Shown here in pieces: positions 1 through 64,000 of a stretch of DNA of 64,000 bases (within the stretch, counting starts at the first letter, position 1; the number at the start of each line of letters is the position of its first letter). Location of the stretch: the NCBI RefSeq assembly GCF_030814995.1, contig NZ_JAUSVX010000014.1:124001-188000 (forward strand). The letters run 5' to 3'. The notes beneath the pieces were generated by a model, which had not been told where the DNA came from, ran no database searches, and saw only the letters and a program-made list of their open reading frames with translations. Both the position numbers and the translations under genes were made by a program. Source of the DNA: Labrys wisconsinensis. GTDB lineage: Bacteria; Pseudomonadota; Alphaproteobacteria; Rhizobiales; Labraceae.

Positions 1-62
1 TCAGGGCCGCCATCCAGAGCCGGGTCGGTCTCGTCGTCCAGCGAGTCATAGGGGCGTCGCAT
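1..62 (-). CDS. possible 5' end of a gene cut by the window edge
   Basis: On the minus strand an ATG at 62 opens a frame that runs off the left edge after 20 codons. The residues are acidic and Pro/Asp-rich (MRRPYDSLDDETDP...). A GGAGG lies directly against the ATG, closer than usual for a ribosome site. Nothing in the short fragment identifies a family. It would be divergent from the aquaporin gene. It could be chance coding. Confidence 0.25.
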   Translation of the reverse strand, partial: MRRPYDSLDDETDPALDGGP

Positions 63-278
63 CCTCCATCCCGGGGACGAATACCGCGCGAAACCGACGG
101 CTTCAAGCAAAGGGCAAGCAAACTTGTCTGGACAATTGGACGAAATCCCGGCGGCGACTCCAAGTCCGGCCGTTTTCCTGCCATGTTGACTTTGCGTGCA
201 CGCGAGATTCGCGGCCGCTTTTGCCGGCGAGGCGCCCCGCCTGAAACGAGGGCCTCCGGTTTTGGGGAGACTGATGTC

Positions 279-977
279 ATGAAAAAGTATTTCGCGGAGC
301 TGGTAGGCACGGCCGCGCTGTGCTTCATCGGCTGTGGCTCCGTCGTGCTCGGCGGTTTCGGACCGGCTCTGGCGTCCGCGCCGATCGCCAGCCTGCCGAT
401 CGCGTTTGCCTTCGGCCTCTCGGTCACGGCCATGGCCTATGCCATCGGCCCGATCTCCGGCTGCCACATCAATCCCGCCGTGTCGGTCGGCATGGTCGTC
501 GCCGGCCGCATGCCGGCCTCGGAGCTGCCAGGCTACATCATCGGCCAGGTGATCGGCGCCTTCGTCGGCTGCGGCTTCCTCGCCCTGATCCTCACCTCCA
601 AGGCGGGCGGCTACGATATTCCGGCGGCGGGCCTCGGCCAGAACATGTACGACGCGGCCAAGGGCTTCGGCGTCCTCGGCGCCTTCGTCGCCGAAGTGGT
701 CGGCACCTTCCTGTTCGTCACCGTGATCCTCGGCGCGACCCAGAAGAAGAGCGCCACGCCGGTCGCCGGCCTGGCGATCGGTCTCACCCTGGTCATCATC
801 CACATCGTGCTGATCCCGGTGACCGGCACCTCGGTCAATCCGGCGCGCAGCCTGGCGCCGGCGATCTATGTGCGCGGCGAGGCTCTCGCCCAGATCTGGC
901 TCTTCATCCTGGCGCCGATCATCGGTGCCGTCATCGCCGGCCTGCTGTTCCAGTCCAAGGCGCTGGCCGAGGATTGA
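279..977 (+). CDS. aqpZ: aquaporin (AqpZ-type, MIP family)
   Basis: A 232-residue inner-membrane channel that should conduct water. Both half-helix NPA motifs are present, in INPAVSVG near residue 67 and SVNPARS near residue 187. The residues that line the AqpZ selectivity filter are conserved: Phe45, His175, Thr184 and Arg190. This favours a water channel over a glycerol facilitator. The ATG at 279 was chosen because a GGGGAGA ribosome site sits 8 bases upstream and the protein then begins like E. coli AqpZ (MKKYFAELVGT). An in-frame start at 183 would add 32 unrelated residues. The gene stands alone and ends in a strong intrinsic terminator. Confidence 0.92.
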   Translation: MKKYFAELVGTAALCFIGCGSVVLGGFGPALASAPIASLPIAFAFGLSVTAMAYAIGPISGCHINPAVSVGMVVAGRMPASELPGYIIGQVIGAFVGCGFLALILTSKAGGYDIPAAGLGQNMYDAAKGFGVLGAFVAEVVGTFLFVTVILGATQKKSATPVAGLAIGLTLVIIHIVLIPVTGTSVNPARSLAPAIYVRGEALAQIWLFILAPIIGAVIAGLLFQSKALAED

Positions 978-1028
978 GACCACCGCAATCGCGGTTGCCG
1001 GCCAACCGCCCCGGCGCCGCGCACTCTC

Positions 1029-1063
1029 CCCGGGGACGACCTGTCGTGTCCCCGGGTTTTTTT
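1029..1063 (+). terminator. intrinsic terminator of aqpZ
   Basis: CCCGGGGAC (1029-1037) pairs with GTCCCCGGG (1048-1056), with a further ACGAC/GTCGT pairing possible inside. Seven T residues follow directly (1057-1063). This is a textbook Rho-independent terminator 50 bases after the aquaporin stop. Confidence 0.9.
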
Positions 1064-1224
1064 GTCCCGTCGCGATGAAGTGGCTTGTGCCGCTTAGCTT
1101 GCCAAGTCCAGGCAGGTTCAGGAGAACCTGCTCACGCCCGCCTCCGCAACCGATTGCGTCTGGCGCGCGGCGCGCGCCCTGTGGTAATCCATGGCCGCTG
1201 CAATCATCCATGCCGGAGAGAGCC

Positions 1225-3537
<2,313 letters not shown>

Positions 3538-3631
3538 GGGCAGGAGCGGCCGACGCGGGCGCGCCCGGCGGCTGTGAGTAGGGGGAAGGCGAGGCCGACC
3601 GTCACGAGCCGGCCCTGCCGCTGGGGGCACC

Positions 3632-4657
3632 GTGCTGGATCAACCGCGTCATGGGACCGAGGCCGGCCGCACGCCGGCGGGGCGTCCCGCAGCCGCATCC
3701 TCGCCGGAGGGGGAGGGCGGCGCCACGGCGCAGGTCCTCCGGCCGGGGCATCACGCGCCGCTCGCCGGCATCGCCTTCAAGGTCGTGTCCGTCCTGCTGT
3801 TCTCGACCATGGCTGCGCTGATCAAGCTCATTGGTCCCGCCTATCCCACCGGCGAGGTGGTGGCCTTCCGCTCGGTCTTCGCCCTGGTGCCGCTGCTCGT
3901 GTTCCTCGCCTGGCAGGGCGAGCTGCGCGGGGCGCTGAGGACCGAGCGTCCCATCGGTCATGTCCTGCGCGGCGGCGTCGGCGTCATCGCCATGTATCTG
4001 AGCTTCGCGGGCATCGCCCGGCTGCCGCTCGCCGACGCCACCGCCATCTACTACGCCGCGCCGATCTTCACCGTGGTGCTGGCGGTCGTCCTTTTGAAGG
4101 AAAGGGTGCGCGCCTATCGCTGGAGCGCCGTGGTGCTCGGCTTCCTCGGCGTGGTCCTGACGCTGATCCCCCATCTCGGCGAGGATGCGCCCGACGGCGC
4201 CCAGCAGACGCTCGGCGCCATGCTGACCCTCGGCGCGGCGATCGTCGCCGCCTTCGCCATGATCCAGGTGCGCCGCCTCACCGAGACCGAGGCGACGGGA
4301 TCGATCGTGCTCTATTTCACGCTGGTCTCGGCGGCGATCGGCCTGATGACCCTGCCGCTGGGCTGGGTCCTGCCGACGCCGCGCGAGTTCGCCATCCTCA
4401 CCGCCATCGGTGTGCTCGGCGGCATCGCCCAGATCTGCCTGACCCGGAGCTATCGTCTCGGCGATGCGTCGCTGATCGCGCCCTTCGAATATGCCTCCAT
4501 GCTCTTCGCCCTGGCGCTCGGCTACGCCGCCTTCGGCGAGGTCCCCGAGCCGCTCGTGCTCCTGGGCGCCGGCATCGTCATGGCGGCCGGCCTGTTCGTC
4601 ATCCTGCGCGAGCGCGCGCTCGGCCTCGCGCGCGTCGAGGCGGCGGAAACGGTCTGA
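3632..4657 (+). CDS. DMT-superfamily transporter (EamA family)
   Basis: A 341-residue inner-membrane protein with about ten hydrophobic helices arranged as two EamA repeats (roughly residues 46-175 and 195-325). Family members export metabolites or amino acids; the substrate cannot be read from sequence. The start is a GTG at 3632, leaving a Pro/Gly-rich hydrophilic tail of about 45 residues before helix 1, so the true start may lie further in. It follows the molybdenum hydroxylase gene by 94 bases on the same strand and may be co-transcribed. Confidence 0.8.
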   Translation: MLDQPRHGTEAGRTPAGRPAAASSPEGEGGATAQVLRPGHHAPLAGIAFKVVSVLLFSTMAALIKLIGPAYPTGEVVAFRSVFALVPLLVFLAWQGELRGALRTERPIGHVLRGGVGVIAMYLSFAGIARLPLADATAIYYAAPIFTVVLAVVLLKERVRAYRWSAVVLGFLGVVLTLIPHLGEDAPDGAQQTLGAMLTLGAAIVAAFAMIQVRRLTETEATGSIVLYFTLVSAAIGLMTLPLGWVLPTPREFAILTAIGVLGGIAQICLTRSYRLGDASLIAPFEYASMLFALALGYAAFGEVPEPLVLLGAGIVMAAGLFVILRERALGLARVEAAETV

Positions 4658-5007
4658 CGACGTGGGGGGTGTCCTTGCGGCGGATCGCCTGATCGGCGGC
4701 GAAACCCGCCCAGGATCGGCAGGCCGCACGAGGGGCGCCAGGGGCGGCGGCCTCGGCGACGACGCGATAGCGGTCCGGAGGTCGACAAGGGAGTGAAAGA
4801 CGCCGCGCTCGGGGGCGTCGCCCGCGGCGTTTGGCGAAGAGGCCTTCAGCCGGGTCATCGAACTCGGAGTGACGCGAAAGATGACGGCGCCGTCCACGAC
4901 GTCGGCGGCTGCTTCAATCGATGATCCGGCAGCGTTTCCAACGGCACTTCAAACTCTTGCGGCCTCTGCTACTCTGTTGCTCGCTCGTGATCGATTGAGA
5001 GGCTCCC
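4658..5007. other. intergenic region before the TPR-caspase gene
   Basis: There are 350 bases without a supported gene. ACGCCGCG (4800-4807) and CGCGGCGT (4823-4830) can pair with a 15-base loop and might end the EamA transcript. Base composition falls towards the right end, matching the AT-richer start of the next gene. A short frame from 4869 runs into the caspase gene and has no family resemblance. Confidence 0.4.
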
Positions 5008-6525
5008 ATGTGCTGGCGTGGCTCAATTCTCGTCGGGGCAATTCTCGGATTGGCGCTCGGTGGGGACCGCGCATTTCCAGCGGATCTGGATTCCTGTCAT
5101 GTCGATGGTGTTGCAACCGACATAAGAATGGCAGCTTGCTCAAAGATCATTGCGGCCAGTGAGGATAAGCAAGCAATCGCCGAGGCATTGAACACTCGTG
5201 GCCTTCTCTATGACAACAATGGTGACTTCGACAAGGCATTGGCAGATTTCGGGAGGTCGTTACAGATCCGCCCTGGATCGTTGGAGATTTATGTCAATCG
5301 TTGCAACGTCTATCGAGAAAAGGCCGATTATGACAGGGCATTGGCAGACTGTGGAAAAGCGATAGAGCTCGATTCGGCTGACTTCGGAAATTATCTCGCG
5401 CGCGGAAGTATATACATTGCCACCCATGATTACGAGAGGGCGATCGCGGATCTGACAAAGTCTCTAGAAATAAATCCGGACTATGCGGCCAATTGGAATG
5501 AGCGTGGTCAGGCTTACCTGCTCAAGGGTGATTATGACAAAGCAATTGCGGACAATGACAAGGCATTGGAGCTCAGCCCGAGATTTTTGGAGGCCTATCG
5601 CGATCGTGGCGAGGCCTATCTTCATAAAGGAGACTACGATCAGGCAACCCTTGCTTTCAAGAAAGCGTTGGAGATAAATCCTGGTTATACGCCTGCCGTA
5701 GATGGTCTGTCCGAAGTCCAGAAGGCAAGGACGACGCAGGTCGCTGCCGTGAGTCCTGCCGCGCTTGCCCCGGCGTCGGCTCGCCCAGCCATCGAACCGC
5801 AGGTTGTCATCACCCCATCGGCGGCCGTTGGCCGCCGCGTTGCCCTGGTCATCGGCAATTCCTCCTATCGGGCCGTGACGGAGCTTCCCAATCCCGCTCG
5901 TGACGCCGATCTCGTCGGTGGTGCGTTGCGGCAGGCGGGCGTCGATGTCACCGTGGCGCACGACCTTGATCGAAGCGGCATGGTCGCGGCCTTGAACGCC
6001 TTCGCCGACAAGGCCGACGGCGCGGATTGGGCCATCGTCTACTATGCCGGCCACGGTATCGAGATGGACGGCCATAATTACCTGATCCCGGTTGACGCCA
6101 TCCTTGCTTCTGATCGGAGCGTGGAGGACGAGACCGTCTCTCTCGACCGGATGATGTCCACCATCAACGGCGCCAAGCAGCTCAAGCTGGTGGTGCTCGA
6201 TGCCTGTCGCAACAATCCCTTCCATCCCAAGATCACGGCGCTCAACCGCTCGATCGATCGTGGCCTGTCGCGCGTCGAGCCGGATGGCGCCACGCTCGTC
6301 GTCTATGCGGCGAAAGAGGGGACTGTTGCCAAGGACGGTACGGGAACGGACAGCCCCTTTGCCGTGTCCTTCGCCAAACGCATCGACGAACCCGGCGTGG
6401 AGATCAACAAGGTGCTTCGGTTTGTGCGACAGGATGTTCTGGAGGCAACGGACAGAGAGCAGGAGCCTTTCGTGTATGGCTCGCTCCCGCCCACCGACTT
6501 TTTCTTCGTGCCGGCGAAGCCGTGA
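5008..6525 (+). CDS. TPR-repeat caspase-like (peptidase C14) protein
   Basis: A 505-residue protein with a signal peptide (about residues 1-25), then five or six TPR units (about 45-235, DYDKAIAD-type motifs), a Pro/Ala linker, and a caspase-like p20 domain (about 277-500). The catalytic dyad is intact: His349 in YYAGHG and Cys400 in DACRNNPF. Such proteins are predicted exported or periplasmic cysteine peptidases of the metacaspase/orthocaspase group; targets are unknown. The TPR part is visibly AT-richer and uses less biased codons than the caspase part and the flanking genes, which suggests a joined or recently acquired N-terminal half. A second caspase-like gene lies at 44735. Confidence 0.85.
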   Translation: MCWRGSILVGAILGLALGGDRAFPADLDSCHVDGVATDIRMAACSKIIAASEDKQAIAEALNTRGLLYDNNGDFDKALADFGRSLQIRPGSLEIYVNRCNVYREKADYDRALADCGKAIELDSADFGNYLARGSIYIATHDYERAIADLTKSLEINPDYAANWNERGQAYLLKGDYDKAIADNDKALELSPRFLEAYRDRGEAYLHKGDYDQATLAFKKALEINPGYTPAVDGLSEVQKARTTQVAAVSPAALAPASARPAIEPQVVITPSAAVGRRVALVIGNSSYRAVTELPNPARDADLVGGALRQAGVDVTVAHDLDRSGMVAALNAFADKADGADWAIVYYAGHGIEMDGHNYLIPVDAILASDRSVEDETVSLDRMMSTINGAKQLKLVVLDACRNNPFHPKITALNRSIDRGLSRVEPDGATLVVYAAKEGTVAKDGTGTDSPFAVSFAKRIDEPGVEINKVLRFVRQDVLEATDREQEPFVYGSLPPTDFFFVPAKP

Positions 6526-6766
6526 AGGTTCCATCTGTCTCGCGCTCATTTCGACCGTGCCGCCCCCGATCATGAGCGGCCTGCTCGCGCGCCGCCGTTC
6601 CAAGAGAATCTCGGGACGGCGAAGGTCGCGCGGCTGAGCGGCGACCTCGACCTCTTCGCTGACGGGTCAATCAAGGTGATCTCCACGCCCGGTCGTTGCC
6701 GGGGAGAACGGCGCTGCCGGCGCGATCGAGGTTGCCGGCCGGGAGCTTCGTCCCCCGACGCAACCC

Positions 6767-7039
6767 TCACATCTTCTTGGCGGGCTTCATCGCGTCCGAA
6801 TGCATCGCGCCCATCTTGCCGCAGGCCCTTTCCATCTTCTTCATCTTCGCCTTGTCGGTCTCCATCATCGCCTTCTTCATGCAGTCGGCCTTCATCGGAT
6901 CGGCCTTCATGGGCTCGGCCGCCATCATCGGCGTGGCGGGCTTCATGGCGTCCTCGGCGCGGGCGGCGCCGGACAGGCCGGCCGAGCCAGCCGCGAGGGC
7001 GAGGATGGCGGCGGCAAGGCAACGGGTGGCTCTGGTCAT
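6767..7039 (-). CDS. secreted Met/Lys-rich MXKDX-repeat-like small protein
   Basis: A 90-residue protein with a clear signal peptide ending near AARAED (about residue 29). The mature part is built from short units rich in Met, Lys, Asp and Ala, such as PMKADPMKADCMKK, with two cysteines. It resembles the pentapeptide MXKDX family, whose function is not established; metal binding is an inference from the Met/Cys/Asp content. AAGGAG precedes the ATG at 7039. It lies 137 bases downstream of the DUF1223 gene on the same strand. No SigF-type promoter of its own was seen, so it may be read from the DUF1223 promoter. Confidence 0.75.
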   Translation of the reverse strand: MTRATRCLAAAILALAAGSAGLSGAARAEDAMKPATPMMAAEPMKADPMKADCMKKAMMETDKAKMKKMERACGKMGAMHSDAMKPAKKM

Positions 7040-7176
7040 TGCGGCTTCTCCTTGAATGCGGCCCTGCGGGCCGGCGTCTGCGATGCGTGCCGGCGCCATG
7101 CGGCGGGCACGCGGTCTCCCGCGGGAAGGCCGGCGTCGCCGGCATCCCCGAAGAATGCTGTGTCGTCGGGTGAGGC

Positions 7177-7914
7177 TCAGTCCGTGACCGCCCCCAGGAT
7201 CTGGCCGCCGTTCGGCGCCTGCACCAGCACGGCCGTGCTGAGGTCGCCGGCGGCCCGGAGCGGCAGCGACAGCGCCTCGCCACGCCAGGTGCCGAGACGG
7301 GTCAGGGCGTGGACGACGTTCTTGTGCGGCAGGGTGCGCCCGCTGTTCTCGCCGGCGCGCACGGCCACCTCGACGACATGAGGGTCGTAGCGCACCAGCC
7401 AGATGTCGGCGCCGCCGGCCGGCGCGCGGCCCGCACCGATGCGGACGGTGCCGGCGTCGAGAGCGACTTGCGGCCCGTCGCCGCGGCGGCTGGCGCCGAT
7501 CGCGGCCTCCAGCGGGCCGAGCTCGTTGCCGACCACATCGGCGCGGCCGTCGACCACGATCTGCGGCGTGAACGGCCCGTCATGGCCGAGCGGCGGCTCG
7601 TAGGCTTGCTGCCGGGCGGTGTATTCCGGCCTGGCGAACACGTCCTTCCAGCCGAGCCGGTCCCAATAGGTCACCCCGAAGCTCAGGGCCAGCACGTCGG
7701 GCCGGCGGCTCAGCCGCGCCAGGTTGGCGTTGGCCGGCGGGCAGGACGAGCAGCCCTGGCTGGTGAAGAGCTCGACCACCGTCGGCCGGCGCGGGTCGGC
7801 CGCGGCGGCCGTGCCCGCCAGCATCGCCAGCATGAAGCCCGCCGCCGCGGGCCGCCACGCGGTCCCGGCCCGGGCCTTACGCATCCGGCGCGCCGGTCTC
7901 CTCGTCACGGTCAT
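7177..7914 (-). CDS. DUF1223 family exported thioredoxin-like protein
   Basis: A 245-residue protein with a basic N-terminus and hydrophobic signal (to about residue 38, TAAAADP). A DUF1223 core follows, with VELFTSQGCSSCPPA near residue 45 containing a CxxC pair in a thioredoxin-like setting. The biochemical role of the family is unknown; disulfide or metal chemistry in the periplasm is an inference. The ATG at 7914 has GGGGAGG six bases upstream. A SigF-type promoter on this strand (7945-7970) lies just upstream and faces away from the sigma gene, placing this gene in the likely SigF regulon. Confidence 0.85.
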   Translation of the reverse strand: MTVTRRPARRMRKARAGTAWRPAAAGFMLAMLAGTAAAADPRRPTVVELFTSQGCSSCPPANANLARLSRRPDVLALSFGVTYWDRLGWKDVFARPEYTARQQAYEPPLGHDGPFTPQIVVDGRADVVGNELGPLEAAIGASRRGDGPQVALDAGTVRIGAGRAPAGGADIWLVRYDPHVVEVAVRAGENSGRTLPHKNVVHALTRLGTWRGEALSLPLRAAGDLSTAVLVQAPNGGQILGAVTD

Positions 7915-7944
7915 GGCATGCCTCCCCGCTGATCTGACGGTCAA

Positions 7945-7970
7945 TTCGGGCGGCTCCGGCGGCCGGTTAC
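7945..7970 (-). promoter_or_regulatory. SigF-type ECF promoter for the DUF1223 gene
   Basis: Read on the minus strand, GTAACC (7970-7965) is followed after exactly 16 bases by CGAA (7948-7945). This equals the GTAACC-N16-CGAA motif recalled for Caulobacter SigF. Transcription would start about 25 bases before the DUF1223 ATG. A second identical motif points the other way at 8031. Confidence 0.8.
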
Positions 7971-8030
7971 GCCTTCACCACTTCGTGATGGCGTTGGTGC
8001 GGCCCGGCGGCTATGACTGGCCCGCGCGGC

Positions 8031-8056
8031 GTAACCTTTCCGCCTGCCGCGACGAA
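8031..8056 (+). promoter_or_regulatory. SigF-type ECF promoter for the sigF-nrsF operon
   Basis: GTAACC (8031-8036), a 16-base spacer and CGAA (8053-8056) form a perfect match to the recalled SigF motif, which implies autoregulation. The ATG of the sigma gene starts 7 bases after the -10 element, so the transcript would be leaderless or nearly so. Confidence 0.8.
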
Positions 8057-8063
8057 TGGGCCT

Positions 8064-8639
8064 ATGTCTGACGGATTCGAGGCCACCGAGGCGCGGCTGG
8101 GCGCGCTGATCCGCGAGGGACTGGCTGGCGATGCCGCATCCTATCGCACCCTGCTGCGCGAGCTCGGGGCCCATCTGCGCCGCTACTTCCTGCGGCGCCT
8201 CGGGCCGGACCGGGCGGCCGACGCCGAGGACCTGGTGCAGGAGACGCTGATGGCCGTGCATTCCCATCGCGCCACCTACGAGCCGGAGCGGCCCTTCACC
8301 GCCTGGGTCCATGCCATCGCCCGCTACAAGCTGATCGACCATGTCCGCCGCGGCCGCGGCCGGACGAGCCTGCCGGTCGAGGACGCGGAGGCGCTGTTCG
8401 CCGCCGACGGCCTCTTCGCCGGCGACGAGACCCAGGCGGCGATGGACCGTCGCGACATCGAGCGCCTGCTGGCGGCGGTGCCGCCGCAGACGCGCACGCT
8501 GATCCGCCAGGTGAAGCTCGAAGGCCGCTCGATCGCCGAGGTCTCGGCCCGCAGCGGCCTGTCGGAGAGCGCGGTCAAGGTCGGCATCCATCGCGGTCTC
8601 AAGGCCCTGGCGGCACGGTTCGGAGGGCGGAACCGGTGA
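8064..8639 (+). CDS. sigF: ECF sigma factor, SigF-like
   Basis: A 191-residue group IV sigma-70 factor. Region 2 spans about residues 25-95 (DAEDLVQETLMAVH, FTAWVHAIARYKLIDHVRR). Region 4 spans about 130-185 (IAEVSARSGLSESAVKVGIHRGLKAL), the helix-turn-helix that reads the -35 element. The ATG at 8064 is preferred over an upstream frame opening at 8013 because the SigF-type promoter would overlap the longer version. The stop overlaps the GTG of nrsF by 4 bases, so the two are translationally coupled. In Caulobacter this type answers chromate, cadmium and oxidative stress. Confidence 0.88.
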   Translation: MSDGFEATEARLGALIREGLAGDAASYRTLLRELGAHLRRYFLRRLGPDRAADAEDLVQETLMAVHSHRATYEPERPFTAWVHAIARYKLIDHVRRGRGRTSLPVEDAEALFAADGLFAGDETQAAMDRRDIERLLAAVPPQTRTLIRQVKLEGRSIAEVSARSGLSESAVKVGIHRGLKALAARFGGRNR

Positions 8640-9280
8640 CGACCACGGACGACCTCATCGAACGCCTGGCCGGCGACCTCGCGCCGGTGCGGCCCGGCGC
8701 GGTCGCGCGGCGGCTCGGCCTCGGCATCGGCGCCGGCGCCCTGGTGTCCGCGGCGATCATGCTCGCCTGGCTCGGCGTGCGGCCCGATATCGGCGCCGCG
8801 GTGACCACCGGCGCCTACTGGATCAAGTTCCTCTATACGGCGGCCATTGCCGCCGCCGGCCTGCGGGCCGTGGAGCGGCTCGCCCGCCCGGCCGGCCGCG
8901 GCTCGCCCGCCCTCGGCGCCGTGGCGCTCGCCGTGGCGCTGGCGGCGCTGGGAGGCGCCACCGAGCTCGGGCAGGCGTCCGCGGCCGAGCGCATGCCTTT
9001 GATGATGGGCTCCTCGGCCAGCGCCTGCCCCTGGATCATCCTGGTGCTGTCGCTGCCGATCCTGGTCGGGGCGGGCTGGGCCCTGCGCGGCCTGGCGCCG
9101 ACACGGCTCGCCCTGGCCGGAGCGGCGGCGGGCCTGGCCGCCGGCGGGCTGGGTGCCTGGATCTACGCCTTCCATTGCACCGAGACGGCGACCGCCTTCC
9201 TCGCCATCTGGTACACCGCCGGCGTCGTCGCCGTCGGGTTGATCGGCGCGGCGCTCGGCCCCCGCCTCCTGCGCTGGTGA
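8636..9280 (+). CDS. nrsF: NrsF-like anti-sigma factor (DUF1109)
   Basis: A 214-residue inner-membrane protein with about six helices and a short cytoplasmic N-terminus that should hold SigF. Cysteines fall at positions 131 (SACPW) and 181 (FHCTE), the same numbers recalled for the two periplasmic-side cysteines needed for metal sensing in Caulobacter NrsF. The start is a GTG in a GTGA overlap with the sigF stop. Oxidation or metal binding at the cysteines is expected to release SigF; this is family knowledge, not shown here. Confidence 0.88.
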   Translation: MTTTDDLIERLAGDLAPVRPGAVARRLGLGIGAGALVSAAIMLAWLGVRPDIGAAVTTGAYWIKFLYTAAIAAAGLRAVERLARPAGRGSPALGAVALAVALAALGGATELGQASAAERMPLMMGSSASACPWIILVLSLPILVGAGWALRGLAPTRLALAGAAAGLAAGGLGAWIYAFHCTETATAFLAIWYTAGVVAVGLIGAALGPRLLRW

Positions 9281-9347
9281 GGCCGCAGCGCCACGAAATC
9301 GCCGCGATCCCTTGCCGGCGACCCCGTTCGCTCTTACAAACGCAAAA

Positions 9348-9365
9348 TTCGTCAAATCAAACGAA
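9348..9365. promoter_or_regulatory. inverted repeat upstream of the XRE-cupin gene
   Basis: TTCGT (9348-9352) and ACGAA (9361-9365) are inverted around an 8-base AT-rich centre in an AT-rich patch 10 bases before the start codon. The position fits an autoregulatory operator, but the arms are short. Confidence 0.35.
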
Positions 9366-9374
9366 AGCGGTGAG

Positions 9375-9986
9375 ATGAGCGGGGCTGATCGGAGAGCGGA
9401 CCTGGACGCGGGCGCGCTCGTTGTGTCGGGGCAGCTCGGCAAGACGATCCAGCGGCTGCGCAAGGCCTACAACCTGTCCCTGTCGGAGCTCGCCGAGCAG
9501 TCCGGCGTCGCCAAGTCGATCATCAGCCAGATCGAGCGCAACGAGACCAATCCGACGCTGGCCACGATCTGGCGGCTGTCCCAGGCGCTCGACATCTCGA
9601 TCGACCGCGTCCTCGCCAGCGGCGAGGACGAGCCGTTCCTGGAGAAGGCGACGCGCATCGACACGCCGGTGGTGATGTCCGATGACGGCAAGTGCCGCCT
9701 GGCGATCATCGGCTGGATCAAGACCGTCGAATGGCTGCAATGGTACGACTTCTACGCCGAACCCGGCGGCGTGCTGGAGAGCGACCCGCACCAGCGCGGC
9801 TCGATCGAGAGCCTGTCGGTCCTCTCCGGCACGGTGGAGGTCGATGTCGGCGGCCTGGTCGAGCAGGCGGCGGCCGGCGAGACGCTGCGCTATCGCTGCG
9901 ATCGCCCGCACGCCATCCGCGTCGTGGGACCCGAGCCGGTGCACGCCACCATGGTCTGCATCATGAAGGCGGCGGTGATGGAATAG
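9375..9986 (+). CDS. XRE-family regulator with C-terminal cupin domain
   Basis: A 203-residue transcription factor. An N-terminal helix-turn-helix (about residues 20-78, LSLSELAEQSGVAKSIISQIE) binds DNA. A cupin beta-barrel (about 105-195, GSIESLSVLSGTVEVDVGG) would bind a small effector. This class often controls amino-acid, polyamine or sugar-acid catabolism next door. The ATG at 9375 was chosen over a TTG at 9312; the intervening AT-rich stretch looks like promoter DNA. It converges with the FAH-family gene, a possible but unproven target. Confidence 0.85.
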   Translation: MSGADRRADLDAGALVVSGQLGKTIQRLRKAYNLSLSELAEQSGVAKSIISQIERNETNPTLATIWRLSQALDISIDRVLASGEDEPFLEKATRIDTPVVMSDDGKCRLAIIGWIKTVEWLQWYDFYAEPGGVLESDPHQRGSIESLSVLSGTVEVDVGGLVEQAAAGETLRYRCDRPHAIRVVGPEPVHATMVCIMKAAVME

Positions 9987-9988
9987 CG

Positions 9989-10013
9989 GGGCGCGGCGAG
10001 GCTTGCCGCGCCC
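9989..10013. terminator. bidirectional hairpin between convergent genes
   Basis: GGGCGCGGC (9989-9997) and GCCGCGCCC (10005-10013) form a perfect 9-bp stem with a 7-base loop. It lies directly after the XRE-cupin stop and just before the stop of the convergent gene. No T-run is present. Confidence 0.6.
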
Positions 10014-10028
10014 GTCCGGCTTGGCCGA

Positions 10029-10877
10029 TCAGGCGCTCCAGGCGACCGCGGTCTGGCGCTGGCTGCCGAGCTTCTCGATGCCGAGCGTCATCACGTCGCC
10101 GGGCTTGACGTAGAGCGGCGGCTTCATCCCCATGCCGACGCCGGGCGGCGTGCCCGTCGTGATGACGTCGCCGGGCTGGAGCAGCATGAACTGCGAGATA
10201 TAGGAGACGATGGTGGCGACGCCGAACACCATGGTCCGGGTCGAGCCGGTCTGCATGCGCTTGCCGTTGACGTCGAGCCACATGGAGAGGGCCTGCACGT
10301 CGCCCACCTCGTCCGGCGTCACCAGCCAGGGGCCGAGGGGACCGAAAGTCGGACAGCCCTTGCCCTTCATCCACTGGCCCGAGCGCTCGGTTTGATAGGC
10401 GCGCTCGGAGACGTCGTTGCAGATGCAGAATCCGGCGACATGGGCGAGCGCGTCCTTCTCCTCGATATAGGAGGCGCGGCTGCCGATGACGATGGCGAGC
10501 TCGACTTCCCAGTCCGTCTTCTCCGAGCCGCGGGGGATGACCACGTCGTCGTTCGGGCCGACGACGCAGGACGGCGCCTTGTTGAACAGCACCGGCTCCT
10601 TCGGCACCGGCAGGTTGCTCTCGGCCGCGTGGTCGGCATAGTTCAGGCCGACCGCGATGAAGTTGCCGGGCCTGGGCACGCAGGAGCCGTAGCGCGGCTC
10701 GCCGGAGACCAGCGGCAGCGACGCCGGGGAGAGGCCGGCGAGCCGGGCCAGCGAAGCCGGCGACAGCGCCTCGCCCGTGAAGTCGGCGACGTGGCCGGAC
10801 AGGTCGCGGATCCCACCCTCTCCATCGATCAGGCCGGGTTTCTCCTGGCCGGGGTTGCCATAGCGCACGAGCTTCAT
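10029..10877 (-). CDS. fumarylacetoacetate hydrolase (FAH) family protein
   Basis: A 282-residue cytosolic enzyme. The FAH fold covers about residues 70-280, with the family segment NYADHAAES near residue 80 and a metal-site region ELAIVIG near 125. FAH enzymes hydrolyse, decarboxylate or isomerise 2-oxo-acid intermediates; acylpyruvase, ureidoglycolate lyase and homoprotocatechuate isomerase all look like this, so the substrate is not assigned. AAGGAA lies 8-9 bases before the ATG at 10877. The upstream in-frame extension to 11042 is low-complexity and is rejected. Confidence 0.85.
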   Translation of the reverse strand: MKLVRYGNPGQEKPGLIDGEGGIRDLSGHVADFTGEALSPASLARLAGLSPASLPLVSGEPRYGSCVPRPGNFIAVGLNYADHAAESNLPVPKEPVLFNKAPSCVVGPNDDVVIPRGSEKTDWEVELAIVIGSRASYIEEKDALAHVAGFCICNDVSERAYQTERSGQWMKGKGCPTFGPLGPWLVTPDEVGDVQALSMWLDVNGKRMQTGSTRTMVFGVATIVSYISQFMLLQPGDVITTGTPPGVGMGMKPPLYVKPGDVMTLGIEKLGSQRQTAVAWSA

Positions 10878-11270
10878 GTCGAGTTCCTTTGAGCGTTTCG
10901 CAGCCGACTTGTAGGACAACTCGGATACCCGATCCAGTCCGCACCGGGTTCGAATCGTCGCGGCTGCGGCGGCGATACCAGCAGCAATTCCGGCCGATTG
11001 GCCACACAGAATCGTTGCAGATCTGCCACGGTGTCGCCGCAAATGGCTAGGGGTAACGCGCTGTTGAACTTTGCCGGCTGATGCTGCAGCTGCCCGAAAA
11101 GCCTGCCGGCGCGACCACTTACCGGTTGCGGACCGGTCCGTGCCGGACCGGCGCGGCTCACCGGGCGCCCGGCGGGCGCGGTTGCGGATGCCGCGGCTTC
11201 GGGCAGTCTGTGTGCGGGGGAATCACAATCATCGCCAGGCCCCGGCGGGGGTGTCGGCGTAGGGGGAGCA
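10878..11270. other. divergent intergenic region between the FAH and FadL genes
   Basis: There are 393 bases with no supported gene. It must hold the promoters of both flanking genes. A T-arm-like string GGGTTCGAATC occurs near 10947, but the flanks do not pair into a tRNA. GC-rich self-complementary stretches lie around 11160-11190. No clear operator was recognised. Confidence 0.4.
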
Positions 11271-12629
11271 ATGGCGAAGGCGCGACGGATCGGTCCATTC
11301 GTCCTGACGGCTGCGATCGCGGCCCTCCCGGTCGGCGCTCATGCCGGCGGCTTCGGCAACAGGCTGCAGTCGGCGGTGGGCGCGGGCGATGCCTTCGCCG
11401 GCGCCGGCACCTCGGATTTCGGCCTCTCCGGCATGTTCTGGAACCCGGCGGCGGTCAACGACGTCGACGATTTCGAGACCAGCTCGAACTACACGCTGGC
11501 GGTGCCGCAGGCGAGGATCCGGGCGCAGCCGGGAACCTCCGCACCGCTTCTGGGGCTCGGGGCCGATTCGGGCGACGTCGGCCAGGGCGCGCTCGTCCCG
11601 GGATCCTATCTGGCCTATCGCATCAATCCGCAATGGGCGGTCGGCCTCTCCGTCAACTCGCCCTTCGGTCTCGCCACCAAGCCCGCCAACCTGCCCTGGG
11701 CCGGCCAAAACCTGTCGATCACCGCCAAGGCCCTCTCCGTGGATGTCGCCGCGGTGATCGGCTACAAGGTCAACGATTGGCTGAGCGTCGCGGCGGGCCC
11801 GCGCTGGCTCTATGCCGATGCCCGGTTCACGCGTGACGTCATCCCGGGCGACGCCGCCATCGAGCCGGGGATTCTGAGCGGCCTCAAGGACAGCGGCTGG
11901 GGCTACACGCTCGGCGCGACCATCAAGCCCTGGGAGGGCGGCGAGATCGCGCTCGGCTATCGCTCGCGGGTCGACCTGTCGCTCAAGGGCGACCTGAGCC
12001 TGCCCGACATCCCCGCCATCTTCGGGCCCCTGGCGGGCACGCACCCGGTGGTGGGCGACATCACCCTGCCGGATCAGGCGACGGTGAGCTTCAGCCAGAA
12101 GCTGTCGCCGGAATGGACGCTGCTCGGCTCGGTGGAGTGGAAGGACTGGAGCCTGGTCCAGGACGTGCCGTTCTACATCCGGAACAGCGGGCCTCTGAAC
12201 GGCCTCAACCCGACGACGCTGACCTTCCGCTACAAGGACGGCTGGAATCTGGCGCTGGGCGCCGAATATCACTGGAACGATCAGCTGACGCTGCGCGGTG
12301 GCGCGTCCTACGAGATCTCGCCGATCAAGAACGAGCAGCGCGAGGTGTCGATCCCCGACGGTGACCGGATCTGGGTCTCGGCGGGCGCCTCCTACGCCTT
12401 CAACGACCATTTCACCTTCGACGTCGGCTACAGCCATGCCTTCGTCAAGGACGGCTCGATCAAGGTGGGGCCGGGGACGCCCAACGGCGACAGCGGCGAG
12501 CTCGCCGGGCTGACCTTCCTCGGCGAGACCACGGGATCGGTCGACGTGGTCTCGGTCGGCATCCGCTACAAGTTCGGCGGCGCGGCCGTCGCGGCCCTGC
12601 CGCAGCAGCCGGTGGTCGCCAAGTACTGA
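11271..12629 (+). CDS. FadL/OmpP1/TodX-type outer membrane transporter
   Basis: A 452-residue outer-membrane beta-barrel with a signal peptide (cleavage near HAGGFG, residue 25). The N-terminal hatch segment SGMFWNPAAV near residue 60 is typical of FadL proteins, which admit long-chain fatty acids or other hydrophobic compounds. Alternating strands continue to the C-terminus, which has the barrel strand VSVGIRYKFG. GGGGGA precedes the ATG. It is a single gene closed by a strong hairpin. Confidence 0.88.
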   Translation: MAKARRIGPFVLTAAIAALPVGAHAGGFGNRLQSAVGAGDAFAGAGTSDFGLSGMFWNPAAVNDVDDFETSSNYTLAVPQARIRAQPGTSAPLLGLGADSGDVGQGALVPGSYLAYRINPQWAVGLSVNSPFGLATKPANLPWAGQNLSITAKALSVDVAAVIGYKVNDWLSVAAGPRWLYADARFTRDVIPGDAAIEPGILSGLKDSGWGYTLGATIKPWEGGEIALGYRSRVDLSLKGDLSLPDIPAIFGPLAGTHPVVGDITLPDQATVSFSQKLSPEWTLLGSVEWKDWSLVQDVPFYIRNSGPLNGLNPTTLTFRYKDGWNLALGAEYHWNDQLTLRGGASYEISPIKNEQREVSIPDGDRIWVSAGASYAFNDHFTFDVGYSHAFVKDGSIKVGPGTPNGDSGELAGLTFLGETTGSVDVVSVGIRYKFGGAAVAALPQQPVVAKY

Positions 12630-12633
12630 TATC

Positions 12634-12666
12634 AAAGAGCCGATGAGCTTGACTCATCGGCTCTTT
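12634..12666 (+). terminator. hairpin terminator after the FadL-type gene
   Basis: A perfect 14-bp stem (12634-12647 with 12653-12666) encloses a 5-base loop, 4 bases after the stop codon. The right arm ends in TTT. It is an unusually long perfect stem for this GC-rich genome. Confidence 0.8.
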
Positions 12667-12754
12667 GGTACGAGCCCGCGCGGCGTTTGAGCGTTGCCCG
12701 CTCGGCACCGGTCGTAGACCGGGGCAGACGGCATGAGACCACCCGGACGGCAAA

Positions 12755-12779
12755 ACGCCCGCGCGAAGAGCGCGGGCGT
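12755..12779 (-). terminator. intrinsic terminator of the DUF2852 gene
   Basis: ACGCCCGCGC (12755-12764) pairs with GCGCGGGCGT (12770-12779) around a 5-base loop. On the minus strand it is followed by TTTTG. It lies 39 bases after the DUF2852 stop. Confidence 0.8.
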
Positions 12780-12818
12780 CCTGATGTGATGCGGAATTGC
12801 CGCGCGCGAAGCGCGGGA

Positions 12819-13232
12819 TCAGGCGTTCGTCGCCGGTCCGCCCTGGCGGAACGCGTTGCGCTCGGCCATGAAGCGATCGAACTCTTCCTTGTCGCGGGCG
12901 CGGCGCAGGTTGCGCAAGAACTCGGCGAAGGCGCGGCCTTCTTCCTCGAGCTTGCGGCGCTCCTCGTCCAGGCGGCGCAGTGTTTCGGTGCGATAGTCGT
13001 CGAAGGCGGCATTGCCGGTCGCCGACCAGGTCTGGCGCTGCTCGCGGGCAAAGCCCCCGAACTCCGTCTTGACGCGGTCGAACCCTTCACGGACCTGGTC
13101 ACGGGAGACGCGGCCGCCCCAGATGCAGAACGCCAGCGCCGCCAGACCCAGAGGCCACCAGATCACAAAGCCACCGACCACCGCCAGGATGTGCAGCGGG
13201 CTCCAGTGGCCCCTCGTCGCGCAGGAGGTCAT
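12819..13232 (-). CDS. DUF2852 domain membrane protein
   Basis: A 137-residue protein with one hydrophobic segment (about residues 13-36, LAVVGGFVIWWPLGLAALAF) and a charged, probably coiled-coil cytoplasmic tail (about 70-125, rich in Glu/Arg/Lys). This pattern defines DUF2852, a family common in Hyphomicrobiales and of unknown function. GAGAGGA precedes the ATG at 13232. It is divergent from the plcP-like gene and ends in its own terminator. Confidence 0.85.
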   Translation of the reverse strand: MTSCATRGHWSPLHILAVVGGFVIWWPLGLAALAFCIWGGRVSRDQVREGFDRVKTEFGGFAREQRQTWSATGNAAFDDYRTETLRRLDEERRKLEEEGRAFAEFLRNLRRARDKEEFDRFMAERNAFRQGGPATNA

Positions 13233-13341
13233 CGTCCTCTCCTCTATAGCTCCCCAGCCGGGGCATGACGTGGTGTGGGCTGCCCGCTCGTGCAAGAGGA
13301 GGGCAGGGGAATTCCGGCAGGCCGCCCCCCTCTGCGACGGA

Positions 13342-13359
13342 CTGTCACAAATCCGAGAC
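13342..13359 (+). promoter_or_regulatory. Pho-box-like site upstream of the plcP-agt pair
   Basis: CTGTCAC, then AAAT, then CCGAGAC (13342-13359) fits the rhizobial PhoB site of two 7-bp CTGTCAT/C repeats spaced by 4 AT-rich bases. The first half matches fully and the second in 4 of 7 positions. It lies 57 bases before the start codon. Confidence 0.6.
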
Positions 13360-13415
13360 CTGAATCGTGTTTGTGGCGCCAGGACGACTGATCGGCGAAT
13401 TTCGGGAGCGCCATC

Positions 13416-14234
13416 ATGGGCGAGGAAAGCGAAGGCAGGCGCTATCGGGCGCTGTTCCTTTCCGACATTCACCTCGGAACCAAGGGTTGCCAGTCGGAGC
13501 TTCTGCTCGACTTCCTGCGCGCCTACGATGCCGAGACCATCTACCTCGTCGGCGACATCGTCGATGCCTGGCAGCTCAAGAGCGGCTGGTACTGGCCCCA
13601 GTCGCACAACGACGTGGTGCAGAAGCTCCTGCGCAAGGCGCGCAAGGGCAGCCGCATCGTCTACATCCCCGGCAACCACGACGAGTTCCTGCGCGACTTT
13701 CCCGGCCACCATTTCGGCGGCATCGAGGTGGTCGAGCAGACCGTGCACGTCGCGGCCGACGGCAAGCGCTATCTCGTCATGCATGGCGACGCCTTCGACG
13801 TCGTGGTCCGCCACGCCAAATGGCTCGCGTTCCTGGGCGACTGGGCCTATGTCTTCGCCCTTGGCGTCAACACCTGGTTGAACATCTTCCGCCGCCGTCT
13901 CGGGCTGAGCTACTGGTCGCTGTCGGCCTGGGCCAAGCTCAAGGTGAAGAACGCGGTCAATTTCATCGGCCGCTTCGAGGAGACGCTGGCCGACGAGGCC
14001 AAGCGCCTGCAATGCGACGGGGTGATCTGCGGCCACATCCACCATGCGGCGCAGCGCGACCTCGACGGCATCGCCTATATCAACACCGGCGACTGGGTGG
14101 AGAGCTGCACCGGGGTGATCGAGCATGCCGACGGCCGCTTCGAGGTGATCCGCTGGATCGATCGCGACCGCCGGCGGCAGACCGCTTCGCCGGACGCCGC
14201 GCCGACGCCGGCCGAGGCGCGGGCCGCCGCGTGA
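13416..14234 (+). CDS. plcP: metallophosphoesterase, PlcP-like phospholipase C (LpxH-like fold)
   Basis: A 272-residue calcineurin-like phosphoesterase with the full two-metal site: D17 and H19 (SDIHLG), D47 (GDIVDAW), N87-H88 (GNHDE), H123 (MHGD), and H207/H209 (GHIHH). It is usually annotated UDP-2,3-diacylglucosamine hydrolase. In Sinorhizobium the same type of protein (PlcP) is an intracellular phospholipase C that releases diacylglycerol from phospholipids under phosphate starvation and is paired with the glycosyltransferase Agt. The same pairing here, with a 4-base overlap, and the Pho-box-like site favour PlcP. The alternative is an LpxH-type lipid A enzyme. Confidence 0.75.
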   Translation: MGEESEGRRYRALFLSDIHLGTKGCQSELLLDFLRAYDAETIYLVGDIVDAWQLKSGWYWPQSHNDVVQKLLRKARKGSRIVYIPGNHDEFLRDFPGHHFGGIEVVEQTVHVAADGKRYLVMHGDAFDVVVRHAKWLAFLGDWAYVFALGVNTWLNIFRRRLGLSYWSLSAWAKLKVKNAVNFIGRFEETLADEAKRLQCDGVICGHIHHAAQRDLDGIAYINTGDWVESCTGVIEHADGRFEVIRWIDRDRRRQTASPDAAPTPAEARAAA

Positions 14235-15256
14235 AGATCCTGATCGCGACCGACGCCTGGCGGCCGCAGGTCAACGGCGTCGTGCGCTCCCTGGAGCAGA
14301 CGGCGTCTGCCGCGGCAGCCCTCGGCGTCACCTTCGACATCCTGTCGCCGGCGGGCTATGCCACCGTGCCGCTGCCCTCCTATCCCGAGATCCAGCTGGC
14401 GCTGGCGACGCCGTCCTCGATCGAGCGCCGCATCCGCGAAGCCGCGCCGGACTTCATCCACATCGCGACGGAGGGGCCGATCGGCTTCCTCACCCGCCGG
14501 GCCTGCCTCAAGCGCGGCCGGCCGTTCACCACCAGCTATCACACCAAGTTCCCCGAATATATCGCGGCGCGGGCGCCGATCCCGCAGGACTTCATCTATC
14601 GCTGCCTGCGCCGGTTCCACAATGCCGGCTCCGGCACCATGGTCTCGACGCCGGCCATGGAGCGCGAGCTCGCCGCCCGGGGCTTCCGCCGCCTGCTGCG
14701 CTGGTCGCGCGGGGTCGACCACGAGCTGTTCCGGCCGCGGGCGGAGACGATGTTCGACCTGCCGCGCCCGATCTTCCTCAGCGTCGGCCGGGTGGCGGTG
14801 GAGAAGAACATCGAGGCGTTCCTGGCGCTGGACCTGCCGGGATCGAAGGTGGTGGTCGGCGCCGGGCCGGCCTTGGCGGCGATGCGCGCCCGCTTTCCCC
14901 AGGTGCATTTCGCCGGTATGCTGCACGGCGAGGCGCTGGCGCGGGCCTATGCCTCGGCCGATGTCTTCGTCTTCCCCAGCCTGACGGACACCTTCGGCAT
15001 CGTGCTCCTGGAGGCGCTCGCCAGCGGCCTGCCGGTGGCGGCCTTCCCGGTGACCGGCCCGCTCGACGTGATCGGCGGCACCAGTGCCGGCGTGCTCGAC
15101 GAGGACCTGCGCCGGGCGGCGCTCGCCTGCCTCGACATTCCCCGCGAGGCGGCCCGGGCCGAGGCGCTGAAATACAGCTGGGAGGCGAGCGCCCGCCAGT
15201 TCATCGCCAATGTGCGCAGCGCCTGCGGCGGCTCTCTGCAGGACGAGGCGGCCTGA
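14231..15256 (+). CDS. agt: GT4-family glycosyltransferase, Agt-like
   Basis: A 341-residue GT-B fold enzyme. The N-terminal acceptor domain begins KILIATDAWRPQVNGVVRSL, typical of lipid-linked mannosyl/glucosyl transferases. The C-terminal domain carries the donor-site motif around residues 250-270 (PSLTDTFGIVLLEALASG). The start overlaps the plcP stop (GTGA), so the genes form an operon. In rhizobia Agt glycosylates the diacylglycerol made by PlcP to give glycolipids that replace phospholipids; this function is inferred from linkage and family. A long perfect hairpin follows the stop. Confidence 0.78.
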   Translation: MKILIATDAWRPQVNGVVRSLEQTASAAAALGVTFDILSPAGYATVPLPSYPEIQLALATPSSIERRIREAAPDFIHIATEGPIGFLTRRACLKRGRPFTTSYHTKFPEYIAARAPIPQDFIYRCLRRFHNAGSGTMVSTPAMERELAARGFRRLLRWSRGVDHELFRPRAETMFDLPRPIFLSVGRVAVEKNIEAFLALDLPGSKVVVGAGPALAAMRARFPQVHFAGMLHGEALARAYASADVFVFPSLTDTFGIVLLEALASGLPVAAFPVTGPLDVIGGTSAGVLDEDLRRAALACLDIPREAARAEALKYSWEASARQFIANVRSACGGSLQDEAA

Positions 15257-15610
15257 GGGGCAGGCGGTCAAAGCTTTCGTGTGCTCGCCGCGCACACGAA
15301 AGTCCTGATAGTCCCTCGCGATAACGTCGCCTTCCATCTCGCTCACCCTGAACTGAGCCTGATTCTTGTGTCTCACCCAAAGGGTGCAGTCCACGCAAGA
15401 CTGGGGAGATTCGACAACTTCGCAGATCCAGGAACAGCCGATGCCATATCGTGGCGGCAGAGCTTTGATCCAGGTCGGAGTTTATCGGGTACGCTCTCCC
15501 CTCATCTTATTATCGCCGACCCAGCCAATATGGCCGGTCGAATTAGGCTTTCTGCAATGGCGCTCCGGCCATAACGCGTCGTGTCGTCGCCGTCTGCGCA
15601 GGGGACTTCC
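15257..15610. other. intergenic region before the GGDEF gene
   Basis: There are 354 bases without a supported gene, AT-richer than its surroundings after the hairpin. Short overlapping frames between 15281 and 15720 have no family resemblance and conflict with the next gene. It presumably holds the diguanylate cyclase promoter. Confidence 0.4.
15274..15302 (+). terminator. hairpin after the agt-like gene
   Basis: CTTTCGTGTGC (15274-15284) pairs perfectly with GCACACGAAAG (15292-15302) around a 7-base loop, 18 bases after the stop. It has no T-run, so it may act as a weak terminator or as an mRNA 3'-end stabiliser. Confidence 0.65.
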
Positions 15611-16822
15611 GTGCCGCTGGATTATCATTCCTTGCTTCTCGCCTTTGCTCTTTCCGGATGCGGATTGGCAGCGGCCTTCCTTGTCAGCTGGCTCGTCTCC
15701 AAGAACGATACCTTCCTGATGACATGGACCATCGGGGTCGCCCTGATGGCTGGCGGCGTGCTGATCTATGACGCCTACGTGACCACCATGTCCGCGGTTC
15801 TCGGCGCGACCGGATACACGGTCCTGCTAGTGGGGCTTGCCTTCGTCTTCGGTGCTGGCCGCGAGTTTCGTACCCGCGTGCTACCCTGGCGCAGCATGGC
15901 CGTCATGGCATCAGTGCCTTCACTGGTCGTGTCCGGGCTTATGCTGGCCGGCTACAACGGCGGCGCGATCTTCCTCCTCAACGTGGGCGCAACGATAATT
16001 TTGCTCGTGACGGCTTGGGACTATTGGCTCGGGCGCGCGGAAGCCAGGCTGGCCATTACCTTGCTGACCGTGCTCTACATTTTGACAGGGCTATCTTTCG
16101 TTCCCTGTGCTGTCATTGTGTTGCTTGATGGCCAATGGGTCATTGCGCAGGCGCCATCGAACTGGGCTGAAGATCTCAATATCGACATTTGTCTGGCAAC
16201 CCTCTCCGGCATCGGAGCGCTGTCGCTGGGGCTTAATCAGGCGCGACTAGCGCGTGGCCATAAGCGCGATGCGGAAACGGATCCGCTGACCGGATTGCTC
16301 AACCGGCGCGCGCTGCTCGATCGGGTTGCCGCGGAGATCAAGGGGCCGGCCGCACTCGTCATTCTCGATATTGATCACTTCAAGCAGATCAACGACGTTC
16401 ACGGCCATGTCGTTGGCGACGAGGTTCTGCGGATATTCGGGGAGATCCTCATTCTCTCCGCGCATTCTCCCATCCTTGCCGCGCGGCTCGGCGGCGAGGA
16501 GTTCGCGCTGCTGATGCCCGGCACCTCGGCGGCGTCGGCCGCTATTGCCGCAGAGAATATTTGTGTGCGCCTTGCCAAGCGTCAGTTCACCGGGGGCGCT
16601 GGTTCGTTCCAGACCACCGCTTCCGCCGGCGTAGCCACTCGCCAGGATGGCGTCCTCGATTTTGATGCATTGCTGAACGCAGCGGACAAGGCGCTCTATG
16701 TCGCCAAGCGGAGCGGTCGGAATTGTGTCGCGATCAGCGCGGACGGGGTGGAGTTCCTGGCAAACACGCGGCGGCAGACGGACGATTCGGTCGATCTGGT
16801 CAAGCTCGAGCTCAGCTCATGA
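15611..16822 (+). CDS. membrane-anchored GGDEF diguanylate cyclase
   Basis: A 403-residue protein with six or seven N-terminal membrane helices (about residues 8-205) and a C-terminal GGDEF domain (about 225-385). DPLTGLLNRRAL opens the domain and the active-site loop is RLGGEEFALLMPG, an active GGEEF form, so it should make cyclic di-GMP. No EAL domain is present. The GTG at 15611 was chosen because GGGGA lies 6-7 bases upstream; an upstream GTG at 15581 lacks a ribosome site. Codon usage is less GC-biased than in neighbours. The input signal is unknown. Confidence 0.85.
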   Translation: MPLDYHSLLLAFALSGCGLAAAFLVSWLVSKNDTFLMTWTIGVALMAGGVLIYDAYVTTMSAVLGATGYTVLLVGLAFVFGAGREFRTRVLPWRSMAVMASVPSLVVSGLMLAGYNGGAIFLLNVGATIILLVTAWDYWLGRAEARLAITLLTVLYILTGLSFVPCAVIVLLDGQWVIAQAPSNWAEDLNIDICLATLSGIGALSLGLNQARLARGHKRDAETDPLTGLLNRRALLDRVAAEIKGPAALVILDIDHFKQINDVHGHVVGDEVLRIFGEILILSAHSPILAARLGGEEFALLMPGTSAASAAIAAENICVRLAKRQFTGGAGSFQTTASAGVATRQDGVLDFDALLNAADKALYVAKRSGRNCVAISADGVEFLANTRRQTDDSVDLVKLELSS

Positions 16823-17013
16823 GACCTCATGTGGGCGTTTCAGGGTCAAGGGTTGAATTGGGTGTTGCATAGATCGAGCTTGCGCCCGTGATCGAGATGC
16901 TCGCGCCGATCGAGTTCCGGCCGGTCGATGCCTTCACGCTCAACGCAGCGATCACGCCTGCGGCCGGTGACATGACGCGGCGCCGCAATGCCGTGCTTGA
17001 CGCCGGGACGGAC

Positions 17014-17904
17014 CTACCGCTCGTCCAGCGCCCGGATCGCCAGCACGGCGGCCGAGGCGCGGTTCTCCACCCCCAGCTTCACGTAGATCTGCTCCAGGTG
17101 CTTGTTCACCGTGCGCGGGCTCATGTCGAGAATGTCGCCGATGTCGCGGTTGGACTTGCCGCGGGCGATCCACAGCAGCACCTCGGCTTCCCTGGCGGTC
17201 AGCGCAAATTTCTGCCGCAGCGTCACCTCCTGGTTGCCGGCGCCCTCGGCGGTGAGGCGGAACAGGAACTCGTCCTCGCCGATCCGGCCGAGGAAGGAGA
17301 GGTGCAGCGTCGCCCCGCCCGGCGCGACCGTCAGGCTGAAGCCGGCATCGGCACGCTCGCCACGCAGCCGCCCGATCACGGCCGGCGGCAGGCTGCGGGC
17401 GCCCTCCAGCAGGCGCACGGCCTGCGGCGTCGACCAGAGGATGGCGCCGGACCCGTCCACCGCCACCAGGAACCGGCCGGCCGCGTCGAGCGCCACCCGC
17501 GCGCTCTGCGCCGCCCTGGCATTGGTGAGGTGCACGCGGATGCGGGCCAGCAGCTCGTCGATGTTGATCGGCTTGGTGAGGTAGTCGACGCCGCCGGCCT
17601 CCAGGCCCTGGACGATGTGCTGGGTCTCGGTGAGCCCGGTCATGAAGATGACCGGCACATGCGCCACGGCGCCGCGCGCCTTGAGGCGTCGTGTCGTCTC
17701 GAACCCGTCCATGTCGGGCATCAGCGCGTCCATCAGCACCATGTCGGGCGTGATGCGCTCGACGATCGCCAGCGCCTGGGCGCCCGAGGTCGCGACCAGC
17801 ACCATGACGCCGGCCTGCTCGAGCGCATCGGTGAGCAGGCTCAGCGTCTCGGGCGAGTCGTCGACCACCAGGACGATGTCGCGGGCGGCGGGCTGGCTGG
17901 TCAT
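17014..17904 (-). CDS. response regulator, REC plus LuxR-type HTH
   Basis: A 296-residue regulator. A receiver domain (about residues 10-125) has the acidic pocket VVDDS and the phospho-acceptor in MVLMDALMPDMDG near residue 58, with conserved Lys in LTKPI. A PAS-like middle (about 135-215) is followed by a LuxR-type HTH (about 230-290, LTAREAEVLLWIARGKSNRDIGD, part of a longer match). It begins 34 bases after the hybrid kinase stop on the same strand, so the two form a two-component operon. The most likely target is the neighbouring urt promoter. Confidence 0.88.
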   Translation of the reverse strand: MTSQPAARDIVLVVDDSPETLSLLTDALEQAGVMVLVATSGAQALAIVERITPDMVLMDALMPDMDGFETTRRLKARGAVAHVPVIFMTGLTETQHIVQGLEAGGVDYLTKPINIDELLARIRVHLTNARAAQSARVALDAAGRFLVAVDGSGAILWSTPQAVRLLEGARSLPPAVIGRLRGERADAGFSLTVAPGGATLHLSFLGRIGEDEFLFRLTAEGAGNQEVTLRQKFALTAREAEVLLWIARGKSNRDIGDILDMSPRTVNKHLEQIYVKLGVENRASAAVLAIRALDER

Positions 17905-17938
17905 GGCGTCCGCGGCACCCGTCCGCCGGGGTTGCTGG

Positions 17939-20900
17939 TCATGGCTCGCCGATCGCCTCCAGGGCCTTGGTGTAGCGCTCGAAATCGAAGCTGCGCAGAT
18001 GCGCCCGCATGGTCTCGACGAAACCGTCCATGCCCGGCTCGGCCGCGATCTCGACCAGCTTGGCCTCGATGCCGCGGACATAGCCGATCCGGCCGAGTCG
18101 CAGCAGCTCCTCCACGTGCCGGCCGCCGGGATGGGCGGCCGGCGCCGGCCGGGCCTGGGCGGTATCCGGCGCCTCCTCCAGCCATTCCAGCCTCAGGAGG
18201 TGGGCCAGCCGGTCGAGCAGCTGCGTGAGATCGAAGGGCTTGGCCAGCATGTCGTCATGGGCGTCGTCGTCGCCATGGGCGGGATGGCTCTCGCCGATAT
18301 TGGCCGACAGCATCAGGATCGGCGCGGCCTGGCCGGCGGCGCGCAGCGCCTTGGCGAGGTCCCAGCCGCTCATGCCGGGCATGGAGATGTCGAGGAGGAA
18401 GATGTCCGGCTTCAGCGCCGGATCGGCCGCAGGACCGCCAGCCCCGGCCTCGGCGGTGGACGCGCCGGGCTCGGGCGTCGCCGCGCCCGTCAGCGCCAGG
18501 CAGGTCGCCCCGTCCCGGGCGGTCAGCACGGCGAAGCCGAGCGGCTCCAGCACGGCGCGCATCAGGTCCTGGTGGTCCTGGTCGTCGTCCGCCACCAGCA
18601 CGGTGCGCCGGGGCCCGCGATAGCCGCGCACGGCGAGCGCCGGCGCGGCCGCCGGCGCCGCGATGGTCGACAGCATCATGCGCACCTGGAAGGCGGAGCC
18701 GCGCCCCGGCTCGCTCGTCAGCCGGATCTCGCCGCCCATGATCTGCACCAGGAGCCGGGTGATGGTGAGGCCGAGGCCGAGCCCCGGCGTCCGGCTGCCG
18801 GCATGGGCGCCGCGCTCGAAGGGCTCGAACACGCGCTCCAGGTCGGCCGCCGGGATGCCGACGCCGCTGTCCGCGACGGTGAAGGTCGCGACCTGGTTGC
18901 GGTGCAGCACGCGCAGGCTCACATGCCCCGTCTGCGTGAACTTGATGGCGTTGGAGAGCAGGTTGATCAGCACCTGCCTCAGCCGCTTCTCGTCGGTGCG
19001 CACCGCGTCGGGCAGGGGCGAGGCCGGCTCGAAGCGGAAGTCGAGGCCCTTGGCCTGGGCCTGCAGCCGGAACATCTCGACGATCTGGTCGAGGAACTCG
19101 CCGAAGCGCACGTCGCCCCGCTGCAGCTGGAAGCGGCCGGCCTCGATCTTGGAGATGTCGAGCAGCCCGTCGATCAGGCCGGAGAGATGCTCGGCGCTGC
19201 GCTTGATGACGCGGATGCTGCCGCGCCGGCCCGAAGGGATGGCCTCGTCGCGCTCCAGGAGCTGGGCATAGCCGAGCACCGCGTTGAGCGGGGTGCGCAG
19301 CTCGTGGCTGAGGCCGACGACGTAGCGGCTCTTGGCGAGGTTGGCGGCCTCCGCCACCTCCTTGGCCCGCTGCAGCTCGGCATCGGTGCGCCGGTGCGCC
19401 GCGATCTCCTTCAGCAGCAGCGTCGTCTGGCGCGAAGATTCCTCCTGCGCCACGCGCCGGCTCTCATGCGCCAGCACGAAGAACCAGGCGACGATGCCGG
19501 CGATGATCAGGAGGATGACGAAGGCGACCCAGAGCGTCTTCGAGACGACCTCCGCATGCGCCGGGCCCCACGACGAGGCCTGGAAGTGGATGAGGTAGAG
19601 CACCAGGCTGATCACCCCGGTGAACAGGGCAAACACGCCGAAATACTGCACCAGGCGCGGGCTTATCCGGGCCGAGAGGGCGGCGGGAAGGGTGGCCTCG
19701 AGCGCTCCCAGCACCTGCGCCTGCAGCTTCGCGGCCGGCTTGCACAGGTCGTGGCAGCGTGCGTCGAGCGAGCAGCACAGCGAGCAGATCGGCGCGGCAT
19801 AGGCGGGGCAATGGGCCATGTCCTCCGGCTCGAAGGCGTGCTCGCAGATGCTGCAGGTAATCTCCGGCCGAAGCTTCCAGGCGGCGCGCGGCTTGCGGGC
19901 GAGGTAGTACCGGCCCCTGGTCGCCCAGGCGATGGCCGGCGCTGCCGCCAGCGACACGGCGAGGGCGACGAAGGGGGCGAGCGCCTTGGCGACCTCGCCG
20001 AAGGTCCCGGCCGCCGCCATGAGCGCCACCACGGCGGCGATGCCCATGGCCCCGACACCGACCGGATTGACGTCGTAGAGATGGGCGCGCTTGAACTCGA
20101 TGCCCGGCGGCGAGAGGCCGAGCGGCTTGTTGATGGCGAGGTCCGCGACGATGGCGCCGAGCCAGGCGACCGCCACCACCGCGAACAGGCCGAGCGTCTG
20201 CTCCAGCGCCTCGTAGATGCCGAGCTCCATCAGGAGCAGCGCGATGGCGACGTTGAAGATCAGCCAGACCACCCGGCCGGGATGGCTGTGCGTCAGCCGC
20301 GAGAAGAAGTTCGACCAGGCGAGCGAGCCGGCATAGGCGTTCATCACGTTGATCTTGAGCTGCGACACCACGACGAAGGCGGCGGTGAGCACCAGCGCCG
20401 CATCCGACCAGGGCAGGGCATAGCCGAAGGCGATGCGGTACATCTGCGCCGGCTCGGCCGCGTGCCCGGCCGGGACGCCGTGGCGCAGCGCCAGCACCGC
20501 CAGGAACGAGCCGAACAGGAGCTTCGGCGCCCCCAGGATGATCCAGCCCGGCCCCGCCGCCAGCACCGAGAGGAAGCCGCGCTTCGATCCGGGCTTGGGC
20601 ACCGGCAGGAAGCGCAGCACGTCGACCTGCTCGCCGATCTGCGGCATCAGCGCCAGGATCACCGAGGCCGCGCCGCCGAACTTCAGGATGTCGAAGGCCG
20701 CCGAAGCGTCGTGCAGGCCGGGAAAGCGGGTCCACTCGGTGAAGGAGGGCCAGTCCGACCACAGGATGAAGCCGACGGGCAGGATGTTGAGGCCGATCCA
20801 CAGGGGCTGGGTGATCAGCTGGAAGCGGCTGATCCAGGTGATGCCATGGGTCACCAGCGGGATCACCGCCATGGCGCTGACGATGTAGCCGATCCACAGC

Positions 20901-21343
20901 GGCAGGCCGAAGCACAGCTCCAGCGCCGTCGACATGATCGAGGCTTCGATGGCGAAGAGGATGAAGGTGAAGGTGGCGTAGATCAGCGAGGTGACGGTGG
21001 AGCCGATATAGCCGAAGCCCGCCCCGCGCGTCAGCAGGTCGATGTCGAGGCCGTGGCGCGCGGCATAGCGGCTGATCGGCAGGCCGGTGAGGAACAGGAT
21101 GACGCCGACCACCAGCGTCGCGACGAGCGTGTTGGCGAAGCCGTAGGACAGGGTGATCGCCCCGCCGATCGCCTCCAGCGCCAGGAAGGAGATCGCGCCG
21201 ATCGCCGTCTGCGCCACCCGCGGCGCCGACCATTGGCGCGCGCTCTTGGCGGTGAAGCGCAGCGCATAATCCTCCAGGGTCTGGTTGGCGACCCAGCGGT
21301 TGTACTCGCGCCGGACCGGAAGGATGCGTTGCCGGCCTGCCAT
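17939..21343 (-). CDS. NCS1-permease-fused hybrid sensor histidine kinase
   Basis: A 1134-residue fusion. Residues 1 to about 470 form a 12-helix NCS1-type (purine/cytosine permease-like) transporter. A Cys-rich stretch (about 495-535, CSIC, HCP, ICSLCC, RCHDLC) may bind zinc or an iron-sulfur cluster. Two further membrane helices (about 560-625) precede the kinase core: phospho-His in LSHELRTPLNAVLGY near 677, then N, G1 and G2 boxes (LINLLSNAIKFT, DSGVGIP, GLGLGLTI). A receiver domain (about 912-1040) and a helical tail of HPt size follow. It is divergent from urtA and co-directional with a response regulator. A transporter used as sensor for a nitrogen compound is inferred. The ATG has GGAGGA 12 bases upstream, rather far. 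Confidence 0.88.
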   Translation of the reverse strand: MAGRQRILPVRREYNRWVANQTLEDYALRFTAKSARQWSAPRVAQTAIGAISFLALEAIGGAITLSYGFANTLVATLVVGVILFLTGLPISRYAARHGLDIDLLTRGAGFGYIGSTVTSLIYATFTFILFAIEASIMSTALELCFGLPLWIGYIVSAMAVIPLVTHGITWISRFQLITQPLWIGLNILPVGFILWSDWPSFTEWTRFPGLHDASAAFDILKFGGAASVILALMPQIGEQVDVLRFLPVPKPGSKRGFLSVLAAGPGWIILGAPKLLFGSFLAVLALRHGVPAGHAAEPAQMYRIAFGYALPWSDAALVLTAAFVVVSQLKINVMNAYAGSLAWSNFFSRLTHSHPGRVVWLIFNVAIALLLMELGIYEALEQTLGLFAVVAVAWLGAIVADLAINKPLGLSPPGIEFKRAHLYDVNPVGVGAMGIAAVVALMAAAGTFGEVAKALAPFVALAVSLAAAPAIAWATRGRYYLARKPRAAWKLRPEITCSICEHAFEPEDMAHCPAYAAPICSLCCSLDARCHDLCKPAAKLQAQVLGALEATLPAALSARISPRLVQYFGVFALFTGVISLVLYLIHFQASSWGPAHAEVVSKTLWVAFVILLIIAGIVAWFFVLAHESRRVAQEESSRQTTLLLKEIAAHRRTDAELQRAKEVAEAANLAKSRYVVGLSHELRTPLNAVLGYAQLLERDEAIPSGRRGSIRVIKRSAEHLSGLIDGLLDISKIEAGRFQLQRGDVRFGEFLDQIVEMFRLQAQAKGLDFRFEPASPLPDAVRTDEKRLRQVLINLLSNAIKFTQTGHVSLRVLHRNQVATFTVADSGVGIPAADLERVFEPFERGAHAGSRTPGLGLGLTITRLLVQIMGGEIRLTSEPGRGSAFQVRMMLSTIAAPAAAPALAVRGYRGPRRTVLVADDDQDHQDLMRAVLEPLGFAVLTARDGATCLALTGAATPEPGASTAEAGAGGPAADPALKPDIFLLDISMPGMSGWDLAKALRAAGQAAPILMLSANIGESHPAHGDDDAHDDMLAKPFDLTQLLDRLAHLLRLEWLEEAPDTAQARPAPAAHPGGRHVEELLRLGRIGYVRGIEAKLVEIAAEPGMDGFVETMRAHLRSFDFERYTKALEAIGEP

Positions 21344-21673
21344 CGGGTGGGATCGTCCTCCGGGCTGCGGCCGGGCAAAGCAACCGATCTTGCCGGGCCG
21401 CGGAGCAGAGGTCGGGACCGCCCGTGACGGCCGGGCCGCCGCATTCCCTGCAAGGCGCATGCCGCCGCTCCGCAAGGCGTGTGCCGCCGCGCGTCGGCAA
21501 TTCTGCCCAATCCGCCGGCATCTCGCCCGTTTTGCGGGCATTGCCGCCTCTCTACGTCAATCGACGTATATGCTGCATTGCAATAGAGGCGGCAGATTTC
21601 CCCATCGGTGCGTCGCCACAAGACGCTTCCGCCGAACGCAAGACACACCGTTCACCGCACCAACAGGGGGAAG
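21344..21673. other. divergent regulatory region between kinase and urtA
   Basis: There are 330 bases with no gene. It contains a nested set of palindromes at 21542-21594 (separate entry) and a GCCCG/CGGGC hairpin around 21525-21539. An AT-rich stretch near 21567-21586 could hold the urtA -10 element. Confidence 0.5.
21542..21594. promoter_or_regulatory. nested palindromes upstream of urtA
   Basis: Perfect 10-bp arms TGCCGCCTCT (21542-21551) and AGAGGCGGCA (21585-21594) enclose a 16-base palindrome TACGTC-AATC-GACGTA (21553-21568) and the 8-bp palindrome ATTGCAAT (21577-21584). Such stacked symmetry between a two-component system and urtA suggests response-regulator or nitrogen-control binding. 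Confidence 0.6.
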
Positions 21674-22990
21674 ATGATGAAGCAGCCGATGATGAGCCGC
21701 CGCGCGGCGATGATGATGCTGGCCGGCGGTGCCAGCGCCCTGGCGCTCGGCGCCGGCACGCGGGCCGCCTTCGCCGCCGACGAGACCATCAAGGTCGGCA
21801 TCCTGCACTCGCTGTCCGGCACCATGGCGATCAGCGAGACGACGTTGAAGGACGTCATGTTGATGCTGATCGAGGAGCAGAACGCCAAGGGCGGCGTGCT
21901 CGGCAGGAAGCTCGAGGCCGTGGTGGTCGACCCCGCCTCCAACTGGCCACTCTTCGCCGAGAAGGCCCGTGAGCTCCTGACCAAGGACAAGTGCGACGCG
22001 GTGTTCGGCTGCTGGACCTCGGTGTCGCGCAAGTCGGTGCTGCCGGTGTTCGAGGAGCTCAACGGCATCCTGTTCTACCCCGTGCAGTACGAGGGCGAGG
22101 AATCCTCCCGCAACATCTTCTACACCGGCGCCGCGCCGAACCAGCAGGCGATCCCGGCCGTCGACTACCTCATGGCCAACGAGGATGTGAAGCGCTGGGT
22201 GCTGGCCGGCACCGATTATGTCTATCCCCGCACCACCAACAAGATCCTCGAGGCCTATCTGAAGTCCAAGGGCGTCGCCGCCGAGGACATCATGATCAAC
22301 TACACGCCCTTCGGCCATTCCGACTGGCAGACCATCGTCTCCGACATCAAGAAGTTCGGCTCGGCCGGCAAGAAGACCGCCGTGGTCTCCACCATCAACG
22401 GCGATGCCAACGTGCCCTTCTACAAGGAGCTCGGCAACCAGGGCATAAAGGCCACCGACATCCCGGTCGTCGCCTTCTCCGTGGGCGAGGAGGAGCTCGC
22501 CGGCATCGACACCAAGCCCCTGGTCGGCCATCTCGCCGCCTGGAACTACTTCATGTCGGTCGACACGCCGGAGAACAAGGCCTTTATCGAGAAGTGGAAG
22601 ACCTTCACCAAGAACCCCAAGCGCGTCAGCAACGATCCGATGGAGGCTCACTATATCGGCTTCAACATGTGGGTGCAGGCGGTGGAGAAGGCCGGTACCG
22701 TCGACCATGACGCGGTGATCGACGCGCTGATCGGCGTCTCCGTGCCCAACCTCACCGGCGGTCACGCCACGATGATGCCGAACCACCACATCACCAAGCC
22801 GGTGCTGATCGGCGAGATCCAGGAAGACGGCCAGTTCAACATCGTCTCCCAGACCCCGGGCCTCGTGGTCGGCAAGGAATGGTCGGACTATCTCGACGGC
22901 TCCAAGGACCTGATCTCCGACTGGAGGAAGCCGCTCTCCTGCGGCAATTTCAACGTCAAGCTCGGCAAGTGCGGCGGCAAGGCCGCCTGA
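21674..22990 (+). CDS. urtA: urea ABC transporter substrate-binding protein UrtA
   Basis: A 438-residue periplasmic binding protein of the branched-chain amino-acid/urea group. The N-terminus (SRRAAMMMLAGG..., cleavage near AFAADE) looks like a Tat or Sec signal. KVGILHSLSGTMAISE opens the mature fold, and FGCWTSVSRKSVLPVFE and YPVQYEGEESS are segments typical of UrtA rather than LivJ. AGGGGG precedes the ATG at 21674. It heads urtABCDE; urea or short amides are the expected ligands. A strong hairpin separates it from urtB. Confidence 0.93.
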   Translation: MMKQPMMSRRAAMMMLAGGASALALGAGTRAAFAADETIKVGILHSLSGTMAISETTLKDVMLMLIEEQNAKGGVLGRKLEAVVVDPASNWPLFAEKARELLTKDKCDAVFGCWTSVSRKSVLPVFEELNGILFYPVQYEGEESSRNIFYTGAAPNQQAIPAVDYLMANEDVKRWVLAGTDYVYPRTTNKILEAYLKSKGVAAEDIMINYTPFGHSDWQTIVSDIKKFGSAGKKTAVVSTINGDANVPFYKELGNQGIKATDIPVVAFSVGEEELAGIDTKPLVGHLAAWNYFMSVDTPENKAFIEKWKTFTKNPKRVSNDPMEAHYIGFNMWVQAVEKAGTVDHDAVIDALIGVSVPNLTGGHATMMPNHHITKPVLIGEIQEDGQFNIVSQTPGLVVGKEWSDYLDGSKDLISDWRKPLSCGNFNVKLGKCGGKAA

Positions 22991-23005
22991 TCCACGCCGC
23001 CGTTT

Positions 23006-23035
23006 CCGGGCCCGGCCGCTCCGGCCGTGGCCCGG
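23006..23035 (+). terminator. intercistronic hairpin between urtA and urtB
   Basis: A 13-bp GC-rich stem (23006-23018 with 23022-23035, one bulged T) lies 16 bases after the urtA stop. It has no T-run. It probably protects or attenuates the transcript so that the binding protein is made in excess over the membrane parts. Confidence 0.65.
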
Positions 23036-23126
23036 ATCATGCTCCGCCGCAACCGACGGGCAAGGGGATGGGCCGCTGCCTCTGCGCCAGCGTCGAGGCC
23101 GCGCACTGTCGCTCCGGGGAACGCCG

Positions 23127-24716
23127 ATGCGCAATGTCCTGACACTGCTGCTCCTCTGTCTCGTCCTCGCCGTCGCGCCCGTCGCCGCGCGTGCCGATGC
23201 CGCCCTCTATGCGCGGCTCGCCACCGACAAGTTCGACGCGATCGAGGCGGCGGTCGGCGCTCTTGCCACGTCGGGCGATCCGCAGGCCGCGGCCACCATC
23301 GACGCCCTGGCCGACGGACGGCTGAGCTACGACCCGGCCGGCAAGGCGGTGTTCTACACCAGGGACGGCGCCACCATCGACGCCGCCACCGGCCAGGCGG
23401 TCGCATCCCCACCTCCGGGCCTGAAGAAGGTCAGGCTCAACAACCGCGTGCGCCGGGCCGTCGAGGCGGCGCAGGGCGCGCTGACGCTGATGTCGCCCGA
23501 CCCGGCCAGGCGCCTGGCCGCCGCCGAGGCGGTCGCCAAGGCGCGCGACGCCGCGGCGCTGCCCGGCGTCGAGACGGCGCTCGCCGCCGAGAAGGACGCC
23601 GGGGTCCGGCGCGCCCTGGAGCTCGCCCGCGCGGCCATCGTCTTCCTCTCGACGTCGGCCGGCGAGCCGGACCGCATCGCCGCCGCGGCGGTGATCGCCG
23701 CGCGCCGGGACCAGGACGCGCTCGGCCTGCTCCAGTCCCTGCCACCCGATGCGCCGCAATCCGTCCGCGATGCCGCTGCGGCCGGCGTCGCCGGCATCCG
23801 CAGCGAGCTCGCCTGGTGGGACGCCGTCCAGAATCTCTGGTACGGCCTGTCGCTCGGCTCGGTGCTGCTGCTCGCCGCCATCGGCCTCGCCATCACCTTC
23901 GGCGTGATGGGCGTGATCAACATGGCCCATGGCGAGATGGTGATGCTCGGCGCCTACACCACCTTCGTGGTGCAGGACCTGATCCGCAGCTACAGCCCCG
24001 GCCTGTTCGACTATTCCCTGGCCATCGCCATCCCGCTCGCCTTCCTCGTCGCGGGCGCCGTCGGCGTCGTGATCGAGCGCACGGTGATCCGCTGGCTCTA
24101 CGGCCGGCCTCTGGAGACGCTGCTCGCCACCTGGGGCGTCAGCCTGATCCTGCAGCAGGCGGTGCGCACGCTGTTCGGGCCGACCAACCGCGAGGTCGGG
24201 GCGCCGGCCTTCATGACCGGCTCCTTCGAGCTCGGCGGCCTCGCCATCACCTGGAACCGCCTGTGGATCATCGTCTTCGCCGGCCTGGTGTTCGCCGCGC
24301 TCCTGTTCGTGCTGCGCTTCACCGCCTTCGGCCTGCAGACCCGCGCCGTGACGCAGAACCGGCGCATGGCCTCGGCCATGGGCATCCGCACCAACTGGGT
24401 CGACGCCTTCACCTTCGGCCTCGGCTCCGGCATTGCGGGCCTGGCCGGCGTCGCGCTCAGCCAGATCGACAATGTCTCGCCCAATCTCGGCCAGGGCTAC
24501 ATCATCGACAGCTTCCTGGTGGTGGTGTTCGGCGGCGTCGGCAATCTCTGGGGCACGCTGGTCGGGGCGCTGTCGATCGGCGTCGCCAACAAGCTGCTCG
24601 AGCCCTATGCCGGCGCGGTGCTCGGCAAGATCGCGCTGCTCGTCCTCGTCATCCTGTTCATCCAGAAGCGCCCGCGCGGCCTGTTCGCGCTGAAGGGCAG
24701 GGCGGTGGAGCAATGA
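23127..24716 (+). CDS. urtB: urea ABC transporter permease UrtB
   Basis: A 529-residue permease. A signal-like helix (1-22) and a periplasmic N-terminal extension of about 220 residues with helical, HEAT-like Ala-rich repeats come first. A LivH-type permease core of about 290 residues and eight helices follows (GVMGVINMAHGEMVMLGAYT near residue 260). The long N-terminal domain is characteristic of UrtB and absent from LivH. The stop overlaps the urtC ATG (ATGA). Confidence 0.93.
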   Translation: MRNVLTLLLLCLVLAVAPVAARADAALYARLATDKFDAIEAAVGALATSGDPQAAATIDALADGRLSYDPAGKAVFYTRDGATIDAATGQAVASPPPGLKKVRLNNRVRRAVEAAQGALTLMSPDPARRLAAAEAVAKARDAAALPGVETALAAEKDAGVRRALELARAAIVFLSTSAGEPDRIAAAAVIAARRDQDALGLLQSLPPDAPQSVRDAAAAGVAGIRSELAWWDAVQNLWYGLSLGSVLLLAAIGLAITFGVMGVINMAHGEMVMLGAYTTFVVQDLIRSYSPGLFDYSLAIAIPLAFLVAGAVGVVIERTVIRWLYGRPLETLLATWGVSLILQQAVRTLFGPTNREVGAPAFMTGSFELGGLAITWNRLWIIVFAGLVFAALLFVLRFTAFGLQTRAVTQNRRMASAMGIRTNWVDAFTFGLGSGIAGLAGVALSQIDNVSPNLGQGYIIDSFLVVVFGGVGNLWGTLVGALSIGVANKLLEPYAGAVLGKIALLVLVILFIQKRPRGLFALKGRAVEQ

Positions 24717-25864
24717 TCACGACCCGGCTCCTCTCCGACCGGCGCGGCCTGGTCTTCCTCGCCGTTCTGGCCCTGATCGGGGTGCTCGTCCCGATCTGCC
24801 ATCTCGCCGTGCCGGAGAGCTCGGCCTTCTACGTGCCCGCCTGGGTGGTGGCGCTGCTCGGCAAGTACCTGTGCTACGCGCTGCTCGCCCTGTCGCTCGA
24901 CCTGGTCTGGGGCTATTGCGGCATCCTCTCGCTCGGCCACGGCGCCTTCTTCGCCCTCGGCGGCTACGCCATGGGCATGTACCTGATGCGCCAGATCGGC
25001 AGCCGCGGCAAATATGGCGACCCCGTCCTGCCGGACTTCATGGTGTTCCTCGACTGGAAGGAGCTGCCCTATGCCTGGTACGGCTTCCAGCACTTTCCCT
25101 ATGCCGCCTTCATGGTGCTGTTCGTGCCGGGCGTCCTCGCCTTCCTGTTCGGCTGGTTCGCCTTCCGCTCGCGCGTCACCGGCGTCTACCTCTCGATCAT
25201 CACCCAGGCCATGACCTTCGCGCTGAAGCTCGCCTTCTTCCGCAACGACATGGGCTTCGGCGGCAATAACGGCTTCACTGACTTCAAGGACATCCTGGGC
25301 TACGACATCCAGGCTGCGACCACCCGCACGGTGCTTCTCGTCGCCTCGGTGATCGCGCTGGCGCTGGGCTATCTCGTCTGCCGCGGCATCACCGGCTCCA
25401 AGCTCGGCAAGGTATTGATCGCCGTCCGCGACGCGGAGAGCCGCACCCGCTTCCTCGGCTACCGCGTCGAGAACTACAAGCTGTTCGTCTTCGTCGTCTC
25501 GGCCTGCCTCGCCGGCGTCGCCGGGGCGCTCTACGTGCCGCAGGTCGGCATCCTCAATCCCAGCGAGTTCGAGCCGAGCAATTCCATCGAGGTGGTGATC
25601 TGGGTCGCGGTCGGCGGGCGCGGCACGCTGGTCGGCGCGGCGCTCGGCGCCATTCTCGTCAATTTCGCCAAGACCACCTTCACCTCAGGGATGCTGGCGC
25701 CCTACTGGCTGTTCATCCTCGGCGGCATCTTCGTCCTGGTGACGCTGTTCATGCCCAGGGGCGTGCTCGGCCTGGTCGACCAGATCGCCGCGCGCTTCAG
25801 GCGCAGGCCTGGCGCCTCGTCCCGGGCTGCTGCGCCCGTCGCGGTCGAGAACCCGGCGGAGTGA
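24713..25864 (+). CDS. urtC: urea ABC transporter permease UrtC
   Basis: A 383-residue LivM-type permease with eight to ten helices. WGYCGILSLGHGAFFALGGY (near residue 62) is the family signature, followed by a long periplasmic loop. It forms the translocation pore with UrtB. It starts within the urtB stop and its own stop is adjacent to urtD, giving tight translational coupling. Confidence 0.93.
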   Translation: MITTRLLSDRRGLVFLAVLALIGVLVPICHLAVPESSAFYVPAWVVALLGKYLCYALLALSLDLVWGYCGILSLGHGAFFALGGYAMGMYLMRQIGSRGKYGDPVLPDFMVFLDWKELPYAWYGFQHFPYAAFMVLFVPGVLAFLFGWFAFRSRVTGVYLSIITQAMTFALKLAFFRNDMGFGGNNGFTDFKDILGYDIQAATTRTVLLVASVIALALGYLVCRGITGSKLGKVLIAVRDAESRTRFLGYRVENYKLFVFVVSACLAGVAGALYVPQVGILNPSEFEPSNSIEVVIWVAVGGRGTLVGAALGAILVNFAKTTFTSGMLAPYWLFILGGIFVLVTLFMPRGVLGLVDQIAARFRRRPGASSRAAAPVAVENPAE

Positions 25865-25869
25865 GCCCG

Positions 25870-26631
<762 letters not shown>

Positions 26632-26639
26632 GGAGCACC

Positions 26640-27335
26640 ATGCTGACGGTCACCGGCCTCGATCTCTACTATGGCGCGGCGCAGGCGCTGCGTTCGGTCT
26701 CGCTCAGCGCCGAGCCCGGCGAGGTCACCTGCATCCTCGGCCGCAACGGCGTCGGCAAGACCTCGCTGCTCCGGGCCCTGGTCGGCCACCAGCCGATCGC
26801 GCGCGGGCGGATCGAATGGGCCGGCGCCGAGATCAGCGCCCTCGCGCCGCACGAGCGTGCCCGCCGCGGCGTCGCCTATGTGCCGCAGGGCCGCGAGATC
26901 TTCCCGCTGCTGACGGTGAAGGAGAATCTCGAGACGGGTTATGCGCCGCTGAAGGCCCGCGACCGCGACATTCCCGAGGACGTGTTCTCGCTCTTCCCCG
27001 TGCTCAAGGACATGCTGCGCCGACGCGGCGGCGACCTCTCCGGCGGCCAGCAGCAGCAGCTCGCCATCGGCCGGGCCCTGGTGACGCGCCCCTCGCTGCT
27101 GGTCCTCGACGAGCCGACCGAGGGCATCCAGCCTTCGATCATCAAGGATATCGGCCGCGCCATCACGTATCTCAGGCAGAAGGGCACCATGGCGATCGTG
27201 CTGGTGGAGCAATATTTCGACTTCGCCCGCGAGCTTGCCGACCGCTTCTACGTCATGGACCGCGGCGAGATCGTCATGTCCGGCACCCGCGAGACCATGG
27301 ACGAGGACGAGGTCCGCCGCCGCATGAGCGTGTGA
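26640..27335 (+). CDS. urtE: urea ABC transporter ATP-binding protein UrtE
   Basis: A 231-residue LivF-type ATPase: Walker A GRNGVGKTS, Q-loop YVPQGREIFPLLTV, signature LSGGQQQQLAIGRAL and Walker B LLVLDEPTEGIQP. It is the last gene of the operon, 8 bases after urtD with GGGAG before the ATG. Urease genes often follow urtE but are not in this window; the next gene is convergent. Confidence 0.93.
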   Translation: MLTVTGLDLYYGAAQALRSVSLSAEPGEVTCILGRNGVGKTSLLRALVGHQPIARGRIEWAGAEISALAPHERARRGVAYVPQGREIFPLLTVKENLETGYAPLKARDRDIPEDVFSLFPVLKDMLRRRGGDLSGGQQQQLAIGRALVTRPSLLVLDEPTEGIQPSIIKDIGRAITYLRQKGTMAIVLVEQYFDFARELADRFYVMDRGEIVMSGTRETMDEDEVRRRMSV

Positions 27336-27365
27336 GGCCGCCTTTCGAGGGCGTCCTGGAACAAG

Positions 27366-27387
27366 AAAGGCGGCCGAAGCCGCCTTT
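27366..27387. terminator. bidirectional intrinsic terminator between urtE and gpr
   Basis: AAAGGCGGC (27366-27374), loop CGAA, GCCGCCTTT (27379-27387). It is followed by T on the plus strand and by TTTCTTG on the minus strand, where the loop reads as a very stable UUCG tetraloop. It serves both convergent genes. Confidence 0.88.
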
Positions 27388-27411
27388 TCCATGTCCCTCG
27401 CGTCAAGCCCC

Positions 27412-30400
27412 TCAGGCCAGCTTGCCGGCCGCATGGGCGAGGATGGTGTAGACCTTGCCGCTGTCGGCGGTGAGATAGGTCCTGGCCATGGCGCCGCTGC
27501 GGTCCTCGCGATCGACCTCGGTGATCAAGCGCTCGAACTCGTCGATGTAACGATCGACGGTGTCGCGGAAATCCTCGTCGCGGCGATAGCGGCGGCGGAT
27601 CTCCTCGAAGGTCTTCTGGCCCTGCAGCGTGTAGAGGCGGCGGTTGAAGACGTTGCGCTCGCCGCGGCGATAGCGCGCCCAGACTTCCTCGGCCGCTTCC
27701 GGCTCGATCATCCGGGCGATGTCGACCGACAGCGTGTCGAGCGAGGCGGGCTGCTCGGCGGGAGGCTCGGCCGGCTCCTCGGCGCCGGACTCCTCGTGCG
27801 AGGCGCGGGCGAGCACTTCGGAGAGCCAGCCGTTCTTGCGCCGCTCGCCATTGCCCGCCGGCGGGGCGGGCGGCGGGGCCGGGCGAGCCGCCGGAGGCTG
27901 CGGGGCCCGCTGCGGCTCGGGCTTGGCGGCCTGCTGCGGGGCCGGGGCCGGCGGAGCCGCGGGCTTGGCGGCGGCCGGGGGCGGGGCCGCCGGTCGGGCG
28001 GGCGCCGGCGGCTGCGGCGCGGGCTGGGGCGGCGCCGGCCGCGGGGCGGGGATGGCCGCTGGCGGCGGGGCCGGGCGCGCCGGCTCGGCGGCTCGGGCGC
28101 GCGGCGCCGGTTCCGGCGCGGCGATCGGACGCGTCAGGCTCGCCGGCAGCACGGCCTCGGGCAGGCGCGCCGGCTCGCTCCGGCGCGGCGCCTCGACCAC
28201 GTCGTAGGTCCGGCCCGAGCGAGCCACGATGTCGGAGAGATCGTTCAGCGCCTGGATCTGCTCGGCCACGACACGGCGCATCGCCGCCGTCGATTCCGAC
28301 GTCTCGCGCGGGATCTCGATCAGGCCGCGCTGCAGCTCGGCGCGCGTTGCTTCCAGCTCCTGCTGGATGGTCTTGGCCATGCCGCGCATCTCCTGCGCCG
28401 CCTCGGAGAACCGATCGGAGGCGTTGCCGAAGAGGTTGTTGACCTCGGCCACCGCCTGCTCGTAGGCGGCGCGCATCGACGAGGAGGTGCGCTCGCGCTC
28501 CTTGCCGGTGGTGGCGCGGATCAGCTCGAACTGCTCGGCGATGGCATGCGCCGTGGTGTTGGCGTTGTCGGCCAGCAACGTGCCGGCCTGCTTCGCCTTG
28601 GCCTCGGCATTGGCCAGCGTCTCCTCCACCGTCGAGGAGAAGGAGCGCAGCAGCGTCTCCATCGTCTCGGTCTTCGAGGTGATGGCGCCGACCAGGGATT
28701 CCAGCGCCGCCCGGCGCTCGTCGAGCGCCCGGTCGACGCGCGCCTGCGTCTGGTCGAGGGCCTGCGCCGCCTGCGAGAGCTGAGAGGCCTGCTGCTCCAG
28801 CCGGCCGGTGAGGGCGGTGACGTCGCCGAGCACCTCGCCCGAGATCTCGCGCAGCGTCGTCACCTGGTGGCCGACGCGGCTGGTCGCCGAGTTCGCCTGG
28901 TCGGCGAGGCCGTTCATGGTCGACTGGAAGGTTTCCAGCCGCTCGCTGAGGCCGCCCTCGATGCTCTCCAGCGACCGGGCGGAGCCGTCCAGCGTCTCGG
29001 TGAGCTTCTTGTTGGTGGTGCCGACCCGGTCGAGCAGCGAGCCGAGCTCGACGCGGATGCGGTCGTTCACCGAGCCGAGCTCGCCGACGGCGCGGCCGGC
29101 CCGCGTCTCGATCGCCGCTGCCAGCGTGTCGGAGGAGAGCTCCAGCGAGGCCGTGAGCTCCGCCCGCTTGTCGGCGAGCGCGGTGACGAGCTCGCCGCCC
29201 TTCTCGCTGATCACGGCGGCGATGCGCGTGCCACGCTCCTCCAGCGACTGCACCACCATCAGGCCGGCATCGGCCACCTCGTTGGTGATGGCGCTGCCGC
29301 GGGCCGAGATGGTCTGGACCAGGGCGTTGCCGCGCTCGTCCAGGATCTGCGCCAGCTCGTTGGAGCGGTTGCCCAGCACGGCATTGATCTCGGCGGCGCG
29401 GTTGCCGAGCGTGACGCCGACATCGGCGGAGAGGCGCGACAGCGTCGCATCCACCTCGGCGGCGTTCTGCATCAGGCTCTCGGAGACGGCCTGCACCTTC
29501 TCCTGCAGCGTCGCGGCGATCTGCGAGCCGCGGGCGTCGAGGGTCTGGGACACCTCGGTGAGGCGGCCGATGACGTTGTCCTCGAAATGCGCCACGCGCA
29601 TGTCGAGGGTCTTGGCGACCTCGGTGGCGCGCGAGCCGAGCGTGCGGTTGATCTCGTCGACCTTGCCGGCCAGCGTGTCGGCGATGTGCGAGCTCTTGTC
29701 GTCGAACTGCGCGGCGATCTCGATCGCCTTCGACGACAGGGTGTTGGAGATCATCGAGCTCCTGCTGTCGAGCTGGTCGGCGAGCGTGGCCGACTGCTCG
29801 GCGATCCGGTCGGTCAGCTGCAGGCTCTTGCTGGTGAGCAGGCCGGTGATGTCGTCCGCCTTGGCCGAAATCGAGGCGGCGATGGCGGTCGAGCGGGCGT
29901 CGAGCAGCTCGGAGATCTCCTGCGCCTTGGTGTCGAGCGCCACGGTGACTTCCTTGCCGCCGTCGCCGAGCACGCGGGCCATCTCCAGCGTGCGTGCCGC
30001 CAGCGTCTCGTTGAGGGCGCGGGCGCGGGCGTCGAGGCCCTGGTCGATGCGGGTGATGCGCCCGTCCAGCGTGTCGGCGATCTCGGTCGTCTTGGTGGCG
30101 AAGCGGTCGTCGAAGGCGTGCAGCTTGTCGTCGAGCGTGTCGGCCATCTCCCGTGCCCGGGAGCCGAAATGCTGCTCGATGAAGTTGAGCTTGTCCTCGA
30201 CCGTGTCGGCGATCTCGCGCGACTTGGAGCCGAAGCGCTGGTCGAACATCTGGAGCTTGTCGTCGAGCGTGTCGGCGACGTCCCGCGAGGTCGATCCGAA
30301 GCGCTCGTCGAAGGCCTGGAGCTTCTGGGCCATGCTCTCGGCGATCTCGCGCGACTTGCCGTCGAAGCGGGCGTCGAAGTCCTGCAGCGCCCCGCCCAGC

Positions 30401-33400
30401 GTGTCGGCGATGTCGCGCGAGCGCGAGCCGAAGCGGTCGTCGAAGGCCTGCAGCTTCTCCTCCAGGGTCTGGGCGATCTCGCGCGACTTGACGCTGTAGC
30501 GCTGATCGAAGCCCTGCAGCTTCTCCTCCAGGCTCTCGGCGACCTGGCGAGCGGTCAGGCCGACACGCCCGTCGAACCCCTGCAGCATGCCCTCGAGCGC
30601 CTCGGCGATCTCCTCGGCCTTGGCGCCGGCGCGCTGGTCGAAGCCTGCCAGCTTCTCGTCGAGCGCGTTGGCGATGTCGCGCGAGCGCGTGGCCACGCGC
30701 ACGTCGAAGCTGCGCAGCTTGTGGTCGAGGGCCTCGGTGACCTCGCGCGACCTGGTGCCGAAGCGCTCGTCGAAGCCGCCGAGCTTCTCGTCGAGGGCGT
30801 CGCCGATCTCACGCGACCTGGTGCCGAAGCGCTCGTCGAAGCCGCCGAGCTTCTCGTCGAGGGCGTCGCCGATCTCACGCGACCTCGTGCCGACGCGTTC
30901 GTCGAAGCCGCTGAGCTTCTCGTCGAGGGTGTCGGCGATCTCGCGCGACCGGGTGCCGACGCGCTCGTCGAAGCCGCTGAGCCTCTCGTCGAGGGCGTCC
31001 ACGATCTCGCGCGACCGGGTGCCGACGCGCTCGTCGAAGCCGCTGAGCTTCTCGTCGAGGGTGTCGGCGATCTCGCGCGACCGGGTGCCGACCCGCTCGT
31101 CGAACCCGTTCAGCTTCTCGTCGAGGGACTCCACCATCTCGCGCGACTTGCTGCCGAAGCCGGTGAGCCTCTCGTCGAGAGCGTCCACGATCTCCCGCGA
31201 GCGCGACCCGACGCTCTCCTCCAGGCGCTGCAGCTTCTCCTCGAGCGTGTCGGCGACATCGCGCGACTTGGAGCCGAAGCTCTGATCGAAGCTGAAGAGC
31301 TTGCCCTCCAGCGTGTCGGTGGCGGTGGAGATCTGGTTGTCGATGCGGTCGACCAGAGCGCTGCCGTGCACGCGGATCGTGCTCTCGAACCCGAGCAGGC
31401 GCTGGGCGATATCCTCGCTCAGCGAGCGGGTATCCTCGCCGATGCGGCCGGCGAGGGCGGTGGCGCGCACGTCGACCACCTCTTCCAGGGCGGCGATGCG
31501 AGCGTCCAGCGCCTTGGTGGCGCTCTCGACGCGGCTCGCCAGCGCCGTCTCGAAGGCGCGCAGCTGGTCGTCCAGCGTCGACTGCACCGAGCCGGCGTCC
31601 GCCTGGAAGCGGCTTTCGAAGGCGCTGAGGCGGTCGGAGATCACGCTCTGCACCACGTCGGTGTTCGCCGCCACATGCGCCTCGAAGGTGGCGAGGCGGG
31701 TGTCGAGCGCCTCCTGCAGCGCCCCGGTGCCGCTGGCGAAGCTGGTCTCGAAGGTGCCGAAGCGCTGGTCGAAGGCCGACTGCACCTGCGTCGCATTGCC
31801 GGTGAAGCGTTCCTCGAAGGACGAGAGGCGCTGGTCGAGCGCCGACTGGACGCCGCCGACATTGTCGGCGAAGCGCGTCTCGAAGGTGGCGAGATTCTGC
31901 TCGATGCCGCTATGGGCCGTGGCCGAGACCGCGGCGAAGCGGGTCTCGAAGGCGCCCAGGCGCTGCTCGAGCGTGGCGTTGGCTGCGGTCACGTTGTCGG
32001 CGAAGCGCTGCTCGAACGAGCCGAAGCGCTGGTCGAGGCTGCCCTGGGTCTGGGCGGAGAGCCGGGCCAGGCTCTGCTCGAAGGAGCCGAGGCGCTCGTC
32101 GAGTGCGCCCTGCGTCGCCGTCGACATCGCCGAGAAGCGTTCCTCGAAGGCGCCGAGGCGCTGGTCGAGCTCGGCCTGGACGGAGCCGGAAGCGGCCGTG
32201 AAGCGCTCTTCGAAGGCGCCGAGGCGCTGGTCGATATTGGCATGCACCACCGCCGCCTTGCCGGCGATGGTCTCGTCGAAGCCGGCGAGGCTCGCTTCGA
32301 TGGCCCCGCGCACGGCTTCGGCCCGCTTGGCGCTGCGGCCCTCGATCGTCGACAGCAGCCCGTCCAGCTTGGCGTGCAGCTCGTTGGCGGTCTCGGCGCT
32401 GCCCTGGCGATGGGCTTCCAGCCGGTCGGCCATGGTCTTGGCCAGGGCCTCGGTCTGGGCGTCGACCGTGGTCTCGAGCCGGAGCACGCCGGTGTTGATC
32501 TGCGTCACCGCGGCCTGGCTGCGCTCCTCGATCACCTTGCCGAGCGCTTCGCCCGACGAGGACAGGGAATTGGCGGCCTCGCGGCCGGCCTGGGCCAGCA
32601 GGCCGGCGAGCCCGTGGCCCTCCTTGACGAAGACCGTGCCGATGATCTCGGAGGCGGCCGCAACCGCGGCCTGCGTGTCGGCGGTGCGCGCCTCGATGGC
32701 GGCGACCACCGACTGGCCGGTCTCCGACAGGCGCCGGTCGATGTCGCCGCCGCTGACCACGATGGTCTCGTGGATGCGGTCGCTGGTGGCGGCGAGGCGG
32801 TCGGCGAGGTCGCCGCCGCGGGTGGTGATGATCTCGGCGATGCGCGTCGCCGTATCGTCCAGCTTGCCGGTGACGTTGGCGCCGCGGGTCTGCAGCTCGG
32901 CCAGCACGGCGTCGCCCGTCGCCCTCAGAGTGTTGTTGACCTCGGCGACGCTGGAGGCGATCTGCTCGACCATGTTCGAGCCGGTCTCGCGGATCGAGTT
33001 CGTCACCAGCTCCGAGCCTTCGCCGAAGGCCTGGGTCAAGGACTCCCCGGTGCGGATCAGCGTCTCGTTGACGTCGGTGCCGCGCTGGGTGATCTCGTCG
33101 ACGATCCTCTGGCTGTTCTGGGTCAGGGCCTCGTTCAGGGCCCGGGCCCGCTCCGACATCGTGCCGCTGAGCTCGTTGGCCCGGGCGGCGAAGGTCTCGT
33201 TGACGAGGTCGGAGGTCGCCGCCAGACGGTTGGTGACTTCGTCGGCGCGCTGGTTGAGCGTATCGGTGACCAGGCCGGACGCGGAGGAGAGCGTCCGGTT
33301 GACATCCTCAGCCGTGGTGGTCATGCGCTCGATCAGGGCCGAGCCGCGCTGGCCCATCGCCTCGACCATCTCGCTGCCGACCTTGCCGAGCTCGCCGGTG

Positions 33401-34332
33401 ATCTCGCGTCCCTGGTCGCCGAAGGAGCGCATCACCTGGGCGCCGGCGTCGGCGACCTCGGTCGTGATCCGGCCGGCGACGTCGCCCAGCGACTGGGTCA
33501 GGCCCTCGTGAGCCACCACGATGGCCGAGCGGACGCGGTCGGCATTGTTGACGATCGCCTCGCGCTGCGCCGTGAGGTCCTCGACGATGGAGCGGATGCG
33601 CAGCTCGTTCTCCGAATAGGAGCGCTCGAGCAGCGACACCTCGTTGTGCACCATGATCTCCAGCTCGCTGGCGCGGGCGAGGGCGCGGTCGATGCCGTCG
33701 CCCATGGCCGCGACCTCGCGACGGATGGCCTGGCCGACGGAGACGACGCCGTCGGCCGCCACGTTCTCCGGTTCGGCGAGACGGAAGGCGACCTGCGTCA
33801 TCGAGCGCGCGGCATAGCGCATCTCCTGCGCGCGCCAGATCATCGAGGCCATGATCAGGAAGAACACCGGCGGCAGCACCACCGCGACGAAGCCGGCGAT
33901 CAGGGCCGGATTGGCCCGATAGGTGGCGATGCTGGCCAGGGCGGCCGGCGCCAGGTCGAACAGCGCCAGCAAGGCAGCAGCGCCGCCCGCCAGCCAGAGC
34001 AGCCCGACCAGCGCGGCCACGATATAGGGCGTGCGCGGCGGCTTGCGCTGCAGGGCATAGAGCAGCTGGCCGACGCTCTCGCGGTCGTCGTTGGCCGGCG
34101 TGCGGCGGGAGCCGAAGCCGGAGGCGGGACGCTCCTCGTCGCGAGGCGGCGGATCTTCGGTCGGCTGGCGGGGCACGGCGGTTTCGAGCGTGAAGCCTTC
34201 GTCGACATTGGGGAGGCTCGGTCGGGCGTCCGCATCCGCCTGCTCGGGTGTCGACGTTTCGAGGTTGAGAGCCTCCTCGATCGCGGACAGGGCCGCGTCC
34301 GCCGGGTCCTGCGCCTTCGACTTGTTCGCCAT
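27412..34332 (-). CDS. giant coiled-coil membrane protein, growth pole ring (GPR/RgsE) homologue
   Basis: A 2306-residue protein. An acidic N-terminal tail leads to two membrane helices (about residues 103-125 and 143-166). About 1850 residues of apolipoprotein-like amphipathic helix follow, a Pro/Ala-rich segment (about 2054-2164), and a conserved C-terminal domain (about 2200-2306). Size, two-helix anchor and 22-residue repeats match the growth pole ring protein of Agrobacterium (RgsE in Sinorhizobium), which forms a ring at the growing pole and is needed for polar growth and rod shape. In the middle, 66-bp units (22 residues, DEKL.GFDERVGTRSREI type) are nearly identical in DNA. The ATG at 34332 begins MANKSKAQDP; longer frames are low-complexity. 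Confidence 0.85.
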   Translation of the reverse strand: MANKSKAQDPADAALSAIEEALNLETSTPEQADADARPSLPNVDEGFTLETAVPRQPTEDPPPRDEERPASGFGSRRTPANDDRESVGQLLYALQRKPPRTPYIVAALVGLLWLAGGAAALLALFDLAPAALASIATYRANPALIAGFVAVVLPPVFFLIMASMIWRAQEMRYAARSMTQVAFRLAEPENVAADGVVSVGQAIRREVAAMGDGIDRALARASELEIMVHNEVSLLERSYSENELRIRSIVEDLTAQREAIVNNADRVRSAIVVAHEGLTQSLGDVAGRITTEVADAGAQVMRSFGDQGREITGELGKVGSEMVEAMGQRGSALIERMTTTAEDVNRTLSSASGLVTDTLNQRADEVTNRLAATSDLVNETFAARANELSGTMSERARALNEALTQNSQRIVDEITQRGTDVNETLIRTGESLTQAFGEGSELVTNSIRETGSNMVEQIASSVAEVNNTLRATGDAVLAELQTRGANVTGKLDDTATRIAEIITTRGGDLADRLAATSDRIHETIVVSGGDIDRRLSETGQSVVAAIEARTADTQAAVAAASEIIGTVFVKEGHGLAGLLAQAGREAANSLSSSGEALGKVIEERSQAAVTQINTGVLRLETTVDAQTEALAKTMADRLEAHRQGSAETANELHAKLDGLLSTIEGRSAKRAEAVRGAIEASLAGFDETIAGKAAVVHANIDQRLGAFEERFTAASGSVQAELDQRLGAFEERFSAMSTATQGALDERLGSFEQSLARLSAQTQGSLDQRFGSFEQRFADNVTAANATLEQRLGAFETRFAAVSATAHSGIEQNLATFETRFADNVGGVQSALDQRLSSFEERFTGNATQVQSAFDQRFGTFETSFASGTGALQEALDTRLATFEAHVAANTDVVQSVISDRLSAFESRFQADAGSVQSTLDDQLRAFETALASRVESATKALDARIAALEEVVDVRATALAGRIGEDTRSLSEDIAQRLLGFESTIRVHGSALVDRIDNQISTATDTLEGKLFSFDQSFGSKSRDVADTLEEKLQRLEESVGSRSREIVDALDERLTGFGSKSREMVESLDEKLNGFDERVGTRSREIADTLDEKLSGFDERVGTRSREIVDALDERLSGFDERVGTRSREIADTLDEKLSGFDERVGTRSREIGDALDEKLGGFDERFGTRSREIGDALDEKLGGFDERFGTRSREVTEALDHKLRSFDVRVATRSRDIANALDEKLAGFDQRAGAKAEEIAEALEGMLQGFDGRVGLTARQVAESLEEKLQGFDQRYSVKSREIAQTLEEKLQAFDDRFGSRSRDIADTLGGALQDFDARFDGKSREIAESMAQKLQAFDERFGSTSRDVADTLDDKLQMFDQRFGSKSREIADTVEDKLNFIEQHFGSRAREMADTLDDKLHAFDDRFATKTTEIADTLDGRITRIDQGLDARARALNETLAARTLEMARVLGDGGKEVTVALDTKAQEISELLDARSTAIAASISAKADDITGLLTSKSLQLTDRIAEQSATLADQLDSRSSMISNTLSSKAIEIAAQFDDKSSHIADTLAGKVDEINRTLGSRATEVAKTLDMRVAHFEDNVIGRLTEVSQTLDARGSQIAATLQEKVQAVSESLMQNAAEVDATLSRLSADVGVTLGNRAAEINAVLGNRSNELAQILDERGNALVQTISARGSAITNEVADAGLMVVQSLEERGTRIAAVISEKGGELVTALADKRAELTASLELSSDTLAAAIETRAGRAVGELGSVNDRIRVELGSLLDRVGTTNKKLTETLDGSARSLESIEGGLSERLETFQSTMNGLADQANSATSRVGHQVTTLREISGEVLGDVTALTGRLEQQASQLSQAAQALDQTQARVDRALDERRAALESLVGAITSKTETMETLLRSFSSTVEETLANAEAKAKQAGTLLADNANTTAHAIAEQFELIRATTGKERERTSSSMRAAYEQAVAEVNNLFGNASDRFSEAAQEMRGMAKTIQQELEATRAELQRGLIEIPRETSESTAAMRRVVAEQIQALNDLSDIVARSGRTYDVVEAPRRSEPARLPEAVLPASLTRPIAAPEPAPRARAAEPARPAPPPAAIPAPRPAPPQPAPQPPAPARPAAPPPAAAKPAAPPAPAPQQAAKPEPQRAPQPPAARPAPPPAPPAGNGERRKNGWLSEVLARASHEESGAEEPAEPPAEQPASLDTLSVDIARMIEPEAAEEVWARYRRGERNVFNRRLYTLQGQKTFEEIRRRYRRDEDFRDTVDRYIDEFERLITEVDREDRSGAMARTYLTADSGKVYTILAHAAGKLA
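30045..32250. repeat. 66-bp tandem coding repeats inside gpr
   Basis: Units of 66 bp (22 codons) recur head to tail. Copies starting at 30769 and 30835 are almost identical, and close copies continue to about 31140; more diverged copies, some spaced 33 residues, fill the rest. Translation gives alternating EKL-FDERFGTRSREI segments, heptad-compatible amphipathic helix. This is internal protein repetition, not a CRISPR or mobile repeat, but it is prone to slippage and to assembly collapse. Confidence 0.85.
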
Positions 34333-34755
34333 CACTTGCCTCACGCTACTCGTTCGCAGCCGTCCGCGCTCTCTTGCACCCGACGCGGTCCGGCGGCTGT
34401 ACTGTCCGCATCGCCTCGGCCGAAGCGACACGCGACGTCCCCCGGGGCCGGCCGGCCTCGGGGCAGGAATGCCGCAGGAAAATGGTACAGGCCCGCAGTC
34501 GGAATGGAAACCGGCTCGCGCCGCTTTCCCTCAGCTATCGTTAACGCCTTGTTTACCATGCTGAAAGCCGCGCAGAATACGGTTTTTTTGCGGTTTTTCC
34601 TTCGATTCGGCGCTTTGACGGGGCGTCAACCATGATGCAGGCTTGTTTGCCGGCTGGCTCTGGCCTTCACGATTGGCTGAGCGGCCGGGCCATAGGGTCG
34701 GGCTGCGGAAGGTAGAGAATCGTGCCGGAGCGGACGGGCGGGGAGGCGGGGCGCC
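34333..34755. other. divergent intergenic region between gpr and the HPt gene
   Basis: There are 423 bases without a gene. It includes a CtrA-like site (34541-34555) and an AT-rich patch with T-runs at 34580-34612 that could serve as promoter or UP element. No open frame here looks real. Confidence 0.45.
34541..34555. promoter_or_regulatory. CtrA-like binding site
   Basis: TTAA, seven bases, then TTTA (34541-34555) differs in one base from the CtrA consensus TTAA-N7-TTAA. It lies about 210 bases upstream of gpr and 200 upstream of the HPt gene. Cell-cycle control of a polar-growth gene would make sense; a chance match is possible. Confidence 0.4.
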
Positions 34756-35103
34756 ATGGAGAGGATCGTGCCGGACGATATCGGTTGCAACGAGGATGTC
34801 GTCCTCGACGCCGGCCATCTCGCACGCCAGACCTTCGGCGATGCCGCCCTCGAACGCGAGCTGCTCGTCCTGTTCTCCGGCCAGTCCGCCGCGCTCGCGG
34901 CCCGGATCGTCGCGGGCGAGGCGCCGGAGCGGCGCATGGCGGCCCATACGCTGAAGGGATCGGCCCGCGCCGTCGGCGCCTGGGCGCTGGCGGCGGCGGC
35001 CGCGGCGGTCGAGGCGGGGGACGGCGGGCCGGAGCGGCTCGAGGCGGAGCTCGCCCGCGCGCAGGCGGCGATCCGCGACCGCCTGGCGCAGGATGCCGGA
35101 TGA
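34756..35103 (+). CDS. HPt-domain phosphotransfer protein
   Basis: A 115-residue protein that is essentially one histidine phosphotransfer domain. The phospho-accepting histidine sits in AAHTLKGSARAVGAW near residue 63. It would shuttle phosphate between a hybrid kinase and a response regulator. No kinase is adjacent; the hybrid kinase at 17939 ends in a receiver and is one possible partner, which is speculation. It precedes the ferredoxin gene on the same strand with about 200 bases between. Confidence 0.82.
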   Translation: MERIVPDDIGCNEDVVLDAGHLARQTFGDAALERELLVLFSGQSAALAARIVAGEAPERRMAAHTLKGSARAVGAWALAAAAAAVEAGDGGPERLEAELARAQAAIRDRLAQDAG

Positions 35104-35304
35104 CCCAAGCAGCTCTTGCGGCTTCGGCCACGACCTGATCTTGCATTTTCCATGCAAGGTCGGTGCGGCTCAGGCTTGATCGCCGCGACGCGCTGGATCG
35201 GCGCGCGGCCACTCTGTATAGACCGGCTCCAAGCGGGACATCGTGGGGGACTGTGGCTCCGGGCCGGATCGGGAGCGCCCCCTTGGAGAGGACGAGGGTC
35301 ATCA

Positions 35305-35625
35305 ATGCCGACGATCACCTTTAAGGACCATCAGGGAGCTGCGCGCACGGTCGAGGCCGAGAACGGCGCGACCGTGATGGAGACCGCGATCCGCAACGCC
35401 ATTCCCGGCATCCTGGCCGAATGCGGCGGCGCCTGCGCCTGCGCCACCTGCCACGTCTATGTCGATCCGGCCTTCATGCCCATCGTCGGCGAGCCGGAGC
35501 CGATGGAGGAGGACATGCTCGACTTCGCCTACGACGTCCGGCCGAACTCGCGCCTCTCCTGCCAGATCCGGGTGCGTGACGCCCTCGACGGGCTGATCGT
35601 CACCACGCCGGAGAAGCAGGCATGA
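35305..35625 (+). CDS. adrenodoxin-type 2Fe-2S ferredoxin
   Basis: A 106-residue electron carrier. Ligands follow the Cx5Cx2C...C pattern: Cys40, Cys46, Cys49 and Cys86, with an extra Cys44 inside the loop ([15 protein letters not shown]). Adrenodoxin-type ferredoxins serve Fe-S cluster assembly or cytochrome P450s; no hsc or P450 gene is present here. GAGAGGACGAGGG precedes the ATG. Its stop overlaps the start of the next gene, so it is co-transcribed with the epimerase. The FNR-type reductase at 47528 could reduce it. Confidence 0.9.
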
Positions 35626-36605
35626 CCATGCGGCTCTCGGTGCGGGTCGAGCGCTGGCCGATCGCCGGCGCCTTCACCATTGCGCGCGGCACCCGCACCG
35701 AGGCCGTGGTCGTCGTAGCCCGAATCGAGGACGGCGATGGGGCCGGGCAGGGCGAATGCGTGCCCTATGCCCGTTACGGCGAGAGCGTGGAGGGCGTCGT
35801 CGCGGCGATCGAGGCCATGGCGGAGCCGCTCGCCGCCGGGCTCGACCGCGCGGCGCTGCAGGCGGCCATGCCGGCGGGCGCGGCGCGCAACGCGCTCGAC
35901 TGTGCCCTGTGGGACCTGGAGGCCAAGCGCAGCGGCCGGCCGGCCTGGCAGCTCGCCGGCCTGCCCGAGCCCGGCCCGCTGACCACCGCCTACACCCTGT
36001 CGCTGGGCGAGCCCGCCGCCATGGGCGAGGCCGCCGCCCGGGCGGCGCATCGCCCGCTCCTCAAGGTCAAGCTCGGCACCGCGGACGACGCCACGCGCAT
36101 CGCCGCGGTCCGGGCCGCCGCGCCGGGCGCCCGGCTCATCGTCGATGCCAACGAGGGCTGGCGCGCCGCCGACCTGGAGCGCAACCTCACCGCCTGCGCC
36201 GAGGCCGGCGTCGTGCTGATCGAGCAGCCGCTGCCGGCCGCGGACGATGCGGCGCTGGCGCAGGTGAGGCGGCCGGTGCCGATCTGCGCCGACGAATCCC
36301 TGCACGATCGCGCCTCGCTGGCCGGCCTGGCCGGGCGCTACGACGCCATCAACATCAAGCTCGACAAGGCCGGCGGACTCACCGAGGCGCTGGCGCTGGC
36401 GGAGGCGGCGCAGGCCGTCGGCCTCGACCTGATGGTGGGCTGCATGGTCGGCACCTCCCTGGCGATGGCGCCGGCCCTGCTGCTGGCCCAGCGCGCCGCG
36501 GTCGTCGACCTCGACGGTCCGCTGCTGCTGGCCCGCGACCGCGAGCCGGGCCTGCGCTACGAAGGCAGCACGGTGTTCCCGCCACAGCCGGAGCTCTGGG
36601 GGTAG
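35622..36605 (+). CDS. dgcA: enolase-superfamily dipeptide epimerase / N-acetyl-D-Glu racemase (DgcA-like)
   Basis: A 327-residue enzyme of the muconate-lactonising/AEE group. Catalytic lysines are in KVK (148-150) and IKLDK (246-249); metal ligands are Asp175 (VDAN), Glu201 (EQP) and Asp224 (ADES). The family includes L-Ala-D/L-Glu epimerases. In the recently described DgcN-DgcA pathway for D-glutamate, DgcA of this family racemises N-acetyl-D-Glu. A DgcN-like gene lies 7 kb away (43617), which supports that role, though the two are usually adjacent. It overlaps the ferredoxin gene by 4 bases. Confidence 0.75.
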
Positions 36606-36627
36606 GACGGTCCCCGGACGGCTTCGC

Positions 36628-37803
36628 TCAGGCCGCTCCCCGCCGCTCCATCGACCAGGCCGCCGCCGTCAGGGCCAGCCCGATCGCCGAGACGCCCGCC
36701 ATGGCGAAATAGCCGTGCGGGCCGAGGCTGCCATAGAGGACGCCGGCCAGCGCCGTGCCGCCGGCGAGGCCCGCGCCGACCACCGCGGCGACGATACCCT
36801 GGCGCGTCGCGCGGTCGCCGCCGAAGCGGTTGAGCCAGCCCATCGTGCCGAGATGCACGGCGGCGAAGGTGAGCGCGTGCATGGCCTGCAGCGCCCCGAT
36901 CGTCAGGCCGGAGCCGGGATCGAACCCCATCAGCACCCAGCGCAGCAGGCCGACCGCGCCGCCGATCGCCACCATCGCATAGGGGCCGAGGCGACCGGCG
37001 GCATTGCCCCCCAGCAGGAACAGCGCCGTCTCGGTGATGGTGCCGATCGCCCACAACCCGCCGATCTCGCTGCTGGAGAAGCCCCTCTGCTGCCAGATCA
37101 GGGTGGCGAAGCTGTAGAGCAGGGAATGCGCGCCTTGCAGGCAAGCGCTGGCGGCGATGAAGAGGGCGAAGAGCGCACGCGGCGGCGCGTCGCCCCGTTC
37201 GGGCCTGACGGCATCGGCGCGGATCGTCCCGCGGTCGTCGGGCAGGGCGAGGCCGAACAGCGCCGTGAGCGCCGCCAGGATCGCCATGATCGGCGGGATC
37301 GTCTCGGCCGGCAGCACCGTGAGCGCCTTGCCCATCGTGATGGCCGTGAGCAGCCAGAACAGCGAGCCCCATTGCCGGATGCGGCCATAGTCGTGGCCGT
37401 GCTGGACGACGCCGTCGAGCACGATGGTGTCGAGCAGCGGCGTGGTCGGCGCCAGGAAGGTCGAGGCGACGGTCAGCATCAGCGCCAGCGACCAGAATTC
37501 CGGCATGAAGGGCAGGCCGGCATAGCCGAAGGCCATGCCGCAGACCATCATCAGGAAGGTGCGGCGCGGGCCGAGGCGCCCGTCGCCGATGCGGGCGAAC
37601 GGCGCCGAGGCGAAGACGCGCATCAGCATCGGGATGGCGAGCAGCAGGCCGATCTCGCGGGCGTCGTAGCCGCGGTGCGCCAGCCAGATCGGGAAGAAGG
37701 GCAGGTAGACGCCCTGCCCGGACAGCAGCAGCGCATAGGTCGCGCTCGTCGTCCAGGCGGCGCGGCGGGACGCGTGGCGGTCGATGGGGGCCGAGAGGGT
37801 CAT
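36628..37803 (-). CDS. MFS transporter, phenylpropionate permease (HcaT/PPP)-like
   Basis: A 391-residue inner-membrane carrier with twelve helices. QGVYLPFFPIWLAHRG near residue 30 and the PTTPLLDTIVLDGV segment near 130 are typical of the MFS_1-like/HcaT subgroup. Substrate is unknown. It converges with the epimerase gene 22 bases away and is divergent from the CheZ-like gene. Confidence 0.82.
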   Translation of the reverse strand: MTLSAPIDRHASRRAAWTTSATYALLLSGQGVYLPFFPIWLAHRGYDAREIGLLLAIPMLMRVFASAPFARIGDGRLGPRRTFLMMVCGMAFGYAGLPFMPEFWSLALMLTVASTFLAPTTPLLDTIVLDGVVQHGHDYGRIRQWGSLFWLLTAITMGKALTVLPAETIPPIMAILAALTALFGLALPDDRGTIRADAVRPERGDAPPRALFALFIAASACLQGAHSLLYSFATLIWQQRGFSSSEIGGLWAIGTITETALFLLGGNAAGRLGPYAMVAIGGAVGLLRWVLMGFDPGSGLTIGALQAMHALTFAAVHLGTMGWLNRFGGDRATRQGIVAAVVGAGLAGGTALAGVLYGSLGPHGYFAMAGVSAIGLALTAAAWSMERRGAA

Positions 37804-38106
37804 CGGAGGCGGGACGACGCGGAACGCAGGGTTTGGCGAGCAACGGCTTCCGGGTCATAGTCCCGGAAATCGGATCGCCGCCGTGCGATTCGACATAGAT
37901 GTGAATACGCCCGCAACGGCAGCCATTTCAAGCGAAGCGGCACCGGGCGGCCTCGGAAAGCTGCGAAAAAACAAAAGCATGGGACGAGCATCGAACGCCG
38001 TGCCGCCGAGGCGGACCTCGAGACCGGGCAGGATGGCCGAGCTCGCCCCGCGGGCGGCTGTCGGACATCTCGCCCAGCCCGCCACCAGCGCCTGACGAGC
38101 CCCGCC
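37804..38106. other. intergenic region between the MFS and CheZ-like genes
   Basis: There are 303 bases with no supported gene. It should carry two divergent promoters; an AT-rich patch lies at about 37890-37930 and an A-run at 37967-37976. No operator was recognised. Confidence 0.4.
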
Positions 38107-39078
38107 ATGTCGACGCCTCCGGCCCCCCTCATCAGCGACGCGGACTACGCGGCCATCGAAGCCGCGGTGATGGAGACCGCGCGCGGGCGCTGGTTCCTCG
38201 CCGAATATGCCCAGCGCAACCGCAATGCCGACACGACGGCGGTGCTCGATGCCGTCCGCCGGCTGGAGCAGGCGGTCGAGGGCGGGCGCGAGACGGGGCA
38301 GGCCGAGCGCCTGCGCTTCGACCTGATCGACATGGCCGGCGCCATCGCGCGCACCAAGGCCGAGATCGCCGCGATCAAGCCGGAGGGCGAGGGCGGGCGC
38401 ATCGGCGAGGCCACCAACGAGCTCGACGCCATCGTCCGGTCGACCGAGACGGCGACGGGCGACATCCTGGCGGCGGCCGAGCACCTGCAGGAGGTGGCCT
38501 GGACCATGCGCGAAGCCGGCGTGGAGACGGCGGCCTGCGAGATCATCGACCAGCGCGCCACCGACATCTATACCGCCTGCTCCTTCCAGGACATCACCGG
38601 CCAGCGCATCCGCAAGGTGATCCAGGTGCTGCGCTATCTGGAGGACCGGCTCAACGCCATGATCGTCATCTGGGGCGCCGGCGAGCCGCCGCCTCCGCCG
38701 CTCGACCTGCGCGGCAGCAAGGACGCCTTCCTCAGCGGTCCGGCTCTGCCCGGCCAGGGCATGGAGCAGAGCGACGTCGACGCCATCTGGGCGGAAGAGG
38801 CGCCGGCCGAGCCGCCGCCCCTGAAGATGGAGACGGTGCTGCGGCCGCTGCCGCTTGCGCCGCCGGTCCCGGCGTCCGAGCCGATGCCCGTGTCCCGGGC
38901 CGCCCAGCCCGCCGCCGGCTCGCCCTTCACGCCGCCGATGCGGCCGCGGCCGCCGGCCCGGTCGACGCCGGAGGAGGGCGCCGGCGAGGAGGCGCCCCGG
39001 CGCGCGCCGGCACGGCCGGTGACGCTCGCCGACATCGAGGCGCTGCCCTTCGAGGAGAGAGCGGCGCTGTTCAGCTGA
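38107..39078 (+). CDS. CheZ-like protein phosphatase
   Basis: A 323-residue protein. The helical N-terminal two-thirds carries the CheZ active-site element CSFQDITGQRIRKV near residue 165, where the Gln would dephosphorylate a CheY-type receiver. The C-terminal third (about 195-310) is Pro/Ala-rich and disordered, ending in DIEALPFEERAALFS, which may be the CheY-binding tail. No chemotaxis genes are nearby. Rhizobial chemotaxis usually uses a second CheY as phosphate sink, so the target could be another receiver. Confidence 0.8.
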   Translation: MSTPPAPLISDADYAAIEAAVMETARGRWFLAEYAQRNRNADTTAVLDAVRRLEQAVEGGRETGQAERLRFDLIDMAGAIARTKAEIAAIKPEGEGGRIGEATNELDAIVRSTETATGDILAAAEHLQEVAWTMREAGVETAACEIIDQRATDIYTACSFQDITGQRIRKVIQVLRYLEDRLNAMIVIWGAGEPPPPPLDLRGSKDAFLSGPALPGQGMEQSDVDAIWAEEAPAEPPPLKMETVLRPLPLAPPVPASEPMPVSRAAQPAAGSPFTPPMRPRPPARSTPEEGAGEEAPRRAPARPVTLADIEALPFEERAALFS

Positions 39079-39111
39079 TGCAGGGCCGGCGCCGCGGCAG
39101 GATCGCCCGCC

Positions 39112-39753
39112 TCAGATCCTGGACGAGGCCCAGGTGACGATCTCGCGCAGCACGGTCTGCATCGCCTGGTCGAGCGCGGCGCTCGCCTGCGGGCCGGTGA
39201 CGCCGGCCGGCACCGAGGCGCTGAAGACCTGGGCGGCGACGATGCGGCCGGTGCTCTCGCTGACGATCTTGGCGGAGATGGCGACGACGGCCGTGGCCGC
39301 GCCGCCGGCCTGGATCTCGAAATCGCGGATGTCCGCCACCAGCGTCGCATCCGGCGTGAGCTTGTCGGAGGGCCGGCCGACCGAGCCGATGCGGTCCGCA
39401 TTCTCGAAGGTCTGGATCAGGCGCGCCTGCACCAGGTTCGGCAGGCGGTCGGACCATTGCGCGGCGGGCAGATAGCTCACCTGCCCGTCGCCGCTGCGCA
39501 CCAGGATGCGGTCGCTGTCGAGCGCCTGCAGGGCGGTGGGCTCGGCGATCACCAGCTGAGCCCGGCCGGGCCGGGCCGGCTTGACCATGTCGGGCGCCCT
39601 GAGGTCGAAGGTCTGGGGCGGAGCGGAGAGGCTGCCGCAGCCGGCGAGCAGCCCGGCCGCCAGCAGCGGCCAGGCCAGGCGCGAAGGCCGGAACCCGGCG
39701 GCCGGCCTACGGAGGAAACCGAGACGAAAACGCAACGCGGCCGGCATCCTCAT
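39112..39753 (-). CDS. ABC-type transport auxiliary lipoprotein (MlaD-associated)
   Basis: A 213-residue lipoprotein of the ABC_trans_aux group (PqiC-like). The lipobox LLAGC gives lipidated Cys39 after a long basic leader. The mature part has alternating short strands (FDLRAP...). Its start overlaps the mlaD stop by 4 bases, so it is the last gene of the four-gene lipid transport operon. It would sit in the outer membrane as partner of the MCE protein. Confidence 0.85.
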   Translation of the reverse strand: MRMPAALRFRLGFLRRPAAGFRPSRLAWPLLAAGLLAGCGSLSAPPQTFDLRAPDMVKPARPGRAQLVIAEPTALQALDSDRILVRSGDGQVSYLPAAQWSDRLPNLVQARLIQTFENADRIGSVGRPSDKLTPDATLVADIRDFEIQAGGAATAVVAISAKIVSESTGRIVAAQVFSASVPAGVTGPQASAALDQAMQTVLREIVTWASSRI

Positions 39754-41567
39754 TGTCCCTTGTAGTCGGGAATGGTCGACTTCGGACCCAGCAGCAATTG
39801 CTGCGGGTTGCGCTGCAGGCTGTTGAGCGTGCGCTGGATGTCGCGCAGCGTCTTCTGCCCGTCGGTGGCGAGCTCGCGCACGTCGCGCAGGCCGGCGCCG
39901 CTGAACTGGTTGAGGTTCTTCGACAGCTCCTGGGTGCGGGAGTCGAGGTTCTGCGCCAGCGTCCGGATCGAGCGCGCGGTCTCGGTGATCTCGGCGAACA
40001 TGCCCTTGCCTTCGGGGCTGCTGGTCATGGTCTCGATGTTCTTCAGCACCACGTCCAGCCGGTCGGCGGTGGCGTTCAGCTTCCGGCCGACATCGCTGGC
40101 ATCGTTGATGAAGCCCTGCACCTTCTGGGTGGAATCGCCGAGCGTCTGGGCGAACTTATCGACATTGGTCAAGACCCGGTCGACCTTGGGGCCGTCGATC
40201 GCCGAGGCCACCCGGTTGATGCTGTCGAAGGTGGCGGCGAGCTTCGGCGTCATGGCGGCGAGGTCGGCCGAGAGCTTGCGCGTATCCTTGAGGACGCCGT
40301 CGATCTCGGCGGAATTGTCGCCGATGACGGCGGCGAACTTGTTGATGTTGTCGACGGCCTGGCCGACCTTGGCGCTGTCGACGGCGCCCACGACCTTGTC
40401 GACATTGGTCAGGACCCGGTCGACCTTGGCGCTGTCGATCGCCGCGACCACCCGGTTGATGTTGTCGAAGGCGGTGGCGAGCTTCGGCGTCATGCCGGCG
40501 AGGTCGGCCGAGAGCTTGCGCGTATCCTTGAGGACGCCGTCGATCTCGGCGGAATTGTCGCCGATGACGGCGGCGAACTTGTCGATATTGTCGACGGTCC
40601 GGCCGATCTTGGCGCCGTCGATGGCACCCACGACCTTGTTGATCGAATCCAGCCCCGCCTCCAGCTTCGGCGCCATCGTGTTGAGCTTGGCGGCCACGCC
40701 GGCGGCGTCGGTGGCGAACGCGGTGATCTGGCCCTTCGAATCCGCCAGCGCCTGGGTGAAGGCCTCGACATTGGCGATGGCGGCCTGCGCCTTGGCGGCG
40801 TCGAAGGCCTGCGCGAAGGTCTTCAACTGGTCGGAGGCGGCGGTGACGTTGCCGACGATGCGGTCGATCTTGGCGGGGTCGACCGCCTTGATCAGGGCCT
40901 GGAGATCGCCGCTCATGGTGTTGAGGCTGTCGGCGAGCTCGCCGATGCGCTTGGCTGCGTCCCCGGTGGTCTGCAGGAAGCCGGTGATCGCGCCGGAATT
41001 GCTGGCGAGCGCCTGGGTGAAGGTGCGGACATTGCCGACCGTGGCCGTGAGGTCGCCCTCGTTCTTGCGGATGAACTCGTCGATGCGGGTCAGCGTCTGC
41101 GCCGCCTGGGTCACCGTGTCGCGCGCGCCGTCGACGAGATTCTGCAGCTCCGAGCGCTCGGCATAGATGGTGGCGAATTCCTGGTCCGGCGGCGGCTCCA
41201 GAGGCGGGGCGTTGGAGGAGCCGCCATAGAGCTGGATATAGGCGCCGCCGGTGAGGCCCTGGAACTCCATGCGCGCCCTTGTGTCGACCTTGACCGGGGT
41301 GCTCTCCTTCACCGTGATCCGGCCGACGACGCGCGAGGGGTCGTCCGGCATCAGGTCGAGCGAGTCGACCTGGCCGACGCGGATGCCGTTGAACAGCACG
41401 CTCGAGCCGACGGTGAGGCCGCTGATCGAGCCGGAGAACACCACCTGGTAATGGTTGGCCTTGGTGTTGTCGGCCAGCCGCGCGAACCACACGACGAAGC
41501 CGAGCGCCGCGGCGATCACCGCCAAGGTGAACAGGCCGATCAGGGCGTTGTTGGCGCGCGTCTCCAA
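39750..41567 (-). CDS. MlaD/MCE-family lipid transport protein with extended coiled coil
   Basis: A 605-residue protein: an N-terminal membrane anchor (about 10-30), one MCE domain (about 38-115, SGLTVGSSVLFNGIRVGQVD), then about 450 residues of repetitive helix. Within this, 80-residue units (DGVLKDTRKLSADLA..., VDRVLTNVDK) are repeated almost exactly. MCE proteins form hexameric rings that carry phospholipid across the periplasm. The long helical tail is typical of single-MCE proteins in Alphaproteobacteria and may form a tube towards the outer membrane. Confidence 0.88.
   Translation of the reverse strand: METRANNALIGLFTLAVIAAALGFVVWFARLADNTKANHYQVVFSGSISGLTVGSSVLFNGIRVGQVDSLDLMPDDPSRVVGRITVKESTPVKVDTRARMEFQGLTGGAYIQLYGGSSNAPPLEPPPDQEFATIYAERSELQNLVDGARDTVTQAAQTLTRIDEFIRKNEGDLTATVGNVRTFTQALASNSGAITGFLQTTGDAAKRIGELADSLNTMSGDLQALIKAVDPAKIDRIVGNVTAASDQLKTFAQAFDAAKAQAAIANVEAFTQALADSKGQITAFATDAAGVAAKLNTMAPKLEAGLDSINKVVGAIDGAKIGRTVDNIDKFAAVIGDNSAEIDGVLKDTRKLSADLAGMTPKLATAFDNINRVVAAIDSAKVDRVLTNVDKVVGAVDSAKVGQAVDNINKFAAVIGDNSAEIDGVLKDTRKLSADLAAMTPKLAATFDSINRVASAIDGPKVDRVLTNVDKFAQTLGDSTQKVQGFINDASDVGRKLNATADRLDVVLKNIETMTSSPEGKGMFAEITETARSIRTLAQNLDSRTQELSKNLNQFSGAGLRDVRELATDGQKTLRDIQRTLNSLQRNPQQLLLGPKSTIPDYKGQ
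40157..40636. repeat. 240-bp tandem duplication inside the MCE gene
   Basis: Bases 40157-40396 and 40397-40636 are very similar in the same phase with an exact 240-bp offset (80 codons), differing by scattered substitutions. It is an in-frame internal duplication that lengthens the helical tail. Confidence 0.85.
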
Positions 41568-41570
41568 GGC

Positions 41571-42362
41571 TCAGTCCTTCGCGCTGCCGAGCGCCGCACG
41601 CGCCCGCGGGCCGTGGAAATAGGCCTGGAGCCAGGGATCGTGGGAGGCGAGCATGGTTTCCATCGTGCCTTCGGCTATGACGCGGCCTCCTCCGACCGCC
41701 GCGATCCGATCGCAGATGGTGTGCAGGCTGTCGAGATCATGCGTCACCATATAGACGGTAAAGCCGAGTGTCTGTCGCAAGGTTGCAATAAGCTCGTCGA
41801 ATTCCCCGGCGCCGATCGGGTCGAGGCCGGCGGTCGGCTCGTCGAGGAAGACGAGGTCGGGATCGAGCGCCAGCGCCCGCGCCAGGCTGGCGCGCTTGAT
41901 CATGCCGCCCGACAGTTCCGAGGGGAACTTGTCGGCGGCGTCGGGCTTGAGGCCGACCAGGGCGATCTTGAGCATCGCCATCTCGTCGAGCAGGCGTGGC
42001 GACAGCTCCAGATATTCGCGCATCGGCACCTGGACGTTCTGCTTCACCGTCAGCGAGGAGAACAGGGCGCCCTGCTGGAACAGCACGCCCCAGCGCCGGG
42101 CGATCTCCTGGCGCCGGCGGGCGTCGAGCTCGAAATAATCCTCGCCGAACACCTCGATGGTGCCGCCGAGCAACGGCGCCAGCCCGATGATGGTGCGCAT
42201 CAGCACCGACTTGCCGGTGCCGGAGGCGCCGACCACGCCGAGCACCTCGCCGCGATAGACGTCGAGGTCGAGGCCGTTCAGGATCAGCGGGCCGCCGAAG
42301 CCGACCTTGACGCCACGCGCCGAGATCACCGTCTCGCGATTGGCTCTGACGGGAGCGGCCAT
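41571..42362 (-). CDS. MlaF-like ABC ATP-binding protein
   Basis: A 263-residue ATPase: Walker A GASGTGKSV, signature LSGGMIKRASLARAL and Walker B LVFLDEPTAGLDP. The GGMIKR form of the signature is typical of MlaF. Its ATG overlaps the stop of the permease gene by one base (TGATG), and the MCE gene follows after 3 bases. It powers retrograde or anterograde phospholipid transport with the permease. Confidence 0.9.
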   Translation of the reverse strand: MAAPVRANRETVISARGVKVGFGGPLILNGLDLDVYRGEVLGVVGASGTGKSVLMRTIIGLAPLLGGTIEVFGEDYFELDARRRQEIARRWGVLFQQGALFSSLTVKQNVQVPMREYLELSPRLLDEMAMLKIALVGLKPDAADKFPSELSGGMIKRASLARALALDPDLVFLDEPTAGLDPIGAGEFDELIATLRQTLGFTVYMVTHDLDSLHTICDRIAAVGGGRVIAEGTMETMLASHDPWLQAYFHGPRARAALGSAKD

Positions 42363-43498
42363 CAGTATTTCAGCGCCGCGAACAGCATGGCGAACAGGCC
42401 GTCGACCACGATCACCGTGAAGATCGACTTGACCACCGAGGCCGTGGTCTGCCGGCCGAGCGATTCGGCCGAGCCCTTCACCTTCAGGCCCTCGATGCAG
42501 CCGATCAGGCCGATCATCAGCGCCATGGCCGGCGCCTTGATCAGGCCGACGAAGAAGGTGTTGAGGCCGATGGCGTCGCGCAGCCGGTCGAGGAAGGAGG
42601 CGGGCGTGATGCCGCCATAGCCCCAGGCCACCAGCCCGCCGCCGAAGATGCCGGCCATGGAGGCGATGAAGGTGAGAAGCGGCAGGCCGAGCACCAGCGC
42701 GATGATGCGGGGCAGGACCAGCACCTCCATCGGATCCAGGCCCATGACGCGCATGGCGTCGATCTCCTCGCGCATCTTCATCGAGCCGAGCTCGGCGGTG
42801 ATGGCCGAGCCCGACCGCCCGGCGACCATGATCGAGGCGAGCAGCAGCCCGACCTCGCGCAGCATCAGGATGCCGAGCAGGTCGACCACGAACAGCGTGG
42901 CGCCGAAGCGCTCGAGCTGGAAGATGGTCTGCTGGGCGACGATGGCGCCGACCAGGAAGGTGATCAGGGCGATGATCGGCACGCCCCGCAGCACCATCAG
43001 CTCCATCTGGGTGATGATCGCCGGGCCGCGAAGCCGCGCCCGGCCGATGAAGAGCCGGCCGATGGTGACGACCAGCTCGCCCATGAAGGCGTTGAGGTTG
43101 ACGATGTCGGCGCCGACCCCGCGGATCACCAGGCCGATGTCGACGAGCAGCTCGATGAAGGCGTTGTGGTGCGGCCGGGCGGGCAGCGGCTCGTGCGCCT
43201 TGGCGGTGACCTCGTCGATCAGGAGCCGCTGCGCCTTGTCGGCCGTCCTCAGCTCGACCTCGCTTCCGGCGCCGGCGAGCCGTTCGCGCACCTCGCCCAG
43301 CAGCTTGGCGCCGAGCGTGTCGAGCCGCGTGACGCCGCTGATGTCCATGTCGACCCGCGCGGCGCCCTTGGCCTTGCCCGCGATCTCTCCGGTGAGCTCC
43401 TCCAGCCGGCCGGCCTCGCGCGCGACCCACTCGCCGCTGGCGCGCAGGCGCAGCGTCGAGCCTTCGCTCGCCAGGCTGAGGTCGGTCTCCTCGCTCAT
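42362..43498 (-). CDS. MlaE-like permease with N-terminal STAS domain
   Basis: A 378-residue protein. Residues 1 to about 105 form a STAS domain (DISGVTRLDTLGAKLL), which in E. coli is the separate MlaB protein. The rest is the MlaE permease with five or six helices and the conserved EIDAMRVMGLDPMEVLVLPR segment near residue 255. The STAS-permease fusion is common in Alphaproteobacteria. It is the first gene of the operon, divergent from the DgcN-like gene. Confidence 0.9.
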   Translation of the reverse strand: MSEETDLSLASEGSTLRLRASGEWVAREAGRLEELTGEIAGKAKGAARVDMDISGVTRLDTLGAKLLGEVRERLAGAGSEVELRTADKAQRLLIDEVTAKAHEPLPARPHHNAFIELLVDIGLVIRGVGADIVNLNAFMGELVVTIGRLFIGRARLRGPAIITQMELMVLRGVPIIALITFLVGAIVAQQTIFQLERFGATLFVVDLLGILMLREVGLLLASIMVAGRSGSAITAELGSMKMREEIDAMRVMGLDPMEVLVLPRIIALVLGLPLLTFIASMAGIFGGGLVAWGYGGITPASFLDRLRDAIGLNTFFVGLIKAPAMALMIGLIGCIEGLKVKGSAESLGRQTTASVVKSIFTVIVVDGLFAMLFAALKY

Positions 43499-43616
43499 GC
43501 GACCCTTTCGTCCCTTGCCGCCCCGGCTCGCCCGGGCTCGCCTCTTGCGGCGGCATCATGGTCAGTCATACTGCTCCGATCCAAAAAAGCGAGTGCGCAG
43601 GACGTCGTCACCCCCC

Positions 43617-44624
43617 ATGCAGATCGAAAAGCCTTACTTGATGTTCATCGGCGACGTTCACGACCAGCTCGCCGCCAAGACCGCCGCCGGCATCGTCGAC
43701 TGGCGGCGCGACTGGTGCGTCGGCCAGCTGCGCCTGCCCGGCTGCAAGGCCGACCTCGGGCTGGAGGACATCGGCATCGAGGAGGGCAGGGCCCGCGGCG
43801 CCCGGACCATGGTCGTCGGCGTGGTCAATGCCGGCGGCGTGCTGCCGGAGCATTGGGTGCGCTCGATCGTCGAGGCGCTCGAGGCCGGGATGGACATCGC
43901 CTCCGGCCTGCACAAGCGCCTGGAGGATGTGCCCGAGATCGCCGAGGCGGCCCGCCGGCACGGCCGCCAGCTCCATGATGTCCGCATCCCTTCGCAGACC
44001 TTCGCCACCGGCAAGGGCACCAAGCGCTCGGGCATGCGCCTGCTCGCCGTGGGCACGGACTGTTCGGTCGGCAAGAAATACACCGCGCTGGCACTGGAGA
44101 AGGAGATGCGGGCGCAGGGCTTCGACGCCGACTTCCGCGCCACCGGCCAGACCGGCATCTTCATCTCCGGGCGCGGGGTCGCGGTCGACGCCGTCGTGGC
44201 GGACTTCATCTCCGGCGCGGCGGAATGGCTGACGCCCGACGCCGCGCCCGACCATTGGGACGTGGTGGAAGGGCAGGGCAGCCTGTTCCACCCCTCCTTC
44301 GCCGGCGTGACGCTCGGCCTGCTGCACGGCTCGCAGCCCGATGCCTTCGTCGTCTGCCACGAGCCGACGCGCAAGACCATGCGCGGCGTCGCCCATCCCC
44401 TGCCGACCATTCGCCAGGTGATCGACCTCACGGTGGCCTGCGGCCGGCTGACCAATCCGCGCATCCAGTGCGTCGGCATCTGCGTCAACACCCAGGCGCT
44501 GGGCGAGGCCGAGGCGAAGGCCTATCTCGCCGAGATCGCCGCCGCCGAGGGCCTGCCGGCGACCGATCCGGTCCGCTTCGGCACGGCCGAGATCGTCAGG
44601 CGGCTGAAGGCGGTGTTCGGCTGA
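43617..44624 (+). CDS. dgcN: DUF1611 family protein, DgcN-like D-glutamate N-acetyltransferase
   Basis: A 335-residue protein of DUF1611. A P-loop-like segment VGTDCSVGKKYTAL lies near residue 145 and GQTGIFISGRG near 180. Members were long of unknown function; DgcN, which N-acetylates D-glutamate for racemisation by DgcA, belongs here. The DgcA-like gene at 35622 supports the role. The usual dgcN-dgcA operon is split here by about 7 kb and lies on the same strand. The ATG at 43617 lacks a strong ribosome site. Confidence 0.78.
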   Translation: MQIEKPYLMFIGDVHDQLAAKTAAGIVDWRRDWCVGQLRLPGCKADLGLEDIGIEEGRARGARTMVVGVVNAGGVLPEHWVRSIVEALEAGMDIASGLHKRLEDVPEIAEAARRHGRQLHDVRIPSQTFATGKGTKRSGMRLLAVGTDCSVGKKYTALALEKEMRAQGFDADFRATGQTGIFISGRGVAVDAVVADFISGAAEWLTPDAAPDHWDVVEGQGSLFHPSFAGVTLGLLHGSQPDAFVVCHEPTRKTMRGVAHPLPTIRQVIDLTVACGRLTNPRIQCVGICVNTQALGEAEAKAYLAEIAAAEGLPATDPVRFGTAEIVRRLKAVFG

Positions 44625-44734
44625 GGTGTCGTGGCGCGCCGGGCAGGAGCCGGCACGCCGCGTGCAGAAGGGCACAGCGTCCGGGTGAGAGAAGGGCTAC
44701 GACGAGGCAAGTTCATCCCATTGCGGGGGCCGGC

Positions 44735-46438
44735 ATGCTGCAGCACCTCAAGCTCGGGTTCGGTGTTCTCGTGCTGCTCTGCGCCCTGGCGTCGCCGGCC
44801 TCCGCCGCCAGGCTCGCCCTGGTCATCGGCAACGACGACTACGTCTCGGTGACCCGGCTCGAGCGAGCGGTGGCCGACAGCCAGGCCCTGCGCACGGCCC
44901 TGGAGAAGCTCGGCTTCAACGTGACGCTCGCCGACAATCTCGACTTCAAGGCCATGACCCGCACCATCGCGGAGTTCGAAGCGAAGATCGCTCCCGGCGA
45001 CGAGGTCGTGTTCGAGTTCTCCGGCCACGGCGTCGCCATCGACGGGCGCAACTACCTCCTGCCCGTCGACGTCGAGCAGCCGCAGGCCGGCGGCGAGGCC
45101 GAGATCAAGAGCTTCGGGCGCGATGCCGGCCAGCTCGTCGATGATCTCAGGGCCAAGGGGCCGAAGCTGGTCTTCGCCATCCTGGATGCCTGCCGCGACA
45201 ATCCGTTCCAGAGCGCCAGCCGGTCGATCGGCTCCTCGCGCGGCCTGGCGCGGATGGACCCGGACCCCGGCGCCTTCATCCTGTTCTCCGCCGGCCCGGG
45301 CGAGGAGGCTCTGGACCGGCTGGGCACCGGCGACAAGGAGGCGACCTCGGTCTTCACCCGCGTCCTGCTCAAATATCTCGACATGCCCGGCATCACCCTG
45401 CAGAAGCTGGCCAAGCTGACCCAGGGCGAGGTGAGCCGGCTGGCGGGCACCGTCGGCCACACCCAGTTCCCCGACTATTTCGACCGCACTGTGGACGAGC
45501 CGAGCCTCTCGGTCGCGGTCTGCACCGCCAGCCCCGCCAACGCCTATGTCGGCACCTGGGGCAATACCGATCCGCAGTCCGGGGTCGATCGCACCATCGT
45601 CATCCGCCAGAGCTGCCAGTCCGGCCGCACGCTCTACACGTTCGAGGAGAGCTGGGCCTGCCGGCAGCAACAGCAGCCGTGCCACCTCGGCACGCGCCCG
45701 GCCCGGCTCATCGAGAAGACCGGCGAGCTCGTGGTCGACGGCGTGATGAAGGATACGATCACCACGTTCAAGCTGAAGCTCTCCGGCCCGGACGCCATGA
45801 AGGTCGACATCGTCTCCGTGTTCACCGACGACAGCGGCCGCGACCCGCGCAAGGCCTCCCACGACTATGTCCGCCGGCCGGAAGGAGCCGTGGCCACCGC
45901 CGGGCCGGCTCCGGCTCCGGCCCCGCCGACGCCCAGCGTAGCCGCCGCTCCCGTCTCCGCGCCGCCGGTGCCGAGCGTCCCCGCCGCTCCCGTTTCCGCG
46001 CCGCAGCCTGCGCCGACGCCGCGCCTGGCCGACGCCGTGCAGACCCCGGCCGCCCAGGTCGCGACAGCGGTCGCGCCGGTCGTCGGATGCGACCGCTCGC
46101 ATCTGGCGGGCCTGTGGCGCAATGCCGACCCGCATGCCCGCTCGATCGTGCGCCTCCTGATCACCAGCCAATGCGACGGCGGCCGGCCGAGCTACAGCGT
46201 CGAGGCCTGGGGCGCCTGCCGTCCCGTCGCCTGCGACTGGGGCATGGCGCCGGGGGTCTACGACGTGCCGAGCGGCCAGCTCAACATTCGCCACGTCTCG
46301 CCTTTCGCCGTCAGCACGCTCAACCTGCGTCCGGCCGGCGGCGACGCGCTCGACCTCACCCGGTCCACGGTGTTCGTCGACAGGAGCGGCCGCTCGCCCT
46401 TCTCCAGCGACGACGTGCTGGTCCGGGCGGCGAACTGA
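44735..46438 (+). CDS. caspase-like (peptidase C14) exported protein with duplicated C-terminal domain
   Basis: A 567-residue protein with a signal peptide (about residues 1-25, ASPASAAR), then a caspase p20 domain (about 26-250). The dyad is His98 (FSGHG) and Cys153 (DACRDNPF). Two related domains of about 110 residues follow (about 270-390 and 450-567), sharing a W-N-x-DP start and paired cysteines (SWAC...C and AWGAC...C), joined by a Pro/Ala-rich linker. The target is unknown. GC content is normal for the window, unlike the TPR-caspase gene at 5008. It converges with the AraC-type regulator gene. Confidence 0.85.
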   Translation: MLQHLKLGFGVLVLLCALASPASAARLALVIGNDDYVSVTRLERAVADSQALRTALEKLGFNVTLADNLDFKAMTRTIAEFEAKIAPGDEVVFEFSGHGVAIDGRNYLLPVDVEQPQAGGEAEIKSFGRDAGQLVDDLRAKGPKLVFAILDACRDNPFQSASRSIGSSRGLARMDPDPGAFILFSAGPGEEALDRLGTGDKEATSVFTRVLLKYLDMPGITLQKLAKLTQGEVSRLAGTVGHTQFPDYFDRTVDEPSLSVAVCTASPANAYVGTWGNTDPQSGVDRTIVIRQSCQSGRTLYTFEESWACRQQQQPCHLGTRPARLIEKTGELVVDGVMKDTITTFKLKLSGPDAMKVDIVSVFTDDSGRDPRKASHDYVRRPEGAVATAGPAPAPAPPTPSVAAAPVSAPPVPSVPAAPVSAPQPAPTPRLADAVQTPAAQVATAVAPVVGCDRSHLAGLWRNADPHARSIVRLLITSQCDGGRPSYSVEAWGACRPVACDWGMAPGVYDVPSGQLNIRHVSPFAVSTLNLRPAGGDALDLTRSTVFVDRSGRSPFSSDDVLVRAAN

Positions 46439-46463
46439 GCGCGGCAGCCGAAGGCCGCCGCGC
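46439..46463. terminator. hairpin between convergent caspase and AraC genes
   Basis: GCGCGGC (46439-46445) pairs with GCCGCGC (46457-46463) directly after the caspase stop. The two stop codons are about 33 bases apart, so one hairpin probably serves both genes. No T-run. Confidence 0.5.
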
Positions 46464-46471
46464 CCGGATCG

Positions 46472-47362
46472 TCAGCCCTTCAAGGGCATCCGCACCACCG
46501 TGAGCAGCTCGGTCGGCGGCGTCTCCCTGGGATCGTTGAGGTATTCCTCGAAGCAGGGCGCATCGCCGGGCTCCTGGCCCGAGGTCGGCAGCCAGGTGCG
46601 ATAGAGCCAGGCATAGGCGACGTCGAGGTCGGTATAGGGGCCCTTGTGGGTGAGACAGGCCGCCCGGCCGCCGCCGACGCTCAGCCAGCGCATGCCCGGG
46701 GCCAGCGGCGCGTCGTCCGGCAGCGTCAGGCAGGCCTCCGACCGCAGATCCCCGTGCGCCACCCCGGCGGGGTCGTCGTAGTAGACGCCGATGCTGCGCG
46801 TGCCCGGCCCGAGCAGGCCGCGCGGGCCGTACCAGGCGAAGATGCGCTCGAAGCTCTTGCCGATCTCCTGATAGTCGCCCTGGTGGGCGAGCGCGGCGAG
46901 GCGCAGCGGCGACACGGCCTCGACCGTGACGTCGTAATGGATGGGACTGCGCAGCGGCGCGACATGGGTTCGGGTCATGGTTCGGTCTCCAGGTTGGGGT
47001 TGGGCCGGACGCAGGACATGGCCGCGCCGCCGGAACGCCGCCGGCGGCATGCCGTAGGCGGCGGAGAAGCTGCGCGTAAAGGCCGCGACCGAGCCATAGC
47101 CTGCCCGCTTCGCCACCCGCTCGAGCGTGTGCTCGCGGCGGGTCAGCTCGACGGCCGCCCGGTGAAGGCGCAGCCGCCGCACCGCGTCCTGCACCGTCTC
47201 GCCGGTCACGCTGGTGAACACGCGGTGGAAGTGCCAGGGCGAGAAGCAGGCGATCTCGGCCAGCCGATCGAGGCTCAGCACCTCGTCGAGATGGTCGGCG
47301 ATATGGGCGACCACCCGCTCGATGCGGGCGGCGTAGGCGAGGCTGGTCTCGTGTCGTGTCAT
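46472..47362 (-). CDS. AraC-family regulator with GyrI-like effector domain
   Basis: A 296-residue protein. Two AraC helix-turn-helix motifs occupy about residues 10-110 (LDRLAEIACFSPWHFHRVF and LERVAKRAGYGSVAAFTRSF). A GyrI-like small-molecule-binding domain follows (about 140-295). This Rob/SbmC-like architecture senses hydrophobic or cationic compounds. Target genes are not evident; the divergent ferredoxin-NADP reductase is a neighbour. Confidence 0.88.
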   Translation of the reverse strand: MTRHETSLAYAARIERVVAHIADHLDEVLSLDRLAEIACFSPWHFHRVFTSVTGETVQDAVRRLRLHRAAVELTRREHTLERVAKRAGYGSVAAFTRSFSAAYGMPPAAFRRRGHVLRPAQPQPGDRTMTRTHVAPLRSPIHYDVTVEAVSPLRLAALAHQGDYQEIGKSFERIFAWYGPRGLLGPGTRSIGVYYDDPAGVAHGDLRSEACLTLPDDAPLAPGMRWLSVGGGRAACLTHKGPYTDLDVAYAWLYRTWLPTSGQEPGDAPCFEEYLNDPRETPPTELLTVVRMPLKG

Positions 47363-47488
47363 GTCCGTGCTCCGGATGACGGCACGCTAGCGGCGGCGCC
47401 TTGATCGAGGTTGCTGACATGGCGGCGGCGCGCCCGGAGCAGCGGGCGTCTCGCGCAGCATCGACCGCCGGGCGCCGGCAGGCTATAG

Positions 47489-48559
<1,071 letters not shown>

Positions 48560-48563
48560 GCGT

Positions 48564-49430
48564 TCAGGCCCTGAGCAGATCGACGATCGCCGGCCCCTCC
48601 AGCGGGTTCAGCTCGGCCTCGATCTGCCGGACCTCGTTCGTCAGCGTGGACACGAGGACGGGAAGCCGGTCCTGGCTGAGACGGGCGCTGGTCATGTTGA
48701 TGGCGATGGCGGCCACGGCATCGCGGCCGCGAGGCAGGATCGGAACCGCCAGGGCGGAAATCCCCGCGACCAATGCGCCCTCGTCCACGCTGTAGCCCCG
48801 CTCGCGAATGATCGGAAGGGACTGGCGCACGCGGTCGGCCGTAAGCCCGTCGTAGCGCTGATAGAGGGGGGCGTTGGTCTCGATGACGACGTCGGCCTCG
48901 GCCGAAGGCAGGAAAGCCAGGATGGCCTGGCTGGCGGGACCGACGCCCATGGGAATCTGGCCGCCGACATGACCGGTCAGGCTATCGATGACATAGGTGC
49001 CCTGCTGGCGGTCGACGCACACCGTGTTGAATCCGGCGCGCGCCATCAGGAACACGGTGTCGCCTGTCTCGGCGGAAAGCCGCATCAGCGCCGGACGGGC
49101 CAGGCGGCGCAAGCCGGTGCCGTCGGCCGCCGTGGCGCCCATCGCGAAGAGCGCCAGGCCCAGGCGATAGCGCTTCGTCTGGCGTTCGCGATCGATCAGG
49201 CCGTGTCGTTGCAAGGCTGTCACGATGCGATGCGCGGTCTGCTGCTTGAGGCCGAGCGCCTCGCCGATCGCGGCGATGGTCGCGCCCTGCTGGCCGACGC
49301 CGCCCAGGTGCTTCAGGATCGCCACGCCTCGATCGAGAGCCTGGGTGCCGGTCGCGGACTCCGTCTCCGAGCCGCGCTTGGGCTGCCTGCTCTCGGGAAG
49401 GGCATCGAGAGGGGGTGTCCGAGGAGGCAT
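48564..49430 (-). CDS. IclR-family transcriptional regulator of the catabolic island
   Basis: A 288-residue regulator. A winged HTH (about residues 35-95, IAAIGEALGLKQQTAHRIV) follows a 30-residue polar tail, then an IclR effector domain (about 110-285). AGGAGG lies 7 bases before the ATG at 49430, and the MmgE/PrpD stop is 3 bases upstream, so the two share an operon. Two operator-like palindromes in the divergent promoter at 50858-50903 are its probable sites, giving autoregulation of this operon and control of the dehydrogenase/importer operon. Confidence 0.88.
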   Translation of the reverse strand: MPPRTPPLDALPESRQPKRGSETESATGTQALDRGVAILKHLGGVGQQGATIAAIGEALGLKQQTAHRIVTALQRHGLIDRERQTKRYRLGLALFAMGATAADGTGLRRLARPALMRLSAETGDTVFLMARAGFNTVCVDRQQGTYVIDSLTGHVGGQIPMGVGPASQAILAFLPSAEADVVIETNAPLYQRYDGLTADRVRQSLPIIRERGYSVDEGALVAGISALAVPILPRGRDAVAAIAINMTSARLSQDRLPVLVSTLTNEVRQIEAELNPLEGPAIVDLLRA

Positions 49431-49432
49431 GG

Positions 49433-50794
49433 TCACGCCTCCTGACAGGCCGGGAGGAGGGAGGCTTCGCCCAACGGGGCGCTCAAGGCGCTCATCAACG
49501 AGTCGATCTCCGCTTGGTGATTCAGCGCCAGTATAGTCGCCTTCAGGCGCGCCGCAGCCGGCTCCGACAGGTTCGGCCCGGCGAGGGCCCGGAACTTCTC
49601 TTCCTGCTGTCCGATGGAGAGCGGGTTCGTCGGCTCGCCCTTGGGCGCCGGGACCGCCAGGCTCCGTGCTCCATGCGTGGAGGTCATTGTCACCCGCGCC
49701 GGAACCATCGCCGGGAACGCCGTCTCATAGGCAGGATCGACCGTCAGCCGGATGCGTGCGGCCAAAGCCAGGACCTGCGCATCTGCAAGGTGCGCCTCCT
49801 GCATCGGCAGCAGCGCGCCGGCGCCTCGAACCAGCGCGAGCGCGACGCAGAATGGAATGCTGTACTGTGCCGCCTCAAGGCTCGCGGGGGCGGGGTCGTT
49901 GGGGAGCATGAGCGCGCGCGGGAAGGTCGCCACCTCGATATGCCTGATCGCCTCGGTGGCGATGGCATGGTCCGCCTGCAGCGCCAGCGCTGCGTCTATG
50001 GCGGCGTGCGCCCATCGGCAGCAACTGTAGAGCTTGAAATAGATCCCTTCGATCGCCCAGCCGCGACCGAGGTCGCGGGTCATCCTCGCCGGATCATAGC
50101 GGCGTGCATCGTCGAGCACGTCGACCGGGCCGGTGAAGCCGGCGGCCGCCAGGTCCACCGCGGCCAATCCGCTGGCCGTCGACCAGGCGATGCCTTCCTT
50201 CACGGTGTTGCCGACGCTGCTCCAGCCGGCGGCGCTGAGCCCCGGAGCGCTCGTCCCGGCGATCGCGAGCGCCTGGACCAGGACATCCGGGGCGAGGCCG
50301 CGCAGCCATCCGGCGGCCGCCGCCACGGCGTAGCTGCACCATAGGCCGCTGTCGGTCGTCCGGAGCGTGTCGAAATCCCGCGCCGCGGCCACGCGGACGC
50401 CGACCTCATAGCCGATGGCGATGGCGGTCAGCAGCCGGTCGGCGCCGGCTCCCACGGCTTGCGCCGTCGCGAGCGCTGCCGGGATCACCGCCGCGCCGGG
50501 ATGGCCGGCGGCCGCTCGGTGACCGTCATCCAGATCGAGCATCGAGCCGTAGGCGGCATTGACGAAGGCCGCGCCGGGCGGCGTCAGCCGGTCGGCCGAA
50601 AACCAGACGTGGGCAGGACCCACGCCCCAGGAGGTGACGGCGGCCCGCCGCGCCGCCGCGCCGCTTCGCGTCACCGCACCGGCGATTGCCGCCCCGACGA
50701 GATCGAGAACGGCTCGGGTCGCAGCCATGCGAACCGCTGGCGGCGTGGCCTGGATGCTTCGGACATGGGCCGCAAATTGGAATGCTGTCGTCAT
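49433..50794 (-). CDS. MmgE/PrpD family protein
   Basis: A 453-residue protein with the all-helical N-terminal half (DLDDGHRAAAGHPGAAVIPAAL, part of a longer match, near residue 85) and the smaller C-terminal domain of the family. Members include 2-methylcitrate dehydratase, cis-aconitate decarboxylase and iminodisuccinate epimerase. The epimerase role fits best with the amine dehydrogenase and amino-acid importer next door, but this is inference. AAGGAAAAGTG precedes the ATG at 50794. It begins the minus-strand operon with the IclR gene. Confidence 0.85.
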   Translation of the reverse strand: MTTAFQFAAHVRSIQATPPAVRMAATRAVLDLVGAAIAGAVTRSGAAARRAAVTSWGVGPAHVWFSADRLTPPGAAFVNAAYGSMLDLDDGHRAAAGHPGAAVIPAALATAQAVGAGADRLLTAIAIGYEVGVRVAAARDFDTLRTTDSGLWCSYAVAAAAGWLRGLAPDVLVQALAIAGTSAPGLSAAGWSSVGNTVKEGIAWSTASGLAAVDLAAAGFTGPVDVLDDARRYDPARMTRDLGRGWAIEGIYFKLYSCCRWAHAAIDAALALQADHAIATEAIRHIEVATFPRALMLPNDPAPASLEAAQYSIPFCVALALVRGAGALLPMQEAHLADAQVLALAARIRLTVDPAYETAFPAMVPARVTMTSTHGARSLAVPAPKGEPTNPLSIGQQEEKFRALAGPNLSEPAAARLKATILALNHQAEIDSLMSALSAPLGEASLLPACQEA

Positions 50795-50857
50795 CACTTT
50801 TCCTTCTCGGTCGCACGATCTCGTCCAGCGAGCCACCGAGGCTCATATAGCCTAAAA

Positions 50858-50903
50858 AATCACATTGTGGGTTAAAAACTTGATTGACACCCACAATGTG
50901 GGT
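50858..50903. promoter_or_regulatory. paired operator palindromes, probable IclR-regulator sites
   Basis: ACCCACAATGTGGGT (50889-50903) is a perfect 15-bp palindrome. AATCACATTGTGGGT (50858-50872) is the same site with two mismatches in its left arm. Their centres are 31 bp apart, about three helical turns, so two dimers could bind one DNA face or form a loop. They sit between divergent operons, one of which encodes an IclR regulator. Confidence 0.82.
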
Positions 50904-50912
50904 TCTTATCGT
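50884..50912 (+). promoter_or_regulatory. sigma-70-type promoter of the dehydrogenase/importer operon
   Basis: TTGACA (50884-50889), a 17-base spacer and TATCGT (50907-50912). The perfect operator palindrome fills most of the spacer, so the bound regulator would block RNA polymerase. Predicted transcription starts near 50919, about 50 bases before the first ATG. Confidence 0.65.
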
Positions 50913-50967
50913 TCTTGCAACACCATCGCAAGGCCCGTCCCGCACTCTCGTCGGAAGCTGCACGCCC

Positions 50968-51279
50968 ATGGCCATCGCCACGCAATTCCGGCGCATCGCG
51001 GCGCCTCCCCGCGCAGGGGTCGCCTGCGCGGTCGATGGCGAGGCCGTCTACGCGTTCGAAGGCGATACCGTGCTGACGGCGGTGCTCACCCATCGCCGCA
51101 ACCTCCGCGCCTTTGAATTCGGCGCGGCGGAGCGGTCCGGTTTCTGCCTGATGGGAGCGTGCCAGGATTGCTGGGTGCAGCGGGCCACCGGAGAGCCGGT
51201 GCGAGCCTGCACGACGCTGGTGGAACCGGGCATGTGCATCGTCACCCGGCGGCCGGAGCGATGTGATGACATCAGGTGA
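50968..51279 (+). CDS. 2Fe-2S subunit of a three-part amine/amino-acid dehydrogenase
   Basis: A 103-residue ferredoxin-like subunit (HcnA / hydroxyproline dehydrogenase gamma type). Four cysteines in FCLMGACQDCWV...RACTT bind the cluster. Such subunits pass electrons between two flavin subunits and the respiratory chain. The ATG at 50968 is used because the earlier in-frame TTG lies within the promoter. Its stop overlaps the start of the next gene by 14 bases. Confidence 0.85.
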   Translation: MAIATQFRRIAAPPRAGVACAVDGEAVYAFEGDTVLTAVLTHRRNLRAFEFGAAERSGFCLMGACQDCWVQRATGEPVRACTTLVEPGMCIVTRRPERCDDIR

Positions 51280-52648
51280 AATCGTCATCGTCGGAGCCGG
51301 GCCGGCCGGGATGCGAGCGGCGATCACGCTCGCCCGGGCCGGGAGACGGCCGATCGTGTTGGACGAGGCGCCGAGCTCCGGCGGGCAGGTCTATCGTCGG
51401 CCCCCGCCGGCGATCCGGCGCGACGCGGGGGCGCTCTATGGTTTCGAGGGCCGGCGCGCCACGGAATTGCACCGGGCGTTCGATGTCCTGAAGGGCGATA
51501 TCGACTATCGGCCTGGAACGCTGGTCTGGAACGCCACCGACACGCGGCTGCACCTGCTCGCAGAGGGGCGTTCCAGGACCCAGTCATGGGGGCGCATCAT
51601 CCTGGCGCCTGGGGCGATGGACCGGATCGTCCCGCTGCCGGGGTGGACCCTGCCGGGTGTCTACACGCTCGGCGGCGCGCAGGTCGCGCTGAAGGCGCAG
51701 GCTGTGGGCATCGGCGCCCGCGTGGTCTTCTTCGGCACCGGACCGCTGCTGTATCTCGTCGCCTGCCAGTATGCCAAGGCTGGCATCGACGTGCGGGCGG
51801 TCCTCGACACCGCGCCCGGGCTGGCCTCGCTCGAAGCGTTGCCGGGGTTGATCCGGGGCGGCCGCACCTTTCTCAAGGGGCTGCACTACGTGTCGTGGCT
51901 GAGGATGCGGGGCGTGCGGATTGCCAGCGGCGTCCGGCCCGTCGAAATCGGAGCGGGCGCGGACGGGGCGGTCTCGGGTTTCCGCTTCGAGCGGCCCGGC
52001 GGGCGCGAGGCGTTCGTCGAATGTGACGCGATTGGCTTCGGCTTCGGCCTGAAGTCCGAGACCCAGCTGGCCGATCTGCTCGGCCTCGACTTTGCCTTCG
52101 ATCATCGGCAGCGGCAGTGGCTGCCGGTCCAGGATGCGGACGGCCGCGGCTCGGTGCCGGGAGTTTACCTCGCCGGCGACGGGGCACGTGTCCGCGGCGC
52201 CGATGTTGCCGAGCTGGCCGGCGAACGCGCGGCCCTGGCGGTGCTGGCCGATGAAGGCGAGGGCGCTCACCGCTCCCGGATGGCCGCGCTCGGCGCCCGC
52301 ATTGCCAGGGCCGAGCCGTTTCGGCGCGCGCTCGACGAGATCGCCTTCCCGTTCCCGGTCGAGCTGGCGCGCGAGGTGCCTGGCGACGTCATGGTCTGCC
52401 GGTGCGAAGGCATCGATGCCAAGACCATTCGCAACGTCGCCGCTGCGAGCGGAACGGTCGACATCAACCGCTTGAAGGCCTTCACGCGCCTGGGGATGGG
52501 CCGTTGCCAGGGGCGCGTTTGCGCACCGGCCGCCACGGAGATTCTCGCCGCGGCCGCCGGCGTTCCCGTTGAAGCCGTCGGCAGGCTGCGCGGACAGGCG
52601 CCGATCAAGCCGATGCCGCTGTCGGCTCTGGCGGAGGCGTCGTCATGA
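51266..52648 (+). CDS. FAD/NAD-type subunit of amine dehydrogenase (OoxA/HcnB-like)
   Basis: A 460-residue flavoprotein. The N-terminal FAD motif is VGAGPAGMRAA (about residue 8); the second nucleotide fold has FFGTGPLLYLVA near 155. The C-terminus carries a BFD-like 2Fe-2S domain (CRCEG near 380 and GMGRCQGRVCAP near 412). This is the alpha subunit of opine oxidases, HCN synthase and D-hydroxyproline dehydrogenase. Starts at 51263 (GTG) or 51266 (ATG); GGAG upstream suits the ATG. The stop overlaps the next gene. Confidence 0.87.
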   Translation: MTSGEIVIVGAGPAGMRAAITLARAGRRPIVLDEAPSSGGQVYRRPPPAIRRDAGALYGFEGRRATELHRAFDVLKGDIDYRPGTLVWNATDTRLHLLAEGRSRTQSWGRIILAPGAMDRIVPLPGWTLPGVYTLGGAQVALKAQAVGIGARVVFFGTGPLLYLVACQYAKAGIDVRAVLDTAPGLASLEALPGLIRGGRTFLKGLHYVSWLRMRGVRIASGVRPVEIGAGADGAVSGFRFERPGGREAFVECDAIGFGFGLKSETQLADLLGLDFAFDHRQRQWLPVQDADGRGSVPGVYLAGDGARVRGADVAELAGERAALAVLADEGEGAHRSRMAALGARIARAEPFRRALDEIAFPFPVELAREVPGDVMVCRCEGIDAKTIRNVAAASGTVDINRLKAFTRLGMGRCQGRVCAPAATEILAAAAGVPVEAVGRLRGQAPIKPMPLSALAEASS

Positions 52649-53838
52649 CCGTCTTCGATGCGGCCATCATCGGCGGCGGCCTGGCCGGGTGCTCGGCGGC
52701 GCTGCATCTCAGCCTGCGTGGAGCCTCGGTCGTCCTGTTGGAGCGCGGGCTCTGCGGTGCCCAGGCCAGCGGCGTCAACTATGGCGGTGTTCGCCAGCAG
52801 GGGCGCCATCCCGCGGAATTGCCGCTGTCGCGGCGCAGCCGCGAGATCTGGGGACGGATGCCGGCGCTGATCGGCACGGACTGCGAATTCGCCATGACCG
52901 GCCACCTGAAGCTCGCCCTCACCGACCGGCAGATGACCGAACTCGTGACCTATCGGGATACGGCCGAGGCCTTCGGCCTCGCGCTCGAGCTGATCAGCCG
53001 CGATGCGCTCCAGCGTCGCTATCCCTATCTCGGCGGCGGCCTGGCCGGCGGATCGCTCTGCGCCGAGGACGGTCAGGCCAATCCGCGCCTCGTTGCGCCG
53101 GCCTTCGCCCGCGCTGCCCGCCGCGCCGGAGCCGATATCCGGGAGAACGCCGAAGTCAGCGGCGCCTGGCCCGACGGCGATGGCTTCGGCCTGCGTGTCG
53201 GCGGCGCGGCTGAGCCGGTTCGAGCGCTGAGGTTGATCAACGTCGCCGGCGCCTGGGGCGCGAAAGTCGCCTCCTGGTTCGGCGATGCGGTCGACGAAGG
53301 CGTGATCGCGCCGAACATGTGCGTCACCGAACCCCTGCCGGTGTTCATGGGACCCAATCTCGGCGTGTGCGGCGGCGGCATCTACCTGCGTCAGGTCCCG
53401 CACGGCAGCGTCATCTTCGGAGCCGGGCTCGGCGTGGCCGACCGCGACCGGTCCAGGGCCCGGCCTCTGGGCGAGGTGACGTGCGAGGCAGCCCGTTTGG
53501 CGATCGACATGGTGCCGAGGCTCGCCCAGGCGCTGCTGGTGCGAACCTGGACGGGCATCGAGGGCTGCATGCCCGACGGCCTGCCGGTGATGGGACCCAG
53601 CCCAAGCACGCCGGGGCTCTTTCACGCCTTCGGCTTTTCCGGACATGGCTTTCAGCTGGGTCCCGGCGTCGGAGCCGTTCTGGCCGAGTTGGCTCTGGAC
53701 GGGACGACGCCGACGCCGATCGACGGGCTCTCGATCTCCCGATTCCATCCGGCACGCAGCGATCAGGGAAGAAGCCCGATGGCTCGAAGCGGTCCGGACG
53801 GTGGCATGCAAGACCGACAAGACAACCAGGGGAACTGA
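52645..53838 (+). CDS. DAO-type FAD oxidoreductase, catalytic subunit (OoxB/HcnC-like)
   Basis: A 397-residue D-amino-acid-oxidase-fold enzyme. GGGLAGCSAALHL near residue 9 binds FAD; the substrate-site region lies around 230-320 and GFSGHGFQLGPGVG near 333 is the C-terminal FAD contact. It should oxidise the C-N bond of an amino acid, imino acid or opine and hand electrons to the two preceding subunits. The C-terminal 25 residues are polar and run to the SBP gene, whose ATG is one base past this stop. Confidence 0.87.
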   Translation: MTVFDAAIIGGGLAGCSAALHLSLRGASVVLLERGLCGAQASGVNYGGVRQQGRHPAELPLSRRSREIWGRMPALIGTDCEFAMTGHLKLALTDRQMTELVTYRDTAEAFGLALELISRDALQRRYPYLGGGLAGGSLCAEDGQANPRLVAPAFARAARRAGADIRENAEVSGAWPDGDGFGLRVGGAAEPVRALRLINVAGAWGAKVASWFGDAVDEGVIAPNMCVTEPLPVFMGPNLGVCGGGIYLRQVPHGSVIFGAGLGVADRDRSRARPLGEVTCEAARLAIDMVPRLAQALLVRTWTGIEGCMPDGLPVMGPSPSTPGLFHAFGFSGHGFQLGPGVGAVLAELALDGTTPTPIDGLSISRFHPARSDQGRSPMARSGPDGGMQDRQDNQGN

Positions 53839-53839
53839 C

Positions 53840-54724
53840 ATGACGATCTTCAGCGAGCTGAAACATACGGTCGCGGCCGCAACGGTCCTCGGCCTCCTGA
53901 CCGGAGGGGCTCCGGCGGTCGCCGACGACGCCTACAGGCTGGTCGAGCCCGGCGTTCTGACGGTGGCCATCACCGGCGACATGCCGGGCCTGGTGGCGCG
54001 TGACGGCAAGCTGGTCGGCTATGACGGCGACATCCTCCAGATCGCCGCCGACAAGCTGGGTTTGAAGATCAAGCCCGTGCCGACGGAGTGGTCCGGCGCG
54101 ATTGCGGCGGTGCAGGCCGGCCGCGTCGATCTCATCGGCGGCAATGTCGCCTGGACCGAACAGCGTGCGGCCGCCCTGTCGCTGACCGACCCGACCGGAT
54201 ACTTCCAGAACGGCATCACGCAGAAGGCCGGGTCGGATTGGCATACGCTGGCGAGCCTCGAGAACAGGAAGGTCGGCTCGATGACCGGCTTCTCCTTCCT
54301 GCCCGAGCTGCGCAAGATACCGGGGCTGGAGCTCAACCTCTACGACTCCACGGACGCCGCCCTGCGCGACTTGATGTCCGGCCGGATCGAAGCCATGGTC
54401 GGCGACCCACCCGTCATCGACTATGCGATCGTCCAGAATCCGTCCTGGGGGCTGCGGAACACTCCGTTCACCGACAACAATCAGGACTTTCCGCTCCTGA
54501 CCGGCATCGGGCGGCAATATGTCTTCGGCGTGAGCAAGGACAACAAGGCCCTTGCCGACGCGCTCAGCGCCGAGATCCGCAAATTGTGGGACACCTGCCA
54601 GGTGAAGGAGATCGGCAGACGCTACGGCAACATCAACAAGGCCAATTACACCCCTTCGCCGGACAACTTCCGGGTCGGCGTGGATCGGCCGCAGGGCTGG
54701 GCGCCCCCCGCATGTCCGCAGTGA
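53840..54724 (+). CDS. amino-acid ABC transporter substrate-binding protein (SBP_bac_3)
   Basis: A 294-residue periplasmic protein with a signal peptide (cleavage near PAVADD, residue 29) and the two-lobe family 3 fold (LTVAITGDMPGLVARDG, VQAGRVDLIGGNVAWTEQRA, part of a longer match). AGGGGAACTG precedes the ATG. Family 3 proteins bind polar amino acids or opines, in line with the dehydrogenase just upstream. The transporter genes follow. Confidence 0.9.
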   Translation: MTIFSELKHTVAAATVLGLLTGGAPAVADDAYRLVEPGVLTVAITGDMPGLVARDGKLVGYDGDILQIAADKLGLKIKPVPTEWSGAIAAVQAGRVDLIGGNVAWTEQRAAALSLTDPTGYFQNGITQKAGSDWHTLASLENRKVGSMTGFSFLPELRKIPGLELNLYDSTDAALRDLMSGRIEAMVGDPPVIDYAIVQNPSWGLRNTPFTDNNQDFPLLTGIGRQYVFGVSKDNKALADALSAEIRKLWDTCQVKEIGRRYGNINKANYTPSPDNFRVGVDRPQGWAPPACPQ

Positions 54725-54804
54725 TCGCTGTGGCTCCAAACCGGACGCCCGGTCGGCAGCCTGCGTGCCGACCGGGAGCCGATTGTACAACCAGGAGGAT
54801 GGCG

Positions 54805-55593
54805 ATGGCATCCGAACCCCTGCTGTCCGTTCGCGGCCTGCGCAAGAGCTATGGGGCGCACGAGGTGCTCAGAAGCGTCTCGTTCAACCTCGATCGTGGC
54901 GAGCGGGTCGCCATCATCGGTCCCAGCGGCTCGGGCAAATCGACCTGCCTGCGCGCCATCAACTATCTCGAACCGCCGATCGGCGGGGAGATCCGCCTGA
55001 ACGGCGAGCTGATCGGTCGGCGTGCCGGGCGCCGCGGCGGGGATCGGCGGATGACCGATGCGGAACTGGCCCCGCAGCGGGCGCAGATCGGCATGGTGTT
55101 CCAGCTCTTCCATCTCTGGCCGCATCTCACGGTCCGCGAGAACGTCGCATTGCAGCCGCACAAGGTCCAGGGGCTGAGCGCTGCCGAGGCTTTCGAGCGG
55201 GCCGATGCCATGCTGGCCAAAGTCCATCTCCTCAACAAGAGCGACGACTATCCCAGCCGGCTGTCCGGGGGCCAGCAGCAACGCGTCGCCATTGCCCGCG
55301 CCCTGGCGCAGGCACCGGCGTTGCTGCTGTTCGACGAGCCGACCTCGGCGCTCGATCCGGAACTGGTGGGAGAAGTCCTGACGGTGATCCAGGAGCTTGC
55401 CGCCGAGGGGCGGTCCATGCTCCTCGTCACACATGAGATCGCGTTCGCCCGCGAGGTCGCCGACCGGGTGATCTTCATGGACGGCGGCGTCATCGTCGAG
55501 GAGGGGCCGGCGCGCGCCGTGCTCGACGATCCCCGGGAGCCGCGTTTGCGCCGCTTCCTGCAGCTCGTCGCCCATTCCGGGGAGGCGGCATGA
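54805..55593 (+). CDS. polar amino-acid ABC transporter ATP-binding protein
   Basis: A 262-residue GlnQ/HisP-type ATPase: Walker A GPSGSGKST, signature LSGGQQQRVAIARAL, Walker B LLLFDEPTSALDPE. A charged insert RRAGRRGGDRRMTDAEL follows strand 4, as in the opine/histidine subgroup. AGGAGG six bases before the second ATG (54805) decides the start over 54799. The stop overlaps the first permease gene by 4 bases. Confidence 0.9.
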   Translation: MASEPLLSVRGLRKSYGAHEVLRSVSFNLDRGERVAIIGPSGSGKSTCLRAINYLEPPIGGEIRLNGELIGRRAGRRGGDRRMTDAELAPQRAQIGMVFQLFHLWPHLTVRENVALQPHKVQGLSAAEAFERADAMLAKVHLLNKSDDYPSRLSGGQQQRVAIARALAQAPALLLFDEPTSALDPELVGEVLTVIQELAAEGRSMLLVTHEIAFAREVADRVIFMDGGVIVEEGPARAVLDDPREPRLRRFLQLVAHSGEAA

Positions 55594-56237
55594 CCCAGGC
55601 TCCCTTCTCCCGCATCGCCGAGGCGCTGCTGACCGGCGCATGCGTCACCCTGCAGGTTTCGGCGGGCGCGCTGGCGGTCGCCGTCTGTCTCGGGCTGCTG
55701 CTGGCTTCGCTCGGCGTTCTCCGCCCGGCACGATCGGTCCGGATCATCATCGCCGCCTATGTCGAGATCTTTCGCAACATCCCGAGCTTGACGCACCTGT
55801 TCCTCATCTATTTCGGGCTTGCCTATCTGGGGCTGCGGTTGACGTCGCTCACCGCTGCCGTCCTCGGCCTGGGATTGATCGGTGGCGCCGTTCTCGCCGA
55901 CGTGTTTCGCGCCGGCCTGCAAGCCGTGCCGGCCGGGCAGTGGGAGGCTGCGCTGGCGATCGGCCTGTCCCCCTTCAAGGCCTTCCGCCTCGTCATTCTG
56001 CCTCAGGCCTGGCGGATCAGCCTGCCGCCGCTGGGCAACTATGCCATCGGCCTCGTCAAGGACACCTCGCTCGTCGCGGCGATCGCTGCGCCCGAGATCA
56101 TGTTCAACGCCCGGCAGATCGTGAACGAGACCTTCGAGACGGCGCTGGTCTACGGCTCCGCGGCGCTGATCTATCTCGTCATCACCTTTGGTCTCAGCTG
56201 GCTTCTCGCCGTCGTCGAACGCAAGGCGGCCTATTGA
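55590..56237 (+). CDS. amino-acid ABC transporter permease 1
   Basis: A 215-residue HisM/HisQ-type permease with five helices. The EAA loop that contacts the ATPase is near residue 130 (EAALAIGLSPFKAFRLVILPQA, part of a longer match). It begins in the ATPase stop and ends one base before the next permease ATG, so the subunits are made together. Confidence 0.9.
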   Translation: MTQAPFSRIAEALLTGACVTLQVSAGALAVAVCLGLLLASLGVLRPARSVRIIIAAYVEIFRNIPSLTHLFLIYFGLAYLGLRLTSLTAAVLGLGLIGGAVLADVFRAGLQAVPAGQWEAALAIGLSPFKAFRLVILPQAWRISLPPLGNYAIGLVKDTSLVAAIAAPEIMFNARQIVNETFETALVYGSAALIYLVITFGLSWLLAVVERKAAY

Positions 56238-56238
56238 G

Positions 56239-56976
56239 ATGACCAGCTTCTTCCAACCGATCCTGGCGAACCTCCACGACTGGGGACCGCAGCTCGTGAA
56301 GGCCAGCGGCACGACCATTCTCCTGACGCTGCTCGGCTTTGCCGCTGCATTCGCCTTGGGCCTCGCCGTCGAGTTCCTGCGCACCCGTCGATCCCCGCTC
56401 GTGCGACGGCTCGTCGATGGTTATCTCTTGATCCTGCGCGGCGTGCCCATCCTCGTCGTCCTCTACCTGCTCTATTTTGCGCTGCCTGGCATCGGCGTCA
56501 CCTTGCCGGCTCTCGTCGCGGGCGTCCTGGGCCTCGGGCTGGTCTACAGCGCCTACCTCGCCGAGGTGTTTCGTGCCGGCCTGCAATCGGTGCCCAGGGG
56601 CCAGCGCGAAGCCGCGCTCGCCGCCGGGCTCACGCCCGCTCAAACCTTTCGGCTGGTGCTGTTTCCGCAAGCCGTCCGCGCGGTTCTGCCGCCTCTGCTG
56701 ATCAGCCTGGTCTCCCTGCTCAAGGACAGCTCGATCTGCGCCCTCATCACGGTGCCCGAGCTCACGCTCACCTCGCGAGCCATCATGTCGGAGAGCTTCC
56801 TTCCCCTGCAGATCTTCGCGCTCACCGGCCTGTTCTATTTCATCATCGCCTGGCCGGCTTCGCTGGCGGTGCGGGCGCTCGAAAGGCGCCTGCAGCGCGG
56901 CCGCGCGCCGGGCCGGCGCCCCGCTCGACCGAGCCGGATGGCGACCGGCGCCGTCACCCTGGCCTCGGACAAATGA
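56239..56976 (+). CDS. amino-acid ABC transporter permease 2
   Basis: A 245-residue permease of the same family as its neighbour; the EAA loop is near residue 130 (REAALAAGLTPAQTFRLVLF). It has an additional basic C-terminal tail of about 25 residues. The two permeases form the heterodimeric pore. It closes the importer genes; the Ntn-hydrolase gene follows 39 bases later. Confidence 0.9.
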   Translation: MTSFFQPILANLHDWGPQLVKASGTTILLTLLGFAAAFALGLAVEFLRTRRSPLVRRLVDGYLLILRGVPILVVLYLLYFALPGIGVTLPALVAGVLGLGLVYSAYLAEVFRAGLQSVPRGQREAALAAGLTPAQTFRLVLFPQAVRAVLPPLLISLVSLLKDSSICALITVPELTLTSRAIMSESFLPLQIFALTGLFYFIIAWPASLAVRALERRLQRGRAPGRRPARPSRMATGAVTLASDK

Positions 56977-57015
56977 CGGGGACACGCTCGATTTCAGCGG
57001 AGCACGGAAAGCGTG

Positions 57016-58083
57016 ATGCCCAGAAATCCCATTCCGATCCTTGTGCTCCGCGGCCGGCCCTTCGAGCGTGGCGGTCGGCACGGCGAGGCGTTCGCGGCTG
57101 AGATACAGCGAGCGCTGGGCCGATCGAAGGACACCTCGAGCCGCAAGGCCTACGAAGCCGCCCGCGGGCGGGCCGCGCATTCGTGGCCGCTTCTCGAGGA
57201 ATGCGCCCCCGAAATCGCCATGGAGGTGCAGGGGCTCGCGGAAGGCTCGTCCAGCGACGTGACGGACCTCTATCTGCGCATCGGCTTCGAGTTCTTTGTC
57301 GATGCTGCGCCCACGGGCTGCAGCGGCATCGCGATCGCCGGCCCGAACGGTGCGGTCATCGGCCAGAACTGGGATGCGCCACCCGAGGATGCCGTCGACC
57401 TTGCCCTTGTCCTGCACGCCGGTGAGGCCGGCGTCGAAACGGCAATGGTGGCGTCGGTCGGCACCCTGGGCTGGGTTGGCTGCAATCGCTCCGGATTGGC
57501 CTTGTCGACCAATGATCTGATCCTCGACGCCATTCCCTGCGGCCTGCCGAGCCAGGTCGTCCGCCGCCTTGCGCTGGACCAGGCGAGCGTGCCGGCCGCA
57601 ATTGGCGCCTTGCGTTCCCTGCCGAACATGGGCGGGCGCTGCTATCTGCTCGGCGACGCTGCGGGAGCGATCGCCGGCGTCGAGATCTCGCCCTCGGTGG
57701 GCGTCAGCGCGATGGCGGCGACCTCACCGATCCTTCATACCAACCATGCCCGCCTGCCGGAGACCGCCGTCGTCGAGGATGAGGCGCGGCTGCAGGCCGT
57801 CTACCCGTCCAGTCGAAGCCGCCTCGCTGCGCTGGAACGCCTTGCAGACGGTGCCCGCACCGTCGCCGACGTCATGGCCGTCCTGCGCAATCGCGACGGT
57901 GCGCCGAACGCGATCTCGAAAACCCCATCCAAGGAAGAGAAGACCGAGACGGCGTTCTCGATCGTGTTCGATTGCGCGGCTGCCGAAATCCATCTCTGCG
58001 CCGGCCCACCGTCGACGGGTGTTTACCAGACCGTCCGATTGTCCGATCCGGAGCGGCGCGTCGAGCCGCCGCCTCGTCCGTGA
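57016..58083 (+). CDS. C45-family Ntn-hydrolase (acyl-CoA:6-APA acyltransferase-like)
   Basis: A 355-residue protein of the penicillin acyltransferase-like (peptidase C45) family. The likely self-cleavage and nucleophile site is Gly101-Cys102 in APTGCSGIAI, close to Gly102-Cys103 of the fungal enzyme; the following GQNWD segment is also conserved. Bacterial members hydrolyse amide bonds of N-acyl amino acids or related compounds. As last gene of the importer operon it may trim an acyl group from the imported substrate. Starts at 57013 (GTG) and 57016 (ATG) are nearly equivalent. Confidence 0.82.
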   Translation: MPRNPIPILVLRGRPFERGGRHGEAFAAEIQRALGRSKDTSSRKAYEAARGRAAHSWPLLEECAPEIAMEVQGLAEGSSSDVTDLYLRIGFEFFVDAAPTGCSGIAIAGPNGAVIGQNWDAPPEDAVDLALVLHAGEAGVETAMVASVGTLGWVGCNRSGLALSTNDLILDAIPCGLPSQVVRRLALDQASVPAAIGALRSLPNMGGRCYLLGDAAGAIAGVEISPSVGVSAMAATSPILHTNHARLPETAVVEDEARLQAVYPSSRSRLAALERLADGARTVADVMAVLRNRDGAPNAISKTPSKEEKTETAFSIVFDCAAAEIHLCAGPPSTGVYQTVRLSDPERRVEPPPRP

Positions 58084-58220
58084 CCGCGCGGCGCTTCCGC
58101 GCATCAGTCCGGCTCGGAGTCGAGCCCTGCCGTCGTCTCGCGCTTTTGTGACCGCGCCCGCCCTGTCTGGGCTGAAAGCGCCGCCCTATCCTGCCGAGGA
58201 CGCCGATGCAGGAGCAGGCC

Positions 58221-59078
58221 ATGAACCAGGACTACATCGACCTCTACGATCGCTTCACCCATGGCGGCATGAGCCGCCGGTCCTTCCTGGACCGGCTGGC
58301 GGCGATGGCCGGCGGCACCGCCGCCGCCACCGCCCTGCTCGCGGTGCTGCAGAACGACTATGCCAGGGCCGAGACCGTGGCCGAGGCGGACGAGCGCATC
58401 GTGGCCGAGAGCTGGGCCGTGCCCGGCGGCCCGGCGGGCCTGTCGGGCTACCTCGTGCGGCCCAAGGCCGGCGGCCGGCCCGGCACCGTCCTGGTGGTGC
58501 ACGAGAATCGCGGCCTCAACTCGCACATCAAGGATGTCACGCGCCGGGTCGCGGTCGCAGGCTTCGTGGCGCTCGGCCTCGACTATCTCAGCCCGCTCGG
58601 CGGCACGCCGGCCGACGAGGACAAGGCCCGCGACATGATCGGCACGCTGAAGCCCGAGGACATCATCGCGTCCTCCAAGGCGGCCGCCGCGGCCCTGCGC
58701 GCGCGTCCCGACGGCAACGGCAAGGTCGGCGCGGTCGGCTTCTGCTGGGGCGGGGGCGCCGTGAACCAGCTCGCGGTCGCCGACCCCGCGCTCAACGCCG
58801 GCGTCGCCTATTACGGCATGCAGCCCAAGGCCGAGCAGGTGCCGGCGATCAAGGCGCCGCTGCTGCTGCACTACGGCGCCCTCGATGAGCGCATCGATGC
58901 CGGCATTCCAGCCTTCGAGGCGGCGCTGAAGGCCGACAACAAGGCCTACCAGATCTTCGTCTACGAGGGCGCCAACCACGCCTTCAACAACGATACCGGC
59001 GGGGCGCGCTACAACAAGGCGGCTGCCGATCTCGCCTGGCAGCGCACCATCGACTTCCTCAAGACCAACCTCGCCTGA
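58221..59078 (+). CDS. dienelactone hydrolase family protein with Tat-like signal
   Basis: A 285-residue alpha/beta hydrolase. A twin-Arg segment SRRSFLDRLAAMAGG (about residues 18-32) suggests Tat export. The DLH triad is visible: Cys175 in GFCWGGG, Asp near 225 (LDERID), His near 255 (GANHAF). The substrate is unknown; exported DLH proteins are widespread. GGAGCAGG precedes the ATG at 58221; a start five codons earlier is possible. It stands alone. Confidence 0.87.
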   Translation: MNQDYIDLYDRFTHGGMSRRSFLDRLAAMAGGTAAATALLAVLQNDYARAETVAEADERIVAESWAVPGGPAGLSGYLVRPKAGGRPGTVLVVHENRGLNSHIKDVTRRVAVAGFVALGLDYLSPLGGTPADEDKARDMIGTLKPEDIIASSKAAAAALRARPDGNGKVGAVGFCWGGGAVNQLAVADPALNAGVAYYGMQPKAEQVPAIKAPLLLHYGALDERIDAGIPAFEAALKADNKAYQIFVYEGANHAFNNDTGGARYNKAAADLAWQRTIDFLKTNLA

Positions 59079-59237
59079 GGCGAGCGCCGCTCTCCTTTGT
59101 GCCGCTTGCGGGAACTTTCCACATCGACAGAGCGTTGATCCTGCAAGTTTCGCCCAAGTCGACCGGAAAAGGGCGTATGATGCGGCCGCGGCACCGATGG
59201 TGTTCGCGGCCTGGACGATGAGATGGAGGAGGGCATC

Positions 59238-59744
59238 ATGTTCCACTCGATTGTCGTTCCGGTCGACCTCGCCGAGGTCGACCTCGCGCGACCCGCGATC
59301 GAGCACGCAGCGCAGCTGGTTCGGGAGTCGGGCGGTCGGATGACGCTGGTCAACGTCGTGCCGATCATGCCCGTGATGATGATGGACACCGTGCCGGTCA
59401 GCTACGAGGCCGAGATTGCCGAGAAGGCCAAGGCTTCGCTCGCCGACCTCGCGGCGACCGTCGACCTGCCGCGGTCCCAGATCGGGACGACCGTGCGGAT
59501 CGGCGGCATCCAGCACGAGATTCTGGCTGTCGTGAAGGAGGAGAGGGCCGATCTCATCCTGCTCGGCTCGCACGAGCCGCACCTGTCGACCTATCTGCTC
59601 GGCTGCAACGCCAGCGCCATCGTGCGCCATGCCCATTGCTCGGTGCTGGTGCTGCGCGAGCGGCCGGAGCAGGTCGGCGGCCACGAGATACCGGCCGCCA
59701 AGCTCGGAACCGCGATGCCGGCGACCGGCCTGCCGGTCTCCTGA
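59238..59744 (+). CDS. universal stress protein (UspA family)
   Basis: A 168-residue protein with the Usp fold: IVVPVDLAE at the N-terminus and the nucleotide-loop region LLGSHEPHLSTYLLGCNASA (about 115-134) before a final strand SVLVLRE. A polar tail of about 25 residues is extra. GGAGGAGGGC precedes the ATG at 59238. Usp proteins act in stress or energy limitation by unknown means. It converges with the COG3904 gene 3 bases away. Confidence 0.87.
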   Translation: MFHSIVVPVDLAEVDLARPAIEHAAQLVRESGGRMTLVNVVPIMPVMMMDTVPVSYEAEIAEKAKASLADLAATVDLPRSQIGTTVRIGGIQHEILAVVKEERADLILLGSHEPHLSTYLLGCNASAIVRHAHCSVLVLRERPEQVGGHEIPAAKLGTAMPATGLPVS

Positions 59745-59747
59745 GGC

Positions 59748-61088
59748 TCACGCGCCGCGGCAGGCGGCCATGACGTTGGAGACGGCCTCGGCGGCGCTGT
59801 GGCCGTCGATCGAAGCGCCGGGGCTGGCCGGCTGGCCCTGACGGTCGAGCACGGCGAAGGTGAGCCGGTCGGCCTTCTGCAGGGCCTTGAGGTCGCCGTC
59901 GCCGAGCAGGGCGGCGAGGCCCTGCTCGCCCTGGGCGGGTGCGGCGACCGAGGTGATCTCCACGTCCCTCTCGGCGAGGCGCAGGCGCTTGGCGGCGAAG
60001 GCCGCGGCGCGGATATGCTCGAGATCGAGCGGATCGAGCGCCTTGAACGTCACCTCCAGCCGCGCCGTATCGGTCCTGAGGCAGGCCAGCGAGATCGTCA
60101 CATCATTGTCGCTGAAGCGGGCCGAGGCCAGGCCCTGGGGCTGGCGCAGCACCGTCCAGACACCCTGCACCGGCGGCGCAGCGGCCGTGACCGAGATCGG
60201 CTGCGCCAGGGCGGCGGCGGCCGCGCGGGGCTGGGCCGGGGCGGCGGCGATCTGCGGCGGATTCTGGGCCGCCTGGATCACGTCCGACAGCATCGCCGCC
60301 TTGTCCGCCGGCAGGGGAGCGGTGACCATGCCGATCTCGATCAGACGGTCGTCCGGCACCACGTCCATGCTGGTGAAGGGAGTGCGCAGCGTGGTGATGA
60401 AGAAGGAGATGTCGATGCCCATCTCCTTGACATAATCGTAGACGCCGACGACCTGGCGGCCATAGTCGCGGACGATCTGGTTCATCTGGGCGGCGCTGAA
60501 GCTCTCGTCCTCGGCGAATTGCGGCGAGAACTGGTGCACGCCGGCCTTGGAGCCGGGCGTGAGGAAGCGCTGGACGCCGCCGAGCATCACCATCGAGCAG
60601 GCGGAGTAGCAGCCGGCGCCGTCGAACACCACGCCGGCGGGCGTCTTGCGCGCCTGGCCCACCACCGTGGTCCAGCCGGACTGGCGGATGCGCCGGCCCA
60701 TGATCAGGGCGGGGACCACCTTGCCGCCGATCGAGTCGAAGGCGACCACCACACGCGGCGCGGTCTGCGGCTTCGGCGCGCCGGTGCTGCGATCCTCCCG
60801 GGGCAGCAGGCCCTTCAGCCGGCTGTCGGCGATGAACACGGCGAACTGGCGCGCCGTCTCGTCCATGATCTCGCCCCTGGCGTTGATCACGACGCAGCCG
60901 GGGCAGTCGGCCCCCGCGGAGACGACGGCAAAGCTCATGGGCGTGGTGCCGTCGCTCGCGCTTGCCGGCTGGCAGGCCAGGACGGCGGCGAGGAGACCAG
61001 CGCACACGAAGCTGCCGATGCGCATCGAAACGCGCAAAACTTCTGGGAGCATCGCTCCCTTTCCCGTTGCGGTTGACGATCGCGCCAT
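59748..61088 (-). CDS. COG3904-type exported protein (ClpP/crotonase-like fold)
   Basis: A 446-residue protein. After a basic leader, MRIGSFVCAGLLAAVLA is a signal peptide with cleavage near ASASD (residue 47). A ClpP/crotonase-like domain follows (about 60-255), including VVAFDSIGGKVVPALIMG and the GAGCYSACSMVMLGG segment where ClpP-type enzymes place the nucleophile (Ser in CYSAC). The C-terminal 150 residues are Ala/Pro-rich then a small mixed domain. A periplasmic protease role is possible but unproven. The ATG at 61088 has GGAG 8 bases upstream. Confidence 0.75.
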   Translation of the reverse strand: MARSSTATGKGAMLPEVLRVSMRIGSFVCAGLLAAVLACQPASASDGTTPMSFAVVSAGADCPGCVVINARGEIMDETARQFAVFIADSRLKGLLPREDRSTGAPKPQTAPRVVVAFDSIGGKVVPALIMGRRIRQSGWTTVVGQARKTPAGVVFDGAGCYSACSMVMLGGVQRFLTPGSKAGVHQFSPQFAEDESFSAAQMNQIVRDYGRQVVGVYDYVKEMGIDISFFITTLRTPFTSMDVVPDDRLIEIGMVTAPLPADKAAMLSDVIQAAQNPPQIAAAPAQPRAAAAALAQPISVTAAAPPVQGVWTVLRQPQGLASARFSDNDVTISLACLRTDTARLEVTFKALDPLDLEHIRAAAFAAKRLRLAERDVEITSVAAPAQGEQGLAALLGDGDLKALQKADRLTFAVLDRQGQPASPGASIDGHSAAEAVSNVMAACRGA

Positions 61089-61248
61089 GATGCCTTCTCC
61101 ACGCGGCGCTGTCGACGGTCGGCGCGGCGCCTGCGACAGTCCATCCCGGGCTGTGCTCTGCCGGCAACCCGTGCCGTCGGGGGCCGGCGCCAAGGTTCGG
61201 ACCGGCGCCAGGCAAAATCTGTGCGAAAGCGCAAGCCGCGCGACGGGC

Positions 61249-62544
61249 TCAGCCACGCCGCTCGTCGAGCCAGTCCTGGAATCCGAGGCGCCAATATTCG
61301 AACTGCGCCGCCAGGCGTCCGGCCGCGCCATGGGTCGGGGCGAGGCCGAACGGGGCGAACAGGCGATAGCTGTCGTCGCGCTCGGCCAGCGCCCGCGCCA
61401 GCACCAGCCCGGCCATGGCCGTGGTGTTGAGCCCGTGGCCGCCGAAGGCCGAGGCGACCCAGACGTCGCGCTCGACCGCGCCGATCTGCGGCATCTTGTG
61501 GCGGGCATAGCCCATGACGCCGGCCCAGGCGTGGTCGATGCGCACGCCTTTCAGGGCCGGGAAGGTGCGGGCCATGTCGCGCGCCAGCGCCCGGGCGAGC
61601 CGCGCCGGCGGCGGCGGACGGCGCCGTGTGGTGATGCCGCTGCCCCACATCAGGCGCGAGCCGTCGACGATGCGGAAATAGTTGCCGGCCCGCCGCGTGT
61701 CGGTGACCGCGCCGGCGAAGCGCATGATCGCTTCGAGCCGCTCGCCCAGCGGCTCGGTGACGGCGATGAAGGTGGAGACCGGCACCACCGCCCGCGCCAC
61801 GCGCCGGTGCAGGCCGGGCGGCAGCGCCGCCGAGCCGCACAGCACGATCCGGTCGCAGCGCACCGCGCCCTTCGCCGTCCGCACCACCCGGCGGAGCGAG
61901 CGCAGATCGAGGCCGACCGCCGGCGAGTGCTCGTAGAGCCGGACGCCGGCCCTGGCCGCGTCGGCCGCCAGGCCCAGGCAATAGTTCAGGGGATGGATGT
62001 GGAAGGCCTGCATGTCGTAGAGGCCGGCATGGTAGGCGGGCGTGCGCAGGACCTCGCGCACCTGCGCGCGTGGCCAGAACAGCGGCGCGTCGCCGTAGAA
62101 CCTGGCCCGGCGCTCGGCCTCGGCCCGGAAGGCGTCGACGCCGGCCGCGTGCCGCACCACCTTGAGCGCGCCGCCGGTCAGCGCGACGCCCGGCATGCGG
62201 GTGCTCTCCACCGCGTCGCGAACATAGGCCATGCCCTCGCGCGAGAGCGCGTGCAGCGCCTTGGCATGGTCGAGCCCGACCCGCTTCTCGATCTCCCCCT
62301 GGCCCTCGGCGAAGCCGGCCAGCACGAAGCCGCCATTGCGCCCGGAGGCGCCGGAGGCGATGCGATCGGCCTCGAGCAGCACCACGTTCCACCCCCGGCG
62401 GGCGAGCTCGCGCGCCGTCGTCAGGCCCGCGAGGCCGCCGCCGACGACGCACACGTCGGCATCGGTGGCGAAATCGAGCTCCGGCCGCTCGGCACGCGGG
62501 ACGCTGGAGACTTCGTACCAGGTGGTGAACGGCGGCTGGCCCAT
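61249..62544 (-). CDS. FAD-dependent oxidoreductase, PuuB/DadA-like
   Basis: A 431-residue DAO-fold flavoenzyme. TTWYEVSS near residue 7 is the PuuB-type N-terminus, followed by VCVVGGGLAGLTTARELA for FAD and GASGRNGGFVLAG, the covalent or close FAD contact of this group. Gamma-glutamylputrescine oxidase is the closest function recognised, but no other polyamine gene is adjacent. The ATG at 62544 is chosen; a TTG at 62580 would add 12 residues. Confidence 0.85.
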   Translation of the reverse strand: MGQPPFTTWYEVSSVPRAERPELDFATDADVCVVGGGLAGLTTARELARRGWNVVLLEADRIASGASGRNGGFVLAGFAEGQGEIEKRVGLDHAKALHALSREGMAYVRDAVESTRMPGVALTGGALKVVRHAAGVDAFRAEAERRARFYGDAPLFWPRAQVREVLRTPAYHAGLYDMQAFHIHPLNYCLGLAADAARAGVRLYEHSPAVGLDLRSLRRVVRTAKGAVRCDRIVLCGSAALPPGLHRRVARAVVPVSTFIAVTEPLGERLEAIMRFAGAVTDTRRAGNYFRIVDGSRLMWGSGITTRRRPPPPARLARALARDMARTFPALKGVRIDHAWAGVMGYARHKMPQIGAVERDVWVASAFGGHGLNTTAMAGLVLARALAERDDSYRLFAPFGLAPTHGAAGRLAAQFEYWRLGFQDWLDERRG

Positions 62545-62622
62545 CGGCGGCCTTGGTAGCGGATCGGCGCCGCGCGTCAAAGCGGCGTTTCGCTCCGGGC
62601 GGCGGCAATCCGTGAATCCGCC

Positions 62623-62660
62623 TTAACCCGCCGGCAAGGATTCGCTTGCCGAAGCGTTAA
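62623..62660. promoter_or_regulatory. 38-bp dyad in the divergent promoter
   Basis: TTAA, 5 bases, CGGCAAG, 6 bases, CTTGCCG, 5 bases, TTAA: the outer and inner elements are exactly symmetric. It lies about 80-90 bases from both flanking start codons and looks like an operator for a dimeric or tetrameric regulator. Confidence 0.5.
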
Positions 62661-62750
62661 GCCCGTTCTCAGAGGGGACCCAGCGTCAATTGATCGGTTA
62701 CTCCTCGTCGTGTTTAATCGAATCCGAGATATTAAAATTGGAATGAAACC

Positions 62751-63842
62751 ATGTCGCGCGAGATTCCGTCAGCAGACCGGAATATCTATGGCGTCCAGTA
62801 TTTGCGGGCGCTGGCGGCTATCTTCGTGGTGTATTTCCATACCCACGTCTACACCGAGAGCTTTGCCTGGTCGTTGCCGCGCGCCTTCGGCGCCAGCGGC
62901 GTCGACCTGTTCTTCGTGATCAGCGGCTTCATCATGATGACGATCACGGCGCGCTCGAATGTTTCGCCGGCACAGTTCCTGCTGCGGCGCTTCCTGCGCA
63001 TCGTGCCGCTCTATTGGGTGGTGACGCTGATCATCGTCGTCGCCGGTCTGGTCTACCCTCCGTCCATGCTCAAGAACGCGGTCAGCTTCGAGCATGTCGG
63101 TCTGTCGATGCTGTTCATTCCGCATAGAAATCCTGTCGATTTCTCCAACGCACCCTTCTTCAAGCTGGGGTGGACGTTGAACTACGAGGTCTATTTCTAC
63201 CTCGTCTTCGCCACGCTCCTCCTGTTCCTGCGCACGCCGCGCGGCCGCCTGATGGCGATGACCCTCTATGCCGCCACGGTCTCGATCCTCTACATCGCGA
63301 TCGAGCCCGCCGGGTCGATTCCGCAGGTCTACTGGAACCCCATCATCATCGAGTTCTGGATGGGAACGCTGGTCGGCTATCTCTTCCTCAAGGGCGATCT
63401 GTCGGCGCTGCCGCGCGGCCTCGCCCTGGCGCTGGTGCCGATATGCCTCGCCATGATGATGGCCTTCGTGCCCGACGATTCCGTGCGCATCCAGATCCAC
63501 GGCGTCGCCAGCGCCGTGCTGCTGATGGCCGTGCTGTCGCTGGAGATGCGCGGCAGCCTGCCGCGGCGCAGCCTGCCGAACCTCCTGGGCGATGCCTCCT
63601 ATTCCATCTACCTCGTCCATCCCCTGGTTGAATCCATGGCGCGGGTCGTCACCAAGGTGGCGCACCTGCCCGTCGACAATGCCGCGCTCGGGGCGGTGCT
63701 GGTGGTGGCGACGACGGTGGTCTCCGTGGCTGGCGGCGTCGCCGCCCATCTCTGGATCGAGAAGCCGCTGCTCGCCGCCCTGCGCCGGCTGGTCGAGCGC
63801 GGCCGTCCGGCGCCGATGGCGGTGCCGGTCGCCGCGCCGTGA
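62751..63842 (+). CDS. acyltransferase family 3 (OafA/ExoZ-like)
   Basis: A 363-residue membrane O-acyltransferase with about ten helices. YLRALAAIFVVYFHTHVY near residue 18 has the conserved Arg and His of the family, and FGASGVDLFFVISGFIM follows. Such enzymes acetylate or succinylate exopolysaccharide or lipopolysaccharide at the inner membrane; ExoZ is the rhizobial example. Its leader is notably AT-rich. Its stop overlaps the next gene (GTGA), so the two are coupled. Confidence 0.87.
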   Translation: MSREIPSADRNIYGVQYLRALAAIFVVYFHTHVYTESFAWSLPRAFGASGVDLFFVISGFIMMTITARSNVSPAQFLLRRFLRIVPLYWVVTLIIVVAGLVYPPSMLKNAVSFEHVGLSMLFIPHRNPVDFSNAPFFKLGWTLNYEVYFYLVFATLLLFLRTPRGRLMAMTLYAATVSILYIAIEPAGSIPQVYWNPIIIEFWMGTLVGYLFLKGDLSALPRGLALALVPICLAMMMAFVPDDSVRIQIHGVASAVLLMAVLSLEMRGSLPRRSLPNLLGDASYSIYLVHPLVESMARVVTKVAHLPVDNAALGAVLVVATTVVSVAGGVAAHLWIEKPLLAALRRLVERGRPAPMAVPVAAP

Positions 63843-64000
63843 CGGCGCGCCTCAGCCGGCGCGACGGCCTGCGGCTGATCGGCCTCGCCGCGCTCGGTGC
63901 ATCGGCCTCGCCGGCGACCGTCATGGCCGCAGCGGATGGGCTGGTCCATGCCGAGGATTTCTCCGACGCGCGAACTCTCGACACCGGCTTCTGGACGCTG
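63839..64000 (+). CDS. 5' end of an exported protein, possibly a glycosidase (cut by window edge)
   Basis: 54 codons are visible from a GTG overlapping the acyltransferase stop. LSRRDGLRLIGLAALGASAS is a Tat-like signal. The mature start LVHAEDFSDARTLDTGFWTL resembles the N-terminus of secreted glycoside hydrolases (GH16-like), which would suit a polysaccharide-modifying operon, but the fragment is too short to be sure. Confidence 0.55.
   Translation, partial: MTARLSRRDGLRLIGLAALGASASPATVMAAADGLVHAEDFSDARTLDTGFWTL

Follow-up and report, generated by a model that had tools for sequence, protein, structure and literature searches.

The window, a 64,000-nucleotide stretch of Labrys wisconsinensis DNA, carries a ten-gene island that we judge, with a probability of roughly 60%, to be an opine-type catabolic regulon, whose predicted products would import an amide-bearing, opine-like amino compound, cleave its amide and oxidize its C–N bond. 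The gene families, their synteny, the distribution of an operator and the insertion of the island are the established part of this reading.

Organization and insertion of the island

Open reading frames and profile searches place genes for an IclR-family regulator and an MmgE/PrpD-family enzyme divergent from genes for an HcnABC-type dehydrogenase, a PAAT importer and a C45 hydrolase. The sequence-only reading had described nine genes in two divergent operons; its families and coordinates hold, whereas the number of genes is ten. The features are as follows.

48553..59236, segment missing at the equivalent position of four congeners (approximate ends)
48564..49436, minus strand, IclR-family regulator (PF01614/PF09339)
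49433..50794, minus strand, MmgE/PrpD-family enzyme, 453 amino acids (PF03972, PF19305)
50859..50871, weaker operator copy, two mismatches to CCCACAWTGTGGG (pattern search)
50890..50902, perfect operator CCCACAATGTGGG, the sole perfect genomic match to YCCAYAWTRTGGR
50968..51279, plus strand, HcnA/OdhC-like [2Fe-2S] gamma subunit, C-x4-C-x2-C-x12-C (PF13510 and motif)
51263..52648, plus strand, HcnB/OdhA-like alpha subunit, FAD fold and BFD-type [2Fe-2S] domain (PF07992, PF04324, PF17806)
52645..53838, plus strand, HcnC/OdhB-like catalytic beta subunit of the DAO family, R-x-W at residue 300 (PF01266, tree, motif)
53840..54724, plus strand, family-3 (PAAT) solute-binding protein, amino-acid clamp with TEQR and MVGD (PF00497, AncQR alignment)
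54799..55593, plus strand, amino-acid-type ABC ATPase (PF00005 on 54847–55590; start from the open reading frame)
55590..56237, plus strand, first PAAT permease (PF00528; TIGR01726 over cut-off)
56239..56976, plus strand, second PAAT permease (PF00528; TIGR01726 over cut-off)
57013..58083, plus strand, C45 autoproteolytic Ntn-hydrolase/acyltransferase, Cys103 in TGC (NF040521, 2x1d alignment)
58206..59078, plus strand, dienelactone-hydrolase-like gene within the inserted segment (open reading frame; named by eye)

Four adjacent gene pairs of the island overlap by 4–17 bp, and the widest intergenic gap in the plus-strand operon is the 74 bp between the binding-protein and ATPase genes. Comparison with four congeners reveals that about 10.7 kb (48,553–59,236) is missing at the equivalent site of each; the island is a block inserted at a single site of the genome. 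Relatives of the island were absent from the 18 pattern stretches examined on viral contigs.

Conservation in other genomes and plasmids

The same arrangement was found again in other genomes and plasmids, which indicates that the island is more than a chance grouping. Among 23 loci with a close IclR (30 IclR loci minus seven, L074 and L076–L081, whose IclR identity does not exceed 42%), MmgE is present in 21, the HcnC subunit in 16 and C45 in 11, with C45 outside the fetched stretch at 12 loci and MmgE at two, some stretches ending early. Among the matches listed (30 of 78 plasmid records for C45, 40 of 313 for MmgE and 60 of 165 for the dehydrogenase), the plasmids carrying C45 at an identity of at least 40% are exactly those carrying MmgE at an identity of at least 50% (n = 11). 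Linkage of MmgE/PrpD, C45 and dehydrogenase elsewhere was a check set beforehand, and it held in both the plasmids and the IclR loci. Locus L013, with stops in its reading, was excluded from alignments.

A census of 394 Rhizobiaceae genomes, scored on the best four or five candidates per genome, located the HcnC clade in three, and in each of these MmgE and C45 share its contig. The clade is absent from three of the six genomes with C45 and four of the seven with MmgE, and thus parts of the island also live apart; one of those four MmgE genomes (G476) has a version of the island with a different FAD enzyme. No orthologous island to which a substrate has been assigned turned up in our searches, and a literature search covering papers available without subscription yielded no published account that we recognized as describing it.

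A shared operator

Two operator copies, one perfect and one degenerate, lie 31 bp apart in the divergent promoter region (50859–50902), in agreement with the earlier description of divergent operons around a shared promoter with paired operators. The 8.93-Mb genome holds 35 matches to YCCAYAWTRTGGR, one perfect and 34 with a single mismatch, versus nine for the reversed pattern. In descriptive counts, made with a motif generalized from the same loci and with limits of one mismatch and 150 bp set post hoc, the operator precedes HcnA in 23 of 23 cases, MmgE in 27 of 30 (paralogs included, such as the L049 MmgE at 41%) and C45 in 13 of 18. Shuffled control palindromes reached at most 10, 13 and 9 for these three genes, respectively. 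Under the same limits no operator was found upstream of alr (0/16), hyp387 (0/16) or the binding-protein gene (0/18).

All 13 C45 genes with an operator are separate from the dehydrogenase operon. The operator-less cases include the window and L072, where C45 sits within the operon, as well as L049 and L054, where the operator is absent within 150 bp of C45. Although the C45 gene of the window has no operator of its own, it is probably read together with the operon, because only 36 bp separate it from the preceding permease gene. The presence of the operator upstream of HcnA, MmgE and C45 argues that C45 is most likely a member of the regulon. Linkage elsewhere and the operator distribution together support the original suggestion that uptake, amide cleavage and C–N oxidation belong to one regulon.

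The presumed regulator is 60–72% identical in alignments to its counterparts at six rhizobial plasmid loci; its best NCBIfam match is BhcR, far under the BhcR cut-off. IclR would act at the paired operators between MmgE/PrpD and HcnA and thereby control both divergent operons.

A distinct clade of trimeric dehydrogenases

The available text of PMC4575208 characterizes the OpnDH family by ADP-binding motifs in the alpha and beta subunits, C-x4-C-x2-C-x11-12-C in gamma, an Arg-x-Trp (FMN) motif in beta and an alpha-subunit motif printed as C-x-C-x15-20-C-x4-C. GxGxxG ADP-binding motifs are present in HcnB and HcnC of the island, and the HcnA cysteines (C-x4-C-x2-C-x12-C) fit the gamma motif. The beta subunit carries R300-T-W302 in the window and R-x-W-T-G in 20 of 22 island rows. 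These motifs and the three subunits are shared with type 2 OdhABC of B. japonicum and B. thailandensis, and the gamma–alpha–beta gene order reported for B. thailandensis in the same text is also that of the island. However, the alpha subunit HcnB reads C-x-C-x33-C-x4-C, with a PF04324 match and a spacing longer than the printed x15-20, and the beta subunit stands apart from its nearest type-2-like relatives.

Specifically, the 22 island HcnC rows form their own clade (98/97), separate from three type-2-like and two NoxB-like rows that were labelled by gene context, characterized opine dehydrogenase sequences not being among the rows. HcnC thus falls within neither a type 1 nor a type 2 opine dehydrogenase clade as labelled in this tree. 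Identity to the beta subunits of opine-type regions is 35–40% for the second, type-2-like set and 25–27% for the first, NoxB-like set. This separation suggests that the substrate of the island may differ from that of the opine-region enzymes.

MmgE/PrpD, C45 and the binding protein

The nearest solved structures of the island MmgE/PrpD protein are IRG1 and the iminodisuccinate (IDS) epimerase, and residues D90, H92, H98, K199 and K254 are invariant in all seven aligned rows. It resembles iminodisuccinate epimerase and cis-aconitate decarboxylase in its family profile and its first-base histidine. The epimerase uses H99 as its first base and Y145 as its second, according to the available part of PMC7347537. 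H99 aligns to H98 of the island, kept in seven of seven rows, whereas Y145 has no tyrosine counterpart in any of them (T, S, L, A, S, T and A in the aligned column). An iminodisuccinate epimerase role, which had been put forward at first, is not supported, because the second base is missing in every row.

The C45 protein scores 189.4 bits against NF040521 (cut-off 85), and its G102-C103 pair is invariant in seven rows and aligned with the GC of 2x1d. It is thereby likened to the penicillin acyl-CoA:6-APA acyltransferase and the C45 family, although its kinship with that acyltransferase is by profile only. In an alignment of the binding protein with AncQR, TEQR corresponds to TEER and MVGD to VVTD; we take the Arg and Asp of these motifs to be the clamp for the alpha-carboxylate and alpha-amino groups in PAAT binding proteins.

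The nearest described analogue

The succinamopine/leucinopine region of Ti plasmids (pTiEU6, pTiBo542 and pTiChry5) is the nearest described analogue, with comparable types of parts made of different proteins. The available text of PMC6733357 gives the pTiEU6 succinamopine region an importer, a trimeric dehydrogenase, amide or lactam hydrolases (hydantoinase/oxoprolinase and asparaginase), mmgE and LysR regulators, and does not mention C45. The combination is therefore shared, whereas the hydrolase families differ and the island has IclR in place of LysR. A LecH/SacH-type subunit with a LysR regulator was not found in the island, whose HcnC shares 35% identity with the beta subunit of pTiChry5 and groups in its own clade. 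Among the matches listed, the MmgE of pTiBo542 is 45% identical to that of the island, over two pieces. The earlier remark that no described pathway has this exact set calls for qualification in view of the pTiEU6 region.

The kinship of the dehydrogenase and the occurrence of MmgE/PrpD genes in Ti-plasmid regions of opine type favour the opine-like chemistry first suggested for the island. The mmgE beside opine catabolism was ascribed to propionate use in the accessible part of the Ti-plasmid paper (PMC6733357), whereas MmgE here is tied to C–N oxidation by operator and synteny. Both the MmgE/PrpD and the C45 enzymes gain a defined pathway context. A self-contained regulon that recurs on rhizobial plasmids and in a small number of other Alphaproteobacteria suggests that these bacteria meet a particular amino compound, and the search for it is directly testable through the binding protein, the operator and the single perfect genomic site of the operator.

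Proposed pathway

As the clamp of the binding protein and the presence of a C45 gene suggest, the PAAT importer would take in an alpha-amino-acid-like, amide-bearing compound. The C45 Ntn-hydrolase would cut the amide at an early step, with the imported compound itself as its probable substrate, because importer, IclR and C45 genes are kept together in two genomes in which neither HcnABC nor MmgE is nearby. The flavin/[2Fe-2S] heterotrimer, judging from its family, would then oxidize the C–N bond, and hydrolysis of the resulting imine would yield a carbonyl and an amine. A carboxylate-bearing intermediate may be the substrate of MmgE/PrpD, whose reaction is probably of the one-base kind (isomerization, dehydration or decarboxylation).

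In the rhizobial versions, the carbonyl product would pass to a dihydroxyacetone-type kinase (DhaKL), the genes for which follow the permease by 23–31 bp on the same strand in two plasmids. In the host, C45 occupies this kinase position and a DhaKL pair is encoded elsewhere in the genome. The neighbours of the host DhaK/DhaL genes on contig C33 look ABC- and LacI-like by eye, with no island genes noticed among them, and gave no lead to the substrate. A literature search on serinol as a route to the substrate gave nothing on point in the available text of PMC10848231.

Alternative explanations

Rhizopine-type loci include linked genes for synthesis that are controlled symbiotically through NifA/sigma-54. 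It is conceivable, though unlikely, that the rhizobial loci both make and consume an opine-like compound: the operator-free half (alr, an EamA exporter, a HAD phosphatase and the Rossmann dehydrogenase hyp387) would make and export it, for example from alanine and a triose, and the operator-controlled half would import it and break it down again into alanine and dihydroxyacetone, the latter for use by DhaKL. The host of the window would retain the consuming half alone, and a hyp387 match is absent in G000. Co-occurrence is suggestive, with alr and hyp387 each at 11 of the 23 loci, the same 11 as C45, HAD at 12 and DMT at nine; C45 is also present in all five genomes in which hyp387 reaches at least 64%, and the missing operator upstream of alr and hyp387 indicates that this half is probably under separate control. 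The predicted hyp387 model is Rossmann-like with lactate/malate dehydrogenases as top matches, but the fold match is weak (TM 0.48–0.56 by query length), and a sequence search of hyp387 against the PDB gave no matches. Furthermore, neither TGT-N10-ACA (NifA) nor a strict sigma-54 motif occurs upstream of hyp387 at the 17 loci scanned (L120 excluded), C45 and MmgE have no obvious role in a simple alanine–triose opine, and the Pelagibius and Kiloniellaceae stretches carry the core without the alr/hyp387 half. Ten more genomes with a distant hyp387 (28–42%) have no C45 match at the threshold used. The larger scenario built on this idea is equally doubtful: the island would be the breakdown side of a rhizopine-like exchange not described before, in which plasmid partners with alr/hyp387/HAD/EamA make and export an amide-bearing alanine/triose opine, and carriers of IclR/PAAT/C45/HcnABC/MmgE/DhaKL, the non-maker host among them, reclaim it. 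If this were true, MmgE/PrpD would be a hitherto unrecognized core enzyme in opine breakdown.

The island might instead detoxify and salvage an antimetabolite that inhibits PLP enzymes such as alanine racemase, which C45 would inactivate by amide cleavage while alr and DMT supply a spare target and an exporter and the remaining genes recover carbon and nitrogen. Consistent with this idea, alr and the EamA exporter accompany C45 in rhizobial loci, and at L115 an importer–C45 operon and a biosynthetic cluster of the phosphonate type, which includes a PEP mutase over cut-off, run divergently. Nevertheless, an importer within a regulated catabolic operon better suits nutrition, and neither alr nor DMT lies beside the island of the window, which makes this explanation improbable. 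The host genome has one PEP mutase over cut-off, on contig C7, distant from the window.

We consider catabolism of D-hydroxyproline or another D-amino acid of the known hypO kind to be a long shot. Trimeric flavin dehydrogenases do include D-hydroxyproline dehydrogenase, as stated in the available text of PMC4575208. The alr gene is linked in rhizobia, but proline racemase is absent among the families of the window island and of the scanned rhizobial neighbours. MmgE and C45 are not known to be part of a hypO-kind hydroxyproline pathway. The HcnC tree comprised island, type-2-like and NoxB-like rows, and an unannotated pSymB stretch examined for a hydroxyproline dehydrogenase reference gave no match.

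Least probable is a loose assembly of mobile cargo, with C45 as no more than a passenger beside the dehydrogenase operon: the entire segment is missing en bloc from congeners and its parts are found separately in some genomes, but most C45 genes carry the island operator and the exceptions include the two intra-operon cases.

Further neighbourhoods bear on the main, opine-type reading. It is supported by G107, where one strand carries C45 and M24 together with an Octopine_DH-family gene and a trimeric dehydrogenase of another kind, and by S. fredii, where a Rid-family gene follows HcnC. Against it, MmgE paralogs also occur in neighbourhoods without any sign of opines (L111).

A discrete insertion

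The island comprises ten genes, in which IclR and MmgE/PrpD genes on the minus strand diverge from plus-strand genes for a heterotrimeric flavin/[2Fe-2S] dehydrogenase (HcnABC), an amino-acid-type importer and a C45 Ntn-hydrolase. The families named in the sequence-only reading are present, although that reading had counted nine genes.

Genes of the island (window coordinates)
48564-49436, minus, IclR, family match
49433-50794, minus, MmgE/PrpD, family match
50968-51279, plus, HcnA-like, family match
51263-52648, plus, HcnB-like, family match
52645-53838, plus, HcnC-like, family match
53840-54724, plus, family-3 binding protein (SBP), family match
54799-55593, plus, ATPase, family match
55590-56237, plus, permease, family match
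56239-56976, plus, permease, family match
57013-58083, plus, C45, family match

The oxidoreductase gene to the left (47522-48559) shows 80-81% identity in four congeners, in all of which the alignment picks up again after 181-250 bp at the counterpart of ORF 59223. Because the flanks align at this spacing, a segment of roughly 10.7 kb (48,553-59,236), holding the island and a dienelactone-hydrolase-like gene at 58206, is missing there. The island is a discrete insertion; GC content is 0.689 within the inserted segment versus 0.693 outside. No MmgE match was found in the four congeners at E 1e-40, and C45 searches at E 0.001 returned a 27% match in one and none in three. The dienelactone-hydrolase-like gene (58206-59078, named by eye) has an apparent twin-arginine start, and its best match, at 51-52%, lies at another site in three of the four congeners. 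An ORF left of the island (44225-46438) contains a caspase-like stretch, read by eye.

Conservation of the gene set

Across 72,556 plasmid records, the 11 plasmids with C45 of at least 40% identity are, among the matches listed, the same 11 that carry MmgE of at least 50%; they include near-copies (three Rhizobium T strains, two R. tumorigenes and two Mesorhizobium). The order IclR-MmgE // HcnABC-SBP-ATPase-permeases is maintained in R. tumorigenes, Rhizobium BG4, T136 and Sinorhizobium B11, with identities of 71-76% (IclR), 68-78% (SBP), 63-69% (HcnC), 52-54% (MmgE) and 41-45% (C45).

Scanning GTDB contigs with an IclR alignment yielded 30 loci, of which the 23 with IclR of at least 55% were retained. 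Among these 23, MmgE is carried by 21, HcnA by 16, HcnB by 17, HcnC by 16, SBP by 13 and C45 by 11. Partner genes are hyp387 (a Rossmann-like protein; 11), alanine racemase (alr; 11), a HAD phosphatase (12) and a DMT (EamA) exporter (9), with a dihydroxyacetone-type kinase (DhaKL) in 9, M24 in 5 and amidase in 5. Carriers include a Kiloniellaceae MAG and Pelagibius litoralis, where a TRAP importer adjoins HcnABC. LuxR and AHL-synthase genes lie near C45 on one plasmid (L043, 20523-21952) and near an MmgE paralog on another (L112, 13206-14848).

A census of 394 Rhizobiaceae genomes, free of IclR centring and counting its own centre, the carrier G187, gives a more mixed picture than the IclR-centred loci. 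C45 was matched in 6 genomes at E 1e-50, MmgE in 7 at 1e-95 and the HcnC clade in 3 at 1e-120. Both C45 and MmgE share a contig with HcnC in all three, and the distance from HcnC to C45 is about 8 kb twice and about 44 kb once. The remaining three C45 genomes and four MmgE genomes lack the HcnC clade.

Two of these C45 genomes (loci L114 and L115) carry IclR-SBP-permease-permease-C45 with hyp387, alr and DMT; MmgE and HcnABC are both missing from the 20 kb fetched around C45. Because the importer and C45 stand together here without HcnABC or MmgE, we infer that C45 goes with the importer and acts early. In the third (L116, 3579-10610), C45 shares one strand with genes for an M24 protein, a different trimeric dehydrogenase and a protein of the Octopine_DH family, neighbours that would link C45 independently to opine-type chemistry. 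Among MmgE genomes lacking the HcnC clade, G476 combines IclR with DhaKL, an amidase and a different FAD enzyme; in the two others inspected (L118 and L119), MmgE is the sole island gene seen, accompanied by Pot-like ABC parts.

The L115 operon diverges from a phosphonate-type cluster (13929-19393) comprising a PEP mutase above cut-off, an aminotransferase, a nucleotidyl transferase, a CDP-alcohol transferase and an asparagine-synthase-like protein. The L114 operon likewise diverges (13746-19999), from ORFs similar in size, of which the EamA exporter was the sole one scanned. In the host itself, a PEP mutase that scores above the TIGR02320 cut-off is encoded on a different contig from the island (G000:C7:343698-344510).

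A putative shared operator

In the promoter region CCCACAATGTGGG occupies 50890-50902, with a weaker copy 31 bp leftward; pairs 30-31 bp apart also occur in L042, L061, L067 and L071. The 8.93 Mb genome, in 55 contigs, has a single perfect match to the generalised operator YCCAYAWTRTGGR, at the island; 34 one-mismatch sites bring the total to 35, versus 9 for the reversed pattern.

Sites with at most one mismatch within 150 bp upstream precede HcnA in 23/23 cases, MmgE in 27/30 and C45 in 13/18, and are near zero for HAD (1/17) and IclR (1/32). None was found in that interval for alr (0/16), hyp387 (0/16), SBP (0/18), HcnC (0/22), DhaKL (0/6) or M24 (0/10). The five site-less C45 genes comprise those of the window and L072, which lie within the operon, that of L042, whose two sites lie roughly 380-410 bp upstream of its inferred start, and those of L049 and L054, with no operator site. 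Shuffled palindromes gave a mean of 0.3-0.7 matches on the HcnA, MmgE and C45 rows, with maxima of 9-13. These counts are descriptive rather than an independent test, because the motif was generalised on the same loci, yet the difference from gene to gene holds.

Another motif, TTGCAATCTA-like by eye, recurs in hyp387-alr intergenic regions (for example L045, 17087-17215) with a CATAAT-like box beyond it, which suggests that alr and hyp387 may have a separate promoter or regulator.

Comparison with opine regions

The rhizobial partners could make and export an opine-like compound that the island-type, operator-controlled genes consume. We keep this reading, improbable as it is, because alr, DMT, HAD and hyp387 accompany C45 in rhizobia without the operator, and because hyp387 is Rossmann-type and has no match in the host genome, where the same kind of query succeeds in 15 of 394 other genomes. 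The hyp387 model (mean pLDDT 78) best matches lactate/malate dehydrogenases in the PDB, at TM 0.48-0.56.

By analogy, the island itself probably works like an opine-degradation region; membership of the sac/lec or flavin-containing opine dehydrogenase (OpnDH) families is not claimed. The nearest described system found is the pTiEU6 succinamopine region, where an importer and trimeric dehydrogenases occur together with hydantoinase/oxoprolinase, asparaginase and mmgE (PMC6733357). The island differs from it in its regulator, C45 and own dehydrogenase clade.

In pTiBo542, pTiQ15/94, an A. vitis plasmid and an R. rhizogenes Ti plasmid, MmgE paralogs have hydantoinase, FAD-enzyme or ABC genes as neighbours. 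On two rhizobial plasmids they adjoin amide-/nitrile-hydrolase-type and ornithine-cyclodeaminase genes; others have neighbours with no opine-type sign. The pTiBo542 gene (L046, 11911-13244) is annotated in two pieces, beside hydantoinase A/B and an FAD oxidoreductase.

The island beta subunit is a DAO-family protein with an Arg-x-Trp motif (R300-W302 in the window), kept in 20 of 22 island rows; PMC4575208 gives this motif for opine dehydrogenases. A 39-row tree places the 22 island rows in a single clade (98/97), separate from two NoxB-like rows and from three type-2-like rows (from two Ti plasmids and from Azospirillum, labelled by their gene context). Outside the clade, Azospirillum oryzae (54%) and Burkholderiaceae (45-46%) supply the closest rows. 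Island MmgE conserves H99 of iminodisuccinate epimerase and not Y145, the proposed second base. C45 passes NF040521 (189.4 bits, cut-off 85), and its Gly-Cys aligns with that of penicillin acyltransferase. Alignment of the binding protein shows conservation of the residues that we take to be the amino-acid clamp.
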